Source of the DNA: Nitrospirota bacterium
Lineage (GTDB): Bacteria > Nitrospirota > JACRHL01
DNA length: 64,000 nucleotides
Direction of reading: 5' to 3'
Assembly (NCBI GenBank): GCA_016212085.1
Contig: JACRHL010000023.1
Location: forward strand, 1 to 64,000
A program made the position numbers and the translations under genes. The notes below the pieces were generated by a model, which made no database searches, was not told where the DNA came from, and was given only the letters and a program-made list of their open reading frames with translations. This document shows, piece by piece, positions 1 to 64,000 of this stretch (position 1 is the first letter of the stretch; the number at the start of each line of letters is the position of its first letter).

Positions 1-835
1 CGCCCGGCGGCGCGGTGGTGAACGCCAACGGTTGTTCGGCGACGCAACTGGATGATGATGGCGATGGCGTGAATAACGCCCTCGACCTCTGTCCGAACAC
101 CCCGGTGGGCGCGGTGGTGAATGCCGTCGGCTGCGCGCAGACCCAGCTAGACGACGATGCGGACGGTGTGAGCAACGCGGTCGACCTCTGCCCCAACACC
201 CCGGCGGGCGCGGTGGTGAATGCTGTCGGTTGCGCGGCGACCCAATTGGACGATGATTCGGATGGTGTGAACAACGCCCTCGACCTCTGCCCGGCGACGC
301 CCGCCGGTGCGGTGGTCAATGCCAATGGCTGCGCACAGACCCAACTGGACGACGATGCGGACGGGGTGAACAACGCGGTCGACCAGTGCCCCAACACCCC
401 GGCGGGCGCGGCGGTGAATGCCAATGGTTGCGCGGCGACGCAACTGGACGACGACAACGACGGGGTGAACAACGCTCTCGATCAGTGCCCGGCGACGCCC
501 GTCGGCGCGGTGGTGAACGCCAACGGTTGTTCGGCGACGCAACTGGATGATGATGGCGATGGCGTGAATAACGCCCTCGACCTCTGTCCGAACACCCCGG
601 CGGGCGCGGCGGTGAACGCCAATGGTTGCGCACAGACCCAACTCGACGACGATGCGGACGGGGTGAACAACGCCCTCGACCTCTGCCCCAACACCCCGGC
701 GGGCGCGGCGGTGAATGCCAATGGCTGCGCGGCGACGCAACTGGATGATGACGGCGATGGGGTGAACAACGCCGTCGACCAGTGCCCAGCGACGCCCGTT
801 GGTGAGGCGGTGGACGTGAACGGGTGCGCGGCATC
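1..835. repeat. Tandem 99-bp coding repeats, about 8 copies
   Basis: The coding units repeat with a 99-bp period. A stretch of about 80 bases starting near position 21 recurs essentially unchanged near position 516, which is five units later. Groups of units have therefore been copied as a block. One further isolated unit lies at about 1078-1177. Confidence 0.85.
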
Positions 836-2957
836 GCAGCTGGTGTGTGGCGACGACAAGCTGGGCACGGCGGACAGTTACGACGTGACGGCCGCGATCT
901 GTGTGTACACGCCGATCCCGGGCTACTGCGACGATGGCAAGGCGGGGACGACGGACAGCTACGACCTGGCGGCGGATTCCTGCGCCAACCTGCCGACGCC
1001 GGGCTACTGCGACGACGGTGACCCGAATACCCTGGATGCCTATGACCTGGCGGCGGATACGTGCAGCCACACGCCGCCGGACGACGATGGCGACGGCGTG
1101 AGCAACGCCCTCGACCAGTGCCCGGACACACCCAACGGCGCCGCGGTGAACGCCAACGGCTGTTCGGCCACGCAGTTGGATGGGGTGGCGCCGATCCTCA
1201 GCGGCGTGCCGGCGGACATGCATGTCGCCGCGGCGGGGCCGCAGGGTGCCGTGGTGTCCTTTACCCTTCCCACGGCCACGGATGACGTGTATGGCCAGGT
1301 GGCCGTCGATTGCCAGCCGGGAAGCGGAACGGTCTTCGGCATCGGCGATACCCCCGTCGCCTGTAGCGCCAGCGACGGCGCCGGAAACGTGGCCGGCGCC
1401 ACGTTCATGGTGTCCGTGTACGACGGCGCCCCGAGCCTGTCGCAGGTGCCGGCGCCCGTCGTCGTGGAGGCCTCGACCGTGCACGGCGCCGTGGTGACCT
1501 ATGCCAGCCCGGTGGCGGTGGACGCGGTGGACGGGGCCGTGCCGGTGGTCTGCGTACCGGCGTCCGACACCCTGTTCGCGCCGGGGGTCACGCCGGTTCA
1601 GTGCAGCGCGGTCGATGGGGTGGGCAATTCCGTGTCCGCCGGGTTCGACGTGACGGTGGTGCCGTGGGACCTGGCGCACCGTCCCGCCCGGCCGGTGATA
1701 TACGACATCGAGGCGGACTCCGACGCGCCGCTGACCCGCTTTGAGATGGACGTGAGCACCTTCTCCGACGCCGATGGCGGAACCGCCCCCACCATCGTGG
1801 CGTGGCGGATCGCGAATCCTGGCGGCGAGGTCTATGTGGGCGAGGAAGCGGCCGACGCGCTGGCGCTCCCCGAGCACGTGCTGCTGCCCGGCGCGGATTA
1901 TGACTTTGCCGTGCGCCACATGGATGACACCGGGTTGTGGTCGGAGTGGTCCGCGCCGTTCACCGTGAGCACGATCGCGGTGGATCCCGCCGACACCAAC
2001 GGCGACGGCATCGCCGACCGGAACGCGCCGGGCGCACCCACGGACACGGACGGCAATGGCATCGCCGACCAGGCGGAGGGGCTGCTTGCCCTGCTCGACG
2101 CGGAATCCGGCCTGCCGGTCGGCATCGCGTCCGACCAGGGCACGGTCACCCACGCGTCGGCGGCGCGGCTCGCGGACGTGGCCCCCGCCTATGCGGACAT
2201 GGACATGCCCCATGGCCTGCTGCGCTTCCGGGTGGTGGGGCTGGACCCGGGCGGCACGGCCACGGTTGTGTTCCACTTCCCGGACTTCCTGCGTGCCGAC
2301 GCCCGCTGGTTCTGGTTCGACGGCGCGGGCACGCGCCACGACCTGACCGGACAGGCGGCCCTCTCCGGGTTTACCGTGTCCGTCCCCATCACCGACGGCG
2401 CCGTGGGCGACGGGGACGGCGTGGCGAACGGGGTGATCGTGGATCCGAGCGGACCCGGCGTTCCGGTGAACGCGGCGCCGCCGGCCCCCGCCCTGGTGTA
2501 CCCGGCGGACGACGACGTTGACGTTCCCACCCGGTTCACCTTCGTCTGGAAAAAGTCGGCGGACCCGGACGGTGATGCGGTGACATATGCCATCACCTAT
2601 TGCCGGAACCCGGAGTTCGCCGGGTGCACCTATCGTACGGCGCCGGCCGGGCTGTTCAAGGGCCTGGGCATGGTGCTGGGGGCGATGGGGACGGCATGGG
2701 CCGTGCGCCACCGCCGCCACGGGGCGGCGTTGCTGCTGGCGGCGGCCATTGGTGCGGCGTCCGGCTGTGGCGGGGCCACGGAGGATGCCGGCGGTGGTCA
2801 TCTCTATGCCTTTCCGCCCTATCCGGCCCAGAACGAGGTGGGCCAGTCCGTGTTTGGGCTGAGGCCGGATACCACCTATTATTGGAAGGTGATGGCCACG
2901 GACGCCGGCGGCAACGGCAGCGAAAGCCCGGTGATGTCGTTCCGCACCGCGCCCTGA
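1..2957 (+). CDS. Partial surface protein with thrombospondin-type-3-like calcium repeats and HYR domains
   Basis: The frame is open at the left window edge, so the true start lies upstream. The visible ~984 residues begin with eight tandem 33-residue units (DDDxDGVNNAxDxCP core, a thrombospondin type 3/OmpA-linker calcium-binding pattern). Three CDDG-x-T-DSYD motifs and a ninth unit follow. Next come two HYR-like modules (about residues 395-560, with paired cysteines), a region containing two more DxNGDGxAD motifs, and a C-terminal fibronectin-III-like domain ending FRTAP. That last domain is interrupted near residues 885-930 by a hydrophobic, arginine-flanked stretch that resembles a membrane anchor and lipobox (AASGC). 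No signal peptide is visible because the N-terminus is missing. By architecture it is a secreted or surface-exposed structural or adhesive protein. It lies just upstream of a GH114 gene on the same strand. Function is inferred from repeats only. Confidence 0.75.
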   Translation, partial: PGGAVVNANGCSATQLDDDGDGVNNALDLCPNTPVGAVVNAVGCAQTQLDDDADGVSNAVDLCPNTPAGAVVNAVGCAATQLDDDSDGVNNALDLCPATPAGAVVNANGCAQTQLDDDADGVNNAVDQCPNTPAGAAVNANGCAATQLDDDNDGVNNALDQCPATPVGAVVNANGCSATQLDDDGDGVNNALDLCPNTPAGAAVNANGCAQTQLDDDADGVNNALDLCPNTPAGAAVNANGCAATQLDDDGDGVNNAVDQCPATPVGEAVDVNGCAASQLVCGDDKLGTADSYDVTAAICVYTPIPGYCDDGKAGTTDSYDLAADSCANLPTPGYCDDGDPNTLDAYDLAADTCSHTPPDDDGDGVSNALDQCPDTPNGAAVNANGCSATQLDGVAPILSGVPADMHVAAAGPQGAVVSFTLPTATDDVYGQVAVDCQPGSGTVFGIGDTPVACSASDGAGNVAGATFMVSVYDGAPSLSQVPAPVVVEASTVHGAVVTYASPVAVDAVDGAVPVVCVPASDTLFAPGVTPVQCSAVDGVGNSVSAGFDVTVVPWDLAHRPARPVIYDIEADSDAPLTRFEMDVSTFSDADGGTAPTIVAWRIANPGGEVYVGEEAADALALPEHVLLPGADYDFAVRHMDDTGLWSEWSAPFTVSTIAVDPADTNGDGIADRNAPGAPTDTDGNGIADQAEGLLALLDAESGLPVGIASDQGTVTHASAARLADVAPAYADMDMPHGLLRFRVVGLDPGGTATVVFHFPDFLRADARWFWFDGAGTRHDLTGQAALSGFTVSVPITDGAVGDGDGVANGVIVDPSGPGVPVNAAPPAPALVYPADDDVDVPTRFTFVWKKSADPDGDAVTYAITYCRNPEFAGCTYRTAPAGLFKGLGMVLGAMGTAWAVRHRRHGAALLLAAAIGAASGCGGATEDAGGGHLYAFPPYPAQNEVGQSVFGLRPDTTYYWKVMATDAGGNGSESPVMSFRTAP

Positions 2958-3043
2958 GCGGGCCGTGCCGGGCGCACCGGCGGGCCGGGACGCCCGGCGG
3001 CCGTATTCTTGAAGGGGGGTTGCCGCTCTAAGGAGGGTACGGC

Positions 3044-3940
3044 GTGCGTTTACTGGCCGTGTTCATGTTCCTGCTGGCGCTCGCCGTGGGGTGCCAGCCG
3101 TCCGACACCAACGTGGAGCAGCCGCCCACCCCGGCCCCCGCTTCCGGCGCGGGAAATGGTTCCGGCAACGGTTCCGGCGGCGGTTCCGAGCCCGGCCCCA
3201 CGCCGGCGCCGGCCGCGTGGTACGTGCCGCCTGCCACGGCCACCTGGCAGTGGCAACTGAGCGGCACCGTCAACACCACCTATCCGGTCAACGTGTACGA
3301 CATCGACCTGTTCGATTCCCCCACCGGCCTGATCGCCAACGTGCAGGCCGGGGGCAGGCGGGTGGTCTGCTACTTCTCCGCCGGCTCCTACGAGAACTGG
3401 CGCCCGGACGCCGGGGCCTTCCCCCCCGCCGACCTGGGCAATGCCCTGGGCGGCTGGCCGGGGGAGCGCTGGCTGGACATCCGCTCCGCCGACGTGCGCC
3501 GGCTCATGGCCGCCCGGCTGAACCTGGCGTTGCAGAAAGGGTGCGACGCCGTGGAGCCAGACAACGTGGATGGCTATACCCAGGACACGGGTTTCCCCCT
3601 GAGCGGAGCCGACCAGCTTGCCTACAACCGGTTCCTGGCCGCGGAGGCCCACGCCCGGGGCCTGGGCATTGCCCTGAAGAACGATCTGGACCAGGTGGCC
3701 GCGCTGGTGGACGCCTTCGACTTCGCCGTCAACGAACAGTGCCACCAGTACAACGAGTGCGACCTGCTCAGGCCCTTCACCGACGCGGGCAAGGCCGTGT
3801 TCAACGCGGAATACAACAGCGTGTATGTGAACGACGCGGCGCGGCGGGCGCAGTTGTGCGCCGGTTCGATCGCCGCCGGCCTGCGCACCCTGATCCTGCC
3901 CGTCAACCTGAACGACGCCTTCCGCCACAGCTGCGACTGA
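3044..3940 (+). CDS. GH114 family endo-alpha-1,4-polygalactosaminidase-like lipoprotein
   Basis: This 298-residue lipoprotein has a signal peptide ending in a lipobox (LAVGC, Cys17) and a Gly/Ser/Pro-rich linker (about 22-58). A TIM-barrel catalytic domain of the GH114 type follows. The diagnostic segment CDAVEPDNVDGY (about 167-178) supplies acidic residues Glu171, Asp173 and Asp176, and LKNDLDQ follows. GH114 enzymes cleave alpha-1,4-linked galactosamine-rich polymers. The characterised fungal member Ega3 acts on deacetylated galactosaminogalactan. Start GTG is preceded by AAGGAGG at a good distance. It converges on the deacetylase gene with a 13-bp gap, at the tail of the Pel-like operon. 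The inferred role is trimming or releasing the galactosamine-containing polymer at the cell surface. Confidence 0.85.
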   Translation: MRLLAVFMFLLALAVGCQPSDTNVEQPPTPAPASGAGNGSGNGSGGGSEPGPTPAPAAWYVPPATATWQWQLSGTVNTTYPVNVYDIDLFDSPTGLIANVQAGGRRVVCYFSAGSYENWRPDAGAFPPADLGNALGGWPGERWLDIRSADVRRLMAARLNLALQKGCDAVEPDNVDGYTQDTGFPLSGADQLAYNRFLAAEAHARGLGIALKNDLDQVAALVDAFDFAVNEQCHQYNECDLLRPFTDAGKAVFNAEYNSVYVNDAARRAQLCAGSIAAGLRTLILPVNLNDAFRHSCD

Positions 3941-3953
3941 ACGGCGTTCCGGC

Positions 3954-5855
3954 CTATTGGGCCAGCATGCGGTCCACGGCGAAGGTGCGCGGCGCGGTGC
4001 CGACACCCACATCCATGATGCGCTGGCCCCCATAGGGGACGCCGCCGGCGACGCCGGTGAGCATCACCCGCGCGGGCTGGCTGGCGGCCACGGTCACCTG
4101 GTTGGTGGCGGTGTCCAGGCTCGCGGTGACGGTGGCGGCCAGGGCGTCCACCCGGTTCCGGGTGCGCCGGGCGATCTCGTGATAGGGCAGGTTGAGCACC
4201 GGCAGCTTCATGAACTGCTCGTAGCGCGCCAGCACCGCCTCCAGCCAGTCGAACTGGAGGGTGGCGCCGTTGCCGTCGTAGGCGTGCAGGTTGCTCTGGT
4301 GGAAGTAGTGGGGCCACATGCGGTAGGTGAGCATGTGGCCCAGGGTGGCCTCCGCCTCCACGTCGAGAATCTGGGCGTAGGTGTAATTGGTGCCGAACAG
4401 CACGTTGTATTCGTCCGTGTTCAGCGACGGCGTGGAGGTGTTGTAGAACACGCCCGTGGGCCAGCGTGGCAGCAGCATCAGGTTGAAGCCGGGGACATAC
4501 TCCTCCGAGGCCTGGTTCGCGCGCGAGGTGTCCGACGCCAGGAAGCGGATGCCCAGGTCCTGGGAGGCCTGCAGGAATGCGTCGTTCTTGCCGGCCGGAT
4601 AGGATGCGAGCAGGACGCCGGCGTCGTTCACGTCCTCCAGGCCGGAGTGGCCGCCGCTCACCAGGACGGGGCGGTTTGGGCCCATCTCCGGCAGTTGCAG
4701 GCGGTCCCACACCAGGATGTTGGCGTCCATGTCGCCGTGGGCCATGGCATAGGTGGTGCCGTTGCTCAGGTCCATGTCCATGTGGGTCAGGGTGTGGTTG
4801 ATGAAGCGGAAGTGGCGCTTGTGCTTCATCATGGCCTGAACCAGGGGGTCCAGGTGGTCCGCCGCGCCCCCGCCGTTGAAGGCGAATTCGATGGCGAAGT
4901 CGGACAGGGTGGGGTGCGCCGCCACGATGGCGTTCTGCCTGGCGACGGCGTTGGTCACGTCGGCCGGGGTCATGCGCACGATGGTGTTGGTGTCGGTGGT
5001 GTTGTTCGCCGCGTTCCACGACGGCGAGGTCACGAACAGGTCGTCGCTGTGCGCCGCCAGGAACACCTGGCGGGCGCCCACGAACACCCCCTTGGTGGCG
5101 AAGTTCAGGAACTCGTACGCCAGCAACCGGGAATAGGGCAGGTACGACGCGTTGGCGATGCTGCACAGCAGCACCTCGCGGCCGTTGGCGTAGGTGAGGG
5201 TCGAGACCAGCACCTGGCCGGGGGTGGCGGCGCGCACCAGCAGCGGCTGCGCCACGGGGCGCCCGGCGCCGCCGGCGGGCTGGCCGCTCACGGCCCAGTC
5301 GGTGATGGTGAGCGGGGTGGCGGTGTTGACGTACTCGAACAGGTCGGTGCCACCCGCCGGGGCCTGCCAGGTCGCGCTAACGTTGCCGCCGTATTGCAGG
5401 GCGCCCATGCCGTAATCCAGGTCCAGGCCCGCGTTGGTGACCGGATCGCCGGACATGACCGCCTCGCGCACCCCGAAGTCGCGCTCGTAGGCGTGCAGGG
5501 TCTGCCACTCCGCAAGGGAAAACGCAGAACCGCCGGTGGACACGAGCGACGCCTCGGTGAGGATGATGCCGTTGTACCGGCCGTGGGTGCCGCTTGCCAG
5601 CGTGGCGGCGGTGAGGGGCGTGGTGGCGGCGTCCAGCACGTCGTACGGCACGCCCACCGCGTCCAGCAGCTCGGTCATCACCGTCCGGGGCTCGGCGTTG
5701 CCGACGGCGATCACCAGCACCTTCAGGTCCAGGGTCGCCGCCCGCGCGGGGGGGGTGGCGGCGAGGGTGGTGAACAGGAGCGCGGCGGACGCCAGCAGCG
5801 CCGGGAACGGCCGGTACGGATGGGTGGGGTTGGCAAAGATGTTCATGGTGATCAC
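3954..5855 (-). CDS. Agd3/CE18-like polysaccharide N-deacetylase (stand-alone counterpart of the PelA deacetylase domain)
   Basis: A 633-residue exported protein: the N-terminal signal peptide ends near ARA-ATL (about residue 40). A beta-rich N-terminal region (about 42-255) resembles the sugar-binding front half of Agd3. A NodB-like deacetylase core follows, with AHSDD at 268-272 (motif 1, metal and catalytic Asp) and HTLTH at 354-358 (motif 2, metal His pair). Family knowledge: fungal Agd3 partially deacetylates galactosaminogalactan, and PelA does the same job on Pel. The start GTG overlaps the pelG stop (GTGA), so it is translationally coupled as the last gene of the operon. An alternative ATG lies 9 bp further in. 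The CE18 assignment is by recalled motif and architecture, not by a search. Confidence 0.7.
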   Translation of the reverse strand: MITMNIFANPTHPYRPFPALLASAALLFTTLAATPPARAATLDLKVLVIAVGNAEPRTVMTELLDAVGVPYDVLDAATTPLTAATLASGTHGRYNGIILTEASLVSTGGSAFSLAEWQTLHAYERDFGVREAVMSGDPVTNAGLDLDYGMGALQYGGNVSATWQAPAGGTDLFEYVNTATPLTITDWAVSGQPAGGAGRPVAQPLLVRAATPGQVLVSTLTYANGREVLLCSIANASYLPYSRLLAYEFLNFATKGVFVGARQVFLAAHSDDLFVTSPSWNAANNTTDTNTIVRMTPADVTNAVARQNAIVAAHPTLSDFAIEFAFNGGGAADHLDPLVQAMMKHKRHFRFINHTLTHMDMDLSNGTTYAMAHGDMDANILVWDRLQLPEMGPNRPVLVSGGHSGLEDVNDAGVLLASYPAGKNDAFLQASQDLGIRFLASDTSRANQASEEYVPGFNLMLLPRWPTGVFYNTSTPSLNTDEYNVLFGTNYTYAQILDVEAEATLGHMLTYRMWPHYFHQSNLHAYDGNGATLQFDWLEAVLARYEQFMKLPVLNLPYHEIARRTRNRVDALAATVTASLDTATNQVTVAASQPARVMLTGVAGGVPYGGQRIMDVGVGTAPRTFAVDRMLAQ

Positions 5856-7231
5856 CGGATGGAGGGATTGTTCTTGATGAATACCAGATATGGCAGGTCG
5901 CGCAGGGCGTTCATCAGCATGGTGTAGCCGACCACGAAGGTGACGAGGGACGCGGCGAAGAAGCCCAGCCCGTAGTAGGCGAATCCCAGCCGAATGGAAA
6001 GGTATGTGAACCCGCCGTTCAGCACCAGGAACAGCAGTTGCAACATCAGGTTGGCGCGGCGGTGGTCCAGGTACGACAGGATGATCGACACCAGCAGCAC
6101 GAGGGTGTAGAACAGGGCGCCCAGCACCCCCAGGCGGAAAATGCCCAGGTGCAGGAAGTCGCCATTCGCCAGGGCGATGATCCCCGGCGCGAAGAACACC
6201 ACGGTGGCGCTTACCGCCACCTGGAGCAGGATGATGCCCCGGAAGGTGGACAGCACGTGCAGGATCACCGCCTGCTGGTTCCCCACGATGCGCGCATAGG
6301 TGGCGTGGGCGTGGATGTCGCGGAAAAAGTCCCGCATGCGCTCGAACAGGCCGGTCTCGCCATACACCGTGAACATGGTCATGGCCGGGATCGCCGTCAG
6401 GCAGGCCAGGAACATGGCCACGTCATAGTAGCGGTTGAAGGTCATGGCGCCGGCCACCACCTGCCGCTCCGGCGCCAGCCACATCACCCACTTGTCCACC
6501 CAGATGGCCGCGGCGAACAGGAAGCCGCCCAGGGTCAGCTCCCAGTAACGGCTGAAATAGGACCAGAAGGCCGCCGGCCAGCGCACCCGGAACGCATACT
6601 CGGTGAACACCCGCGAGATGATGGTGAACTTGATCAGCAGCAGCCCCAGGCTGAACCCGGCCAGCATGCCGGTGGTGCCGTGGCTCTCCGCCAGCAGCGT
6701 GGCTGCCAGGAACGACACCGCCATGCCCGCGCCGAACACGCCGGTGATGGTGCGATAGTCCTTGAGGGCGCTCAGGAACAGGGTGACCACCCAGATTCCC
6801 GCCACCAGGAAGAAGTTCACGATGGCCATCAGCCGCGCCGGCAGCGCCAGCTCCACGCCATAGCAGTAGAACGGCACGGCCACCAGCAGCCCCAGGGCAT
6901 AGACCAGCCCCAGGGCGGCGAGCATCAGGCCCGGCGCCCGCCGGTGGGACTTTTCGTAGATGCAGTCCGCCAGGTAGCGGGTGGTGGTGAGCACCACCCC
7001 CCCGGACAGCACCAGCGAGAGGGAGAAGTTGTAGGTGACCACCACCTGGAAGGTGACCAGCTCCGCCGTGGGCACCCGCGCGCGGTTCAAGAGGTAGATG
7101 CCGGCCAGGGCCAGCACCGTGAACAGCCACGGCCCGGCGGCGATGAGGCCGGCGTAGCCGTAGCCCTTGGCGACCTCCAGCAGGTTGCCGCTCCGGACCA
7201 TCCTTCTGAGCGCGAATCCGATGCCGGCCAT
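5852..7231 (-). CDS. pelG: PelG, polytopic inner-membrane transporter of the Pel-like polysaccharide
   Basis: The protein has 459 residues. It begins MAGIGFALRRM, the typical PelG start, and has about twelve hydrophobic segments throughout. PelG belongs to the MATE/MOP-type exporter superfamily and works with PelD, PelE and PelF as the inner-membrane synthase complex. Length matches the usual PelG (about 455). The start ATG overlaps the pelF stop (TAATG). Upstream in-frame codons extend the frame into pelF but read as a shadow of it. The stop overlaps the next gene's GTG start. Confidence 0.92.
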   Translation of the reverse strand: MAGIGFALRRMVRSGNLLEVAKGYGYAGLIAAGPWLFTVLALAGIYLLNRARVPTAELVTFQVVVTYNFSLSLVLSGGVVLTTTRYLADCIYEKSHRRAPGLMLAALGLVYALGLLVAVPFYCYGVELALPARLMAIVNFFLVAGIWVVTLFLSALKDYRTITGVFGAGMAVSFLAATLLAESHGTTGMLAGFSLGLLLIKFTIISRVFTEYAFRVRWPAAFWSYFSRYWELTLGGFLFAAAIWVDKWVMWLAPERQVVAGAMTFNRYYDVAMFLACLTAIPAMTMFTVYGETGLFERMRDFFRDIHAHATYARIVGNQQAVILHVLSTFRGIILLQVAVSATVVFFAPGIIALANGDFLHLGIFRLGVLGALFYTLVLLVSIILSYLDHRRANLMLQLLFLVLNGGFTYLSIRLGFAYYGLGFFAASLVTFVVGYTMLMNALRDLPYLVFIKNNPSIR

Positions 7232-8712
7232 TACGCCTCCATGACCATCTCGCGGTACAGGTCGCCGTAGGTCCGGTCGATGGTCTGCTTGTTGTAATAA
7301 CGCCGCACCCGCTCCTGGATCGCCCGCCCGCAGCGCCGGCGGTAGTCGTCGTCGCCCAGCAGGCGGGCCATCGCCTTGGCGGTGGCGGCGGGGGACGCGG
7401 GTTCGGTGATCTCGCCGCCGCACCCCAGGTGCGGCGATTCGTCGGGCCGCCCCAGGACCATCTCGCGGCAGGCCCCCACGTCGGAGGCGACGCACGGCAC
7501 GCCGGCGGCGCCGGCCTCCAGCAGGCACAGGGGTTGCGCCTCGCTGACGCTGGTCAGCACGATGCAGTCGATGCGCCCCAGGTAGGCCTTCGGGTCCACC
7601 CGCCCGGTGAACACGATGGTGTCCCCGGCGTCCAGCCGCCGCACCAGTTCCAGGCACTCGGCGTGGTATTCCGGCTCCTCGTCCATGGGGCCCAGCACCA
7701 GCGCCTTCAGGCCCGGCACGTCGCGCCGCAGCCTGGCGCAGGCGCGGATGTAGGTCTTCACGTCCTTGATGGCCACCACCCGGCCGATGAGCGCCACCGT
7801 CGGCGGCCGCTCGCCGGTTTCCGCCGGGATCGAGGCGTACATCTCGTAGTCCACGCCGTTGGGGACGATGGCCAGCTTTTCCGGGGGCGCGCCGTCGCGC
7901 AGTTGCAGCGCCTGGTTGCCGGAGTAGAGCGTCAGGATGTGGTCGCTGGCCTCGTAGCAGACGCGGGCGTAGCTGGCGAAGCTGTCCTTCCAGACATCCG
8001 CCAGGCCGTGTTCGTGGTCGCCCACCACCAGGTGCGGGTCCGGGTACCCGTAGACCCAGTCGGCCATGGTGATCTCGATGCGGCGTTCGTTGGTGTAGAT
8101 GCCGTGCTCGGTGAGCAGCACCCGGCTACCCGCCTCCAGCTTCGCCCTGGCGGCGACCAGGCCCGCGTAACCGGTGGACACGGTGTGGTAGATGGTTGCC
8201 TTGGGCAGCGGGCCCAGCAGGCATGCGTACAGGCCGCCCAGCAGGCACCGGCACGCCCAGAAGTAATCGAGGAACGGGCCGTCCGGCAGCGCCGCCTCGT
8301 ACATGCCGACGGTCAGGTTCCAGGCGGACTTCGAATCCAGCAGGGCGTGCTGGCCGCGTTGCGACCTGGGCAGCCGCGCCAGCACCGCGATGACGGCGGC
8401 CAGGTGGTCCAGGCCGCCATGGGGCTGCTGCAACGCCAGCAGGGGCTCCCTGAGCCCGTTCAAGGCGCCGTTGAGGCGGACGCCCGGATTGCCCGGCACG
8501 CCCACCCGGTCCAGGAAGACATGGTGCAGCCCCACCACGTTGGGGGGCAGGGTGTAGCCCATCCTGCGCGGCTCCCGGTCGGGCAGCACCACCAGCACGT
8601 GAAACGTCAGGTCCGGGTGGGCGGCGATCAGGTTCTGCACCCAACTCGACACCCCGCCCACCGAGTAGGGATAGGCCCCTTCGGACACCAGGCAGACATC
8701 CGCCGTGGTCAT
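7231..8712 (-). CDS. pelF: PelF, cytosolic GT4 glycosyltransferase
   Basis: A 493-residue GT-B enzyme of family GT4. The N-terminus CLVSEGAYPYSVGGVSSW is diagnostic for PelF. The C-terminal half carries the E-x7-E motif (SEAQPLCLLE) that binds the nucleotide-sugar phosphates, preceded by a KAYLGRID-type segment. Characterised PelF uses a UDP-sugar to build the Pel chain with PelD/E/G. Gram-negative Pel is rich in GalNAc/GalN. The ATG overlaps the pelE stop by four bases (ATGA), so the genes are coupled. Length is close to the usual ~500. Confidence 0.93.
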   Translation of the reverse strand: MTTADVCLVSEGAYPYSVGGVSSWVQNLIAAHPDLTFHVLVVLPDREPRRMGYTLPPNVVGLHHVFLDRVGVPGNPGVRLNGALNGLREPLLALQQPHGGLDHLAAVIAVLARLPRSQRGQHALLDSKSAWNLTVGMYEAALPDGPFLDYFWACRCLLGGLYACLLGPLPKATIYHTVSTGYAGLVAARAKLEAGSRVLLTEHGIYTNERRIEITMADWVYGYPDPHLVVGDHEHGLADVWKDSFASYARVCYEASDHILTLYSGNQALQLRDGAPPEKLAIVPNGVDYEMYASIPAETGERPPTVALIGRVVAIKDVKTYIRACARLRRDVPGLKALVLGPMDEEPEYHAECLELVRRLDAGDTIVFTGRVDPKAYLGRIDCIVLTSVSEAQPLCLLEAGAAGVPCVASDVGACREMVLGRPDESPHLGCGGEITEPASPAATAKAMARLLGDDDYRRRCGRAIQERVRRYYNKQTIDRTYGDLYREMVMEA

Positions 8713-9767
8713 GGCGCCACCCCCTCGACGCAGGGCCGCCGCCCCTCGTCCCACAATTCGATGGCGTGCAGGATCTCGCGCGGAACCCGGCTGCGGAATT
8801 CGGCCAGGTATTTGGCCATGCGCAGCAGGTGGTGCAGCTCGTCGAAGCGCCCCAGGCGGTACAGGCACTCGCCGTACCAGGGCACGGACGAGAGCTTGTC
8901 GCCGCTGCCGTAGGCGATGGGGCGCAGCATGTCGGCGGCCTCGGCAAGCTGCCCGCAACGGCACAGCATGCGCCCCACCGCCGTGGATACCTCCGGGTCG
9001 CCGGGCCGCAGCGCAAGGCACTGGCGGTAGGCGGCCAGCGCCTGGTGCCGGAGGTCGTGCACCCGCTCCTCATCCCACAGCCCCACGTAGGCATAGTTAT
9101 CCAGGTGGCGGGCCAGTTCCAGCCATGCCGGGTAGTCCGACGGGTGGCCCTCGGCGACGCTGGCCAGGTGGTTGGCGCGCTCCGCGTGGTCGTTCTCGAT
9201 GCGCGCGACGGCGATGGCCGCCTGCGAGCGCAACTGGGGATCGCGAAGGGCCAGCCGCAGCGACGGCGCGAACATGGGCTTGAAGTCCTTGGCGATCAGC
9301 ATCAGCAGGGTGTGTTTCTCGTCCGTGTCGCCGTAGCGGATCAGGTCGGTGAACGACAGCACCGCCGCGCCGGAGGCCGGCTTTTCGCGGCCCGAGGCGA
9401 TGTTCTCGAACAGGGTGTCCCACTGCCCCGGAGCGCCTTCGCCGAACAGGGAGCGGCGCCACGCCTCGAAGCCCCCGGGGCGGCGCCCGAACACCCGGTG
9501 CAGCGCACCCGTCCACAGGGCGCCCAGGGCGCCCACCGGGCCCAGGGCCGCCGTCGCCAGGATGTACAGCTCGCCGATGCGCAGGGGGTGATGGCGCCGC
9601 CGGTAGCTGTGGCGCCACAGCAGCAGCAGGGCGACCACGCCCAGGTGTCCGGCAATCACCCACCCCGGCGGGCGGCCGCCCAGGAGCGCCCAGGCGAGCC
9701 CGCTCTCGGCGGCCAGCGCCCCGCCCAGGACCGTTGCGGCCTCCGCCCGCCATAACCACCTAGTCAC
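8709..9767 (-). CDS. pelE: PelE-like membrane/TPR scaffold
   Basis: A 352-residue protein with two N-terminal membrane segments (about 12-30 and 36-55) and a helical hairpin near 70-95. The cytoplasmic part contains HEAT-like and TPR-like helices (about 160-340, e.g. ALRPGDPEVSTAVGRML). This matches PelE topology and length (about 330). In characterised systems PelE bridges PelD and PelF in the synthase complex. The start GTG overlaps the pelD stop by eight bases, and the stop overlaps pelF (ATGA). Confidence 0.85.
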   Translation of the reverse strand: MTRWLWRAEAATVLGGALAAESGLAWALLGGRPPGWVIAGHLGVVALLLLWRHSYRRRHHPLRIGELYILATAALGPVGALGALWTGALHRVFGRRPGGFEAWRRSLFGEGAPGQWDTLFENIASGREKPASGAAVLSFTDLIRYGDTDEKHTLLMLIAKDFKPMFAPSLRLALRDPQLRSQAAIAVARIENDHAERANHLASVAEGHPSDYPAWLELARHLDNYAYVGLWDEERVHDLRHQALAAYRQCLALRPGDPEVSTAVGRMLCRCGQLAEAADMLRPIAYGSGDKLSSVPWYGECLYRLGRFDELHHLLRMAKYLAEFRSRVPREILHAIELWDEGRRPCVEGVAP

Positions 9768-10860
9768 CGTCGTGCCCTCCGCGATGGGTGGCGCGCCAGG
9801 GCGCCGGGGGGGTCAGGACGCCGCCGTGCATGGCGGCGCCGATCGCCTGCCCGTCCCGTGGGGTGTCCGCGCCGTCCGCAAGGGTGGCGGGGGCCGCCTC
9901 CCTTGCCAGGAACGGGCCCGGCGCGCCCTCGCGGCCACGGCGGCGCACGTCGGCCAGGGCCACGCCGATCCATTCGCAATTGATGCGGAAGCTCTCGACG
10001 GACTGGGAACCCAGTTCCATGAAGGCGAGCTGCTCCACCTTCAGCATGCCGAATGCCTCGCCGGAGGCGGGGTCGATGAGCGGGCCGGCCAGCACGCCCT
10101 GGTCGGCGAGGAACGGCCGGTCCTTGGGGTCGCCAACGCACAGGTAGTGGTGCTGCGCGATCACGCGGCGGAACAGCTCCGAATCGGGGTTGAACTCCCG
10201 GTCCCACCGTTCGTCCTCCTGCCACCCCTCCATCAGGACCGGCCGCAGGCGGCCCCGGGTCATCACGAAGATGGAGAATTTTTCCGGGTGCACGAGTTCT
10301 CGGGTCACCTCTGCGGCGCCCGCCAGGAGGCCCTTCTCGTCCACATTGGCCACGGCGCGGGAGATGGTCCTGGCGGCCTCGCAAAGGGTATGGGTGGTAC
10401 GCACCTGACCCGCGATCTGGCCTTCCAGCATCCGCGCGGTGCCCTTCAGGTCGTTGTAGGCGGTGGTGATCACGTCCAGTTGCCGCCGCGCCTGCGCCGC
10501 CCGTGCCTGGGTCGTGGCGCGATCGCGCAACTGCGCGGATCGCATGCCGCCCAGGATGCCCGCCGCCAGCACCCACAGCAGCGGCAGCTGGGTGACGGCG
10601 AACATGTACTGGTAACGGTCCTGGGTCAGGGCCTGGGGCGGCAGGTTGCCGGCAAGCTGGGCCACGCCGGCCGCGGCCGCCACGATCAGGCCGGGCGCCA
10701 GGCCGTGGCGGGCGCTGACGGCCAGGACGATCACCCAGAAGGGGTGTGGCGAGAAGGCCGCGAAACGCGTGCCGTCAAACCAGGTGTGGTCGGCCCACAG
10801 CGCGCCGCCGAGGAACAGCGCCGCCACGATATAGGGTGTTTGCGTGCGTTGATTGGACAT
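9760..10860 (-). CDS. pelD: PelD-like inner-membrane protein with GAF domain but no GGDEF domain
   Basis: The protein has 366 residues, against about 455 in Pseudomonas PelD. About four membrane segments (residues 8-110) lead into a coiled-coil-like stretch (115-170), then a GAF domain (about 175-310, including FGMLKVEQLAFMELG). The last ~50 residues are low-complexity and Gly/Pro/Ala-rich. The degenerate GGDEF domain that carries the RxxD c-di-GMP site in Pseudomonas PelD is absent. Post-translational control by c-di-GMP may therefore be lost or may reach the complex another way. ATG start; the preceding barrel gene ends 50 bp upstream. Confidence 0.85.
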   Translation of the reverse strand: MSNQRTQTPYIVAALFLGGALWADHTWFDGTRFAAFSPHPFWVIVLAVSARHGLAPGLIVAAAAGVAQLAGNLPPQALTQDRYQYMFAVTQLPLLWVLAAGILGGMRSAQLRDRATTQARAAQARRQLDVITTAYNDLKGTARMLEGQIAGQVRTTHTLCEAARTISRAVANVDEKGLLAGAAEVTRELVHPEKFSIFVMTRGRLRPVLMEGWQEDERWDREFNPDSELFRRVIAQHHYLCVGDPKDRPFLADQGVLAGPLIDPASGEAFGMLKVEQLAFMELGSQSVESFRINCEWIGVALADVRRRGREGAPGPFLAREAAPATLADGADTPRDGQAIGAAMHGGVLTPPAPWRATHRGGHDGD

Positions 10861-10910
10861 TTTCCGTCACCCCCGACATGGGTTATCGGGCCCGTTTTCC
10901 GGCCCCCCCG

Positions 10911-12497
10911 TTACGAATCCCCCCACGCATCGGGTGCCGCCGGACGCCAGACCAGCGACACCCCGTATTCCCGCACCGTGTCCCCGCCGCCCCGGTTCGC
11001 GTTGATGGAGCGGCCCGCCTGCAAGGCCAGCTCCAGGTTCGCGTTCAGGCGGTAGACGAGATGCAGGTTGGCGAACAGCCCGTTGTCGTTCATGCGGTCG
11101 TACGCATACCCCGCGCCGGCGCCATAGTGCAGCCGCTGTCCCGATGCGCCATAGGACACGCCCGCGGCGTGGACCTCCCGGTCGGTGACCGGCAGCGGGC
11201 GGAAACGGCCCCCGCCCGGGGCCGCGAAGGTGATGACGTGGCCCAGGTATTCCGCGTCGAGGGTGTAGCTCAGCAGGAATCCCGGCGTCCGCCCGTAGTG
11301 GAGGGCGCCGCTCAGTCCGCCGCCGTTGGCCACCCGGCGCTCGGCGATCCAGTAGCGGTTGGCGGATACGCCGATGGACCCGTGCAGCAGTCCGCCCAGG
11401 GGCCGGCGGTGGGCGATGGCAAGGCGGTCTTGCAGGCCGTCGTCGGCCACGCCCTCCACGTAGTCGAAATAGGGGCGGTGATAGATGGCGTCCAGCTCCG
11501 TCTCCTCCGGCCAGCCACCGTTCCGGTGGGACATGCGGAAACCCGTTCCCTCCGGGTTGACCAGCATCCCGAGCTGGGTTTCCGCGCCGTCGGGCCAGTC
11601 GTGCCCGAACCACAGCTCGGCGCTGCCCAGGTGCCGGTCGACGGCGGTGACCGCGCCGCTGGCGCGCCGCACGCCGTCGATGCTCAGGTGCCGGTCCTCG
11701 GCGCGCACCCCGGCCACGCCGCGTTCGCCCCACAGCATCCGGCCGCTGGCGGTGGTGATGGTCTGCCGGTCGGCACCGTCCACGTCGCGCACCAGGGCCT
11801 GGAGCCGGGAGTGGGGGCCGTGTTCCCGCGCCAGCCGCGCTCGGGCCGGCCCGGCGCTTTCCGGCGCCAGCGTCTGCGCGTGGGCATAGCCGTTCAAGGC
11901 GCCGCGCCAGTCGCCCAGGCTTTCCGTCACCCGCGCCAGGTCCGTGGCCAGGGCGCCGTCGTCCGGGGCGCCCTGGGACAGTTGCCGCAGCAGGGCCTGG
12001 GCTTCCTTGAGGTCGCCGCCCTGCGCCAGGGCCAGGGCGCGCAGGTGGTCGATGCGGCCTTGGCCGCTGTTGTCCGCCGGGCGTTCCGCCGGTTCCTCCA
12101 GGGGCATGGCCGCAAGCGTGATGGCGACCCCGCCGGCGGTGCCGGTGACCGTGTAACGCACCGGGCGGCGGGACTCGATCAACAGGGTGTCGTAACCGTA
12201 ACGGACCCCCGCGATCCACGCCGGCAGACGCTCCGGGAGCGTCTGGAGCGGCGCATCGCCCAGGGGCTGGTCGAAACGCAGCCAGAGTGTCTGCTGATCC
12301 AGCTGCACCTCCACGGCGTGCGCCGGTTGCGGCCAGCCCAGGGTGATGCGCGGGCCGTCGTCGGCCGCGGCCACGTCGACCGTTACCGGGCCCGGCTGGG
12401 CGGCCGCCGTCGCGGCGGTCAGCCACAGCGCCAGCAAGGGCTGGGCCAGCCGGGCGAGCCGGTCGCGGGCGGCGGGTCGCATGGCAGGGGTGGCCAC
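10911..12497 (-). CDS. Outer-membrane beta-barrel protein, separate PelB porin half
   Basis: A 528-residue protein with its own signal peptide (LLALWLTAATAAAQ). An N-terminal beta domain follows (about 38-135), with alternating pattern reminiscent of AMIN or secretin N-domains. Then come a few TPR-like helices (about 150-240) and a C-terminal barrel of alternating amphipathic strands (about 250-520) with aromatic girdle residues, ending YGVSLVW plus a short tail. In Pseudomonas the export porin is the C-terminal third of PelB. Here it is a free-standing gene starting two bases after the TPR gene. Start GTG is chosen for this spacing; an ATG lies 15 bases in. Assignment rests on order and architecture. 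Confidence 0.7.
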   Translation of the reverse strand: MATPAMRPAARDRLARLAQPLLALWLTAATAAAQPGPVTVDVAAADDGPRITLGWPQPAHAVEVQLDQQTLWLRFDQPLGDAPLQTLPERLPAWIAGVRYGYDTLLIESRRPVRYTVTGTAGGVAITLAAMPLEEPAERPADNSGQGRIDHLRALALAQGGDLKEAQALLRQLSQGAPDDGALATDLARVTESLGDWRGALNGYAHAQTLAPESAGPARARLAREHGPHSRLQALVRDVDGADRQTITTASGRMLWGERGVAGVRAEDRHLSIDGVRRASGAVTAVDRHLGSAELWFGHDWPDGAETQLGMLVNPEGTGFRMSHRNGGWPEETELDAIYHRPYFDYVEGVADDGLQDRLAIAHRRPLGGLLHGSIGVSANRYWIAERRVANGGGLSGALHYGRTPGFLLSYTLDAEYLGHVITFAAPGGGRFRPLPVTDREVHAAGVSYGASGQRLHYGAGAGYAYDRMNDNGLFANLHLVYRLNANLELALQAGRSINANRGGGDTVREYGVSLVWRPAAPDAWGDS

Positions 12498-12499
12498 GG

Positions 12500-14587
12500 T
12501 TACCGTGCCGCCGTCACCTGCCGGAGCCGTTCCAGCAGGCCGTTGCGGTACAGCATCGCCGCATACTCGCCCAGCATCGCGGCGTCGTCCGGGAAATCCT
12601 GGTGCAGCTGTTCGTAGGCGGCCACGGCCTCGGCGACGCGGCCCAGCCGGTCCAGGCTGGCGGCCACCGCCAGGCGCGCCGCGTAACCGGGCACCGCCTG
12701 CGCTTCCGCCAACTCCAGCGTGCGCCGGTAGTAGGCGGCGGCGCGGCGGTCGTCACCCAGGTTGGTCAACGCCGTGGCCATGGCGTGGGCCGCCTCCAGG
12801 TCCGCCGGGCCCCCTTGCAGGTAACGCTCCAGATACGCGGCCGCGGCCTTGTGATCCTGGCGGGAGAGGGCGGCAAGGCCCATCCAGCGCAGGGCCTCCC
12901 CGTCATCCGGAACGGCGGACAGCAGCCGCGCATAGGCCACGCCGGCGAGGGCCGTGTCGCCGGTGCCCTGCGCGAGGCCCGCGTAGCGCCGCAGCCGCGC
13001 CGGATCGCTTGCGTGGGGCAGCAGGTCGCGCAGCAGGTCCGCCAGCCGTGCGTGATTGTTGGTGGCGACCAGGGCTTGCAGGTAGATGTCCGTGGCCGCC
13101 GCGCCGCCGGGCGGGGGGCCCGCCTCGAACATGCGCGCCACCCGCTCCGCGCCGCCGCCCAGGTCCATGAGGTGTTGCAGCCAGACGATGCGCTCCGGGC
13201 CGGCGGCGTGCTCGGCGCGCCGCTGCACCCACGCCAGGGCGGCGTCGCCGGGACGCGGACCCCACAGGAAGAACAGCTCGCGCACGTCCGGGTGGTCCGG
13301 CCCGTGCGCCTCGGCGAGGGACAGGAAGATCTCCAGCGCCGCGTCCCGCTGGCCCTGGGCCAGGAGATCGAAGGCGGTCTTGCGGCGGTCGTCCTCGGAT
13401 GCCTGGCCGCCAGCAAGGCGCGCGCGCAGGTAGTGGCCCAGCTCCGCGTGCTCGCCCAGCCGTTGCAGGGTGGTCACGTACAGCGACGCCATCCGCGGAT
13501 CGTCCGGCACCAGCTCGCGCAGGTAGATCAGCGCGTGGTCATCGCGTCCGGCGGCGAGCAGCGCCATGGCGAGGCGGCGTTGCGTCTCCAGGGCCGGCGC
13601 CTGGTCGAACAGCCGCTGGGCGCTGGCCACGGCGAGCTGGGTCTGGTTGCTGTCGCTGGCGATGTGATAGAGATCCTCGAGCAGGGGGCGGCCGAGCGGG
13701 CCCTGGGTGGTCAGCCAGGTCATCACCTCGGCCTCGCGCCGGGCGGTGGCGGCCAGCCGCGCCCAGGCACCCTCCACCTCGGGCAACGGGCGCACGGCGC
13801 GGAAATAGGCGAACGGCCGCAGGCCATCGGCGGCGCGTTGGGCGGCGGCATAGGCGTTGGCCAGGTCGTTGAACAGAACCGGCGCGGCGGCCGGATCGGC
13901 GGCAAAGCCGGTGAGCGCTTGGGCCGCCTGGTCCAGGCGGCCCAGGGCCAGCAGCACCTGGAAGTGGGTGGTGCGGGAGTGGACGTCGAGGGGCGCCAGC
14001 TCGGAGCCGGTGAGCGTTCCCAGGGAGCGGGCCGCGGCGGCGGCGTCACCCTGGCGCAGTTGCAGGTGGGCGAGCTGAATGCGCTCGGCGACGGTGATGT
14101 CCGCCGCGCCGGCGAGCCGTTGCAGTGCCTGGAACTGTTTTTTTGAATCGCCGTGATGTCCGTACAGCCCCGCCAGCTCGCGCAGGCGCGCCGGGGTGGG
14201 GCTGGCGCCGTTCAGGATTTCCAGCTGGCGCTGGTAGTCCGCCAGCCGGCCGGCCTGCCAGTTGGCCGTCGCCAGCAACTCGTGACCCTTCATGTCGTCC
14301 GGGTGCGCGGCCAGGTAGGTTTCCATGAGCGCCACGGCGCGGTCGGCCTCGCCCTTGTCCAGGTATATGTGTACCAGCGGCACCAGCACCGCCACGGAGG
14401 CGTCGCCATCGGCGATGCGGCGCTGGTAGGTCTGCTCGGCGTCCGCGAACTGCCCGGCCTTGTAGCGCATGAACGCCAGCTCGCCCTCCGACGGGATGGA
14501 GAGCCAGACGGCCAGCGACGCGCCAATGGCGGAAACGGCCACCAGCCCGCCGCCGCGGTGCAGCTCCCGGTCCACTTCCGGGGTCAT
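12500..14587 (-). CDS. Membrane-anchored TPR scaffold, separate PelB TPR half
   Basis: A 695-residue protein with one N-terminal membrane segment (about 15-32, VAVSAIGASLAVWL) followed by TPR-type helical pairs to the C-terminus. Examples are YKAGQFADAEQTYQ near 42, DKGEADRAVALMETYL, and a canonical block near 590-680. It has no barrel. Pseudomonas PelB is a single ~1190-residue protein with this TPR region followed by the porin. The TPR region captures PelA and guides polymer across the periplasm. Here the two functions are on adjacent genes. The start overlaps the hydrolase stop (ATGA). Confidence 0.75.
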   Translation of the reverse strand: MTPEVDRELHRGGGLVAVSAIGASLAVWLSIPSEGELAFMRYKAGQFADAEQTYQRRIADGDASVAVLVPLVHIYLDKGEADRAVALMETYLAAHPDDMKGHELLATANWQAGRLADYQRQLEILNGASPTPARLRELAGLYGHHGDSKKQFQALQRLAGAADITVAERIQLAHLQLRQGDAAAAARSLGTLTGSELAPLDVHSRTTHFQVLLALGRLDQAAQALTGFAADPAAAPVLFNDLANAYAAAQRAADGLRPFAYFRAVRPLPEVEGAWARLAATARREAEVMTWLTTQGPLGRPLLEDLYHIASDSNQTQLAVASAQRLFDQAPALETQRRLAMALLAAGRDDHALIYLRELVPDDPRMASLYVTTLQRLGEHAELGHYLRARLAGGQASEDDRRKTAFDLLAQGQRDAALEIFLSLAEAHGPDHPDVRELFFLWGPRPGDAALAWVQRRAEHAAGPERIVWLQHLMDLGGGAERVARMFEAGPPPGGAAATDIYLQALVATNNHARLADLLRDLLPHASDPARLRRYAGLAQGTGDTALAGVAYARLLSAVPDDGEALRWMGLAALSRQDHKAAAAYLERYLQGGPADLEAAHAMATALTNLGDDRRAAAYYRRTLELAEAQAVPGYAARLAVAASLDRLGRVAEAVAAYEQLHQDFPDDAAMLGEYAAMLYRNGLLERLRQVTAAR

Positions 14588-15480
14588 GGCGCGGGCTCGT
14601 ACACCACCCGGTCCAGGCCGATGGTGGCAACGTAGGGCGAGAACCCGTGGCGGCGCTGCTCGGCGTAGGCCGCCCTGATCCCCGCCGGGTCGGCGGGGTC
14701 CCAATAGTCGAGGGTCATCACCCGCAGGTTGGGAAAGGCGCGCCGCGCGGCGTCCAGCTCCCGCACCTGGCGCTGGAAATCCACCGCGTCCGTCCGGCGG
14801 TAGGCGCCGCTCCCAAAGTCGTGGCGGGTGAACACGGACTCGCCGAGGAGCATGTCGATATGGCCACCCACCTCGGGCAGGATGGCGTATGCCCGGTTGA
14901 GCATGATCCGGGTTTTCGGAAATTGCCGGCGGATGGCGAGCACCAGTTCGGCGGCGGCGGCGCGCATCCCCGCCGCCGTGTCCGGGTGGGCCCGCTCCCG
15001 TTCGATGGGGTAGTCGAGGGTGTCGATGAACAGGCCATCGAAGCCGCGCGCCAGGATGCCGGGCACCAGCTCGTCCACGACCCGGCGCTGCCAGCGCGGG
15101 TCGCGCACGTCGATGCCGAAACTGCCCGGCCAGTCGGGGTTCTCGCCGAGGAGCACGCCGTCGGCCCGGAGGGCCTGGAAATAGCCGCGCTGGCTGCCCA
15201 CCTCGCCCAGGCTCAGATAGGCGAGCACGGTCTTGCCGCGCTCCCGCAACGGGGCCACGGGGGCGGAGTAGGCGCTGTCCAGCACCACGATGTCGAACGG
15301 GGCGAAAGCCGCGGCCGACGCGCCGGCGCCGTAATAGACCGCCCATGGCACCCCGGCCTGTTGCGCAAGGGCCGCGCCCCCCGCCGACAGGCCGAAGGCG
15401 ACGCACAGCAACACCCCCGCCCCCGTCAGCACCGGTCCCGCCCCGGTCCCCCATTGTGCCGTTACGCGTTCGTCACCCAC
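14584..15480 (-). CDS. PelA-type glycoside hydrolase (GH166-like) without the deacetylase domain
   Basis: A 298-residue exported protein whose signal peptide ends near LAQQAG (about residue 41). The rest is one TIM-barrel-type domain: VLAYLSLGEVG (85-95), GLFIDTLD with Asp153/Asp156 (149-156), and LLGESVF with Glu214, which aligns by position with the essential Glu218 I recall for Pseudomonas PelA. The protein stops where the PelA deacetylase domain would begin. That activity appears instead as the last gene of the operon. It is the first gene after the intergenic promoter region. Start GTG is taken because it gives a full signal peptide. Confidence 0.8.
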   Translation of the reverse strand: MGDERVTAQWGTGAGPVLTGAGVLLCVAFGLSAGGAALAQQAGVPWAVYYGAGASAAAFAPFDIVVLDSAYSAPVAPLRERGKTVLAYLSLGEVGSQRGYFQALRADGVLLGENPDWPGSFGIDVRDPRWQRRVVDELVPGILARGFDGLFIDTLDYPIERERAHPDTAAGMRAAAAELVLAIRRQFPKTRIMLNRAYAILPEVGGHIDMLLGESVFTRHDFGSGAYRRTDAVDFQRQVRELDAARRAFPNLRVMTLDYWDPADPAGIRAAYAEQRRHGFSPYVATIGLDRVVYEPAP

Positions 15481-15572
15481 AGTCGTGCCCCCCTCGGCAC
15501 GCGCCCACCCGCTGCCGGCCCATCTTCCCCAGGGACCTATTGGTCACGAGTTCGTAATGTCCGGCTAGTCAC

Positions 15573-15602
15573 CAAATACTCCCCCGGAACAGGTGCTGTC
15601 AA
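15573..15602 (-). promoter_or_regulatory. Candidate sigma70-type promoter of the Pel-like operon
   Basis: On the minus strand a perfect -35 TTGACA (15597-15602) is followed after 18 bases by TATTTG (15573-15578). The first gene starts about 90 bases downstream. The -10 is weak. Confidence 0.4.
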
Positions 15603-15980
15603 GCGGTCCGCCGGGTGTTTTACGGAACATTCATCCGGGTGGTGCCGGCCCGGCGGGCACGGCCGGCCGATTCGGGGCAAACCGGGTTGGCCGATGGGGC
15701 GGCGGGGATGGCGCGGGGCCCGTGAACAGGGGGGCGGAAGGCCCTTGCGAACGGCGTGAGGCGTACGGTCAGGCAAGAGGGCGCGCCGGGCGGCGCGGCC
15801 GGTGATGGGCGGAGGGTGATCCCCCGGCGCCGTGGTGTGGGGCGGGCGCGGGGGGCAGGCGCGTCCCCCCGGCTGCCCAATGCGTGAGCGCTACCGCGCG
15901 GGTTGCGGCGTTCGTTCCGGAATTGACTTTGGAATGGGCCGTTTCTTGCGGGGGGTGGCGCCGGGACCCGTGTTCGTGAC
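15603..15980. other. Gene-free spacer between the Pel-like operon and the tRNA operon
   Basis: About 380 GC-rich bases. Frames across it are short, arginine/proline-rich and mutually overlapping. I see no gene, RNA or repeat in it. Confidence 0.5.
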
Positions 15981-16014
15981 AAAAAAGGGCCTGGTCGCAC
16001 GCGCCAGGCCCTTT
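15981..16014 (-). terminator. Intrinsic terminator of the tRNA operon
   Basis: An 11-bp perfect stem (AAAGGGCCTGG/CCAGGCCCTTT) with a 9-base loop, followed on the minus strand by a run of Ts. It lies directly downstream of tRNA-His. Confidence 0.88.
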
Positions 16015-16024
16015 GGGGGGGTGG

Positions 16025-16098
16025 GGTGAGCGACGGGGATCGAACCCGCGACCACAGGAACCACAATCCTGTGCTCTACCGACTGAGCTACGCTCACC
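16025..16098 (-). tRNA. tRNA-His (GTG)
   Basis: Full cloverleaf on the minus strand. The acceptor GTGAGCG/CGCTCAC carries the extra G(-1) paired with C73 that marks tRNA-His. The anticodon loop is TTGTGGT and the T-arm contains GGTTCGATCC. A CCA tail is encoded (16022-16024). Confidence 0.96.
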
Positions 16099-16147
16099 AC
16101 GAACTGTCTCCGGGCTTTTCCCCGCCCGGCGAGAAGGGGGCGCATGG

Positions 16148-16221
16148 CGCGCCTGAGAGGATTCGAACCTCTGACCCGCGGCTTAGAAGGCCGCTGCTCT
16201 GTCCTACTGAGCTACAGGCGC
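16148..16221 (-). tRNA. tRNA-Arg (TCT)
   Basis: Acceptor GCGCCTG/CAGGCGC, anticodon loop CTTCTAA with anticodon TCT, T-arm GGTTCGAATCC, discriminator G and an encoded CCA (16145-16147). Second gene of the tRNA operon. Confidence 0.95.
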
Positions 16222-16280
16222 TTCACCTACGCGACGGGTTGTCCGCCAGCGACCATGTCTGCGCCCTGGGTGCCGCAGGG

Positions 16281-16357
<77 letters not shown>

Positions 16358-16385
16358 GTTCAATCCACTCCACAAAAGAGACGAT

Positions 16386-16415
16386 ATTCTGCAATCCGGT
16401 GCAACGGGCTGTCAA
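16386..16415 (-). promoter_or_regulatory. Promoter of the tRNA operon
   Basis: On the minus strand a perfect -35 TTGACA (16410-16415), an 18-base spacer, then CAGAAT (16386-16391). It lies about 30 bases before tRNA-Pro. Confidence 0.7.
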
Positions 16416-16445
16416 GGTGTATTCCCGGCCGGCGTCCGGTTCTGG

Positions 16446-16474
16446 TTGACTTGGCGGTGCATCCCGGATATCCT
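16446..16474 (+). promoter_or_regulatory. Promoter of dksA
   Basis: TTGACT (16446-16451), a 17-base spacer, then TATCCT (16469-16474), about 65 bases before the dksA start. It is divergent from the tRNA promoter. Confidence 0.7.
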
Positions 16475-16539
16475 TTCCAATTCGATCCAGTAGGGCCTTT
16501 GGCCCGTTTCGTCTTACTCAGTTGATAGGGGCTGTACCG

Positions 16540-16920
16540 ATGACGGAGGGTACGACTGCCAGGAACTTCGACGAAATCCGCGACCTGCTCGACAGGCAGC
16601 GCAAGAGCATCCTGGCCATGTCCGAGGAAATCATCGCCAACGGCGCCATGGGCACCGATGGGACCAACTTTCCCGACATGAGCGATCAGGCCACCGCCGA
16701 GCAGGATCAAAGCCTGAACATCCGCATGCGCGGCCGCGAGCAGAAGTTGCTGATCAAGATCGAGGAGGCGCTGGAGCGCATCACCGCCGGCACCTATGGC
16801 ATCTGCGAGTCGTGCGAGGAGGAAATCGCCTACGAGCGCCTGAAGGCCCGCCCGGTGACCACCCTGTGCATCGACTGCAAGACCGAGCAGGAGGCCCAGG
16901 AGGCCATGAGCCCGGAGTAG
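16540..16920 (+). CDS. dksA: DksA/TraR-family RNA polymerase-binding transcription factor
   Basis: A 126-residue protein that binds the RNA polymerase secondary channel and, with ppGpp, adjusts transcription initiation. The coiled-coil tip motif DxxDxA is present (Asp46, Asp49, Ala51). The C-terminal zinc finger is Cys-x2-Cys-x17-Cys-x2-Cys (CESC...CIDC, about residues 89-113). It is shorter than E. coli DksA (151), lacking most of the N-terminal extension. ATG 16540 is chosen; an upstream in-frame TTG would add six residues. It has its own promoter upstream and an intrinsic terminator downstream, so it is probably monocistronic. Confidence 0.9.
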   Translation: MTEGTTARNFDEIRDLLDRQRKSILAMSEEIIANGAMGTDGTNFPDMSDQATAEQDQSLNIRMRGREQKLLIKIEEALERITAGTYGICESCEEEIAYERLKARPVTTLCIDCKTEQEAQEAMSPE

Positions 16921-16962
16921 TTTCGGCCCCCATGCGGGCCCGCCCGCGCGGGCCACGATTTC

Positions 16963-16997
16963 AAAGCCGCCCCCGCCGTGTGCCGGGGCGGCTTTTT
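16963..16997 (+). terminator. Intrinsic terminator after dksA
   Basis: A GC-rich stem (AAAGCCGCCCC paired with GGGGCGGCTTT) followed by a T run. It may also serve elbB, which converges from the right. Confidence 0.88.
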
Positions 16998-17020
16998 TGT
17001 GGGCCATTTACAAGACCCCG

Positions 17021-17677
17021 TCAGGCCATCTCCAGCACCTTGGCCACCAGCTTCTCGATGCCCGTGGCCGCCTCGGACACGGATTTGGCGCACATGTACG
17101 CGGGGCTGCTCACCACCTTGTTGGCCGCGTCCACGACGATGTCGCCGGTGGCGCAGGTCACGTGGCGGCCGCCCATCTTGTTGATGGCGGCGGCCACCTC
17201 CGGGTCGGAGCCGACGGTCAGGTCGAGCTGCACCTCGCCGCCGAAGATGCGTGCCGCCAGCGTCGGCGCGATGCACAGGAAGCCGATGGGCTTGCCGTCC
17301 TGGTGCATCTCCTTGCACAGGCGGGTCACGTCGCCGTGCACGGTGCAGTCGACCCCCTTGAAGGCGAAGGTCGACAGGTTCTTGGCGACGCCGAAACCGC
17401 CGGGGAAGATCAGCGCATCCAGGTCCGCCGCGTGGGCCCGCTGGATATCGGTGACGTGGCCGCGCGCGATGCGCGCCGCCTCCACCAGCACGTTGCGCGT
17501 CTCCCGTGTCTGTTGGCCGGTGAGGTGGTTGATCACATGGGCCTGGTCCACGTTGGGGGCCAGGCACACGGCGGTGGCGCCGGCGCGGTCCAGCGCCAGC
17601 AGGGTGATGACCGCCTCGTGGATCTCGGAGCCGTCTTGCACGCCGCAGCCGGAAAGCACCACGCCGACTTTCTTCAT
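17021..17677 (-). CDS. elbB: ElbB, glyoxalase III-like class I glutamine amidotransferase-fold protein
   Basis: A 218-residue protein of the DJ-1/PfpI superfamily. The N-terminus KKVGVVLSGCGVQDGSEIHE is the ElbB signature. The nucleophile elbow is GFLCIAP (Cys near residue 131), and LIFPGGFGVAKNL lies near 90-102. E. coli ElbB has weak glyoxalase activity and was historically linked to isoprenoid synthesis; its physiological role is unclear. A GGAGG ribosome site precedes the ATG. It stands alone, converging on dksA. Confidence 0.93.
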   Translation of the reverse strand: MKKVGVVLSGCGVQDGSEIHEAVITLLALDRAGATAVCLAPNVDQAHVINHLTGQQTRETRNVLVEAARIARGHVTDIQRAHAADLDALIFPGGFGVAKNLSTFAFKGVDCTVHGDVTRLCKEMHQDGKPIGFLCIAPTLAARIFGGEVQLDLTVGSDPEVAAAINKMGGRHVTCATGDIVVDAANKVVSSPAYMCAKSVSEAATGIEKLVAKVLEMA

Positions 17678-17864
17678 GCCGAAGGCCTCCTCATCAAGGT
17701 TGACGGACGGGGCGGGGCCCCTCCCTCTCTTATAGCACCAAACGCGCCGCCGTTCATCGCCTACCGCCGGCGGCGGCCTCAGGCCGTGCTAGAATTCACC
17801 CCCGAGTCCGGCGCCGCGCCGCTTTACCGTTTTGCAAGGATCAGGCCCCACCGCAACCCCCACC

Positions 17865-19907
17865 ATGCCGTCGAACGCCCATCATCACGGCCGACCCTTG
17901 GGCGCCCTGTGGGTGGTGCTGGCCGCCTGCGCCGCCTATGCGGGCAGCGTGGGCGGCGCCTTCCTGTGGGACGACATCAACCTGGTGCTGGAAAACGGCC
18001 GCACCCACGGCCTGTCGCACCTGCCCGAGCTGCTGGGGCTTGGCGACGCGCGCTTCGGCTTCCGCATGGTGCGCGACCTGTCCTACGCCATCGATTACGA
18101 GATCGGCGGGCTGGCGCCGCCGGTCTATCACCTTTCCAACGTCCTGTACCACGCCATCACGACGTGGCTGGTGTACCGGCTGGCGATCCGCATCTCCGGC
18201 AGCGGCTCCGCCGCATTCTGGGCCGGGATGCTGTTCGCCGTGCACCCCATCCACGTGGACGCGGTGGCCTACGTTTCCGGGCGGCGCGACATCCTCTCGG
18301 CCCTGTTCTACCTGGCGGGGCTGCTGGCGTTCATCCGCTTCCGGGAGAGCGGCCGGTGGGGGTGGTTCGGGGTGGCGGCGCTTGCGGGCGTGGCGGGAAC
18401 GCTGGCCAAGGAGATGGCCGCCACCCTGCCCATCGCCTGGTTTCTGTACGACACCTGGGTGGCGGCGGGCACGGGCGGCTTCGTGGCTGGCGCGCGCCGC
18501 GCGCTGGCGCGGCACTGGCCGCTGTACGGCGCCGGCGGCGCGCTGGCGCTGGCGTTCGTGGCCTATGTGGTGCTGGCCCAGGGGGTGACCCACGGCGCCG
18601 GCCCCTACGGCGACAGCTGGCCCATCCACGTCATGAGCGAGGTGATGATCCTCGCCCATGCCCTCAAGGTGCTGCTGGTGCCGGTCACGCTGCTGGTGGA
18701 CTACCAGGGCTATCTGCCGCCCGTATCCGGCCTGGGCGACCCGCGCTTTCTGGCCGGGGCGGCGGCGCTGCTGGCGGTGATCGGGCTGTCGGCGTGGGCG
18801 TTCCGCCGCCACCGCGACGGCGCCTTCTGCATGCACTGGCTGTGGATCACCTATCTGCCGGTGATGCAGATCGTGCCCCACCCGGAGCGCTTCGCGGAGC
18901 ACTACCTGTACCTGCCCTCGGTGGGCGCCGCCCTGCTCGGCGGCATGTTCATCGCCCGGCTTGTCCAGGCACGCCCCGGGCGTTATGCGGTGTTCGCGGC
19001 GGCGGCCCTGTGCCTGGTGCTGCTCGCCCGCACCCTGGACCGGGTGCACGACTACCGGGGCCCGATTCCCGTGCTGGAGGAGGCGCGGCGGGTGAACCCG
19101 GACGGCATGCGCATCCTCAACAACCTGGCCCTGGCCTACGGCGAGTCCGGCGACCGGGAGAAGGCCATCCGCATGCTTTCCGAGGCGGTCCGGCGCGTGC
19201 CCGGCCCGCTGCTCACCACCAACCTGGCCCGCTACCTGCGCGACGCGGGGCGCCTGGAGGAGGCGGAGTTCTGGCTGCTCGACGCCTATGCCCGCACCCC
19301 GACGGACGAGGACGTGCTGGACCTGCTGGGCGACACCTTCCTGAAGCGGGGCAAGCCGGCGGACGCGGAACGGGCGTGGCGCGAACTGCTCGCCGCGAGG
19401 CCGGGCAGCGCCGCCGCCTGGATGGGGCTGGGCAACCTGGCGCGCGCCCAGGGCCGCCTGGCGGACGCCGCCGCCGCCTACCGGCGGGTGACCCTGGCCG
19501 ACCCTGGGCGGGTGGGGGCCTGGAACGGCCTGGGCATCGCCATGCAGGGCCTGGGCGACATGCCCGGCGCGCGGGCCGCCTTCGAGCGCGGGCTGGCGCT
19601 GGACGCCACCGACGGCGACGCCTGGAACAACCTGGGCGTGCTGCGCCTGCGCATGGGCGAGCCGGGCGCCGCGCTGGATGCCTTTGGCCGCGCCCTCGCC
19701 GCGCCCGAGGTGCCGCCCATGGCCCACCTGAACATGGCGCGCCTGCTGGTGCTGGGTGGGCGCTGCGCCGAGGCGGCGGCGGTGCTGAACCGGGCCGGCG
19801 CCGCCCTGGAGCGGGTGCCCCGGCAGGCGCTGGCGCAGGTGGCGGGCGAGTTCGTGCGGGCGTGTGGCCCGCCGCCGGCGGCGGGGGCGTTGCGGTCCGG
19901 CGGCTGA
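17865..19907 (+). CDS. TMTC-like multi-pass membrane protein with TPR repeats
   Basis: A protein of about 680 residues. The N-terminal half (about 10-410) has roughly ten membrane segments. Its loop chemistry, FLWDDINLVLENGRTHG early on and VHPIHVDAVAYVSGRRDIL, is typical of TMTC/GT-C-type putative O-mannosyltransferases. The C-terminal half (about 415-660) consists of TPR units such as NNLALAYGESGDREKAIRML and AWNNLGVLRLRMGEPGAALDAF. The inferred role is a GT-C glycosyltransferase or membrane TPR scaffold of the envelope; substrate unknown. The start is uncertain: ATG 17865 lacks a clear ribosome site and an in-frame TTG lies at 17832. A TAGAAT -10-like box sits near 17790. Confidence 0.75.
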   Translation: MPSNAHHHGRPLGALWVVLAACAAYAGSVGGAFLWDDINLVLENGRTHGLSHLPELLGLGDARFGFRMVRDLSYAIDYEIGGLAPPVYHLSNVLYHAITTWLVYRLAIRISGSGSAAFWAGMLFAVHPIHVDAVAYVSGRRDILSALFYLAGLLAFIRFRESGRWGWFGVAALAGVAGTLAKEMAATLPIAWFLYDTWVAAGTGGFVAGARRALARHWPLYGAGGALALAFVAYVVLAQGVTHGAGPYGDSWPIHVMSEVMILAHALKVLLVPVTLLVDYQGYLPPVSGLGDPRFLAGAAALLAVIGLSAWAFRRHRDGAFCMHWLWITYLPVMQIVPHPERFAEHYLYLPSVGAALLGGMFIARLVQARPGRYAVFAAAALCLVLLARTLDRVHDYRGPIPVLEEARRVNPDGMRILNNLALAYGESGDREKAIRMLSEAVRRVPGPLLTTNLARYLRDAGRLEEAEFWLLDAYARTPTDEDVLDLLGDTFLKRGKPADAERAWRELLAARPGSAAAWMGLGNLARAQGRLADAAAAYRRVTLADPGRVGAWNGLGIAMQGLGDMPGARAAFERGLALDATDGDAWNNLGVLRLRMGEPGAALDAFGRALAAPEVPPMAHLNMARLLVLGGRCAEAAAVLNRAGAALERVPRQALAQVAGEFVRACGPPPAAGALRSGG

Positions 19908-19918
19908 TCCTTTATAAT
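19890..19918 (+). promoter_or_regulatory. Promoter of the rpsF-ssb-rpsR operon
   Basis: TTGCGG (19890-19895), a 17-base spacer, then a perfect TATAAT (19913-19918), 66 bases before rpsF. The -35 overlaps the end of the preceding gene. Confidence 0.75.
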
Positions 19919-19983
19919 CCGCTCCTTTCATCCTCGCTCCGGCCGGCATTCGGTCGGGGCCTTTACGTCCATGAGGAGCATTC

Positions 19984-20358
19984 ATGCACTGTTACGAGAC
20001 GATCTACATCCTCCATCCCGACCTGGGTGAGGAGGCCGAGCAGGCCGCCAAGGAGCGCGTGGCCGGCGTCGTCGCCGCCGCCGGCGGCCGCGTCTACCAC
20101 AAGGAAAACTGGGGCAAGAAGCGCCTTGCCTACGATGTCCGCAAGCAGAACAAGGGCGTCTACCAGCTGGTCCGCTTCATCGGCAACGCCGCCGCGGTCG
20201 CGGAGCTGGAGCGCCAGTTCCGGCTGGACGAGTCGTTCCTGAAGTTTCTCACCATCCGCCTCAAGGCCGACCCCGCCACCATCGGCGACTCGGTGACCGA
20301 AAGCGGCGCGCCGCAGCCCCAGGCGGTGCTGTCGTCCGACGACGACGACGAGGACTAG
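19984..20358 (+). CDS. rpsF: 30S ribosomal protein bS6
   Basis: A 124-residue protein that pairs with bS18 on the 30S platform. It starts MHCYETIYILHPD and contains ENWGKKRLAYDV, both typical of bS6. The acidic C-terminal tail (SSDDDDED) recalls the region modified by RimK in some species. GAGGAG precedes the ATG. First gene of the operon; the stop abuts the ssb start directly. Confidence 0.96.
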   Translation: MHCYETIYILHPDLGEEAEQAAKERVAGVVAAAGGRVYHKENWGKKRLAYDVRKQNKGVYQLVRFIGNAAAVAELERQFRLDESFLKFLTIRLKADPATIGDSVTESGAPQPQAVLSSDDDDED

Positions 20359-20793
20359 ATGACCAGCTTCAACAAGGTCATCCTGATCGGCAACCTGACC
20401 CGCGATCCGGAACTGCGCTATACGCCCAACGGCACCGCAGTGGCCACCCTGTCCCTCGCCATCAACCACCGCTACAAGCAGGGTGACGAGATGCGCGAGG
20501 ACGTCTGCTTCGTGGACGTGGTGGTGTTCGGCAAGCAGGCGGAATCCTGCGGGCAGTACCTGAGCAAGGGCAGCGGCGCGATCGTCGACGGGCGCCTCTC
20601 CCAGCGCCGCTGGGAGGCGGAGGACGGCAGCAAGCGCAGCAAGCACGAGGTGGTTGCCCAGAACGTGCGCTTCATGCCCCGGCGCCAGGAAGGGGTGGCC
20701 GCCGAGGCCGGTGGCTCCGAGGGGGCGCGCGGCGCGGCCGCGGCCGTGGACATGGGCCCGCCCGACTTCACCGACGACGACATCCCGTTCTGA
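20359..20793 (+). CDS. ssb: Single-stranded DNA-binding protein
   Basis: A 144-residue protein: an OB-fold (about 1-110; NKVILIGNLTRDPELRYTPNG) and a Gly/Ala-rich linker. It ends in the acidic tip DDDIPF that recruits SSB partner proteins. It therefore looks like a true SSB rather than PriB, which occupies this place in Escherichia. Start ATG immediately follows the rpsF stop. Placement between rpsF and rpsR is the Firmicute-like and deep-proteobacterial arrangement. Confidence 0.95.
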   Translation: MTSFNKVILIGNLTRDPELRYTPNGTAVATLSLAINHRYKQGDEMREDVCFVDVVVFGKQAESCGQYLSKGSGAIVDGRLSQRRWEAEDGSKRSKHEVVAQNVRFMPRRQEGVAAEAGGSEGARGAAAAVDMGPPDFTDDDIPF

Positions 20794-20843
20794 CGGGGCC
20801 CGGCCGTTCGCACCCATTTTTTTCGAGATAAGAGGATCGTGTC

Positions 20844-21071
20844 ATGAGATCGAAGGTTTTTCGGCGTCGCGTGTGCCGGTTTTGCGCGGACAAGGTGGCT
20901 GAGATCGATTACAAGGACGTGGGGACCATCCGCCGCTTCATCACCGAGCGCGGCAAGATCATCCCCAGCCGCGTGTCGGGCACCTGCGCCCCGCATCAGC
21001 GTCAGCTGACCACGGCCATCAAGCGTGCCCGCAACATCGCCCTGATCGCCTTCAAGGAGGTGCCGATCTGA
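20844..21071 (+). CDS. rpsR: 30S ribosomal protein bS18
   Basis: A 75-residue protein with typical bS18 core [18 protein letters not shown] and C-terminal [18 protein letters not shown]. It keeps a CRFC cysteine pair near residue 11, suggesting the zinc-associated or primordial form. AAGAGGA precedes the ATG. Third gene of the operon, partner of bS6. Confidence 0.96.
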
Positions 21072-21091
21072 TCGGCCCCTCCATCAGTCCG

Positions 21092-22066
21092 GTGCCGGAC
21101 GAAAGGGAAGGGACGCTGGTGGAGGCTGCCGCGTCCCTTTTTCTTGCCGTCGTGTTGTTCGCGGCGGTGCGGGTGCTGTCGCTGTTCGGCGCCCCGTTCA
21201 CCCTGTTCGCCTCGGCGCCGCTGGCGGTGTTGTGCATCCGCCGGGGCGAGACCGTGTTCCTGGGCGCGGCCGCCGTGGGGGCGGTGCTGGCCGGCCTGTT
21301 CATGGGCGGGCCGACCGCCGGGGCGTTCCTGCTGTCGGTGGCGTTCCCGGCGATCCTGATCAGCCGCGGCCTGGCGTTCCGCTGGCGGCCGGAGAAGGTG
21401 GTGGGCATCGCCGCCGGGGTCATCACGGTGTGCGCCCTGGTGGCGCTGGAGGCCATGCTGCCCGGCGGCATCCGCCCCTGGGTGGGCGAGCTGGTGACGC
21501 AGAACATCGCCGCCTACAAGGCCGCCGGCGCCCCCAAGGACATGGTGGCGATGATCGAGGGGCAGGCGGACGCCTATGCCCGCTTCATGTTCCGTATCAT
21601 GCCCATGGCCTTCATGTGGAGCGCCATGGCGCTGACCGTCGCCGGCCTGCTGGCCACCCGCGCCTACTTTGCCCGCCGGCCGCATGCGGCGGTGGTGCTG
21701 TCGCCCCTGGACCGTTGGCACCTGCCCGACAACTGGGTGTGGGTGCTGATCACCGCCGGCGTGCTGGCGCTGGTGCCGGTGGGCACCGTGCAGGTGGTCG
21801 GCGGCAACGTGCTGGGGGTGATGGCGCTGGCCTACGCCTTCCAGGGGTGGGCGGTGCTGGCCCACCAGTTCGAGGCGCGCCGGGTGCACCAGGCGGTGCG
21901 CATCGCCGTATACCTGATCCTGCTGCTGTGGCCGGTGTTCGTGCTGCTGCTGGTGGCGGTGGGTGTGTTCGACGTGTGGACCGACGTGCGCCGCGTGCGG
22001 GGTGGCGGCGCCCCGCCCACGGAGAACCCGGACGGGCCGCCGCCGTCGGGCCCTAGCCCTGATTGA
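21092..22066 (+). CDS. DUF2232 (YybS-like) membrane protein
   Basis: A protein of about 324 residues with eight or so membrane segments. A central extracytoplasmic loop contains YARFMFRIMPMAFMWSA, and the tail is short and Pro/Gly-rich. DUF2232/YybS proteins commonly follow rpsR or precede rplI; biochemical function is unknown. GTG 21092 is the longest start. GTG 21119 has a better ribosome site (GAAGGGA), so the first nine residues are doubtful. It is likely co-transcribed with rpsR. The 3' end overlaps the convergent DUF4388 gene by 14 bp. Confidence 0.8.
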   Translation: MPDEREGTLVEAAASLFLAVVLFAAVRVLSLFGAPFTLFASAPLAVLCIRRGETVFLGAAAVGAVLAGLFMGGPTAGAFLLSVAFPAILISRGLAFRWRPEKVVGIAAGVITVCALVALEAMLPGGIRPWVGELVTQNIAAYKAAGAPKDMVAMIEGQADAYARFMFRIMPMAFMWSAMALTVAGLLATRAYFARRPHAAVVLSPLDRWHLPDNWVWVLITAGVLALVPVGTVQVVGGNVLGVMALAYAFQGWAVLAHQFEARRVHQAVRIAVYLILLLWPVFVLLLVAVGVFDVWTDVRRVRGGGAPPTENPDGPPPSGPSPD

Positions 22067-22532
22067 GGCGGTCCAGCGCCTTGGGCAGCAGCTTGTCGAT
22101 CTGAATCGGCAGCGGGATGACGTGGGACGGCAGCGGTCCCGCCAGAAAGCGGTATTCCCCCTGGTCCCACAAGAACAGGGAGATGATGACCTCCTCCACC
22201 TGCAACTTGAGCCCATCGAACAGCGCCTTGGGGGCGAGCACCCCCATCTCCACCAGCGTCTCCCCCTCGCGCTTGCCGGTCCCCCGTATGGACTGGGTGG
22301 TTGCGTCCAGGGCCGCCTCGGAGATGATGCCGTGGCGCACCAGGGTTTGGCCCAGCCGGTCGGCACGCAGGGTGGAGGTGGCGAAGACGATCGCGCCGTC
22401 CTTCAGGTAGATGGCCTTCACCACCTTGTCCTGGCGCAGGGCCAGGGTGCCGGTGACGCGGGCGCGGGTAAGGTCCTCGAGGACGCTGGGCAGCGGGTGT
22501 TCCTCGATCCGACCCTGAGCGGGCAGGCTCAT
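22053..22532 (-). CDS. DUF4388 (PATAN-type) domain protein
   Basis: A protein of about 159 residues. The N-terminal domain (about 8-95) has the DUF4388 pattern GRIEEHPLPSVLEDLTRARVTGTLAL and GAIVFATST. A second helical part (about 100-150) has LWDQGEYRFLAG. DUF4388/PATAN domains act in two-component and gliding or phototaxis signalling as protein-interaction modules. Target unknown. Start ATG 22532 is chosen for its GGAG ribosome site; ATGs at 22550 and 22559 would add six or nine residues. Confidence 0.75.
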   Translation of the reverse strand: MSLPAQGRIEEHPLPSVLEDLTRARVTGTLALRQDKVVKAIYLKDGAIVFATSTLRADRLGQTLVRHGIISEAALDATTQSIRGTGKREGETLVEMGVLAPKALFDGLKLQVEEVIISLFLWDQGEYRFLAGPLPSHVIPLPIQIDKLLPKALDRLNQG

Positions 22533-22604
22533 GGGGGCTCCATTCGACATGGCGGGCATTATCCCCGTTCCCGCGCGGGGCCGTCAACGCCGCGCCACGG
22601 GGGT

Positions 22605-22638
22605 AAAAAACACCCGCCCGCGGCGGCGCCGGCGGGTG
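22605..22638 (-). terminator. Orphan intrinsic terminator in the lpxC upstream region
   Basis: On the minus strand the stem CACCCGCC/GGCGGGTG, whose 18-base GC-rich interior can pair further, is followed by TTTTTTA. No minus-strand gene ends here; the remaining ~200 bases to lpxC hold no open frame I can support. It may end an antisense or small RNA, or insulate the DUF4388 gene. Confidence 0.6.
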
Positions 22639-22839
22639 GGATTCACCCGCGACGTGCCCGGACCGCCCTGGCGCCGCGCGCCGACGCCCGTTTGGGTGCA
22701 CCGATATACGCCAGTGAAATCAGTGTGCTACGCAATTCGAGCGGCTTTTCTTGATATATGGCGCGAGAGGTGCAACATCAGGTATCGCCCCGGCGCCCGC
22801 GTGGCGCCCGCAACCGGCCTTCTTGCAGGAATCCGCACC

Positions 22840-23754
22840 ATGTCGTTCCAGACCACCGTTGCCAGCGAGGCGCACTTTTCCGGGATCGGGCTGCACTCGG
22901 GCGAGCAGGTCAACCTGAGCGTGCGCCCGGCGCCGGTGGACCACGGCATCCGGTTCCACGTGTCCCGCCCCGGCGGCGCGGCGCCGGTCGTCATCCCGGC
23001 CACGCCGGACAAGGTGGCCGCCACGGCCTATGCCACCTCCCTCAGGGAGGGGCCGGTGGCCCTGCACACGGTGGAGCACCTGCTCTCGGCCCTGGCGGGC
23101 CTGGGGATCGACAACGCCCAGATTCATGTGGATGCGGAGGAGGTGCCCATCATGGATGGCAGCGCCCTGCCCTTCATCCATGGGCTGCTCAAGGCGGGTA
23201 TCCGTCCGTTGGCGGCCCCGCGCATGGTGATCCGCATCCTCGAACCGATCCGGGTGGAGGAGGATGGGGGCGGCAAGTGGCTGGAGGTGACGCCCCTGGA
23301 CACCCCCGAGACGGTGATCGACTACCACATCGAGTTCGCCCACGAGGCGGTGGGCACCCAGCGCTACCGGTTCGCGCTCTCCCCCGAGACGTTCGTGGGT
23401 GAGCTGGCCGCCGCCCGCACCTTCGGCTTTGCCCGCGAGGTGGAGGCGCTGCGCCAGGCGGGGCTGGCCTTGGGCGGCTCGCTGGACAACGCGGTGGTGA
23501 TTGGCGACGACGGGGTGCTCAACCCGGAGGGGCTGCGCTTCGTCGACGAGCAGGTGCGCCACAAGATCCTTGACCTGATCGGCGATCTGGCGCTGGTGGG
23601 ACGTCCGGTGCTTGGGCGCATCAGCGCGCACCGCTCCGGCCACGGCCTGCACACCCGCCTGGCCCAGGCCATCCTGGCCCGGCCGGAGGCGTGGGAGCTG
23701 GTGGATCAGCCCGAGGCGCGGCCCCTGGTGCTCGACCACGCGGTGGTGGCCTGA
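22840..23754 (+). CDS. lpxC: UDP-3-O-acyl-N-acetylglucosamine deacetylase
   Basis: A 304-residue zinc enzyme that performs the committed step of lipid A synthesis in the cytosol. Catalytic residues are visible: the HTVEH motif (Glu79, zinc ligand His80), HKILD (zinc ligands His241 and Asp245) and SAHRSGH (His264/268). Length matches the family (about 305). It is not beside ftsZ or the mur genes, unlike the usual gammaproteobacterial position. Start ATG has AGGA upstream. It converges with the TPR lipoprotein gene, with a 7-bp gap. Confidence 0.97.
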   Translation: MSFQTTVASEAHFSGIGLHSGEQVNLSVRPAPVDHGIRFHVSRPGGAAPVVIPATPDKVAATAYATSLREGPVALHTVEHLLSALAGLGIDNAQIHVDAEEVPIMDGSALPFIHGLLKAGIRPLAAPRMVIRILEPIRVEEDGGGKWLEVTPLDTPETVIDYHIEFAHEAVGTQRYRFALSPETFVGELAAARTFGFAREVEALRQAGLALGGSLDNAVVIGDDGVLNPEGLRFVDEQVRHKILDLIGDLALVGRPVLGRISAHRSGHGLHTRLAQAILARPEAWELVDQPEARPLVLDHAVVA

Positions 23755-23761
23755 CCCGCCG

Positions 23762-26050
23762 CTACAGCGCCTTGAGCGCCGTCTCCGCCTGGGGGCGCTC
23801 GCCGAACGGCGCCTTGGAGGCCAGCGCCTGCCGCAGGTAGCGGCGGGCCTTGTCCTTCTTGTCGAGCTTGGCGCTGTTGACGCCCGCGTGGTATAGCACC
23901 ACCGGGTGCTCCGGCATGCCGGACAGGGCCTCGTCAAGGAGCCCCTCCGCCTTCAGGTACACCCCTTTCAGGTGATAGATCCAGCCCAGCGTGTCCGCCA
24001 CGCCCGGATCGTCCGGGGCGTGCTCGCGGGCGGTCTGGGCGAGGGTCAGGGCCACGTCCAGGTTGCCGGCGCCGTGGGCGTAGAGCCAGGCGAGGTTGTT
24101 GGCGGCGGGGGCGAAGTCGGGCACCACGTCGAGCACGGCCTTGTATTGGGCGACCGCCGCCTCGGTATTGCCGGTCTGCTCGTGGATCACCCCCAGCAGC
24201 ATGTGGGCGCCGGCGTTGCGGCCGCCCTGTTTGATGGCCTGGTTGAGCTTGGCGATGGCCTCGTCGTAGCGCGCCTCCTCGGCGAGCAGCCGGCCCAGCG
24301 CGCCATAGGCGGGCGTGAAGCCCTTGTCCGCCTTGAGGGCGGCCTCGAAGGCGGCGATGCCGGCGTCGGTCTCGCCGCGCTCCACCAGCAGCCGGCCGAG
24401 CAGGAAGTGGCGTTCCGGGGCGTCCGGGGCGGCGGCGATGCCGGCGCGCACGCGCCGCTCGGCGCCGGCCGTGTCGCCGGCGGCGAAGTCCGCCGCCACC
24501 AGCATCTCCAGGGCGTCGTCGCGGCGGGGGTCGAGGGCGAGGGCCCGCTCCAGCTCCTTGCGGCCCGCCGCGTCCTTCTTCTGGGCCAGTTGCGAGCGGC
24601 CCAGCTGGAAATGCGCCTCGGCGGCGCCGGGCAGCACGCGCACTAGGTCCGTGAAGAACGCCTCGGCGCGGGCCGGCTTGCCCTCCGCCATGGCCAGCAG
24701 CCCGTTGACGTGCATGGTGTCCGGCAGGCCGGCGGCCACCTGGTTGAGCTTGTCCACGTCGGCGTGGGCCTCGTCCATGCGGCCCTCGCGCAGGCGCAGC
24801 CGGGCCAGGTCCACCCGCGCCGGAACCAGGTCCGGGTCCAGCTCGACGGCGGCCTGGTAGGCGTCACGGGCGGCGCCCGCGTCGCCCATCAGGAGGTGGG
24901 TCTTGCCCAGGTAATAATGGGCGATGGGCAGCTTGGGCTGCTCCTTGATGACCTGGGTGAAGGCGTCCAGACCGTCCTGGTTGCGGCGCTCGGCCAGGGC
25001 CACCAGCCCGGAGAAGAAGCGCCCCATGACGCGGCCGGTTTCGCTTTGTGACAGCGCCTCGGCCTGGGCGGTGACCTGCTCCAGCCGCCCCGCGCGGATG
25101 TGCAGGTCGGCGAGCTGCACGCGCAGCACGTCGGTGTCGTCGGCGGCGTTGATGCCGTCCTCCAGCACCTGGCGCGCGGCGTCCGCCTCGTTCAATTGCA
25201 TGTGCAGGGTGGCCAACGCCTGATAGCCGGCGCGGTGGTTGGGCATGGCCTTGATGAGCGCCAGGAGGGTGGCGCGCGCGCCGGCCACGTCGCCAGCGCG
25301 CATCCGGTACTGGGCCAGGGCCGTGTAGGCGGGGATGGCGGTGGGCGCCCGGCGCACGGTCTCCTCGAGGACGGCGCGGGCGTCGTCGTGGCGGGCGGCG
25401 CCGCCGTAGAAGGCGGCCAGCAGCAGGCGCGCCCTGGGGTCGTCGGGATTCACCGCGACGGCGGCCTTGAAGTGGGTTTCCGCCTCGTTCAGGCGCTTTT
25501 GCGATACGAGAACGGCGGCGAGGCCGGTGTGCGCCGGCACCGAATCGGGAACGCGCTTCAGCACCGCCATGAAGCCCTTGCGCGCGGCCTCCAGGTCTCC
25601 CGCCTGGGCCAGCGCCTGGGCCCGCAGCATCTGCGCCTCGTTGTGCTCGGGCAGGCCGGCCAGCACCAGGTTGGCCTTTTCCAGCGCCGCCTTGTGATCC
25701 CTGGACAGCAGGTACATGAGGCCGAGCTTGAGCTGCGCCTCCAGGTGGGCCGGATCGGCCTGGACCGCCTTGGTGAACTCGGTGAAGGCGTTGTTGATGT
25801 CGCTCTGGGTGCCCAGGTTGAGCAGCGCGGAGCCGAGCTTGAAGTGCGCCTCCGCGGAATCCGGCGCAAGCTGCGCCGCGTTGCGGTACTCGATCACCGC
25901 CTCCCGGTACTGCCCCTGCTCCATGAAGTGTTCCGCCGCCGCCTGGTGGCGCGTGAGGCGCTCGGCGTCGTCCGAGCATCCCGCCAGGGCGGTCAGCGCC
26001 ACCCCGGCGAGAACCAGGGCCGCCTTGAACGTGCGCGTTGCCGTCAGCAT
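23762..26050 (-). CDS. Large TPR-repeat lipoprotein (PrsT-like)
   Basis: A 762-residue lipoprotein with a signal peptide and lipobox (LTALAGC, Cys25). About twenty consecutive TPR units then run to the C-terminus, e.g. FMEQGQYREAVIEYRNAAQLAP near 42. The architecture matches the TPR lipoprotein PrsT found with exosortase/PEP-CTERM exopolysaccharide loci. No exosortase gene is in this window. The inferred location is periplasm or inner face of the outer membrane, as an envelope assembly scaffold. AGGAGG precedes the ATG. A palindromic element begins 17 bases upstream of the start, so its promoter lies in or beyond that element. Confidence 0.8.
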   Translation of the reverse strand: MLTATRTFKAALVLAGVALTALAGCSDDAERLTRHQAAAEHFMEQGQYREAVIEYRNAAQLAPDSAEAHFKLGSALLNLGTQSDINNAFTEFTKAVQADPAHLEAQLKLGLMYLLSRDHKAALEKANLVLAGLPEHNEAQMLRAQALAQAGDLEAARKGFMAVLKRVPDSVPAHTGLAAVLVSQKRLNEAETHFKAAVAVNPDDPRARLLLAAFYGGAARHDDARAVLEETVRRAPTAIPAYTALAQYRMRAGDVAGARATLLALIKAMPNHRAGYQALATLHMQLNEADAARQVLEDGINAADDTDVLRVQLADLHIRAGRLEQVTAQAEALSQSETGRVMGRFFSGLVALAERRNQDGLDAFTQVIKEQPKLPIAHYYLGKTHLLMGDAGAARDAYQAAVELDPDLVPARVDLARLRLREGRMDEAHADVDKLNQVAAGLPDTMHVNGLLAMAEGKPARAEAFFTDLVRVLPGAAEAHFQLGRSQLAQKKDAAGRKELERALALDPRRDDALEMLVAADFAAGDTAGAERRVRAGIAAAPDAPERHFLLGRLLVERGETDAGIAAFEAALKADKGFTPAYGALGRLLAEEARYDEAIAKLNQAIKQGGRNAGAHMLLGVIHEQTGNTEAAVAQYKAVLDVVPDFAPAANNLAWLYAHGAGNLDVALTLAQTAREHAPDDPGVADTLGWIYHLKGVYLKAEGLLDEALSGMPEHPVVLYHAGVNSAKLDKKDKARRYLRQALASKAPFGERPQAETALKAL

Positions 26051-26066
26051 CCTTGCCTCCTGTTGT

Positions 26067-26210
26067 GGGCACCTCTATTAACCTGCTGCGCGCTCCGCTT
26101 GCTGCGCCCAGCGGTGCTCGAACCCTCGCCTATCACCATGATATGTCTCGGGTTCTGCGCTTAAGTCCGCCTTGCACTCGGACCGCTCGCGACGGTTAAT
26201 AGAGGTGCCC
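26067..26210. repeat. 144-bp palindromic element, copy A
   Basis: Bounded by inverted termini GGGCACCTCTATTAACC and its complement. The body matches copy B (27391-27534) on the opposite strand over its full 144 bp, with only scattered differences. No coding capacity. It sits between the TPR lipoprotein start and the FabH-like gene. Confidence 0.9.
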
Positions 26211-26358
26211 TTGTCTCGTTTCCGGCCCTCATGAATGTAGCACAATGGCCCCTTATCGGCTGAACGCGCGCGTTCCGCTCCACCTGGGCACGAAAACCGT
26301 CAACCGCACGCATACATCGCGTTGACGGTGTGGCGGCGGGGGCCTACAATCCGCCCCC

Positions 26359-27402
26359 ATGAGCACGCCGTCAACGCCGTCCCGCGTGGTGATCCGGGGC
26401 ACGGCCGCATACCTTCCCGAGCGCGAGGTGAAAAGCGCCGAGCTGGGCCCGCGCCTGGGCCTCTCCGAGGCGGAGATCGTGCACCGCACGGGCATCGTGG
26501 CCAGGCGCTGGGCGGCGCCGGGGCAGTCCGCCGCCACCCTCGGCGTGCTGGCCGGGCGCCGGCTGCTGGAACGCACCGGCGTGGCGCCCGGGTCCATCGA
26601 CCTGTTGCTGCTGTCCACCACCTCGGCGGACATGCCGTTCCCGTCCACCGCCTGCCTGGTGCAGGCGGAGCTGGGCCTGTCGAATGCGGCCGCCATGGAC
26701 CTGATGGCGTCGTGTTCCGGCTTTCTGGCGGCGCTGTCCATGGCGCGGGCACAGATCCTCACGGGCATGGCCAGGCGGGTGCTGATCGTCTGCGCCGACG
26801 TGAAGAGCCGCTTCCTGGACCTGGACGACCCGTCCACCGCCATCATCTTCGGCGACGGTGCCGGGGCGGCCCTGGTGGAGGGGGCGGACGCCTCCACCCC
26901 CGGCGGCCTGGCGGGGCCCGTGTTCCTGCACACGGACGGCCGCAAAGGGGCCTGGGTGCGCCTGCCCGCGGGCGGTTCGCGCCGCCCCACCAGCCATGCC
27001 ACCGTGGACGCCAACCTGCACACCCTGAAGATGGATGGGATTCCCCTGTTCCGCATGGCGGTGACCCGGTTCGCGGAGGTGATCCGCGAGGCGCTGGCGG
27101 CGGCGGGGCTGGGGGTGGGCGACATCGGCTGCTTCGTGTTCCACCAGGCCAACCTGCGCATCCTGGAGGCGGTGGCCAAGCGCCTGGGCCTGCCCCGCGA
27201 ACGGGTGGCCACCACCCTGGAACACTACGGCAACACCTCGTCCGCCTCGCTGCCCATCACCCTGGATGCGGCCCTGGAAAGGGGGGACATCCGCCCCGGC
27301 GACCGGGTGCTGCTGGCCACCTTCGGGGGCGGCATCACCTGGGGCGCCTGCGTGCTGACCTGGAACGGCGCCCAGGGCCTGTCGACACAAGGGCACCTCT
27401 AA
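26359..27402 (+). CDS. FabH-like 3-oxoacyl-ACP synthase III family protein
   Basis: A 347-residue thiolase-fold condensing enzyme. The catalytic triad is intact: Cys119 (MASCSGF), His262 (FHQAN) and Asn292 (YGNTSSAS). FabH-type enzymes condense an acyl-CoA starter with malonyl-ACP. A stand-alone copy away from a fab operon often makes a specialised acyl chain rather than starting bulk fatty acid synthesis. The last three residues and the stop come from palindromic element copy B. The gene is bracketed by inverted copies A and B. No other fatty-acid gene is near. Start ATG 26359. Confidence 0.85.
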   Translation: MSTPSTPSRVVIRGTAAYLPEREVKSAELGPRLGLSEAEIVHRTGIVARRWAAPGQSAATLGVLAGRRLLERTGVAPGSIDLLLLSTTSADMPFPSTACLVQAELGLSNAAAMDLMASCSGFLAALSMARAQILTGMARRVLIVCADVKSRFLDLDDPSTAIIFGDGAGAALVEGADASTPGGLAGPVFLHTDGRKGAWVRLPAGGSRRPTSHATVDANLHTLKMDGIPLFRMAVTRFAEVIREALAAAGLGVGDIGCFVFHQANLRILEAVAKRLGLPRERVATTLEHYGNTSSASLPITLDAALERGDIRPGDRVLLATFGGGITWGACVLTWNGAQGLSTQGHL

Positions 27403-27534
27403 AAACCGTCGCGAGCGGTTCGAGTGCAAGGCGGACTTAAGCGCAGAACCCGAGACATATCATGGTGATAGGCGATGGTTCGAGCACCGCTGGGCGCCGC
27501 AATCGGGGCGCGTAGCAGGTTTTTAGAGGTGCCC
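27391..27534. repeat. 144-bp palindromic element, copy B
   Basis: Same length and termini as copy A (GGGCACCTCTAAAAACC and complement) in inverted orientation. Its first twelve bases read GHL-stop in the frame of the FabH-like gene. Confidence 0.9.
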
Positions 27535-27561
27535 ACAAGTGGCGAACGCGGCGTTGCGTCC

Positions 27562-28632
27562 CTAACGGTCCGCCCCGGCGGGCCACTCGGGCCAGCGCGG
27601 AAGGTCCAGGCGGAAGGCGGTGGCGTGGGCGTCGGTGTCCAGGGTGCCGCCGTGGACCCGCGCCACCACCCGCGCCACCTGGGTGGCCAGGTGGCGGGAT
27701 GCGGGATCGGCGGGGCCGAAATCGGCCTGGGGCGTGCCCACGGTGATCGTGATGGTCTCCTCGCCGGCGGCCACGGCGACCGGCTCGGCGTCGTCCTCCC
27801 CGTGGCGGCGCAGGGCGGCGACGGCCATGCGCACCCGCCCCGTGTCCCAACGCACCATGCCGTCGGGGGCGCCGGTGGCGGGCAGGCCGTCCAGGGCCAG
27901 GGCCAGGGGGGCGTGGGCCGGGTGCCACACGGTGCCGCCCAGGCCGGTCCGGAGCAGCAGCACCGCCTGATCGAGCATGTGCATCATGTTGGTGCCGCTG
28001 TGGCGGATGATGTGCGCATAGCGCGCCACGGCGCGCGGATCGTCGCCGTGCTCCACGAGCAGCTCCGCGAAGCCCAGGATGGCGTTGGCCGGGGAGCGCA
28101 GGTCGTGGTTGACGATCGACACCGCCAGGGTTGCCGTGTCGCGGTCCGGCACCGTCGCGCCGCCGGCTTCCGGGGCCGTGGCCAGGTGCGAGGCGATGAG
28201 GTCCGCCCCCAGGGTGGCCAGCTCCACCTGGGTGCCGGTGAACGGCTGGTCCCATTCGGTGAACAGGTAGAGGGTGCCGTTCTGCCCCGCCGCCGTGAGC
28301 AGCGGGCAGGGCAGCCAGTCCCACTCCGCCAGGGGGCCCAGGGCCGCCAGGAACGGGTCCGGGGTGACCGTCAGGTGGGGGTGATGGCCGGACAGGTTGG
28401 TGGCCAGGGTGGGGTTGTCCGCCACCGACAGCACGGTGCCTTCCGGCAGCCGGAAGGCGCTGCAACCGGTGCTGACCGCCACCCGCCAGCGGCTTCCCTC
28501 GCGGCTCAGGAGCAGGGCCCCCTGCGCCTGGCAGCGGGCGGCGACCGTGAGCACCAGCTCGGTCAGCGGCGTGCTGCCGGCGGGGCTGGGCATGGCCAGG
28601 GGGCGGGTGGCATGCAGGGTCAGGGGGGGCAT
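27562..28632 (-). CDS. Histidine-kinase-like sensor with GAF-type input and degenerate ATPase domain
   Basis: A 356-residue soluble protein. An N-terminal GAF-like domain (about 22-150) leads to a HisKA helix with a recognisable H-box (NHDLRSPANAILGFAELL, about 178-195). The C-terminal part has an HATPase-like outline (VARVVARVHGGTLDT) but lacks clear DxGxG ATP-binding motifs. It may phosphorylate poorly or act as a regulatory partner. It follows the next sensor gene by four bases and is probably co-transcribed. No response regulator gene is adjacent. Confidence 0.65.
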   Translation of the reverse strand: MPPLTLHATRPLAMPSPAGSTPLTELVLTVAARCQAQGALLLSREGSRWRVAVSTGCSAFRLPEGTVLSVADNPTLATNLSGHHPHLTVTPDPFLAALGPLAEWDWLPCPLLTAAGQNGTLYLFTEWDQPFTGTQVELATLGADLIASHLATAPEAGGATVPDRDTATLAVSIVNHDLRSPANAILGFAELLVEHGDDPRAVARYAHIIRHSGTNMMHMLDQAVLLLRTGLGGTVWHPAHAPLALALDGLPATGAPDGMVRWDTGRVRMAVAALRRHGEDDAEPVAVAAGEETITITVGTPQADFGPADPASRHLATQVARVVARVHGGTLDTDAHATAFRLDLPRWPEWPAGADR

Positions 28633-28636
28633 GGCG

Positions 28637-30010
28637 TCAGGCGGCCCGGTGCGCGGGCCCGTGTTGGGGGGAGTAGGGCCAATTCAGCGTCAGGTGCAGG
28701 CCGCCGCCGCCGGCGTGGTGGCTCAGGGCGCCACCGTTGGCCCGCGCCAGGCGGCTGGCGAGGGCCATGCCGATGCCCGGCGCCAGCGGGGTGTCGGTGG
28801 TGGCGTGAATGGTGATTTCGCCGTGGGGGCGCGTGTCCGGCCCCGCGTGGCGGGCCTCGACGCGCAGCCCGGCGCCGCCCGCGTGGCGCCCGGCCTCGTC
28901 CAGCAGCGCCTCCAGGGCCAGGGCGAGGGGGGAGGGGTCCGCCAGCACCGGGCAGGTGGCGCGGTCGACCCAGACGGTGACGGGGCCCCCCTGGTGGGCG
29001 GCCGCCACCTGCTTGACCAGGTGCGCCACGGATACCCGGCGGGGGGCGGCGAATGCCGGTTGCCAGCCGTCGTCCGCCAGGTCGAGCAGGGGGGTGAGCC
29101 GTTCCAGGAGCCGCGCGCCGCTCTCCAGCAGGTCGTCCGTGTCCCGCGCTGCCGCCCGCGCGGCGCCGAAGGCGGCCATCGCCTCGGTGGCCGCCTGCAG
29201 GCGGGCGCTCACATGGGCCAGGAAGCTGGCCTTGAGGGCCAGCTCGGCGGCGTCCGGGCGGGTGCCGGCGGCGGGCCGGACGGCCTGGCCGCGCACCGCC
29301 AGGTAGCGGGCCACGGCGCCCAGGGCCGCCAGGGTCATCTCGTCCGGCCCCGTCGTGCCGGGCCAGGCGGCGAGGAGCATGCGTGGCGCGTCGCCCGTCT
29401 GGGCCGGGTTGGCGGGGACCGGAAACCCGGCCCACGTCCGGTCGCCCGCATGGACGACGATGGCCTGGGACCGCCGTGGCGAGGCGCCCAGCAGCGCATC
29501 CGGCAGGGCGTCGGCGGTGTCGGTCAGGAACACGCCGCCATCCGGCCAGAGCGCTCCGGCGACGGGGGGGAAGCCCTCGCGCGCGGCGGCGCCCAACAGG
29601 GTTTCGAGGTAGGGCCGCGTGCCGCCGCCGGTGTCGCCCGCCACCGCCCGGTAGAGCAGGGACAGGGCCTGGTTGGCGCGCTGCCAGCCGTCCACCCGTT
29701 CGCGCACCAGCGTTTCCACCGCGCTATCCCGGTCGGCGGCCAGGGCCTCGGCCTCGGCCTGGGTGCCGGCGAGGCGTTCCAGGGCCTGGCGGGGGTCGGG
29801 AACGGCGTCCTCGCCGGGCGTGGCGGCCAGTTCGCGCAGCGGGACCGTCACCCAGCGCGCCAGGCCGGCGGCACCCACGGTGAGCGCCCCCGCGAAGATG
29901 CCCCAGGTGAGCACCGGCGCCCACGCCACCGACAGCAGCACCGCCAGCGCCGTGGCGCCCGCCGTGGCGGCCAGGGCCAGGGCGAGGATCAGTCTGCGGT
30001 AGAGGTCCAT
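28637..30010 (-). CDS. Membrane sensor-like protein with degenerate kinase core
   Basis: A 457-residue protein. Two N-terminal membrane segments (about 8-25 and 30-50) lead into a HAMP-like linker (about 50-110). A GAF-like region (about 120-245) follows, then a dimerisation-like helix (ASFLAHVSARLQAATEAM) where a kinase H-box would be. The C-terminal end has an HATPase-like outline (GIGMALASRLARANGGAL). The H-box consensus is eroded, so kinase activity is doubtful. First gene of a two-gene unit with the soluble sensor downstream. Start ATG 30010 is chosen because it begins just before the first membrane segment; the frame remains open further upstream. Confidence 0.65.
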   Translation of the reverse strand: MDLYRRLILALALAATAGATALAVLLSVAWAPVLTWGIFAGALTVGAAGLARWVTVPLRELAATPGEDAVPDPRQALERLAGTQAEAEALAADRDSAVETLVRERVDGWQRANQALSLLYRAVAGDTGGGTRPYLETLLGAAAREGFPPVAGALWPDGGVFLTDTADALPDALLGASPRRSQAIVVHAGDRTWAGFPVPANPAQTGDAPRMLLAAWPGTTGPDEMTLAALGAVARYLAVRGQAVRPAAGTRPDAAELALKASFLAHVSARLQAATEAMAAFGAARAAARDTDDLLESGARLLERLTPLLDLADDGWQPAFAAPRRVSVAHLVKQVAAAHQGGPVTVWVDRATCPVLADPSPLALALEALLDEAGRHAGGAGLRVEARHAGPDTRPHGEITIHATTDTPLAPGIGMALASRLARANGGALSHHAGGGGLHLTLNWPYSPQHGPAHRAA

Positions 30011-30140
30011 GGTGTCGTCGTTGCGCCCCCCGGCGGGAATGGATGGTAGGGCCCGCTCGCGGGTTTCCCTACGAAGCTCCTTTCGGGTTTGTCGCGCGCC
30101 GACTTGAGGCGGCGGCCGGGGGCGGCTAGTATCCCGGACC

Positions 30141-31520
30141 ATGAATGTCCCGCGCCCCATGACCGCCGACGAGATTGCCGCCGCCGTGGCCGAGGCCGCC
30201 CCGCGGATCGTGGGCGGCGCGCTGGTGCGGGTGCGTGAGCCGCTGCCGGGCCATCTGGCGCTGGAGGTGCGCCACGGCGGCCGCAACCTGGAGCTGGTGA
30301 TCGGCGTGGCGGACGGCCTGGCGCGCATCCACCTGGCGCGCGACCTGCCGCCCACGCCGCCGGGCCCTTCCCCCTTCTGCCTGCGCGCCCGCAAGCGCCT
30401 GCGCCCCGGCCGGGTGACGGCCCTGTTCCAGGTGCCCGGCGACCGGGTGGTGTTCCTGCGCGTCAGCCAGCACCGGGACCAGGAGGGGCCGTGGCAGAGC
30501 ACCCTGGTGGCGGAGCTGTTCGGGCGCGGGCGGCTGTTCCTGCTGGACGACCGGGAACGGGTGCTGGCCTGCACGGGTCCCGGCGGCCCGCGCGGCCTGA
30601 TGCCGGGGGAGCCGTACCGCTTGCCGGAGGGGGGCGGGGCGGAGGGGCGTGACGGCGCGGTGGCGGCTATCGACGGCGCCACCCTGGAGGCCCGCTACGC
30701 CGCCTGGCTGGCGGCCGCCGCGCGGGACGGCGCGGCGCGCGACGCCGCCCGCCGCCTGGACGCGGAGCGCCGGCGCATCGGGCGGCGCATCGCCAACCTG
30801 GAGCGGGATCTGGCGCGCCTGCGCGGGTGGGAGGCGGTGCAGCGCGAGGCGGAGCTGCTCGCCGGCCACCGCCACCTGCTGACGCGGGGCATGGCGCGGG
30901 TGACGGTGACCGACTGGTTCGACCCCGCCTGCCCGCCGCGGGAGATCGCCCTGGACCCGGCGCTGGCGCCGGAGGACAACGTGGCCGCCCGGTTCCGCAA
31001 GGCGAAAAGGGCCAGGGGGGGCATCGCCACCGTGGCGGAACGCCTGGCCCGTGACCGGGAGGCGCTGGCGCGGCTCGACGCCGGGGCGGGGATGGCGCCG
31101 GAGCCGCCGGCGGAACCCGCCCCCCGTGGCGGCGCCCACGGCTTCCGGCGCTTCGCCAGCGTGCCCGGCTGGCACGTCTACGTGGGGCGCAGCGCCACGG
31201 ACAACGACCGCCTCACCTTCCGCCTGGCCCGGGGCAACGACCTGTGGTTCCACGCCCGCGACGCGCCCGGCTCCCACGTGCTGCTGCGCGGCGACGGCGG
31301 CGCGCCGCCGCAGCGCGCCATCCACGACGCGGCGCTGCTGGCGGCCCACTTCAGCCGGCTCAAGACGGAGGGGGGTGGCGAGGTGATGTTCACCCCGCGC
31401 AAGTACCTCAGGCGCCCCAAGGGGGGCAACCCCGGCCAGGTGCTGGTCACCCAGGAGAAGGTGCTCGCCGTGAACCTGGAAACGGCGGACATGGCGGCGC
31501 TGCTGGCGCGGCGGGAATGA
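30141..31520 (+). CDS. NFACT family (RqcH/fibronectin-binding-like) protein
   Basis: A 459-residue protein. A reduced NFACT-N-like region (about 1-170) and a coiled-coil middle (about 195-330, AARRLDAERRRIGRRIANLE) precede the NFACT-R/DUF814 domain (about 345-455). That domain carries the hallmark NDLWFHARDAPGSHV. Family members bind tRNA and stalled 50S subunits in ribosome quality control (RqcH) or are annotated as fibronectin-binding proteins. At 459 residues it is shorter than RqcH (about 570) and may lack part of the N-domain. It stands alone, divergent from the sensor pair. Confidence 0.82.
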   Translation: MNVPRPMTADEIAAAVAEAAPRIVGGALVRVREPLPGHLALEVRHGGRNLELVIGVADGLARIHLARDLPPTPPGPSPFCLRARKRLRPGRVTALFQVPGDRVVFLRVSQHRDQEGPWQSTLVAELFGRGRLFLLDDRERVLACTGPGGPRGLMPGEPYRLPEGGGAEGRDGAVAAIDGATLEARYAAWLAAAARDGAARDAARRLDAERRRIGRRIANLERDLARLRGWEAVQREAELLAGHRHLLTRGMARVTVTDWFDPACPPREIALDPALAPEDNVAARFRKAKRARGGIATVAERLARDREALARLDAGAGMAPEPPAEPAPRGGAHGFRRFASVPGWHVYVGRSATDNDRLTFRLARGNDLWFHARDAPGSHVLLRGDGGAPPQRAIHDAALLAAHFSRLKTEGGGEVMFTPRKYLRRPKGGNPGQVLVTQEKVLAVNLETADMAALLARRE

Positions 31521-31524
31521 AAAC

Positions 31525-31550
31525 GGGCCGGCGGGTTGCCCCGCCGGCCC
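31525..31550 (+). terminator. Terminator-like hairpin after the NFACT gene
   Basis: A perfect 11-bp stem GGGCCGGCGGG/CCCGCCGGCCC with a 4-base loop, five bases after the stop. It lacks a T run. A second A/T-flanked hairpin (AAAAAGCCAT...ATGGCCTTTTT) lies near 31650-31673. Confidence 0.6.
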
Positions 31551-31687
31551 GGATTGTGTCGCGCCGCCTGCCGCCCGGCGGGTGCGTTACGCCGTTTTCC
31601 GGCGACTCCGGAGAAACCGGGAAACCGCGCTGTTCCGGTTTCGGGTCGAAAAAGCCATGGATGGCCTTTTTAAACCTAAACCCCTGT

Positions 31688-31956
31688 TAGGGCCTGTTAA
31701 CACAAATGGCAGGCGCGGCGTTGTGCCCCGAACGGCCCCATGCTGCGTTGCGCGTCGCTCATTTAGCTTAAGCTAAACCACGCTTCCGCGCGCCTTGCCT
31801 GGTGCCGTTCGGGGCGCAACCCGAAGGGACGGCCCATTTTTCGCAACCCTGTGTTGCAGCGCTTGCCCGTACGGCCGGTACGGCCCGCGCGCTGCGCCTC
31901 GGTTTGCAAAAAAATGGGCTCCGTCGCCGCCTTTGCCTTTGTGTTGACAGGCCCTA
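31688..31956. mobile_element. MITE-like element with TA-flanked inverted termini
   Basis: Termini GGGCCTGTTAACACAAA (left) and GGGCCTGTCAACACAAA (right, reverse complement) differ at one position and are flanked by TA on both sides, as for a TA target duplication. The 265-bp interior has no gene but contains a perfect 16-bp palindrome, TTTAGCTTAAGCTAAA (31762-31777). The right end supplies the stop codon of the neighbouring PuuD-like gene. Confidence 0.85.
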
Positions 31957-32445
31957 ATGGAACAGGACCGTGCCGTGGGTATGGGCGGCCATGAAGAACA
32001 GCATGGGGATGGACAGCATGGTGTTGGTGCGCGAGGCCATCAGCGCCACCTTGCTCGCCTTGGCCTTTTCGGCGTCGGTGGCCTGCACCAGGCCCAGCAC
32101 CTTCTGCTGGTTGGGCCAGATCAGCACCCACACGTTGAACAGCATGATGGTGCCCAGCCAGGCGCCCATGCCGATCACCGCGGCGCTGCCCTGCAACATG
32201 AAGGCCTGGCCGAAGATGCCCATGTGGCCGAGGACGGCGGCGCCCGACAGCCAGGTCACCACCGCGGCCCAGCGGAACCACAGCAGCGCGCGCGGCGCGA
32301 CGTGCTTGGTGATGCCGGCGGCGGTGCCGTCCGCCTTGGCGGCGCCCATGGCCGGCACCTGAACGAAGTTGAAGTAGTACAGCAGACCGATCCAGGTGAT
32401 GCCGGCCAGAAAGTGCGCCCAGCGGGCGAAAAATGCGAATTCCAT
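31954..32445 (-). CDS. PuuD-like (urate hydroxylase N-terminal family) membrane protein
   Basis: A 163-residue protein with four membrane segments and the family pattern FFARWAHFLAGITWIGLLYYFNFVQVPAM at the N-terminus, shown in part by ITWIGLLYY and NVWVLIWPNQQ. PuuD proteins fuse this membrane domain to a cytochrome c. Here the cytochrome part is absent, as in many stand-alone members of unknown function. Conserved His residues (His11, His49, His74) could bind haem. A GGAG site precedes the ATG. The final codon is followed at once by the TAG carried in on the MITE terminus, so a few native C-terminal residues may have been lost. Confidence 0.75.
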   Translation of the reverse strand: MEFAFFARWAHFLAGITWIGLLYYFNFVQVPAMGAAKADGTAAGITKHVAPRALLWFRWAAVVTWLSGAAVLGHMGIFGQAFMLQGSAAVIGMGAWLGTIMLFNVWVLIWPNQQKVLGLVQATDAEKAKASKVALMASRTNTMLSIPMLFFMAAHTHGTVLFH

Positions 32446-32487
32446 TGCGAAATCTCCGTTGACGAGGGGTGTTCGTGGGGCGGGGCG

Positions 32488-32580
32488 TCAGCCCACCAGG
32501 CCCCGCACGACGAAATAGAGGACCGCCGTCAAGACAAAGCCCGAGATGATGGTGCCGGAAATCGACATGAGCGGGTTCAT
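32488..32580 (-). CDS. 30-residue single-span membrane peptide
   Basis: A short frame with a good ribosome site (TAGGAG, about 9 bases before the ATG). It begins MNPLMSISGTIISGF, continues into a hydrophobic helix (about 9-24, LTAVLYFVV) and ends RGLVG. It lies 42 bases upstream of the PuuD-like gene on the same strand, so the two are probably co-transcribed. Size and layout resemble small accessory subunits of respiratory or haem membrane proteins. That function is inferred only from size and context. Confidence 0.55.
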   Translation of the reverse strand: MNPLMSISGTIISGFVLTAVLYFVVRGLVG

Positions 32581-32822
32581 GAGTGAGTACTCCTATTTCC
32601 GTATGCCGGAAGGTTTGGGTTCGTTATGGTCACCGGCCGGGGACACACCCCGGCGCGGCCGGCGGATCGCAATGCGCAAACGCTTAAAATCAAATGCTAG
32701 ATACGCTTCCCGATGCTGGTCAAGGAAGAAAACGCGGCGTGCACAAACTTGGCCGGCGCGGGGGGGGGCCGGCCCGGCAAAAAATGCTATCCTGTGGTGA
32801 TTTCAGGCGTTTTTTCCCCGAG

Positions 32823-34319
32823 GTGTCATTGGACCAGTCCCGCGTCAGCGGCATCCTGCTGCACCCCACGTCGCTGCCCGGCGGGCACGGTATCGGCGAT
32901 CTGGGGGGCGCGGCGCGCCGCTTCGTCGAATTCCTGGCGGCCGCTGGCCAGCGCTGCTGGCAGGTGCTGCCGCTCGGCCCCACCGGCTTTGGCGATTCCC
33001 CCTACGCGTCGTTCTCGAGCTTCGCGGGCAATCCGCTGCTGGTGAGCCCCGAGCAGCTGGTGGCGGACGGCTACCTGGCGCCGGACGAGCTGCCCGCCTG
33101 CCCCGCCGGCACCCCGGAGCGGGTGGATTTCGGCGCCGTGCAGGCGCACCGGCGCGCCCTGTTCGGGGCGGTTTGCGCGCGCTTCCAGGCGGCGCCGCCC
33201 GACGGGGCGCGTGAGGCCTTCGAGCGGTTTTGCAAGGACGAGGCCGACTGGCTCGACGATTATGCCCTGTTCACGGCCCTCAAGGAGCGCCACGGCGGCG
33301 CCCCCTGGCACGCCTGGGAGGCGCCGCTCAGGGCGCGCGACCACGCGGCCCTGGCCAATGCCAGGGCCGAGCTGGCGGAGCAGGTGGCGGCGGTGTGCCT
33401 GGAGCAGTTCCTGTTCTTCGGCCAGTGGACGGCGCTGCGCCGCCACGCGGAGGCGAACGGGGTCCGCATCATCGGCGACCTGCCCATCTACGTCCCGCAC
33501 GACAGCGCCGACGCCTGGACCCACCCAGAGTTGTTCCAGCTCGGGCCCGACGGCCTGCCCACCGAGGTGGCCGGGGTGCCGCCGGACTATTTTTCCGCCA
33601 CCGGCCAGTTGTGGGGCAACCCGGTGTACCACTGGCCCGCCCACGCCCGCACCGGCTACGCCTGGTGGATTGCCCGCATCCGCGCCCAGTTGCGCCTGGT
33701 GGACGTGCTGCGGCTGGACCACTTCCGCGGCTTCGCCGCCTACTGGGAGGTGCCGGCGGGCAGCACCACGGCCGTTCACGGGCAGTGGGTGGCGGGGCCG
33801 GGGGCGGCCTTGTTCGAGGCCCTCGCCGAGGCGCTGGGCGGGGGGCTGCCCATCATCGCCGAGGACCTGGGCATCATCACCCCGGACGTGACGGCCCTGC
33901 GCGAAGCGCTGGGGCTGCCGGGCATGGCGGTGTTGCAGTTCGCCTTCGACTCGGACGCCACCAACCTGCACCTGCCGCACCACCACCAGCCCAACCAGGT
34001 GGTGTACACCGGCACCCACGACAACGACACCACGGTGGGCTGGTACACCGGCCTGGACGACGGCCGGCGCCGTTTCGCCGACGGCTACCTGGCCGGTGGC
34101 GAGGCCATCCACCGGACGCTGATCCGGGCGGCCCTGGGGTCGGTGGCGCGCACCGCCATCCTCCCCGTGCAGGACGTGCTGGGGCTGGACGGGTGGGCGC
34201 GCATGAACCACCCGGGCCACGCCGGCGGCAACTGGGCCTGGCGCCTGCGGGACGGGCAGCTGGAAACCGGCGCGGCGGACTGGCTGCTGGGCCTGTGCCG
34301 CCTGTACGGCCGGGCCTGA
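32823..34319 (+). CDS. malQ: 4-alpha-glucanotransferase (amylomaltase)
   Basis: A GH77 enzyme of about 498 residues that transfers alpha-1,4-glucan segments during glycogen and maltodextrin metabolism. Signatures in order: SGILLHPTSLPGG near 8-20, GDLPIYVPHDSADAW, VLRLDHFRG (nucleophile Asp), IIAEDLG (acid/base Glu) and GTHDNDT. Length fits the family (about 500). The start is uncertain: GTG 32823 matches where homologues begin. TTG 32829 and ATG 32784 are in frame. No other glycogen gene is adjacent. Confidence 0.92.
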   Translation: MSLDQSRVSGILLHPTSLPGGHGIGDLGGAARRFVEFLAAAGQRCWQVLPLGPTGFGDSPYASFSSFAGNPLLVSPEQLVADGYLAPDELPACPAGTPERVDFGAVQAHRRALFGAVCARFQAAPPDGAREAFERFCKDEADWLDDYALFTALKERHGGAPWHAWEAPLRARDHAALANARAELAEQVAAVCLEQFLFFGQWTALRRHAEANGVRIIGDLPIYVPHDSADAWTHPELFQLGPDGLPTEVAGVPPDYFSATGQLWGNPVYHWPAHARTGYAWWIARIRAQLRLVDVLRLDHFRGFAAYWEVPAGSTTAVHGQWVAGPGAALFEALAEALGGGLPIIAEDLGIITPDVTALREALGLPGMAVLQFAFDSDATNLHLPHHHQPNQVVYTGTHDNDTTVGWYTGLDDGRRRFADGYLAGGEAIHRTLIRAALGSVARTAILPVQDVLGLDGWARMNHPGHAGGNWAWRLRDGQLETGAADWLLGLCRLYGRA

Positions 34320-34321
34320 CG

Positions 34322-34354
34322 GCCATCCCCGCCCCGGCACGCGGCGGGGATGGC
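34322..34354 (+). terminator. Terminator-like hairpin after malQ
   Basis: A perfect 12-bp stem GCCATCCCCGCC/GGCGGGGATGGC with a 9-base loop, two bases after the stop. No T run. Confidence 0.6.
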
Positions 34355-34527
34355 ATGCGCCGAGGTTGACTCGGGGCCCCATGATTCGTCATGATACTGG
34401 CCTTGCCACAACCTGAAACAGCGGACTGGCTCGTTTGGTGGAGCCGCCATGGAATTGGCCCTCGCACCGCCCCCGGCGGGGAAGGGCAGGGGCTGGGGCC
34501 GGCGGGCTTGGTTTGATTTGCCATTGC

Positions 34528-34555
34528 GAAACGGTGCGAAATGTCATACCGTTTC
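34528..34555. promoter_or_regulatory. Inverted repeat upstream of the bc complex operon
   Basis: GAAACGGT and ACCGTTTC form perfect 8-bp arms 12 bases apart, about 90 bases before the Rieske gene. A TTGCCA (34519-34524) and TGTCAT pair overlaps it and could be a promoter. The rest of the ~320-bp malQ-to-Rieske spacer shows no gene. Confidence 0.35.
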
Positions 34556-34641
34556 CCGCGGCAACTCAGCATTCGAGGGATGGATCGGGGCCCCTTTCGG
34601 GATGGGGTCGCCGGAGTTCCTTTTTTGGAGGTGAGCGTATC

Positions 34642-35208
34642 ATGAAGGATATGCGGGGCTTTGAGGCCGTGACCGGGCAGGAGGGCAAGGAGCCCGTCTC
34701 CCGCCGCGACTTTTTCAGCCTGGTGGGCTGGGGGGGCTTCCTCGCGGCCATGGCCGGCGTGGGTGTCGGCTCGTTCAAGTTTTACGTGCCGACGGTGCTC
34801 TATGAGCCGCCGACCACCTTCAAGATCGGGCCGCCCAAAGACTACGGCGTGGGTGTGGACACCCGCTGGAAGACCATCGGCCAGTTTTGGGTGGTCAAGG
34901 AGGATCAGGGCATGTACGCCCTGATCTCCATCTGCCGGCACCTGGGCTGCACCCCCAACTGGTTCCCGGACCAGGAGCGTTTCCGTTGCCCGTGCCACGG
35001 CAGCATCTACGACGTCAACGGCAACGTGCGCGGCGGCCCCGCACCGCGCACCCTGTGGCGCGCGGCCATCTCGCTGGACCCGGTGGACGGCCAGATCATC
35101 GTCAATACCGCCGTGCGCCAGGACCCAGACCCCAAGTCCATCGAGGGGATCGCGGTGTTTGTGGACCCCGAGCCGCGGAAGGTGGCGCCCTTCTACATTC
35201 AGATCTGA
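34642..35208 (+). CDS. Rieske iron-sulfur subunit of a cytochrome bc complex
   Basis: A 188-residue protein. The N-terminus carries SRRDFF followed by a membrane helix (about 25-48), consistent with Tat-dependent insertion. The [2Fe-2S] ligands are in CRHLGC (Cys/His about 97-99) and CPCHGS (Cys/His about 117-120), the Rieske CxH...CxxCH pair. It delivers electrons from quinol to the cytochrome c. First gene of a four-gene operon. GGAGGTGA precedes the ATG. Confidence 0.93.
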
Positions 35209-35273
35209 TCGCCAAAAGCGGATGGCACCCGGTATGAGCGCGGGACCCGTCCGTCAACAGTGGAGATAGATAC

Positions 35274-36035
35274 GTGATCGACCGTCTTGTCAAATACGTG
35301 CGCGACAGCCAGGTGTGGCAGTCCATCTTCCGGCACGGCTACCCGGACACGGACCGCAACCAGTCGCTGGTCATGTTCAGCAGCGTGCTGCTGCACCTGC
35401 ACCCGGTGAAGATCCGGCGCAGCGCCCTCAAGTTCCGCTACACCATGTGCCTGGGCGGCCTGTCGGCGTTCATGTTCCTGCTGCTCACGTTCACCGGCAT
35501 CTTTCTGATGTTCTACTACGTGCCCGACACCCGCGCGGCGTATGGCAACATCAAGGACATCACCTCGAACGTGTTCATGGGCGGCCTCATGCGCGACCTG
35601 CACAAGTGGTCGGCGGAGGCCATGGTGTTCCTGGTGTGGGCGCACATGTTCCGCGTGTTCATGACCGGCGCCTACAAGGCCCCGCGCGAGCTCAACTGGG
35701 TGGTGGGCTGCATCCTGCTCACGGCCACCTTGCTGCTCTCCTGGACCGGCTACCTGCTGCCGTGGGACCAGCTGGCTCTGTGGGCCATCACCGTGGGCAC
35801 CAAGATGGCCGAGGCCACCCCGTTCATCGGCTATGCCGGTCCCTGGGGCCAGCAACTCGGCTTCCGGGTGGATAACGACATCCGCTTCCTGCTGATCGGC
35901 GGCACCGTGGTGGGCCAGAACGCGCTGCTGCGCTTCTATGTGCTGCACTGCGTGGCGCTGCCGGTCATCATCACCCTGGGCATGGTGGTGCACTTCTGGC
36001 GCATCCGCAAGGACGGTTTCTCCGGTCCCCTGTAA
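35274..36035 (+). CDS. Cytochrome b6-like N-terminal half of cytochrome b
   Basis: A 253-residue protein with four membrane helices. The bis-histidine haem ligands appear as two pairs: [16 protein letters not shown] (helix II) and [17 protein letters not shown] (helix IV). [16 protein letters not shown] is the conserved quinol-site loop. The protein ends after helix IV, so it corresponds to cytochrome b6, with the remainder in the next gene. Start GTG with GGAGA upstream. Confidence 0.92.
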
Positions 36036-36092
36036 CCGCGCGACCGATCGGCGGATTTGCGGCGACCGGATCGTAACTTAAGGAGCTACCTC

Positions 36093-36923
36093 GTGGCCGA
36101 ACGCGATACCACGGAAAACATCTTTCCACGGAACCCCAAGAAGTCCTACGCGCTCATGGAGCTCGTCAAGGGCCAGGGCTTCCAGACCCGCAAGCAGCCG
36201 GAGGACACCGTCTTCGTGTGGCCGCATCTGCTCTACATCGAGCTGATCGCCGCGGTGACCTTCCTGGCCGGCCTGCTGTGGGTGTGCACCTTCAAGCACG
36301 CCCCCCTGGAAGACATGGCCAGCGCCGACACCACCCCCAACCCCATGAAGGCCCCCTGGTACTTCCTGGGCCTCCAGGAGCTGCTGGTGTTCTTCGATCC
36401 GTGGCTGGCGGGCATGGTGCTGCCGGTGCTGATGATCGTCGGGCTGATGGCCATCCCGTACCTGGACGTCAACCCCAAGGGGGTCGGCTACTGGGCGTGG
36501 CGGGAGCGGCCGTTCGCCATCTGGACGTTCAACTTCGGCTTCCTGCTGTGGTGGATTTTCATCATCATCGGCGTGTTCTTCCGCGGCCTGGACTGGGCCT
36601 GGTACTGGCCGTGGGACGACTGGAGCCAGCACAAGGTGGCGTCCAGCGCCACCCTGAACGACATGAACGTGATCCTCCAGGGGTGGGGCATGGGGGCGGC
36701 GGGCGCCGACTGGGCCACCTATGTCCTCACCATCCTGTACTTCGTCGTGTTCCTGGCGTTGCCGGCGGTGCTGTGGCGCGGCTTCTCCAAGCAGCTCGGG
36801 GCCGTGCGCTACATCATCGTGTGGGGCCTGTTCGCCGCCATGATGCTGAGCCCGCTGAAGGTGTTCCTGCGCCTCGCGTTCAACATCAAGTACTTCATGG
36901 TGACCCCCTGGTTCAAGCTGTAA
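36093..36923 (+). CDS. Cytochrome b C-terminal half (subunit IV-like)
   Basis: A 276-residue protein with about five hydrophobic segments. It contains KAPWYFLGLQELL where bc1 enzymes have PEWY. The PEWY glutamate is replaced here, as I recall for other split-b complexes of delta-like proteobacteria. It is longer than chloroplast subunit IV (about 160), with extra C-terminal helices (about 160-270). Start GTG with AAGGAG upstream. It completes the quinol-oxidising core with the preceding gene. Confidence 0.88.
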   Translation: MAERDTTENIFPRNPKKSYALMELVKGQGFQTRKQPEDTVFVWPHLLYIELIAAVTFLAGLLWVCTFKHAPLEDMASADTTPNPMKAPWYFLGLQELLVFFDPWLAGMVLPVLMIVGLMAIPYLDVNPKGVGYWAWRERPFAIWTFNFGFLLWWIFIIIGVFFRGLDWAWYWPWDDWSQHKVASSATLNDMNVILQGWGMGAAGADWATYVLTILYFVVFLALPAVLWRGFSKQLGAVRYIIVWGLFAAMMLSPLKVFLRLAFNIKYFMVTPWFKL

Positions 36924-36975
36924 CGCCCGCCCGGAGTTACCCATCCTAGGACCGTAGAGAGAGACCCTCGAGCCC

Positions 36976-37920
36976 ATGGATATCAAGAATGTCCTGTTCG
37001 CCATCGCCGGCCTGAGCCTGGCGGGCCTGTTCGGTTACCACGCCTACCACGGCGCCAACCCGGAGTGGCACGACTACCAGCGCACCTATTACGGGATGCT
37101 GGCCGACAAGATGAACGACCCCAAGCTGGCCGGCGCGCCGCTCAAAATCGAGCAGGTGTGGCTGCCCACGGTGAACAACCGCGCCGACCGCTGCGTGACC
37201 TGCCACAAGGGCATCGGCAACCCCCTGTTCAAGGACGCGCCGCAGCCGTACACCACCCACCCGCAGATGTTCGACGACGAGGGCAAGCCCGCGGGGTATA
37301 TCCTCAGCCACCCGTTCGACAAGTTCGGCTGCACCGTGTGCCACGAGGGCGAGCCGCAGGCCCTGACGGTGGAGGCCACCCACGGCAACGTGCACCACCT
37401 GGACCGCGAGATGCTGGTGGGCAAGTTCGCCGAATCGTCCTGCTCCAAGTGCCACCGCACCCTGTACCACCGCAAGGCCGACCTGCCCATGGCCGCGCAG
37501 CTGATGGCGGGCAAGGATCTGTTCAAGAAGAAGGGCTGCGGCGCCTGCCACACCGCCAAGCAGATGAAGACCAAGGGCACCGCGGGTCCCGAGTTGTCCG
37601 GCTTCGGCAGCAAGACCGAGCTGTCGTTCTACCTGGTGCACGACTTCCACCACGTGGAGGGCGAGCACACCAAGTTGCAGTGGGAGTGGGAGCACTTCAA
37701 GGACCCGCAGAAGATCACGCCGGGCAACCCCAATGCCAACCCGCCGCAGCCGCCGACCATCATGCCCAACTTCGGGCTGTCGGACGAGGAGACGGACCAG
37801 CTCACCACGCTGATCATGTCGTTCAAGGAAGACGTCAAGGAGGCCGTGCCCATGCACTTCCTCAGCAACTACCCGCCCATCGAGACGGAGACAGAGGTGG
37901 CGGCGGTGGCGCAGGAGTAG
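36976..37920 (+). CDS. Membrane-anchored tetraheme cytochrome c of the bc complex
   Basis: A 314-residue protein with an N-terminal uncleaved-type membrane helix (about 5-22) and four CxxCH haem sites: CVTCH, CTVCH, CSKCH and CGACH. The fourth is in a typical class-I-like domain (KDLFKKKGCGACHT, then IMPNFGLSDEE with a possible Met ligand). It replaces the monohaem c1 of canonical bc1 complexes and should pass electrons to periplasmic carriers. Last gene of the operon; an intrinsic-type terminator follows. Confidence 0.9.
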   Translation: MDIKNVLFAIAGLSLAGLFGYHAYHGANPEWHDYQRTYYGMLADKMNDPKLAGAPLKIEQVWLPTVNNRADRCVTCHKGIGNPLFKDAPQPYTTHPQMFDDEGKPAGYILSHPFDKFGCTVCHEGEPQALTVEATHGNVHHLDREMLVGKFAESSCSKCHRTLYHRKADLPMAAQLMAGKDLFKKKGCGACHTAKQMKTKGTAGPELSGFGSKTELSFYLVHDFHHVEGEHTKLQWEWEHFKDPQKITPGNPNANPPQPPTIMPNFGLSDEETDQLTTLIMSFKEDVKEAVPMHFLSNYPPIETETEVAAVAQE

Positions 37921-37943
37921 GCGCCACCGGCGCCACGGCGCAC

Positions 37944-37982
37944 AAGGCCCCGCCAAGCCCCCCGCCGGGCTGGCGGGGCCTT
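37944..37982 (+). terminator. Terminator of the bc complex operon
   Basis: A perfect 12-bp stem AAGGCCCCGCCA/TGGCGGGGCCTT, 23 bases after the cytochrome stop. A T-rich stretch follows. Confidence 0.75.
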
Positions 37983-38105
37983 GGTGTTTGTGGGGCCCGC
38001 CACGGACCGATCGGGAATTTTGGGGTACACTTACCGCTTCGAGATGCGGAACCCCCTGGGATTCCGCCGGATGTTCCCCGTCCACCACCGGAATAGACGC
38101 GGCAT

Positions 38106-39617
38106 ATGACACCCATCGGCGTTGACTTGGGCACCACCCACCTGGCCGCCGCCTGGGTGGACGGCACCGGCTCTCCCCGGGTGTTGTACGGACCGGACGG
38201 CAGCGCCCTGGTGCCCGCCACCATCTACTTCGAATCCGCCGACGTGGTGCAGGTGGGGCGCGACCCGTTGCGCGGCGAGGGGCTGGAGCTGGACCGCCTG
38301 GCCATCCAGACCAAGCGCTGGCTGGGCCGGCCGCGCAACTTCCTGCTCCACGACCGCGAATACTCGGCGGTGGAGCTGGCCTCGCTCATGCTGCGCAAGC
38401 TCGTCGCCCGCGCCAAGGCGCAACTGGGTGACGACGTGGGCCCGGTCACCCTGGCCATTCCCGCCCATTTCGATGTGGCGCAGCGCGCGGCCATCCACCA
38501 GGTGGCCGATCTGGCGGGCGTCACCCTGAACACCATCGTCAGCGAGCCGGTGGCCGCCAGCATGGCCTTCTGCACCCCCCGCGCCGGCAAGCATTACCGC
38601 GACCTGGCGGACGGCGTGCCGACCCTGGTGATCGACCTGGGCGGCGGCACCCTGGATATCTCGGTGGTGACCGCCACCCCGGACCTGATCGACGTGCCGG
38701 TGGTCACCGGCGACGGCCACCTGGGCGGCATGGATTTCGACCGCGCCCTCTACTACCGCCTGTGCCACCACGTGCTGGACGAGACCGGCGTGGACCCGGC
38801 GGGCGATCCCGCCCTGCGCTACCAGCTGCTGGCCCGGTCGCGCGCGGCCAAGGAGAGCCTGACCTACAACGACACGGCGCGCGTGGAGGTGCCGGCGCAC
38901 CTGCTCGGGGGCCGGCCGTGCCCGCCGCTGGACCTGACGGTGGACGAGGCCGACGAGCTGTGGAGCGACCTTTTGGCCCGGGCCGAAACGCTCCTGCTGC
39001 GCGCGCTGGCGGAGTGTGAGCAGGAGGGCATCGACATCGGCCGCGTGGTGTTCTCCGGCGGCGGCTCGCTGGTGCCCGCGTTCCGCCGGCGCATGCTGTC
39101 GCACCTGACGCCGCTCAGCGCCGAGAACGACATGCTCATGGGCCCCGACGAGGCGGTGGCGGTGGGCGCCGCCCTGTACGGCCACATGTTCGAGGGCAAG
39201 GGGGCCGACCTGGGGCCCCTGCCCAACCTGCACGAGCACCTGCCCTACGACCTGGGCGTGGCGGACGACGTGGGCCACATGGTGGTGGTGGTGCCCAAGG
39301 GCGCGCGCCTGCCGGGGCGTGGCGTGCACGTGTTCACCACCGTGGAGGATCGCCAGCAGCAGGTGGTGTTCCGCATCGTCCGGCGCGACGCGGACGGCGG
39401 CCTGATCCCGCTGGGCGAGGTGGCCCTGAACGACCTGCCGCCCCGCCCCCAGGGGGAGCCGGACCTGACCGTGCACTTCCAGGTGGACGCCGAGGGTGCC
39501 CTCACCATCGACGCCTGGGAGGGGGACAACACCCCCGTCTCCCTCAAGATCGCCTTCTCCGGCGACCTGACCGCCCTGCGCCCGGCCCGCCGGGGCCGCC
39601 AGCTCACGGTGCTGTGA
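38106..39617 (+). CDS. Short Hsp70-family protein
   Basis: A 503-residue protein with an actin-like ATPase domain: GVDLGTT (phosphate 1), VIDLGGGTLDIS (phosphate 2) and FSGGGS (adenosine). A short beta-type substrate domain (about 390-500) follows. The helical lid and C-terminal tail of DnaK (638 residues) are absent. It may be a non-canonical chaperone or a cytoplasmic ATPase switch. The next gene lies 57 bp downstream on the same strand. No dnaJ or grpE is near. Confidence 0.85.
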   Translation: MTPIGVDLGTTHLAAAWVDGTGSPRVLYGPDGSALVPATIYFESADVVQVGRDPLRGEGLELDRLAIQTKRWLGRPRNFLLHDREYSAVELASLMLRKLVARAKAQLGDDVGPVTLAIPAHFDVAQRAAIHQVADLAGVTLNTIVSEPVAASMAFCTPRAGKHYRDLADGVPTLVIDLGGGTLDISVVTATPDLIDVPVVTGDGHLGGMDFDRALYYRLCHHVLDETGVDPAGDPALRYQLLARSRAAKESLTYNDTARVEVPAHLLGGRPCPPLDLTVDEADELWSDLLARAETLLLRALAECEQEGIDIGRVVFSGGGSLVPAFRRRMLSHLTPLSAENDMLMGPDEAVAVGAALYGHMFEGKGADLGPLPNLHEHLPYDLGVADDVGHMVVVVPKGARLPGRGVHVFTTVEDRQQQVVFRIVRRDADGGLIPLGEVALNDLPPRPQGEPDLTVHFQVDAEGALTIDAWEGDNTPVSLKIAFSGDLTALRPARRGRQLTVL

Positions 39618-39674
39618 GCGGGGGATGAACGCGCCCCTTCCCTTCCGGCTGCCGGGGTTTCCCGCGCTCGCGCC

Positions 39675-41240
39675 GTGACCGGCTCCGCCCAGGAGCGGTT
39701 GATCCGGGGCCTGCTGTCGCCCGGCGCCTACCCCCATCCGGTGGGGGAGATCCGCCACATCGAGACCCACATCTCCCACGTGCTGCTCACCGGCGACCTG
39801 GTCTACAAGCTCAAGAAGCCGGTGGACCTGGGCTTCGTGGACTACACCACCCTGGCCCGGCGCCGCCATTTTTGCGAGGAGGAGCTGCGCCTCAACCGGC
39901 GCCTGGCCCCGGCCCTGTACCTGGAGGTGGTGCCCATCACCGGCACGCCGGAGCGGCCACGGGTGGGCGGGGAGGGGGAGGCCATCGACTACGCGGTGCG
40001 CATGCGCGCCTTCCGCCAGGAGGACCAGTGGGACCGGGTGCTGGAGCGGGGCGAGCTGACGGCGGCGCACGTGGAGGCCCTGGCGGACACCCTGGCGGCG
40101 TTCCACGGCGGCGTGCGGGTGGCCGTTCCCGGCGAGGGGCTGGGCGGCCCGGAGCAGGTGGCGGCGGCGCTGCGCGCCAATTTCGCCCTCACCCGGCGCT
40201 TCGTTCCCGGCCTGATCCCGGAGGCCCCCTACCGGCACCTGGAGGCATGGACGGAGGCGCAACTGGCGCGCCTGTCCCCGGTCATCGCCGGGCGCCTGCA
40301 AGGCGGCTTCGTGCGCGAGTGTCATGGCGACGTGCATTTGCAGAACGTGGCCTTTCTGGGTGGCGACCTGCTGGTGTTCGACTGCATCGAGTTCAACGAC
40401 ACGTTCCGCTTCGTGGACGTGATGGCCGAGGTGGCTTTCACCCAGATGGACCTGGACTCGCGCGGGCGGCCCGACCTGGGCTGGCGCTTCATCAACCGCT
40501 ACCTGGAGCGGTCCGGCGATTACGCGGGGCTGGCCCTGCTGCCCCTGTACCTGAGCTACCGCGCCTACGTGCGCGCCAAGGTGGCTGCCCTGTCGCCGGA
40601 CGCGGATAAAAACCGTATCCGCGCCCTGGTGGCCCTGGCCATGGGGTACGGCCAGATGCGCGGCGGCGGCATCGTGCTCATGCACGGGGTGACCGGCTGC
40701 GGCAAGAGCACCGTCAGCGCCGATCTGCTCGCCCGCCTGGGCGCCGTCCGCCTGCGTTCCGACGTGGAGCGCAAGCGCCTGGCCGGCGTGGGGCGGGCGG
40801 CCAGCGCCGCCGCGCCGGAGCGGGGCATCTACAACCCGGCGATGACCCAGGCCACCTACGGCGCGCTGCTGGACGGGGCGGAAACGGCCGTGAACGCGGG
40901 CTTCACCGCCATTCTCGACGCCACCTACCTGAATCCGGCGCACCGGAACGCGGCCAAGGCACTGGCCGGACGGTTGGGGGTTCCCCTTATAATCGTCTCC
41001 TGCCAGGCGTCGGTGCCCGAGCTGGAGCGGCGCATCCGGGCGCGCGCGGCGGAAGGCCGCGACGTGTCCGACGGCACCCTGGCGGTGCTCCGCAAGCAGC
41101 TGCACCACACCCCGCTCGATCCGTGGGAGGCCGCCCACACGGTGGTGGTGGACACGGAAACGGCGGACCCCTCGGTGCTCGCCGCCCGGGTGGCGGAACG
41201 GCTGGCCGGCGGCGGCGCCGGGCGGCCGGCGGGCCGTTAG
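39675..41240 (+). CDS. Aminoglycoside-phosphotransferase-like/P-loop ATPase fusion
   Basis: A 521-residue protein. The N-terminal APH-like kinase fold (about 1-320) has VYKLKKPVDLGFVDY and the catalytic-loop segment ECHGDVHLQN followed by FDCIEFN. The C-terminal P-loop kinase domain has GVTGCGKST (about 338-346) and an LDATYLNPAHR segment. Such fusions are widespread and usually annotated as bifunctional APH/ATP-binding proteins. Substrate unknown. The start is GTG; it follows the Hsp70 gene and precedes dprA. Confidence 0.82.
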   Translation: MTGSAQERLIRGLLSPGAYPHPVGEIRHIETHISHVLLTGDLVYKLKKPVDLGFVDYTTLARRRHFCEEELRLNRRLAPALYLEVVPITGTPERPRVGGEGEAIDYAVRMRAFRQEDQWDRVLERGELTAAHVEALADTLAAFHGGVRVAVPGEGLGGPEQVAAALRANFALTRRFVPGLIPEAPYRHLEAWTEAQLARLSPVIAGRLQGGFVRECHGDVHLQNVAFLGGDLLVFDCIEFNDTFRFVDVMAEVAFTQMDLDSRGRPDLGWRFINRYLERSGDYAGLALLPLYLSYRAYVRAKVAALSPDADKNRIRALVALAMGYGQMRGGGIVLMHGVTGCGKSTVSADLLARLGAVRLRSDVERKRLAGVGRAASAAAPERGIYNPAMTQATYGALLDGAETAVNAGFTAILDATYLNPAHRNAAKALAGRLGVPLIIVSCQASVPELERRIRARAAEGRDVSDGTLAVLRKQLHHTPLDPWEAAHTVVVDTETADPSVLAARVAERLAGGGAGRPAGR

Positions 41241-41257
41241 GGGGAGGGGCCTTGTCC

Positions 41258-42379
41258 GTGACCGGCATCGACGTGGCGGCGTCCCTTGCCCTGGCCGACG
41301 TGCCGGGCATCGGCACCATCGGCTACGCCAGGCTGGTGCGCCACTTCGGCAGCGCCGGGGCGGTGCTGGCCGCCGGCCGCGCGCGCCTGGAGGGGGAGAC
41401 GGGCTTGCGCGCGCCGCTGGCGGCGGCGGTGGCCGCCACCCGCCCGGACGACGGCGTCCGGCGGCGGATGACCTGGGCGGCGCGCAACGGCGCCCGCATC
41501 CTGCCCCTGGAGGACCCGGACTATCCGGGCCTGCTGGCGGAGATCGCCGATCCGCCGCCGATCCTGTACGTGAAGGGGGATGGCCTGGCCGATTGCGGGC
41601 GCACCATCGGCGTGGTGGGCTCCCGGCGCATCAGCCCCTACGGGCGGGAGATGACGCGGGCGTTGTGCGAGGCCTTTGCCCGCTGGGGCATCACCGTGGT
41701 GAGCGGCCTCGCCCTGGGGGTGGACGGCCAGGCCCACCACGCGGCCCTGGAGGCGGGCGGCAACACGGTGGCGGTGCTGGGCACCGGCCTCGACCGCCCC
41801 TATCCCCCGGAGCACCTGGAGCTGTGCGGGCGGGTGGCCCGGCAGGGGGCGGTGGTGACCGAGTTCTCCCCCGGCACCCGGCCCCTGGGGGCGCACTTTC
41901 CGCGCCGCAACCGCATCATCAGCGGCCTGTCCCTGGGGGTGGTGGTGGTGGAGGCGGAGCGCGGCAGCGGCTCGCTCATCACGGCGCGGCTGGCCGGCGA
42001 GCAGGGGCGCGGGGTGTTCGCCGTGCCCGGCAACGTGGACCAGCCCGGCGCCCGTGGCACCAACGCCCTGATCCGCGAGGGAGCCACCCTGGTCACCGCG
42101 CCGGAGGACGTGGTGGCGGAGCTGCTGCCGCACCTGGCCGCCACCCTGCCGGGGGCGGCGGAGGCACGGGAAGGGGCCCCGGCGGCGCCGGAACTGGGGG
42201 AGCTGCCATCGCGGGTGTTCGCCGAGCTGAGCGCCACGCCGGTGTCCGTGGACCAGCTCGCCGAGGGCCTGGCGCTGGACACGGGCACCCTGCTGGGCGC
42301 CCTGCTGGACCTGGAGATGGGGGGGTGGGTGGAAAAATTACCGGGAAACCGCTATATTCGCACACCCCGGTGTCGGTGA
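41258..42379 (+). CDS. dprA: DNA-processing protein DprA
   Basis: A protein of about 373 residues. An N-terminal SAM-like region (about 1-70) leads into a Rossmann-like fold with GVVGSRRISPYG, VSGLALGVDGQAH, FPRRNRIISGLS and GSLITARLA. A C-terminal winged-helix DML1-like domain (about 310-370) follows. DprA loads RecA on incoming single-stranded DNA during natural transformation. The start is uncertain: GTG 41258 has GGAGG ten bases upstream, and TTG 41252 is in frame. It is followed by topA, the common dprA-topA pairing. Confidence 0.93.
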   Translation: MTGIDVAASLALADVPGIGTIGYARLVRHFGSAGAVLAAGRARLEGETGLRAPLAAAVAATRPDDGVRRRMTWAARNGARILPLEDPDYPGLLAEIADPPPILYVKGDGLADCGRTIGVVGSRRISPYGREMTRALCEAFARWGITVVSGLALGVDGQAHHAALEAGGNTVAVLGTGLDRPYPPEHLELCGRVARQGAVVTEFSPGTRPLGAHFPRRNRIISGLSLGVVVVEAERGSGSLITARLAGEQGRGVFAVPGNVDQPGARGTNALIREGATLVTAPEDVVAELLPHLAATLPGAAEAREGAPAAPELGELPSRVFAELSATPVSVDQLAEGLALDTGTLLGALLDLEMGGWVEKLPGNRYIRTPRCR

Positions 42380-42444
42380 ACATTTTATTGTGTCGGCCGT
42401 AATGGCTTGCTCAAACCGGGTCTTTCCCTGAAGATTTAAGAACC

Positions 42445-44667
42445 ATGCCCAAGTCCCTTGTCATCGTGGAGTCGCCGTCGAAGGCCAAGACCATCCAGAA
42501 ATACCTGGGGTCCGGCTATGTGGTGAAGTCCAGCGTCGGTCACGTGCGCGACCTGCCCAAGGACGACATCGGCATCGACGTCGAGAACGGCTTCACGCCC
42601 CAGTACACCACCATCCGCGGCAAGGGCAAGGTGTTGCAGGAGATCCGCTCCGCCGCCAAGACCGCCGACAAGGTGTTCCTGGCCACCGACCCCGACCGCG
42701 AGGGGGAGGCCATCGCCTGGCACATTGCCCAGGAGATCAAGTCCGACGACAAGCTCTTCCGGGTGCGCTTCAACGAGATCACCAAGAAGGCCATCCTGGA
42801 CGGCATCGACCACCCCACGCAGATCGACGTGGACATGGTCAACGCCCAGCAGGCGCGCCGCGTGCTCGACCGCATCGTGGGCTACAAGCTGTCGCCCCTG
42901 TTGTGGGAGAAGGTCAAGCGCGGCCTGTCCGCCGGCCGGGTGCAGAGCGTGGCGGTGCGCCTGGTGGCGGAGCGCGAGGCGGAGATCAAGGCGTTCGTGC
43001 CCGAGGAGTCGTGGTCCATCACGGCCGAGTTCGACGGCAAGCCGCCATTTGCCGCCAAGCTCACCAAGCTCGACGGCCAGACCGTCAAGCTGCGCGAGGG
43101 CGACGCCGCCCAGGCGGTGGTGGCCGAGCTGGCCGGCGCGCCGTTCACCGTGGCCGACATCGCCAAAAAGGAGCGCAAGAAGCGCCCGGTGGCGCCGTTC
43201 ATCACCAGCAAGCTGCAACAGGACGCGGCGCGCCAACTGGGCTTCACCCCCAAGCGCACCATGAGCATCGCCCAGCAGCTTTACGAGGGCGTGGAGCTGG
43301 GGTCCGAGGGGCCGGTGGGCCTCATCACCTACATGCGCACCGACTCCACCCGCATCTCCCAGGACGCCCTGGACGAGGCGCGCGTCTTCGTCGCCGGCCG
43401 CTACGGCGCCGAGTATCTGCCGGACGCGCCCAACATCTATAAGTCCAAGGCCTCGGCCCAGGACGCCCACGAGGCCATCCGCCCCACCGACGTGAACCAC
43501 ACGCCGGACCAGTTGCAGGGCGTGCTGTCGCGCGAGCAGTACCGGCTGTACCGCCTGATCTGGTCGCGCTTCGTGGCCAGCCAGATGATGCCCGCCCGCT
43601 ACGACGACACGGCGGTGGACCTGGCCTGCGGCCGCGCCACCTTCCGCGCCAACGGCTCGGTGATGACCTTCGCGGGCTTCACCGCCGTGTACACGGAGGG
43701 GCGCGAGGAGAGCGACACCAAGGCCGACGAGGAGCAGGAGGGTTCGCTGCCGGCCCTTGCCGACGGGCAGACGCTTGCCGCCCGCGCCCTGTTGCCGCGC
43801 CAGCACTTCACCCAGCCGCCGCCGCGCTACAACGAGGCGCTGCTCATCAAGGAGCTGGAGGAGCGCGGCATCGGCCGGCCGTCCACCTACGCCACCATCA
43901 TCTCCACCATCCAGGACCGCAAGTACGTGGAGAAGCGCGAGGCGCGCTTCCACCTCACCGACCTGGGCGGGGTGGTGAACGACCTGCTGGTGGCCCACTT
44001 CGCCAACATCGTCTCCGCCGAGTTCACCGCGCGCATGGAGCAGGATCTGGACGAGGTGGAGGAGGGCCGCAAGCAGTGGGTGACCTCGGTCCAGGAGTTC
44101 TACGACCCCTTCGCCCGCGACCTGGAGGCCGCCAAGGCCGGCATGCGCAACATCAAGCGCGAGACCGTCCCCACCGATATCGACTGCGACCAGTGCGGCC
44201 AGAAGATGGTCATCCGCTGGGGCCGCCACGGCCGCTTCCTGGCCTGCTCCACCTACCCGGAGTGCAAGAACACCAAGGAGTTCACCGAGGACGAGGGCGG
44301 CGTCCGCATCCAGGGCGATGAGGTGGTCGACACCCCCTGCCCGGCGTGCGGCAAGCCCATGGCGGTGAAGACCGGCAAGTTCGGCCGCTTCCTGGCCTGC
44401 ACCGGCTACCCGGCGTGCAAGACCACGCGCCCCATCCCCACCGGCGTCCCTTGCCCGCGTGACTGCGGCGGCGAGCTGGTGGAGAAGCAGAGCCGGAAGG
44501 GCAAGGTGTTCTACTCCTGCTCCACCTATCCCAAGTGCGACTTCGCCTCGTGGGACCGGCCGGTGCCCGAGGCCTGCCCGGACTGCGGCAGCCCCTATCT
44601 GGTGGCCAAGGGGCAGGGGCTGGTGTGCCCCAACAAGGGCTGCGGGTTCAAGAAAAAAGCCGCCTGA
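42445..44667 (+). CDS. topA: DNA topoisomerase I
   Basis: A 740-residue type IA topoisomerase that relaxes negative supercoils. The Toprim acidic residues are Glu9 (VESPSKAKT) and Asp82/Asp84/Glu86 (TDPDREGE). The active-site tyrosine is Tyr296 (GLITYMRTDST). The C-terminus carries four zinc-ribbon modules of Cys pairs (from about 575 to 738). Start ATG 42445, 65 bp after dprA; trmFO begins one base after its stop, so the two are coupled. Confidence 0.97.
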   Translation: MPKSLVIVESPSKAKTIQKYLGSGYVVKSSVGHVRDLPKDDIGIDVENGFTPQYTTIRGKGKVLQEIRSAAKTADKVFLATDPDREGEAIAWHIAQEIKSDDKLFRVRFNEITKKAILDGIDHPTQIDVDMVNAQQARRVLDRIVGYKLSPLLWEKVKRGLSAGRVQSVAVRLVAEREAEIKAFVPEESWSITAEFDGKPPFAAKLTKLDGQTVKLREGDAAQAVVAELAGAPFTVADIAKKERKKRPVAPFITSKLQQDAARQLGFTPKRTMSIAQQLYEGVELGSEGPVGLITYMRTDSTRISQDALDEARVFVAGRYGAEYLPDAPNIYKSKASAQDAHEAIRPTDVNHTPDQLQGVLSREQYRLYRLIWSRFVASQMMPARYDDTAVDLACGRATFRANGSVMTFAGFTAVYTEGREESDTKADEEQEGSLPALADGQTLAARALLPRQHFTQPPPRYNEALLIKELEERGIGRPSTYATIISTIQDRKYVEKREARFHLTDLGGVVNDLLVAHFANIVSAEFTARMEQDLDEVEEGRKQWVTSVQEFYDPFARDLEAAKAGMRNIKRETVPTDIDCDQCGQKMVIRWGRHGRFLACSTYPECKNTKEFTEDEGGVRIQGDEVVDTPCPACGKPMAVKTGKFGRFLACTGYPACKTTRPIPTGVPCPRDCGGELVEKQSRKGKVFYSCSTYPKCDFASWDRPVPEACPDCGSPYLVAKGQGLVCPNKGCGFKKKAA

Positions 44668-44668
44668 C

Positions 44669-45994
44669 ATGGCCGAGCTGACCGTCATCGGCGGCGGCCT
44701 GGCGGGCTCGGAGGCGGCTTGGCAGGCGGCCAGCCGGGGCGTGCGGGTCACCCTGCGCGAGATGCGCCCGCTGCGCGCCACCGAGGCCCACAAGACCGAC
44801 CGCCTGGCGGAACTGGTCTGCTCCAACTCCCTCAAGGCGGAACGGCCCGATTCGGCCCCCGGCCAGCTCAAGGCGGAGCTGACCGCCCTGGACTCCCTCA
44901 TCATGCGTGCCGCCCAGGGCGCGCGGGTGCCCGCCGGCGGCGCCCTGGCGGTGGACCGGGAGCGCTTTGCCGAGGCCGTCACCCGCGCCATCCACGATCA
45001 TCCCCACATCACCGTGGTGCGCGGCGAGGTCACCGGCCTGCCGGACGGCCCGGCCATCGTCGCCACCGGGCCGCTCACCTCGCCCACCCTGGCCCAGGCC
45101 ATCCGCGCCGCCACCGGCGAGGCGGACCTGTATTTTTACGACGCCATCTCGCCCATCGTGGCCGCCGACTCCATCGACCTGGACGGGGTGTTCCGCGCCT
45201 CCCGCTATGACCGTGGCGAGGACGACGAGGGGGACTACCTCAACTGCCCCCTGGACGAGGGCCAGTACCACGCCTTCGTGGCCGAGCTGCTGGCCGCGCG
45301 CACGGTGAGCCCGGCGCCGTTCGAGGAGAAGGCCATCTACTTCGAGGGGTGCATGCCCATCGAGGTGATCGCCGCGCGCGGCCCCGAAACCCTGGCCCAC
45401 GGCCCCATGAAGCCGGTGGGCCTGACCGACCCGCGCACCGGCCGGATGCCCTACGCGGTGGTGCAGCTGCGCCAGGAGGATCTGGCGCGCAGCTACTACA
45501 ACCTGGTGGGCTTCCAGACCAAGCTCGCCTATGGCGAGCAGGAGCGCGTGCTGCGCATGATTCCGGGGCTGGCAAACGCGGAGTTCCTGCGCTTCGGCGC
45601 CATCCACCGCAACACCTACGTGAACGCCCCGCGCTGCCTGAACCCGGATTTGACCCTCAAGGGCCGGCCCGACACCTGGCTGGCGGGGCAGATCACCGGC
45701 GTGGAGGGGTATCTGGAAAGCACCGCCATGGGCCTGGTGGCCGGGCGCATGGCGGCGGCGCGCCTCACCGGCACGGCCTTTTCCCCGCCGCCGGAGACCA
45801 GCGCCATCGGCTCGCTGCTGCGCCACCTGAGCCACGGCGACCCCAAGCACTACCAGCCCATGAACGTGAACTTCGGCCTGTTCCCGCCCCCCGAGGGCAA
45901 AATGAAGGGCGGCCGCGCCCGGCGCCGCGAGGCCATCATCGAGCGTGCCCGGCACGACGCCCAAGCCTGGGTGGCCCGGTGCGCGACGGCGTGA
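44669..45994 (+). CDS. trmFO: Methylenetetrahydrofolate-tRNA uracil-54 methyltransferase TrmFO
   Basis: A 441-residue flavoprotein that makes m5U54 in tRNA using methylene-THF. The FAD site is GGGLAGSEAAW at the N-terminus. Two catalytic-type cysteines are in LVCSNSLK (about Cys51) and FEGCMPIE (about Cys229). Escherichia uses SAM-dependent TrmA instead, so this is a lineage marker. Start ATG follows the topA stop at once. Its stop overlaps the xerC GTG start. Confidence 0.95.
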   Translation: MAELTVIGGGLAGSEAAWQAASRGVRVTLREMRPLRATEAHKTDRLAELVCSNSLKAERPDSAPGQLKAELTALDSLIMRAAQGARVPAGGALAVDRERFAEAVTRAIHDHPHITVVRGEVTGLPDGPAIVATGPLTSPTLAQAIRAATGEADLYFYDAISPIVAADSIDLDGVFRASRYDRGEDDEGDYLNCPLDEGQYHAFVAELLAARTVSPAPFEEKAIYFEGCMPIEVIAARGPETLAHGPMKPVGLTDPRTGRMPYAVVQLRQEDLARSYYNLVGFQTKLAYGEQERVLRMIPGLANAEFLRFGAIHRNTYVNAPRCLNPDLTLKGRPDTWLAGQITGVEGYLESTAMGLVAGRMAAARLTGTAFSPPPETSAIGSLLRHLSHGDPKHYQPMNVNFGLFPPPEGKMKGGRARRREAIIERARHDAQAWVARCATA

Positions 45995-46905
45995 CCCAGT
46001 TCCTGGACGGGCTGGCCATCAAGGGCCTGTCCGCCCACACCCGCCGGGCCTACCGGCGCGACCTGGAGCAGCTTTGTGATTTCCTTCAGGGGGCGGAGGG
46101 GCATCTGCCTGCCCCGGCCCAGGTGACCCCCCACATGGTGCGCGGCTTCGCCGGGGCCCTGAGCGGGCGGGGCCTGTCGGCCACCTCCATCGGCCGCAAG
46201 CTGTCCGCCGTGCGCGGCCTGTTCGACGACCTGGCGCGGCGCGGGGTGATCGGCGCCAGCCCGGCGGAGCGGGTGCGCGCCCCCAAGCGCCCCACGCGCC
46301 TGCCCCGGGTGCTGCCCAAGCAGGACGTGGCCACCCTGCTCGACGGCGCCGGCGGCGCCACCCGCGCCGACCTGCGCGACAAGGCCATGCTGGAAACCCT
46401 GTACGGCGCCGGCATCCGCGTGTCGGAGCTGGTGGGGCTGGACCTGGGCGACGTGCGCCTCAAGGACGGCTTGGTGCGGGTGTGGGGCAAGGGCAACAAG
46501 GAGCGCATCGTGCCCATGGGTGCCGCCGCCGCCCGCGCCCTGGAGGACTACATCGCCGTGTGGGGGCCGTGGCGCGCCGGCGGGCGCGCGGAGCCGCGCC
46601 GCTCGCCCCTGTTCCTGAACCGGAGCGGCAACCGCCTCACCACCCGCGGCATGGCGCTGATCCTCAAGAAGCGGCTGGCCGAGAGCGGCGTGCTCACCCG
46701 CGTTTCGCCCCATGGCCTGCGCCACTCCTTCGCCACCCACCTGCTGGATGGCGGCGCCGACCTGCGCGCCATCCAGGAACTGCTGGGGCACGTGAGCCTG
46801 TCCACCACCCAGCGTTATACTCACGTCTCCACGGAGCGGCTCAAGGAAGCCTATCAGGCCGCCCACCCCCTCGCCCGCGCCGGGCGCCGCCGGGAAACCC
46901 ACTAA
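45991..46905 (+). CDS. xerC: Tyrosine recombinase XerC
   Basis: A protein of about 304 residues. The N-terminal core-binding domain (about 1-90) has [12 protein letters not shown]. The catalytic domain has Arg in GAGIRVSEL, a conserved Lys in GKGNKER, HGLRH (His/Arg), GHVSL (His) and nucleophile Tyr in TQRYTHV. It resolves chromosome dimers with XerD at dif. Start GTG overlaps the trmFO stop; GTG 45979 is an alternative. The distal third is duplicated at 49359-49648. Confidence 0.94.
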
Positions 46906-46919
46906 GCAGGGCCCAAACG

Positions 46920-47477
46920 ATGCCGGAACCGACGAATCCCGCCACCTTCCACGCCACCACCATCCTGGCGGTGCGCCACAACGGCCAGACCGCCATCGCC
47001 GGCGACGGCCAGGTGACCCTGGGCACCACGGTGATGAAGGGCCGGGCGGTGAAGATCCGCAAGCTGCACGAGGGGCAGGTGCTGGCGGGCTTCGCCGGCG
47101 CCGCCGCCGACGCCTTCACCCTGTTCGAGCGTTTCGAGGGCAAGCTGGCGGAATACCGGGGCAGCCTCACCCGCGCCGCGGTGGAACTGGCCAAGGACTG
47201 GCGCAGCGACCGCATCCTGCGCCGCCTGGAGGCGCTCCTGGCGGTGGCGGACCGGGACCACGCCCTGCTCATCTCCGGCACCGGCGACGTGATCGAGCCG
47301 GACGACGGCCTGGTGGCCATCGGCTCCGGCGGCCCCTACGCCCTGGCCGCCGCCCGCGCCCTGGTGGCCCACTCGAACCTGTCCGCCGAGGCCGTGGCCC
47401 GGGAGGCCCTCACCATCGCCGGCGGCATCTGCATCTACACCAACACCCACATCAGCGTGGAGGTGCTGGGGGGATGA
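46920..47477 (+). CDS. hslV: ATP-dependent protease subunit HslV
   Basis: A 185-residue threonine protease of the HslUV complex. A 12-residue propeptide precedes the catalytic Thr13 ([11 protein letters not shown]). HslV core segments GDGQVTLG and [16 protein letters not shown] are present. Length fits the family. The ATPase partner gene hslU normally follows; here galE overlaps the hslV stop (ATGA) and no hslU is in the window. A second, defective copy lies at 49663-50142. Confidence 0.94.
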
Positions 47478-48487
47478 ACGCGGGCCAAGGCCGCCATGTC
47501 CTGGTGACCGGCGGCGCCGGATACATCGGCTCCCACGTGTGCAAGGCCCTGGCCCGCTCCGGCTGGGTGCCGGTGTGCTACGACAACCTGAGCAAGGGCC
47601 ACGCCGATGCGGTGCGGTGGGGGCCGCTGGTGGTGGGCGGGATTCACGACCGGGAGGCCCTGGCACGGGTATGTGCGCAATACCGGCCGGTGGCGGCCAT
47701 GCACTTCGCCGCTCTTGCGGAGGTGGGCGAGTCGGTCCGGGAACCGGAGCGTTACTACCGCAACAACGTGGGCGGCACCCTCAACCTGATCGAGGCGCTG
47801 CTGGCGGGCGGGGTGCGGCACGTGGTGTTCTCGTCCACCTGCGCCATCTACGGCGAGCCCGAGGTGGTGCCCATCACCGAGGCCAACCCGTTCCGGCCCG
47901 TCAGCCCCTACGGCGCCTCGAAGATGATGGCGGAACGTCTGTTCGAGGACATGGGGGCGGCCCACGGCCTGCGCCATGTGGCGTTGCGCTATTTCAACGC
48001 GGCGGGCGCCGACCCGGACGGCGAAATCGGGGAGCGGCACGACCCGGAAACCCACCTGATCCCCCTGGTGATCCGTGCCGCCATGGGCCGGCGGCCCGCC
48101 CTGGACGTGTATGGAACCGATTACGACACGCCGGACGGCACGGCGGTCCGGGACTACATCCACGTGGTGGACCTGGCCGCCGCGCACCTGGCCGCGCTGG
48201 ATTACCTGCTGGCTGGCGGGCCAAGCACGGCGTTGAACCTGGGCACCGGCCGGGGCCACTCGGTGCGCGAGGTGATCGCCGCCGTGAAGCGGGTGACGGG
48301 TTTAACGGTGCCGTTCCGCGACGTGGCGCGCCGGGCCGGCGATCCGCCCATGCTGGTGGCCGCCCCGCAACGTGCCCGGCGGGAGTTGGCCTGGCAACCC
48401 GTGCACCCGGACCTGGACGAGGTTGTCCGCACCGCCTGGCAATGGGAGCGGAATCAGGCCGCGCCGGCCGTCGATCGGGGCCCCTGA
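47474..48487 (+). CDS. galE: UDP-glucose 4-epimerase
   Basis: A 337-residue extended SDR enzyme. The NAD site is [10 protein letters not shown], the catalytic Tyr/Lys are in YGASK, and SSTCAIYG carries the conserved Ser/Thr. It interconverts UDP-Glc and UDP-Gal, and often UDP-GlcNAc and UDP-GalNAc, and so could supply the Pel-like and O-antigen pathways. Start ATG overlaps the hslV stop. A degenerate palindromic element follows the gene. Confidence 0.92.
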
Positions 48488-48498
48488 CGGGGCGCTCC

Positions 48499-48590
48499 GG
48501 GCACTTCCCATAACCGTTGCGAGCCACCCCGAGCGCAAGGCGGATGGATTGGGCGCCGCAATCGGGGGGCGCAGCAGGTTAGTAGGCGTT
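48499..48590. repeat. Degenerate palindromic element, copy C
   Basis: Matches both ends of copies A/B (GGGCACTTCCCATAACCG... and GGGCGCCGCAATCGGGG...GCAGCAGGTTA) but lacks about 50 bases of the centre. The TAA stop of the sugar transferase lies in its right end. Confidence 0.75.
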
Positions 48591-49334
48591 CTTGTGGGTG
48601 AAGCCCCTCACCACGGTGAGGGCGATGATCTTCAGGTCCAGGAACAGGGACCAGTTGCGGATGTAGTTCAGGTCGTACTCGACGCGCTTTTCCATCTTGT
48701 CGAGGGTTTCCGTCTCGCCCCGGTAGCCGGCCACCTGGGCCAGCCCGGTGATGCCCGGCCGCACCTTGTGGCGCCACATGTAGCCCTTGATCAGCCGCCG
48801 GTACTGCTCGTTGTGCGCCACCGCGTGGGGCCGGGGCCCGACGATGGACATGCGCCCCTGCAGCACGTTGTAGAACTGGGGCAGCTCGTCCAGGCTGGTG
48901 CGCCGCAAAAAGGCGCCGAAGCGGGTGATGCGGGCATCCCCGTGCGTGGCCTGGGTGATCTCGCCACCGTCCTCGCACACGGTCATGGTGCGGAATTTGT
49001 AAACCTTGATCTGGCGCCCGTCCAGCCCGTAGCGGCGCTGCTTGAAGAGCACCGGGCCCCTGGAGGTCAGCTTGGCGCCCAGGGCGATGGTGAGCGTCAG
49101 CGGCAGCAGCAGCGCCATGATGACCAGCGACAGGACGATGTCCTCGATGCGCTTCAGGTAGCCGTCGAGCCCGGAGAACGGGGTGTCGCACAGGCTGATC
49201 ACGGGCATGCCGTCGATCTCCTGGGCGCGGGCGTTCATCAGCTCGAAGGCGAAGATGTCGGGCACCAGGTACACGGAGGCGGTGGCGTCCGTGAGGCTGT
49301 TGGTCAGTTCGCGGATGCGTTCCTCGGCACGCAT
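48579..49334 (-). CDS. 5'-truncated undecaprenyl-phosphate sugar phosphotransferase (WcaJ/PssY-like)
   Basis: The 251 residues cover the tail of a CoA-binding-like domain (1-60), one membrane helix (about 68-88) and the complete catalytic domain. That domain has [41 protein letters not shown] and a [10 protein letters not shown] segment. Family members have about 460 residues with four more N-terminal helices. Homologous coding (HVYLALPM) continues upstream of ATG 49334 to about 49358, where the xerC-hslV duplicate begins abruptly. The C-terminal domain alone is active in WbaP-type enzymes, so function may persist if it is expressed from ATG 49334. It would load the first sugar phosphate on undecaprenyl phosphate. 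Confidence 0.8.
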
Positions 49335-49358
49335 GGGCAGGGCCAGGTAGACGTGGTT

Positions 49359-49648
49359 ACCGGAGCGGCAACCGCCTCACCACCCGCGGCATGGCGCTGA
49401 TCCTCAAGAAGCGGCTGGCGGAGAGCGGCGTGCTCACCCGCGTTTCGCCCCACGGCCTGCGCCACTCCTTCGCCACCCACCTGCTGGATGGCGGCGCCGA
49501 CCTGCGCGCCATCCAGGAACTGCTGGGGCACGTGAGCCTGTCCACCACCCAGCGCTATACTCACGTCTCCACGGAACGGCTCAAGGAAGCCTACCAGGCC
49601 GCCCACCCCCGCGCCCGCGCCGGGCGGCGCCGCCGGGAAACCCACTAA
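49359..49648 (+). pseudogene. xerC: xerC 3' fragment
   Basis: Encodes only the last ~95 residues of XerC. HGLRH, GHVSL and the nucleophile TQRYTHV are present. The DNA-binding domain and first catalytic Arg are missing, so it cannot be an active recombinase. An internal ATG opens an 85-residue frame. Confidence 0.88.
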
Positions 49649-50138
49649 GCAGGGCCCAAACGATGCCGGAACCGACCACTCCCGCCACCTTCCACGCCAC
49701 CACCATCCTGGCGGTGCGCCACAATGGCCAGACCGCCATCGCCGGCGACGGCCAGGTGACCCTGGGCAACACGGTGATGAAGGGTCGGGCGGTGAAGATC
49801 CGCAAGCTGCACGAGGGGCAGGTGCTGGCGGGCTTCGCCGGCGCCGCGGCCGACGCCTTCACCCTGTTCGAGCGCTTCGAGGGCAAGCTGGCGGAATACC
49901 GGGGCAGCCTCACCCGCGCGGCGGTGGAACTGGCCAAGGACTGGCGTAGCGACCGCATCCTGCGCCGCCTGGAGGCGCTGCTGGCGGTGGCGGACCGGGA
50001 CCACGCCCTGCTCATCTCCGGCACCGGCGACGTGATCGAGCCGGACGACGGCCTGGTGGCCATCGGCTCCGGCGGCCCCTACGCCGGCGGCATCTGCATC
50101 TACACCAACACCCACATCAGCGTGGAGGTGCTGGGGGG
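49359..50138 (+). repeat. Diverged duplicate of the xerC 3' end plus hslV
   Basis: Matches 46619-47473 at an offset of 2740-2743 bp with a few percent substitutions, a 3-bp insertion and a 78-bp deletion. The left edge cuts the sugar transferase gene. The right edge runs under the 3' end of the pglF-like gene. Confidence 0.93.
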
Positions 50139-50142
50139 GTAG
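49663..50142 (+). pseudogene. hslV: Second hslV copy with an internal in-frame deletion
   Basis: A 159-residue frame nearly identical to HslV (185) but lacking 26 residues between GSGGPYA and GGICIY. That removes a helix and adjoining strand of the Ntn-hydrolase fold. The catalytic Thr13 and flanking motif are kept. The deletion keeps frame, so a protein could be made, but assembly into the HslV ring is unlikely. The 3' end overlaps the convergent pglF-like gene by 26 bp. Confidence 0.82.
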
Positions 50143-52144
50143 CTGAAGGGCTGAGGTGATTCTGAACAAGCTGCGGAATGAACGCGTCCGGCGCCGTCTG
50201 GTTACCGGCGCCCGGGGTGACCTTGTTGCATATGCCGTTACCGGTCGCCGGCATGGTCTGGAGATTGCTCGCGCTGTGGAGCGGTGACGGGATGAGCGCA
50301 GTGGGCGTCCCGGTTGGGCAGTACTCGGGAATCCAGTCCTTTATGCGCGCGCGTACCATCTCGTCGCTGGCCACCGCGGTGCCCTCAATCCATTGCAGGA
50401 TTGCCTCAACCGACGCCGGGTCGGCCTCCCGCGCCTTTGCCACCCGCAACTTGGGATGTGGCGTGGACAGCGTGGTCTCCGCATCGGCGAGGAGCTCTTC
50501 GTAGAGTTTTTCACCGGGGCGCAGGCCGGTATAGACAATCCTGATCGCAGTTTCCGTGTGTCCGGAAAGCTTGATCATCAGACGGGCCAGGTTTGCAATC
50601 TTGACCGGCTCACCCATGTCCAGCACGAAGATCTCACCGCCCTGCCCCATGAATCCCGCTTGCAGGACCAGCTGGGCCGCCTCGGGGATGGACATGAAAT
50701 ACCGGGTGATTTCCGGGTGCGTTACCGTGATCGGGCCGCCGGCCTCGATCTGTTTCTGGAACTTGGGGATCACGCTGCCGCTGGAGCCGAGCACGTTACC
50801 GAAACGCACCGAGACGAAGCGCGTGCCGGGCGCCCCGATGACCTGACAGACCATCTCCGCCAGCCGCTTGCTTGCCCCCATGACATTGGTGGGGTTTACC
50901 GCCTTGTCCGTGGAGACAAAGACAAACTTGCCCACCCCGCTTTCCAGTGCGGCCCAGGCAGTCACCGCCGTGCCCAGAACATTATTCCGCAGGGCCTGCA
51001 GCGCGTTTTCCTCCTCCATGAGCGGCACATGTTTGTAGGCTGCGGCATGGAACACGACCTTCGGCCGGTAACGGCGCATCACCTCACCCATGCGCACGAC
51101 ATCCTTCACGTCACCGATGACACAGGTGATGGCAAGTTCCGGGAAGGTGCTCCGCAGCTCCTGCTCGATCTGGTAAAGGGCGTGTTCCCCCTGCTCGAAT
51201 AGGAGCAGGCGTTCTGGCCGGAAATGGGTGACTTGGCGGCAGATCTCGGAACCGATGGAACCACCCGCCCCGGTGACCAATATGGTCTGGCCGGTAAGCA
51301 GGGTATGGAGTCCGTCATTATCCAGCTGCACCGGGTCACGGCCGAGCAGGTCATCCAGTTTGAATTTGCGGATGGCCGCGACGGTAACGCGACCATGCAT
51401 GAGGTCTTCCAGGGAAGGGACCGTCAGCACGTTCAGGCCGGCCTCGGTACAGCGCTCCACAACCTGTCTCCGCAACGCGTGGCTTGCGCTGGGGACGGCC
51501 AGAATCACGTCTGACACCCTCTTGCATTCCGCCCACTGCGTCACCTCGGCGATCGGACCCAGCACCGTTACCCCATGAAGCTGACGGCCATGCTTGCCGG
51601 GGTCATCATCCAGCACCCCCACCACATGCCATTTGCTCCGGCTGCGGGCCAATTCGCGCATCAACATGTCGGCAGCCTCGCCTGCCCCCACCAATAGAAC
51701 GGGCTTGGTCTCCAGGTGCAGCAAGGCACCGATTCGGTGCTCCTGCCATATTCTGTAGGCAAGCCGGCTTCCCCCCATGACCATGATCAGTAACATGGGA
51801 TACATCACCAGCACCGAGCGCGGCACTGGACCGTGCATTTGCAGTAATGCGAACACCAGGGAGCAGGTCATCGCCCCCAGCATGGCTGACAGCACGATAC
51901 GCCACAGGTCGTCCAGGCTGGCGAATCGCCAGATTCTCTGGTACAGGCTTAGCCTCCACGATATTGCCGCTTGAATCGGCAGCACCCAGGCCATGCCGGC
52001 CAACATCTCCGCCAGATCATCGGCATCGAGATCGAAATTGAATCGTAGAAGGAAAGCCAAAAACCAGGCGAAAACGATGGCCGCGAGGTCGTGGAGGAGT
52101 GCCAGCAACAGCCTCCCGTTGAATTTTGGCTTTGCCATGGACAT
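50117..52144 (-). CDS. PglF/WbpM-like membrane UDP-GlcNAc 4,6-dehydratase
   Basis: A 675-residue protein. Four N-terminal membrane helices (about 10-135) lead into a CoA-binding-like Rossmann domain (about 145-260; [12 protein letters not shown]). The SDR catalytic domain (about 285-600) has [28 protein letters not shown] and [17 protein letters not shown]. The usual SDR Tyr is replaced by Met in this last motif, as in WbpM/PglF. It converts UDP-GlcNAc to a UDP-4-keto-6-deoxy sugar. The last ~8 residues are read from DNA antisense to the hslV duplicate, so the native C-terminus has been altered. The tail (about 625-675) is low-complexity. Confidence 0.88.
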
Positions 52145-52339
52145 GGGGCACCTCGCGAAACCGCCATTTACGCTGGCCTGGGAGTCGGAAGGCGGTTAGT
52201 GCCGGCAACCGACCCCATTTGCCGATTTGAAGGGACACCCCCCTCGATTGTGCCCCGATGCAGGCGGATCGGGCGACCCGGGGCACACCTCTCATGTCGC
52301 ATGGACTGGACTCGTCTCCTGGCGCCAAGCCAGCCCGTC

Positions 52340-52687
52340 TCATGTTGAAGACCGTCGCCCTGTGCCGTCGTGGCTTCGGTCGGCGTACACGTCGCCTTTG
52401 GTGGACCCCACCCGACCTTCCGGTCCCACGAGGGCTGCTCGCCGGGGGGCAGCCCTCGTGGAGCGGCCAGCCCTTACCGTCTGCTTCCTCTCGCGGCGCA
52501 GCATCCGCCGCGCCCGCTTTGGTGATACGCTACCGAAGTGCCCAAACCATAGTGCTGTCCAGGATTTCGGGTCGCCCCCTCCAGCCCCCACTAAACGTCG
52601 GAACGACAACCGGTCCAGGGTTTTGTATTTGAACTGCCCGTCCGACACGTTGATCAGTTGTTTGATCACCAACAGCTGTGCCATCAA
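52340..52687 (-). pseudogene. IS5-family transposase remnant
   Basis: The first ~50 residues of this frame (VIKQLINVSDGQ, then LDRLSFRRLVG and a later TALWFGHF) follow the N-terminal pattern of IS5-group transposases (LSD-x-Q, DRLSFRRFxGL, TxWxFR). After that the reading becomes arginine-rich noise, and no DDE catalytic region can be found. It lies in a 950-bp stretch (52145-53103) with no intact gene. Confidence 0.5.
52426..52461. repeat. Perfect 13-bp hairpin
   Basis: CCACGAGGGCTGC and GCAGCCCTCGTGG with a 10-base loop, inside the IS remnant region. No T run, so it is not an obvious terminator. Confidence 0.7.
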
Positions 52688-52811
52688 TTCGGGTGGGGGA
52701 CTGCGGGTGACCGCTTATTATCTGCAATGGGCAGACTCCACCCTGGCCGGCAGGGTTGCGAGGCCCACCTGACGCTTCAAGGTCGCTAGCGGATCGCTGA
52801 TCTCGCCCAAC

Positions 52812-52950
52812 GGGTATTTCCATCAACCGCTGCAAGCGACCAAGGCGCAAGGCGGGCGGATGGCAGAGCCCGAGTATATCACGTCGATAGGGGGGGTGAG
52901 CACAATTCAAAGCAGCAATCGGGGGCACGGGGAGTTAATGGAAATGTCCC
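52812..52950. repeat. Palindromic element, copy D (diverged)
   Basis: Termini GGGTATTTCCATCAAC and, on the other strand, GGGACATTTCCATTAAC. The interior keeps CGCAAGGCGG, AGCCCGAGTATATCA and GCAATCGGGG in the order of copies A/B. About 139 bp. Confidence 0.7.
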
Positions 52951-53103
52951 GGCGTCGCCCATCCCGCCCATTTGTGTTGCCGCGTCACCATGGTACCTAT
53001 TTCATCCGGGCCGGGGGCGGGTTCCCGGAAGTTTCCCATGCCCGAGAAATTTGTGTGGTTACAGGGTGCGCCGTCAATAAGCAATTTACATGGCCCCGCT
53101 TGG

Positions 53104-53709
53104 CTAGTCTTTCCCAAAGAAGACAACACGCACGGTACGGGCAATTATCACCATATCTCCCAAGAAAGACCGTGTCCGCACATACTGCTCATAATGTGAG
53201 AGTTTTACTGGAAGGATACGCTGAATGTATTCCGTCTCCGGATCAGATGCATCCGTGAGCATTTCCGCCTCTTGCCGATACTCGATCGAGGCCAGGTCGG
53301 TGATCCCCGGCCGAACCGAGAGCACGACCTTGCGCACCTCCGGCGGGTAGCATAGCACATAACGCGGAACCTCCGGACGTGGCCCAACCAGGCTCATGTG
53401 CCCGAGCAACACATCGATGAGCTGTGGCAGTTCGTCCAGCTTATACCGACGCAGCCATCGGCCTGCCCGCGTGACCCGCCCGTCCTCCTTCACGGATATG
53501 AGTAGGCCCTTCCGGTCGGCATCCACAACCATGGTGCGGAATTTGTGTATGCGAAATATTTGGCCGTGGCGACCGACGCGTTCCTGGCGGAAAAAGACCG
53601 GACCAGGGGAATCCAGGCGAATCGCCAGCGCAACCAGTGACAGGAGCGGTGACAGCATGACCAGTCCCAGAAAGGCCAGGGAGACGTCCATGACGCGTTT
53701 GGCGATCAC
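53104..53709 (-). CDS. PglC-like phospho-sugar transferase
   Basis: A 201-residue small-type polyprenyl-phosphate phosphosugar transferase. One N-terminal re-entrant helix (about 8-30) precedes the catalytic domain with [46 protein letters not shown] and a [11 protein letters not shown] segment. Size and motifs match PglC, which transfers phospho-diNAcBac to undecaprenyl phosphate. Start GTG overlaps the aminotransferase stop. It is the last gene of the island's main leftward operon before the gene-poor stretch. Confidence 0.9.
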
Positions 53710-54857
53710 TCCAGCAGCCGCCTGACGGCCTCGATCACGCGCGCCTGATCGTCATCGGTCATGCGGGTATAGAGGGGCAGGCTGACGGCCCCCTGGTAGA
53801 CGGCCAGCGCCTGCGGGTAATCATCGGGTTTGAGACCGTAGGCATCCCGCCAATAAGGGTGCAGGTGCAAGGGAATGAAGTGCACGCTGCAGCCGATGCC
53901 CATTTCGGCCATCCGCGTGATGAATTCGTCACGCCCCATGGGTGCGTCCTGCCGCATACGCAGCACATAAAGGTGCCAGGCATGGATATCCCCGGCGCGC
54001 GCCCCCGGTGGCAAGATGATCGGAAGATTGGTCAACTCAGCGTCATACCGGGCCGCCATGGCGGCTCTCCGGTCATGGAACCTCCCGGCCTTTCTCAACT
54101 GCTGGATACCAAGGGATGCGGCAATGTCTGTCATGTTGTACTTGAAGCCGGGGGCCACAACCTCGTACTGCCAGGCGGGCTTGCTGGAGGTGTAACGGTC
54201 GAAGGCATCGCGGCTGATCCCGTGCAACCTCATCACCCGGCAGCGCGCGGCAACATCCGGCTGGCCGGTCACCACCATGCCCCCCTCGCCCGTGGTGATC
54301 GTCTTGGTGGCGTAGAAGCTGAACACCGTGGCATCGCTCTCCCACGACCCGACAAGGCGGCCGCTCCAGGTGGCGGGCAACGCATGGGCGGCATCCTCCA
54401 CGACCTTGAGACGGTGCTTGCGCGCGATTCCCAAGATCGTGTCCATGTCACAGGCAAGACCGGCGAAATGCACCGGGACGATCGCCTTGGTACGGGGTGT
54501 GATGGCAGCCTCAATCCGCCTCGGGTCGATATTGAAGGTGGCCGGATCAATATCCACGAAGACAGGGTGTGCGCCAAGGTAACGCACGACCTCCGCCGTG
54601 GCGGTGAATGTGTAGGGGGTGGTGATTACTTCGTCGCCGGGGCCCACACCCACTGCCTCGAGCGCCAGGTGCAACCCGGCCGTGGCCGAGCTGCACGCAA
54701 TCGCCTCCACTCCGCCGCCCATGAAAGCGGCAAAATCCTGCTCGAAACGCTTGGCCTTCGGCCCCGTGGTCACCCATCCCGAGCGCAGGGAATCCACCAC
54801 CTCCTGAATCTCTTCCTCACCGATGTCAGGCTGGGCAAAAGGCAGGAACGGCTTCAC
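53706..54857 (-). CDS. DegT/DnrJ/EryC1-type sugar aminotransferase (PglE-like)
   Basis: A 383-residue PLP enzyme. The cofactor lysine lies in [16 protein letters not shown], and VEDAAHALP carries the conserved Asp. It probably aminates the 4-keto sugar made by the PglF-like dehydratase, given the PglC- and PglD-like neighbours. Start GTG overlaps the methyltransferase stop. Confidence 0.9.
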
Positions 54858-55582
54858 TTTATGCGGTCCTTATGCATCCAACACAGCACGTGGCTGCGCA
54901 GGAATGGCAGCATATTCAATACGTCATAGAGGGCCGGACGCAAATGCGTCACTACACGGGCGATGGGTGGGGCCAAAGTTACACGCCAGTATGTCATTTT
55001 CCCCGCTGGAAACAACTCGCGAATGCGCCTTACCGGCACCCCTTTGACATCCGGGTTGTGTGGGTTGTCGTAGATGAAGTCATACCACAGCACTCCGCCG
55101 CCCGGTTTCACCAGCCGCCACATCTGTTTGGCGAGCGTGGTTTGGAAACCGCCGTCCAACAGCGAGGTGAACACCGTTGACTGAAAGACGATGTCGAAGG
55201 ACTCGGGCGGCAGGTCGAGCGTGCAGGCATTCCCCTCCATGATGGGTGTCGCCTTGGGCAAGACGGAGCGAGCCTGCTCCACCCGCTCCGCCAGCAATTC
55301 GCTACCCACGAGATTGCCAGGAGAAAAGCCGAGACGGATCAGTTGCAGCAGGTTTCCTCCCGCACCGCAGCCGACCTCCAGCAGACGTTTGTCCGCAACC
55401 GGCGCGAGCCCCGCCTTGGCTATCCAGCGGATGAGCGCCCGCTCCCGCTCCTGTATGGACATATAGACCGCCGGGTTCAGCGGACTGTAGCGGCCCAGGT
55501 CGATGCCCGCGCGGCGCGCATATCGCGCCCGAACGGCCTCGGGTTCTCCCGGCGGATCGATGGAGTCGTGGCGTACGTCCAT
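54854..55582 (-). CDS. Class I SAM-dependent methyltransferase
   Basis: A 242-residue protein with motif [14 protein letters not shown] (about 65-77), the post-I segment [11 protein letters not shown] and motif IV-like [10 protein letters not shown]. It lies between a glycosyltransferase and the aminotransferase with 1-bp and 4-bp overlaps. It probably methylates a sugar of the repeat unit. Start ATG 55582 overlaps the preceding stop (TGATG). Confidence 0.85.
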
Positions 55583-56808
55583 CAACCGACCGCGTCCAGG
55601 AATTGCCGGGCCAGGACACGGTAATCGTGGTGCTGCTCCACATAACGCGGCCCGTTCGCGCCCATCGCGTCCCGCTCGGCCCGGTCCGTGTGCATCAGCT
55701 TCATGATGGCATCGGTCAACGCCGCGGGATCCTCCGGGGCAGCCGACACGCCGCACCGCGCATCCGTCACCGGATCGTTGCCCGCCTCGATGGCCTGGAT
55801 GACGGGCTTGCCGGACATCATGTAATCCATGAGCTTGTTCGGGCTGATGCCGAAGCGGTAGAGGGGCTGGCGCCGCATGCCGATGTACAGGGCGTCGAAT
55901 TCCCTGAGGAACGCGGGCACCACCGCTTTTTGCAGCGTGGGCAGGAATATCACGTTGTCCAAGCCCAACTCGGTTACCTGGTGTTGCAGGGCCGCCTTCT
56001 CGGGCCCTTGCCCGACCAACAGGAAGCTCACTGGCTGGTCGCGCAGGCGCTCCGCCGCTTGAATAAGGGTGTGCAGCGCATTGGCGACGCCATGGGAGCC
56101 CGCATAGCCGAGCAGGAAATGCCCCCTGGCCCGTTCACGCCGCACCACCTCCGCGACCTCCGTCGGCAAGGCATCGTGCGCGGCATCCCATTCGGAAAGA
56201 TCCACCCCATTGGGGATGTGGATGAACTTCTCCGGGAGCATGCCCCGACTCTTCATATAGTCCGCGGCGGTCGGCAACAAGGACACCACCTTGTCCGCGG
56301 TGCGGTAGGCATAGTCCTCGGCGCACTGCAGCAGCACGATGAAGGGGTGATGGCGCGACATGCCGCCGAGCTCGATGGGAGACAGCGGCCACAGGTCATG
56401 CACCTCGAACACCAGCCGTGCGCCATGTTTTCTTGCCAGCCGCGCGGCCGGGTAGATGTCGAACGGGTAGGTTGAAGAGGCAATCACCAGATCGGGCCGC
56501 GTCGCGCGCAGGATTTTCCGGCTGTGGCGGAACAACCCCAGCGTGAAGGCGAACATGTTGAACACGCGACGCGCAGAGTTGCCCTGGTAGGGGGGGGTCT
56601 TCAGCCAGACATACCGAACCCCGTCAATGGACTCCTCGGTCACCGGCCCATGAATGCTCGGGCCACGCGATCTTACGTGGGACTCGGAAGCGGCAACAAT
56701 CGTGACCGAATGCCCGGCGCGCACCCATTCCCTCGCGAGGTAGAAGGGGCGGTACTCCATGCCATGCTGGGGTGAGCCGGCGTAATGGTTGATCAAGAGG
56801 ATGTTCAC
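55582..56808 (-). CDS. GT4 glycosyltransferase (WbuB-like)
   Basis: A 408-residue GT-B enzyme. The N-terminus NILLINHYAGSPQHGMEYRPFYLAREW is typical of WbuB-type transferases, shown by the NHYAGSPQHGMEYR core. EVHDLWPLSPIELG and a C-terminal GKPVIQAIEAGNDPV follow. WbuB-like enzymes add deoxyamino sugars in O-antigen units. Start GTG overlaps the stop of an upstream remnant frame. Confidence 0.88.
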   Translation of the reverse strand: MNILLINHYAGSPQHGMEYRPFYLAREWVRAGHSVTIVAASESHVRSRGPSIHGPVTEESIDGVRYVWLKTPPYQGNSARRVFNMFAFTLGLFRHSRKILRATRPDLVIASSTYPFDIYPAARLARKHGARLVFEVHDLWPLSPIELGGMSRHHPFIVLLQCAEDYAYRTADKVVSLLPTAADYMKSRGMLPEKFIHIPNGVDLSEWDAAHDALPTEVAEVVRRERARGHFLLGYAGSHGVANALHTLIQAAERLRDQPVSFLLVGQGPEKAALQHQVTELGLDNVIFLPTLQKAVVPAFLREFDALYIGMRRQPLYRFGISPNKLMDYMMSGKPVIQAIEAGNDPVTDARCGVSAAPEDPAALTDAIMKLMHTDRAERDAMGANGPRYVEQHHDYRVLARQFLDAVG

Positions 56809-56989
56809 ACCGCCGCCTCGCTCAAGGAGCGAACGATCTTTTCGTGGGCGGGCCCATTACCGCGCAGACCACGGCGTTCCTTATTCGTCCGGTTGTCGTG
56901 GTCCACCATTGGTCCCCCTCGCGCGTCCGTAATGATATACCACCCGCGCGCGGCGTCCGCGTGGTAGTTGATGCGGCGGAAATGCCCCC
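56805..56989 (-). pseudogene. Gene remnant with a 2-epimerase-like tail
   Basis: Between the PglD-like stop and the WbuB-like start lie ~180 bases with no gene start. The frame that ends in a 4-bp overlap with the next gene finishes LRGNGPAHEKIVRSLSEAAV, similar to the tail of UDP-GlcNAc 2-epimerases (NPYGxGxAxEKIV). The preceding residues do not match that family. Likely the scar of a deleted gene; family call is weak. Confidence 0.3.
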
Positions 56990-57484
56990 TCAGGATACGG
57001 CGGCACCGGCAACGATCTCGGTGCCCGGCGGACACACCCGCCCCGGATGCAGATGACAGAACTCGCCGATGTGGCAATCGTGATCAATGATGACGCCCAC
57101 GTCGACGATCGCGCCACGATCCACGATTGTACCGGTCTCCACGACGGCGCCGGCGGCAACCAGCACCCCGTCCGCGATCACCGCGTCCGGCGCCACATAG
57201 GCGCGGGGATGTATCAGCGCGGGGAACGCCCAGCCCGCAGCGGCCAGGCAAGCCATCATCCGCCGCCGCACGTCGGGGCGGCCGATGGCCACGAACATGC
57301 CGGCCCCGCTGGGTTGCATCGCCGACATGTCGGCGCCGCACAGTACCGGCACACCCGCGACGGGCGAGGTGGCTGCCGGGTTCTCGTCCACGAACGCGGG
57401 CACCCTGTAGCCAGACTGAACGGCACACTGGAAAACCTTGCGTGCATGCGCGCCGGTTCCAAATATGAATATTTCCCGACTCAT
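56990..57484 (-). CDS. PglD/NeuD-like sugar N-acetyltransferase, apparently C-terminally truncated
   Basis: A 164-residue protein. The N-terminal Rossmann-like substrate domain (REIFIFGTGAHARKVFQ) is followed by the start of a left-handed beta-helix (DAVIADGVLVAAGAVVETGTI). The catalytic-type histidine is in IIDHDCHIGEF. Family members run to ~195-210 residues with three or four more helix coils binding acetyl-CoA. Here the stop follows GTEIVAGAAVS. The loss coincides with the remnant region just downstream, so a deletion probably fused this gene to non-coding sequence. ATG overlaps the stop of the GT4 gene. Confidence 0.75.
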   Translation of the reverse strand: MSREIFIFGTGAHARKVFQCAVQSGYRVPAFVDENPAATSPVAGVPVLCGADMSAMQPSGAGMFVAIGRPDVRRRMMACLAAAGWAFPALIHPRAYVAPDAVIADGVLVAAGAVVETGTIVDRGAIVDVGVIIDHDCHIGEFCHLHPGRVCPPGTEIVAGAAVS

Positions 57485-58557
57485 GGACTTTTTGCGGATT
57501 GCGCGAGGCGATTATAGATGGTCTGCATTTCCCGTACACATACGCGCCAGTCGGCGCGCGAGGCGACGATTTGCAGGTTCTTGACCGAAGCCCTCTCGCG
57601 AAGGTCCGGCGCGACCATGGCCTGGGCGAGCAGTTCGGCCAGCTCGGCGGCGTGGCCACCCCTGTACAGGTAACCGTTGTCGCCATGCACGATCCATTGC
57701 GCGTTGGCCGGGATATTCGTGGCGATCGGAAAGCAGCCACAGGCCATGGCCTCGTTCAACGAAACGTTGTTGCCATCCGAGAGGGCCGGGCTGACGCACA
57801 CATGGGCCTGCCCCAGCAGGGCAGCAAGCCGGGCATGGTCCACATGGCCGTGGAAGACGACGTGTGACCGGAGCCCGGCCGCGGTAGTCTGCTTCTCAAG
57901 GGCGCCGCGCAGGGGGCCGTCGCCCACAAGGTCGAGGCAAGCGTCAATTCCTTGCTCACGCAACAGCCGCACCGCCTCGATCACGGTATGCACGCTGTAG
58001 ATGGGCCCAAAATTTCGGGTCGAGATTACCCGTAGTGGCGGCACGGCCGGACGCGGCACCGTTGGCGGCCGGAACCGCTCGGTATCCACACCGAACGGAA
58101 CCGCGACCACCTCATCTTCGGGAATACCGAGTTCCGCGACGGCTCTGTTCATGTGTTGTGCCACGGTTGTGATCTGGTCGGCGGAACGCACCGCATATCG
58201 TGCCAGCCAACGCATGAGCCGCGACTTGCGCGGGCTGATGAGCACATCCGTCCCCCATGCGGTCAGCACCAGTGGCCGCAGCCGCGCGGCCGCGGCAAGG
58301 AAGCCGTAGCTTGTGACGTATTGCGCATGCACCACGTCTGCCCGCAGACACCGGGCCAGCGCGCGCAGTTTCATGATGGCAAGCAGATAACCGAGCCGCC
58401 CGAGCCCGTAGGTGGGCAGCACATGTACCGAGACACCCGCGATTGTCGCCCCGCGGAAGCTCGCGACATGCACCTCAATTCCTTGGTCGCGGAAGAACTC
58501 GGCCCAGCGCCGGGTGTGGATGCTGCCGGCATCCGCCACATAAAGCACGCGCTTCAC
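57481..58557 (-). CDS. GT4 glycosyltransferase
   Basis: A 358-residue GT-B enzyme. DAGSIHTRRWAEFFRDQG is at the N-terminus and LTAWGTDVLIS in the N-domain. The C-domain has the donor-binding segment SDGNNVSLNEAMACG (E-type motif). Acceptor and donor unknown; it is part of the repeat-unit assembly operon. Its start overlaps the epimerase stop by four bases. Confidence 0.88.
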   Translation of the reverse strand: MKRVLYVADAGSIHTRRWAEFFRDQGIEVHVASFRGATIAGVSVHVLPTYGLGRLGYLLAIMKLRALARCLRADVVHAQYVTSYGFLAAAARLRPLVLTAWGTDVLISPRKSRLMRWLARYAVRSADQITTVAQHMNRAVAELGIPEDEVVAVPFGVDTERFRPPTVPRPAVPPLRVISTRNFGPIYSVHTVIEAVRLLREQGIDACLDLVGDGPLRGALEKQTTAAGLRSHVVFHGHVDHARLAALLGQAHVCVSPALSDGNNVSLNEAMACGCFPIATNIPANAQWIVHGDNGYLYRGGHAAELAELLAQAMVAPDLRERASVKNLQIVASRADWRVCVREMQTIYNRLAQSAKSP

Positions 58558-59525
58558 AATCGCCCCTCCGCACGATAGGCACGTACCAGGTCGCGCACCG
58601 TCTGCTCTATACCGATCGGATAGGTGAAGCCCAGATCACCCGTGATGTCGGTGCCATCGTACCAAGTGGTGTTGGTCAGTTCACGGTATCGGTCTGCGTT
58701 GAAGGGCATGCCTCGGCCGACAAGGCGTTGCAGCATGCTGCCGGCTGTCCCGACGGCACCCCCAAGCCATGCGGGCAGGCGCCGCCGTGGTTCGGGGACG
58801 GCAAGTTCACTGGCAATCCAGCTCACCACGTTGGCGAGCCGCGTCGGCGTATTGACGATGTACACGGCGCGGTTCGGCCCATGCTGACACGTTGCCACCA
58901 CGGAGGCTGCCACGTCCTCGACGTTGACGTAATTGACCCACGCATCCCGGGAGCCGAAGTAGGCGAACCGGCTGGCCTGGATCATCGACATCAACCCGAT
59001 CAACGGGTAGGACCGTCCCGGCACATGGCCGATCACGTTGGTGGGTTGCACCACCAAGTGTTCGATGCCAAGGTGCGGACACAGCCCCGTCACGCAGATC
59101 TCGCCGGCGTTCTTGCTCTCCTCGTAGGTGTTGCGCGGAGTTCGGGCATGGTACTTGGTGACCACGCCAGCATGTTTGGGAGCCCCATAAACCCCCACAC
59201 TGCTAAGGTATATGAAGCGGCGCACGCCAGCGTTGGCGGCGGCTTCGACGAGCCGCCTGGTGCCCGCGTGGTTCACCGCCCACATCCGGGATTCGTCGTG
59301 CTTCTCGCCCGCCAGGTGCAGCACCGTGTCCACGCCGTCGGGCAGCACGACACAATGCGAGGCGAGGTCCAGAGGGACACCCTCCACCGGCGGCGACCCC
59401 AACGCGCCAACCGTCCGTCCCGCGGCGATCACCCGTATATCCGGTGCCAGTTCCTGCAACGCGCGCAGGATGGATGTTCCAAGGAAACCACTGGCGCCCG
59501 TGATCAGCAGCGTGCGGGTCAGCAT
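58554..59525 (-). CDS. NAD-dependent sugar epimerase/reductase
   Basis: A 323-residue extended SDR. The cofactor site is TGASGFLGTSIL (about 9-20), the Ser region SSVGVYG, and the active-site region YHARTPRNTYEESKNAGE with Tyr-x3-Lys. Related enzymes next to WcaJ/WbpL-type transferases reduce or epimerise 4-keto-6-deoxy-HexNAc to QuiNAc or FucNAc. Start ATG 59525 lies 7 bp inside the wzy gene with GGAGG upstream. Confidence 0.85.
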   Translation of the reverse strand: MLTRTLLITGASGFLGTSILRALQELAPDIRVIAAGRTVGALGSPPVEGVPLDLASHCVVLPDGVDTVLHLAGEKHDESRMWAVNHAGTRRLVEAAANAGVRRFIYLSSVGVYGAPKHAGVVTKYHARTPRNTYEESKNAGEICVTGLCPHLGIEHLVVQPTNVIGHVPGRSYPLIGLMSMIQASRFAYFGSRDAWVNYVNVEDVAASVVATCQHGPNRAVYIVNTPTRLANVVSWIASELAVPEPRRRLPAWLGGAVGTAGSMLQRLVGRGMPFNADRYRELTNTTWYDGTDITGDLGFTYPIGIEQTVRDLVRAYRAEGRL

Positions 59526-60895
59526 ACGACGGGCCTCCTGACACGCGCGCGTTGTGAACGCCACGAGATGCCGGTGATGCTCAATCCGATCAGGGCGGCG
59601 ACGAGGCTTTGTTGGGTACTTCCCGCGATGAGCGAGGAGAAGTCCCCCGCGATGCAGCGGAACAGAAAGCCGACCAGCAGGGCATAGACCATGACCACTG
59701 CGGGATCTCCATTGCTGCGGCGCATCCACTGGTGCAAAGCCCCCCACATCCAGCCCCAGAAAAGCGCGATCAGCACGATGCCCACGGGGCCGAAGTTGAG
59801 GTAGGCCTCGGCGAGGAAGAAGAATTGCCGCCCCTCGTTCAGCCCATAGCCCCCACCATAGAAACGCTCCATGTACCAGTTCGCCAACGGTAGCGGCCGG
59901 TCGGGCAGGATGGCGCCCGGCACAAGGAATACAGGCGCGCGCAGGTAACTGATCCCCATCCAGGGCGGGGCACTGATTCCCGTCGTGCGCACCATTTGCG
60001 GCAGCGTCTCGAAGGGCACGACGAACTCCCCGATGGTGAGGGTGTAGAAGAATCCCTCCGGATTGTCCGCAAAGCCTCGCTCCGCCGCCAAGGTGCTCTT
60101 GGTTGCGAAATCGGCGACGCTTTCGTAGTCGGAACCGCGAATGACACCGACCAGGTTGAGCGTCAGGAAGATCGCCACGCCGAATGGCACGAAAAACGAC
60201 CAACGCAGCGGACGCACGCCATGGTGCACGAAAATCAGAGTGACCAGCACGATGTACATCAACATGCCGCGGTTGCCGGTGATCAGGTGCATCACCACGT
60301 TGCCCAGCAACGCCATGGTGAAAAGCAGCGCGTCGACGCGCGAACGCAGGCGGGCGAAACGCCACAGCAGGAACAGCGATGCCACGAACAGCCAGGGGAT
60401 GCCGACCGCCAGATAGCCGCGCCCGAACGTTTGCTCGCTCGATCTGTAACCGAGCAGCAGAAAGTTTTGCAGCCCGCCGGACGCCTCCGTGAGGCGGTAG
60501 ATCAGGAACAGCGAAAATGTAGCCAGCACGAAAAACGCGAGACGGGCATGATCGCGGCGGCTGGGCATGGGTAGTGGCAGGAACCGGGCGGTTCGCTTCG
60601 TCCACGAGCCGTAATAGGCAAACGAGAAGACCGGCAGCGACAGCGCCGCCAGCAGCACCGACGCGGGCAGGTATGGCAACAGTGTCAACAGGTGCGGCGT
60701 CACGTTGCCTGCGATATCGAGCGTGAAACAGGCGCGGATGGGAAGCGGCAACGTGAAAGTTGTCAGGAAGATAAGGTACTGCCCGATCGGCTCGAACACG
60801 CTCGCGCGGCGCAGCACGACGGCATGGACCGCCACGGCGGTGGCCACCGCGACGTAGACCCACACGGCCACCACGAGCAAGTCATGGGTGTCCAC
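59519..60895 (-). CDS. Wzy-like oligosaccharide repeat-unit polymerase
   Basis: A 458-residue membrane protein with about eleven to twelve helices and a large periplasmic loop (about 300-375; GYGLNEGRQFFFLAEAYLNFGPVG). GNRGM in an inner loop is typical of the O-antigen polymerase superfamily. It polymerises lipid-linked repeat units at the outer face of the inner membrane. GTG start one base after the wzx stop. Confidence 0.85.
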   Translation of the reverse strand: MDTHDLLVVAVWVYVAVATAVAVHAVVLRRASVFEPIGQYLIFLTTFTLPLPIRACFTLDIAGNVTPHLLTLLPYLPASVLLAALSLPVFSFAYYGSWTKRTARFLPLPMPSRRDHARLAFFVLATFSLFLIYRLTEASGGLQNFLLLGYRSSEQTFGRGYLAVGIPWLFVASLFLLWRFARLRSRVDALLFTMALLGNVVMHLITGNRGMLMYIVLVTLIFVHHGVRPLRWSFFVPFGVAIFLTLNLVGVIRGSDYESVADFATKSTLAAERGFADNPEGFFYTLTIGEFVVPFETLPQMVRTTGISAPPWMGISYLRAPVFLVPGAILPDRPLPLANWYMERFYGGGYGLNEGRQFFFLAEAYLNFGPVGIVLIALFWGWMWGALHQWMRRSNGDPAVVMVYALLVGFLFRCIAGDFSSLIAGSTQQSLVAALIGLSITGISWRSQRARVRRPVVC

Positions 60896-60896
60896 C

Positions 60897-62204
60897 TCAG
60901 GCCTGGCTGCCGCGCCAGCCCCGGCGTATCTGGCCGACGAGGGTGAAATCGCAAAGTTGCGGCGTCAGTACACTGAGCACCCGCCCTCCCTGCACACGAC
61001 AATAACCTACCAGCACAACGACGGCGGTGACCGCCGCGACGATGTTGGTGATCCAGGCTGCGGCCACGAGTCCATGGCCGGGTATCCACCACACCGCGAG
61101 CACGATGCTCACCGCCGCGCTGGCTACCGCCGCGGCCAGTGGATAGCCAGGGCGCCCCTGTCCGGACAGTACCTGGCTCAGGATGCGTGGTATCGTCAGC
61201 AGCACGACCGACGGCGCAAGGTTTGCGAGCGCGGTGCCGGCGGATGCGTACGCCGGACCAAGCAGCCAGGCAGCCAACGGCTCGGCGGCAAAGACGATGC
61301 CCACGGACAGGGCCAAGCCGATGTATATATTTACACGCAGCATCGTCTCGATCTGGTCATGGTCGAACATGGGCGAGTTCGATTGTGAAAGTGCGAGCTG
61401 GCCGATGGTGCTCGGTAGTAGCAGCAGGGCCTCGAGCAGGAGCAATGCCAGCGTGAAGTAGCCCACCTGCTCGGGCGCCGCGTGGAACGAAACGAAAAGC
61501 AGCAGGCCACGCATCGCGGTGAAGTGCAGCAGGTTTGACAGGTACGCCAGCCCGCCGTAGCGCAGCAGGGCATGGATGCGTCCCGCGCCGCGCGTCCCAT
61601 CCGCGCGGGTTGGCGCGCCGGGCAGCAATGCCAACGCCACTGCAAGCACGCCGGCCAGGGCGATCGTCTGCGCGCCGATGACCGCCATTTCACCGCCGAC
61701 GGCGAAACCCGCCCCGAGCACGAAGGGGAGCGGAAGCCCCGAGCGCAATACGTTGACAATGTTCGCGCGGTCATAACGGTGGCACCCCATCAGAACCGCT
61801 GTCGCCTGGGTCACGCCTATCAGCAGCACGCCACTGGCCAGCCCCGCATAGAGTACCGGTGCTGGTGCCTTGAAGGTACGCTCCAGCCCGACGCCCGCAG
61901 GTGTCACTGCAAGGGCTAGACCAACGATCAGGACCAGGAGCCCGACAATGCCCGTAAACCGCACATTCAGACGGGTCATTTCGGGAAGTCCCCACCGTCC
62001 CGACGCCAGGTGGTAGGTGCTCGCCGGCCCGATCCCGAAGTTGAGCACGATGAATACCCCACTCATCACCAGCAGGTACTGAGCGTAATATCCGTTCTCG
62101 ACCGGCGTGAGCAATCGAGCTGCCACGAAGGCGAGCAGCAGCCCGAGGCCGCCACTGACGAGGGTTGCCACGCCGGTGGACAGCACATGGCGGCCCTTGA
62201 TCAT
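60897..62204 (-). CDS. Wzx-like oligosaccharide flippase
   Basis: A 435-residue MOP-superfamily exporter with about twelve helices. It starts IKGRHVLSTGVATLVSGGLGLLLAF and ends in a C-terminal pair of helices. It flips undecaprenyl-linked repeat units for the adjacent Wzy. The ATG overlaps the wbpE stop (ATGA). Confidence 0.88.
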   Translation of the reverse strand: MIKGRHVLSTGVATLVSGGLGLLLAFVAARLLTPVENGYYAQYLLVMSGVFIVLNFGIGPASTYHLASGRWGLPEMTRLNVRFTGIVGLLVLIVGLALAVTPAGVGLERTFKAPAPVLYAGLASGVLLIGVTQATAVLMGCHRYDRANIVNVLRSGLPLPFVLGAGFAVGGEMAVIGAQTIALAGVLAVALALLPGAPTRADGTRGAGRIHALLRYGGLAYLSNLLHFTAMRGLLLFVSFHAAPEQVGYFTLALLLLEALLLLPSTIGQLALSQSNSPMFDHDQIETMLRVNIYIGLALSVGIVFAAEPLAAWLLGPAYASAGTALANLAPSVVLLTIPRILSQVLSGQGRPGYPLAAAVASAAVSIVLAVWWIPGHGLVAAAWITNIVAAVTAVVVLVGYCRVQGGRVLSVLTPQLCDFTLVGQIRRGWRGSQA

Positions 62205-63346
62205 GGGGGGTAGCTGCCTTCACCAGTGGTAAGGTATCCGCGCTCCAGCCGGGTGCAGCCACCCACCAGCGCGTCGATCACATGGCGCACACCATCCTCA
62301 TCGAGGTCGGCGCTCATCGGCAGGCTCATCACCCGCTCCGCGGCCCAATGGCTGTTGGCTAGGTTGCCGGAGCGGCAAAGGTGCTGGTAGGCCGGCTGAA
62401 GGTCGAGCGAAATGGGGTAGTGCACGGCGGTGGGTATGCCCTGTGCCTTGAGCCTGGCTTGCACCATGGCGCGGTCTTCCACCAGTACGGTGAGTTGGGC
62501 CCACACGCAGTCCCGATCGGGACGCAAGCTGATCATCCGTGCCGGGGCGGCGCTCCTGAACAGGTGCTGGCGGTATTTCTCGCCCACTTCTCGGCGGCGC
62601 CGGACTTCCCAGTCAAAGCGTTCGAGTTTGGCCAGGACGATGGCACATTGCAGGGTGTCCATGCGTCCGCCCACGCCAAGGCGCGTGTGGTGGTAGCGCT
62701 TGCTCTGGCCGTGTACCCTAATTTCGCGACATGCCTGCGCGAGGGTGTCGTCGCTGGTGAAAATGGCCCCCCCGTCACCATAACAGCCTAACGGCTTGCT
62801 GGGAAAGAAGCTGGTACAGCCGATGGTGGTGAGATTGCAGCTCTTGCGCCCCTTGTATGTTGCACCAAAGCTCTGTGCTGCATCCTCGATTACCGGCAGG
62901 CCGTGTTGCGAGGCGATGCAATTGATTTCGTCCATGTCAGCCGGTTGACCGTAAAGGGACACGGGCATGATGGCCCGGGTCTTTGGGGTGATCGCGGACG
63001 CGATCTTGCCGGCGTCGATATTGCAGGTGTCCCGCTCGATGTCAATGAACACCGGCGTGGCGCCCAGCAGGGCGATCACCTCGGCAGTGGCGACAAAGGT
63101 GAAGGGTGTGGTGATGACCTCGTCACCGGCCTTGATGCCCAGGGCCATGAGCGAGATGAGCAGCGCCTCGGTGCCGGACGCGACGGTGACACAATGCCGT
63201 GCGCCGGTGTAGGCCGCCAGCCTCTCCTCCAGCTCGTGGACCTCGGGGCCCATGATGTACTGACCGTGCTCGAGCACCCGATCAATCCGGTTGTGGATGG
63301 ATACCTTGAGTTCGCGGTACTGGGTTTTAAGGTCGATGAATTCCAT
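62201..63346 (-). CDS. wbpE: UDP-2-acetamido-2-deoxy-3-oxo-glucuronate aminotransferase
   Basis: A 381-residue PLP aminotransferase closely resembling WbpE: EFIDLKTQYRELK, EHGQYIMGPEV, VIEDAAQSFGATYKGRKS and the cofactor lysine in TSFFPSKPLGCYGDGGA. It makes the 3-amino sugar acetylated by the neighbouring WbpD. ATG 63346 is chosen because WbpE starts there; ATG 63370 would overlap the preceding gene. Confidence 0.93.
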   Translation of the reverse strand: MEFIDLKTQYRELKVSIHNRIDRVLEHGQYIMGPEVHELEERLAAYTGARHCVTVASGTEALLISLMALGIKAGDEVITTPFTFVATAEVIALLGATPVFIDIERDTCNIDAGKIASAITPKTRAIMPVSLYGQPADMDEINCIASQHGLPVIEDAAQSFGATYKGRKSCNLTTIGCTSFFPSKPLGCYGDGGAIFTSDDTLAQACREIRVHGQSKRYHHTRLGVGGRMDTLQCAIVLAKLERFDWEVRRRREVGEKYRQHLFRSAAPARMISLRPDRDCVWAQLTVLVEDRAMVQARLKAQGIPTAVHYPISLDLQPAYQHLCRSGNLANSHWAAERVMSLPMSADLDEDGVRHVIDALVGGCTRLERGYLTTGEGSYPP

Positions 63347-63354
63347 GATGGGTG

Positions 63355-63924
63355 TCAGAGGGGACGGCATGCCGTCCCGGCAATGTTGTATTGGGCATCA
63401 CAGGATGAGCAGGCTTGGGTGCCTGTCGTGCCGGAGAGCTGCACGCCGCATCGGCACATCCAACCGACGCGGCGGGCGGGCACGCCCAGCATCAGGGCAT
63501 ACGGCACCACATCGCCGGTCACTACCGCCCCGGCGCCAATGAAGGCAAATTCGCCGATTGTATGACCACAGACCAGGGTGGCGTTGGCACCGATGGTGAC
63601 GCCACGCCGGACGAGGGTGCGCCGGTACTCGTGCTTGCGCGACACATGGCTGCGGGGATTGACCACATTGGTGAACACCATGCTCGGACCGCAGAAGACA
63701 TCGTCCTCCAAGGTCACCGCATCGTAGATGGAGACGTTGTTCTGTACCTTCACATTGTTGCCGATGACCACGTCGTTGCCGACAAAGACATTCTGACCGA
63801 AGGAGCAGTTCTCGCCGATGCGCGCCCCGGCGCACACGTGTGCCCAATGCCAGATGCGGGTGTTGGCGCCGATGCGGGCACCTGCGTCGACAATGGCCGT
63901 TTCATGGGCGGTGTAGCCGGCCAT
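63355..63924 (-). CDS. wbpD: UDP-2-acetamido-3-amino-2,3-dideoxy-glucuronate N-acetyltransferase
   Basis: A 189-residue left-handed beta-helix acyltransferase. The pattern [44 protein letters not shown] and [10 protein letters not shown] follows WbpD/WlbB throughout. The short C-terminal extension contains CRCG and CSSC pairs that may bind zinc. The product is UDP-2,3-diacetamido-2,3-dideoxy-glucuronate. It lies between wbpB and wbpE. Confidence 0.93.
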
Positions 63925-63925
63925 G

Positions 63926-64000
63926 TCAATATTCCAACGGCAGCGACACGGTGCGCCCGTCGCGGGCCGACATATACGCGGCGATCAGAACCTCCAGGGA
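63926..64000 (-). CDS. C-terminal end of a Gfo/Idh/MocA-type sugar dehydrogenase (WbpB-like), partial
   Basis: Only the last 24 residues are in the window ([24 protein letters not shown], here given as its parts [15 protein letters not shown] and VSLPLEY). This is the usual WbpB/WlbA tail. Position before wbpD and wbpE supports UDP-GlcNAc-uronate 3-dehydrogenase. The start lies beyond the window. Confidence 0.75.

Follow-up and report, generated by a model that had tools for sequence, protein, structure and literature searches.

The locus analyzed here raises the question of whether a Gram-negative Pel operon can do without the deacetylase domain of PelA (CE21) when it carries a deacetylase of another family, CE18, which is best known from a mould. 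Within the window, i.e., the whole 64-kb stretch of DNA that was analyzed, positions 15480 to 3954 (minus strand) form a tightly coupled operon encoding GH166, a TPR protein, a PelB-like porin, PelD, PelE, PelF, PelG and CE18/CBM87. All of the genes in the preliminary description were recovered at the same positions, and the features are as follows.

16022..16357, minus strand: tRNA-His/Arg/Pro cluster, immediately upstream of the operon (ARAGORN)
14584..15480, minus strand: GH166-type endo-α-1,4-galactosaminidase with a signal peptide (PF03537, PDB 5tcb)
12500..14587, minus strand: TPR scaffold protein (N-terminal half of PelB) with an N-terminal hydrophobic segment (TPR matches in Pfam)
10911..12497, minus strand: PelB-like outer-membrane porin with its own signal peptide (AlphaFold model, PDB PelB 9h80)
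9760..10860, minus strand: PelD, with TM and GAF regions and without a C-terminal GGDEF domain (GAF_3 match)
8709..9767, minus strand: PelE, with TM and TPR regions (TPR matches, PelE profile)
7231..8712, minus strand: PelF, GT4 polymerase (NF038011)
5852..7231, minus strand: PelG, inner-membrane exporter (PF16933)
3954..5855, minus strand: CE18 deacetylase with CBM87 and a signal peptide (PF25115/PF25116, AlphaFold, Agd3 6nwz)
3044..3940, plus strand: GH114 lipoprotein of the Ega3 type, in convergent orientation to the operon (PF03537, Ega3 6oj1)

The junctions between genes of the operon are ATGA, GTGA or TAATG overlaps or near-overlaps, the sole exception being a 50-nt gap before pelD. The start codon of CE18 overlaps the stop codon of pelG (GTGA), i.e., the two are translationally coupled. 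The G+C content of the operon (67-73%) is similar to that of the rest of the first 50 kb of the window, and composition therefore lends no support to a recent transfer. No 16S gene was found in the genome of the organism. The tRNA cluster, which lies outside the pathway, is a possible insertion landmark.

It had been proposed that PelA is replaced here by two genes, i.e., a GH166 hydrolase at the start of the operon and a CE18 deacetylase at its end, and profile and PDB matches bore out both identities. The assignment of 3954..5855 to CE18 is solid: the protein matched PF25115 (Agd3_CE) at 71.3 bits and PF25116 (CBM87) at 47.3 bits in Pfam (curated cut-off 27.6), and its only convincing sequence match in the PDB was Agd3 (6nwz, 3e-15). 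When aligned with Agd3, all of the catalytic residues of CE18 were retained, i.e., the DD of motif CM1 (D271 and D272), the HxxxH of CM2 (H354 and H358), the Arg of CM3 (R464) and the His of CM4 (H519). An AlphaFold model (pLDDT 91.5), compared with structures in the PDB, matched Agd3 6nwz with an E value of 7.9e-39 and TM scores of 0.77/0.74; CE4 structures were matched at E ~1e-3 only, and PelA was absent among the 50 best structural matches. A CE4 or PelA identity, the alternative raised alongside the original CE18 call, was rejected on the basis of Pfam, PDB sequence and fold.

The GH166 protein matched PF03537 at 84 bits in Pfam, and its best PDB match was the hydrolase of PelA (5tcb, 2.6e-23). 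The catalytic Asp (in LFIDTLD) and Glu (in GESVF) are retained and, judged from its sequence, the product of 14584..15480 corresponds to the hydrolase domain of PelA, encoded as a gene of its own. The convergent gene at the end of the operon encodes, as had been claimed, a GH114 lipoprotein: it matched PF03537 at 299 bits in Pfam and Ega3 in the PDB (6oj1, 1.2e-67), and it contains the active-site motifs EPDNVDG and NEQC and a lipobox (LAVGC).

The pelDEFG core of a Gram-negative Pel operon is also present, as judged by Pfam, NF038011 and profile matches. PelF matched NF038011 at 397 bits and PelG matched PF16933 (Pfam) at 391 bits, while PelD and PelE were identified by GAF and TPR matches, respectively, plus profiles that also recovered both proteins in related operons. 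PelD has a GAF_3 domain at 176-303 (Pfam) and ends 63 residues after it, the gene terminating inside the start of pelE; there was no match to PelD_GGDEF (PF16963) using a library that detects this domain in the PelD proteins of loci L140 and L141. The scaffold and porin functions of PelB are present as two genes, with no fused form, which agrees with the preliminary description. The TPR protein (12500..14587) adjoins the porin at the same position in L131, L132, L134 and L135. The porin comprises a signal peptide, an N-terminal β domain, TPRs and a 16-strand barrel (AlphaFold pLDDT 76), and the best PDB match of the model was PelB (9h80, TMt 0.63), followed by BcsC and PgaA. A single frameshifted PelB was considered and dismissed, because the split recurs in related loci and, in each of the six members compared, the separate porin has a signal peptide of its own. 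The claim that pelC is missing from the locus also held, in that none was found within the 64-kb window using a profile that detects pelC in other loci. The lack of pelC, of a fused PelB and of the GGDEF domain of PelD might reflect either a reduced function or a different polymer.

In the genome of the window organism, there was no profile match to CE21 at E<=1, and across genomes CE21 loss was associated with CE18. An even sample of Pseudomonadota yielded 30 genomes with PelG, 29 of which had CE21. The sole exception, G793, has CE18 directly after pelG, and its gene order (GH166-PelB-D-E-F-G-CE18, plus a convergent GH114-fold gene) is nearly the same as that in the window. PelG genomes without CE21 made up 0/28 of the Pseudomonadota lacking CE18 versus 11/31 of the CE18 carriers (Fisher p=4e-4), the carriers having been chosen by CE18 presence and being phylogenetically non-independent; with the unbiased Pseudomonadota sample alone, which has one CE21-less genome, the Fisher p was 0.07. 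The 11 CE18 genomes without CE21 are spread over at least three CE18 clades. Within the phylum of the window organism, CE21 was found in 12 of the 13 PelG genomes without CE18, and the remaining one is a 78%-complete MAG whose sequence breaks off within pelG. PelG was present in 27/29 CE18 genomes. Intermediate states were seen, i.e., an accessory CE18, and a PelA divided between separate GH166 and CE21 genes with CE18 alongside; in intermediates with CE18 and GH166, the separate CE21 matched PelA at 1.6e-55. By a count made by eye within the CE18 set, CE18 was linked to pel genes in 6/10 genomes without CE21 and in 7/20 with it, and within this set there was no significant tie between an in-operon position of CE18 and the absence of CE21.

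The reading that we favor, and hold to be probable, is of a complete trans-envelope operon for a Pel-type cationic GalN/GalNAc polymer that is matured by CE18 instead of CE21. PelF would polymerize UDP-GalNAc, and PelDEFG would move the α-1,4-GalNAc chain across the inner membrane. The TPR protein, anchored in that membrane, would guide the chain in the periplasm, where CE18/CBM87 would strip acetyl groups, taking over from the missing CE21 domain of PelA, and GH166 would trim the chain. The separate PelB-like porin would then export the cationic polymer, and the GH114 lipoprotein might cut GalN-rich polymer, for turnover or release; the contacts between these proteins are putative. Agd3 and PelA are both able to deacetylate α-1,4-GalNAc oligomers (PMC7229062, PMC12022489).

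It is unlikely, in our estimate, that CE18 instead plays an accessory role, or remodels polymer outside the cell, in an otherwise ordinary Pel system, with deacetylation either absent or performed by an unrecognized enzyme. CE18 is indeed often accessory, since the CE21 profile was positive in 20 of the 29 other CE18 genomes, and in many cases it lies apart from the pel genes (L008-L012, L032). In the window, however, CE18 is translationally coupled to pelG in a genome without CE21, and the Pseudomonadota PelG genomes sampled that lack CE18 were never without CE21. That CE21, pelC or a fused PelB is missing merely through assembly gaps or frameshifts seems very improbable: the assembly comprises 23 contigs and the PelB split falls at a frame change, but completeness is 99.25%, the operon is unbroken within one contig, the porin signal peptide is consistently present, and the splits and absences repeat in independent genomes (L131, L132, L134, L135, L140, L148).

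The preliminary description had read the locus as a bacterial/fungal hybrid, given that Agd3 and Ega3 of fungi belong to CE18 and GH114. Acquisition of these tailoring enzymes from fungi is largely contradicted, and we give it almost no credence. The nearest relatives of the window CE18 are bacterial, with up to 55% identity to gammaproteobacterial CE18s versus 20% to fungal Agd3 (structural alignment); clusters of CE18, PelF and GH114 are widespread in bacteria, occurring in Actinomycetota and Deinococcota; and a published tree (PMC7229062) keeps bacterial and fungal sequences apart. The same paper (Bamford et al. 2020) had already described agd3 homologues in bacteria, accompanied by GH114 genes, and, in Gram-negatives, operons with Pel genes, and pelB fission had been described in PMC7112194. 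An arrangement already catalogued as a standard Pel variant had been named as a possible refutation of the preliminary description, and this applies by half, in that CE18 together with GH114 beside Pel genes is on record. In the text read, PMC7229062 and PMC7112194 do not state that CE18 substitutes for a CE21 domain that has been lost, and this displacement is what our surveys add to the published work.

A broader either/or rule for Gram-negative Pel, to which we give an even chance, would make CE21 dispensable only with CE18, with several independent displacements that, in some lineages, were accompanied by the loss of PelC and of the PelD domain that senses c-di-GMP. If it holds, Pel export and control can run without parts called essential. 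Pel biofilms in P. aeruginosa require deacetylation by PelA, and PelC has been described both as a hallmark of Pel systems in Gram-negatives and as essential to export (PMC12022489, PMC12141448). A deacetylase swap that recurs naturally in pelC-less operons would provide test cases for the contacts that are needed (PelA-PelB, PelB-PelC and c-di-GMP-PelD), and CE18 Pel operons connect fungal galactosaminogalactan and bacterial Pel enzymology. Our results also suggest that surveys baited with PelC or full-length PelA overlook the CE18-type Pel group.

With pelABCDEFG of P. aeruginosa, the window shares PelD, PelE, PelF, PelG, the GH166 hydrolase, and a TPR scaffold and PelB-type porin, but it has CE18 in place of the CE21 of PelA, a stand-alone hydrolase, a two-gene PelB, no pelC (64-kb window) and a PelD without GGDEF. 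A two-gene PelB also occurs in the pelB fission of aquatic thermophiles (PMC7112194, Fig 5iii), for which CE18 is not described. The bacterial agd3/CE18 operons of Burkholderia, Moritella, Stigmatella and Gram-positives, as described by Bamford et al. 2020 (PMC7229062), resemble the window in having CE18 with CBM87, a glycosyltransferase, a multi-pass membrane protein, a nearby GH114 and, in Gram-negatives, Pel genes, whereas CE21 loss and a split-PelB, PelC-less architecture with CE18 are not reported in the text read. The B. cereus pelDEADAFG operon (PMC7112168, PMC13254593) likewise has a PelDEFG core, a hydrolase as its own gene and a separate deacetylase with an α/β/α binding domain (the CE26/CBM114 PelADA), but it is Gram-positive, lacks outer-membrane parts and uses another CE family. 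The galactosaminogalactan cluster of A. fumigatus is a fungal synthase system without PelDEFG, its sequences forming a clade apart in the published tree, yet it has the same deacetylase and galactosaminidase families as the window (Agd3 CE18 and Ega3 GH114), and the fold of the window CE18 matches its Agd3.

Read along the minus strand (15480 to 3954), the operon has the gene order GH166, TPR, porin, PelD, PelE, PelF, PelG, CE18. Most neighboring genes overlap by 4 bases (ATGA, GTGA) or come close to overlapping. Because the start codon of the CE18 gene overlaps the pelG stop codon and the junctions are tightly coupled, we regard this gene as an operon member and not a bystander. The features discussed here are:

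15-2957, plus strand: large protein with an HYR domain and numerous thrombospondin type 3 (calcium-binding) repeats
3044-3940, plus strand: GH114 lipoprotein gene, convergent on the operon end
3954-5855, minus strand: CE18 deacetylase gene
9760-10860, minus strand: pelD

The first two genes, both on the plus strand, are separated by 86 bases and are possibly co-transcribed; the product of 15-2957 is perhaps a matrix protein.

The preliminary description had placed a GH166-like hydrolase first, a CE18-like deacetylase last and a GH114 gene convergent on them, and this was confirmed gene by gene: the first operon gene encodes a GH166-type hydrolase, and 3044-3940 an Ega3-like GH114 protein. The assignment of 3954-5855 to CE18, rather than to CE4 or PelA, also held. 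Its product has Pfam matches to Agd3_CE and CBM87, its sole convincing sequence relative in the PDB is Agd3, and it retains D271, D272, H354, H358, R464 and H519, which correspond to CM1-CM4 of Agd3. When its AlphaFold model (mean pLDDT 91.5; alignment of 45 sequences) was searched against PDB structures, Agd3 matched with an E value of 7.9e-39, CE4 enzymes matched only near 1e-3, and PelA was not found among the 50 best matches. The second-best fold match after Agd3 was NDST1, the human heparan sulfate N-deacetylase (E 2.6e-22, TM 0.56), a model-based likeness pointing to a deacetylase architecture in common with CE18.

In Pseudomonas aeruginosa, PelA is a GH166 domain fused to a CE21 deacetylase. 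The CE21 profile used for genome searches (A2) gave no match in the window genome, which is 99.25% complete, and found CE21 in 20 of the 29 other CE18-bearing genomes. The nine without it were Thiocystis violacea, two Burkholderia, Rhodoferax lacus and five MAGs titled Proteobacteria, Deltaproteobacteria, Myxococcales or bacterium. A sample unbiased by CE18, i.e., 399 evenly drawn Pseudomonadota genomes, contained 30 with true PelG, and 29 of these had CE21. In the lone exception, G793, CE18 adjoins pelG; its order (GH166-PelB-PelD-PelE-PelF-PelG-CE18, plus a convergent GH114-fold gene) is identical to that of the window except that PelB is fused. Among Nitrospirota, CE21 was present in 12 of 13 PelG genomes without CE18, the thirteenth being a 78%-complete MAG in which pelG is cut by the contig end. 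CE21 was missing from 0/28 Pseudomonadota PelG genomes without CE18 versus 11/31 CE18 carriers (Fisher p about 4e-4, kinship ignored); within the unbiased sample alone, p was 0.07.

Several states were found among the loci compared. A full PelA with CE18 nearby occurs in Nitrosovibrio (L020), Vibrio mytili (L036/L139) and Archangium (L051); separate GH166 and CE21 genes occur with CE18 inside the operon (L131, L132, L030) or elsewhere (L128, L129); and GH166 with CE18 but no CE21 is found in the window, L134, L135, L140, L141 and L148. We infer the direction of change among these states. The PelG tree groups the window with other split-type operons in a clade that has strong support (100/99). 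In the CE18 tree, CE21-less genomes are spread over several clades, with at least five state changes: the window groups with Gammaproteobacteria and Nitrosomonadaceae, another comprises L057/L065 and Myxococcota MAGs, and a third Burkholderia, Rhodoferax and G793. Similar end states were therefore reached with different CE18 lineages. Tandem CE18 gene pairs were also seen (L027, 9968-15107; L004, 11704-16269; L043, L047, L052 and L056). The contig titles of L038 and L042, which name MAGs of Akkermansia muciniphila and Klebsiella pneumoniae, are probably wrong; the CE18 genes on these contigs cluster with each other and with Verrucomicrobiales.

The window operon was likely acquired from another lineage. 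In a sample of 395 Nitrospirota genomes CE18 turned up in no further one, the three other genera of the organism's family lack PelG, and other Nitrospirota Pel operons (L125-L127) differ in build. Upstream of the operon, at a distance of 540 bases, is a tRNA cluster; the operon's base composition is not foreign relative to the surrounding window. At 50000-63000, G+C drops to 61-65% from roughly 70%, and a foreign stretch may have its edge there.

As the preliminary description had proposed, PelB is replaced by separate TPR and porin genes. The porin carries a signal peptide of its own, and its model shows a small beta domain at the N terminus, TPRs and a barrel of 16 strands; of the PDB structures, PelB from the PelBC complex matches it best. 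The same split occurs in L131, L132, L134 and L135, and pelB fission is described for other organisms in PMC7112194. The proposed absence of pelC was borne out across the 64-kb window by a profile, validated against solved PelC structures, that matches in L128, L129, L125, L127, L139, L141 and others; it found none in the retrieved spans of L131, L132, L134, L135, L140 and L148. Split-type porins carry a beta-rich N-terminal domain without a Pfam match (residues about 36-130 in the window porin; 12108-12392), which might take over some PelC role. In Chromatiales-type split operons, two tandem PelC-type lipoprotein genes occupy the interval from pelD to the porin gene (L128, 7637-8940; L129, 7873-9329). 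The window PelD ends after its GAF domain and has no GGDEF domain, so that, judging from its sequence, c-di-GMP control through it has probably been lost. PelD of L132 is likewise short (329 aa, GAF only), and streptococcal PelD proteins without GGDEF are described in PMC7112168.

The arrangement was partly on record already. Bamford et al. 2020 (PMC7229062) describe bacterial homologues of agd3 in operons alongside GH114 genes, joined in Gram-negatives by Pel genes; CE21 was founded by PelA and CE26 by Bacillus cereus PelADA, so the parts list is largely known. In the main text of the cited papers we found no report that CE18 displaces CE21, that this recurs, or that it goes with split-PelB operons lacking PelC. 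Anatomy and comparative evidence together give good support to reading 3954-15480, from sequence, as a Pel-type operon in which a CE18 deacetylase would take the place of CE21.
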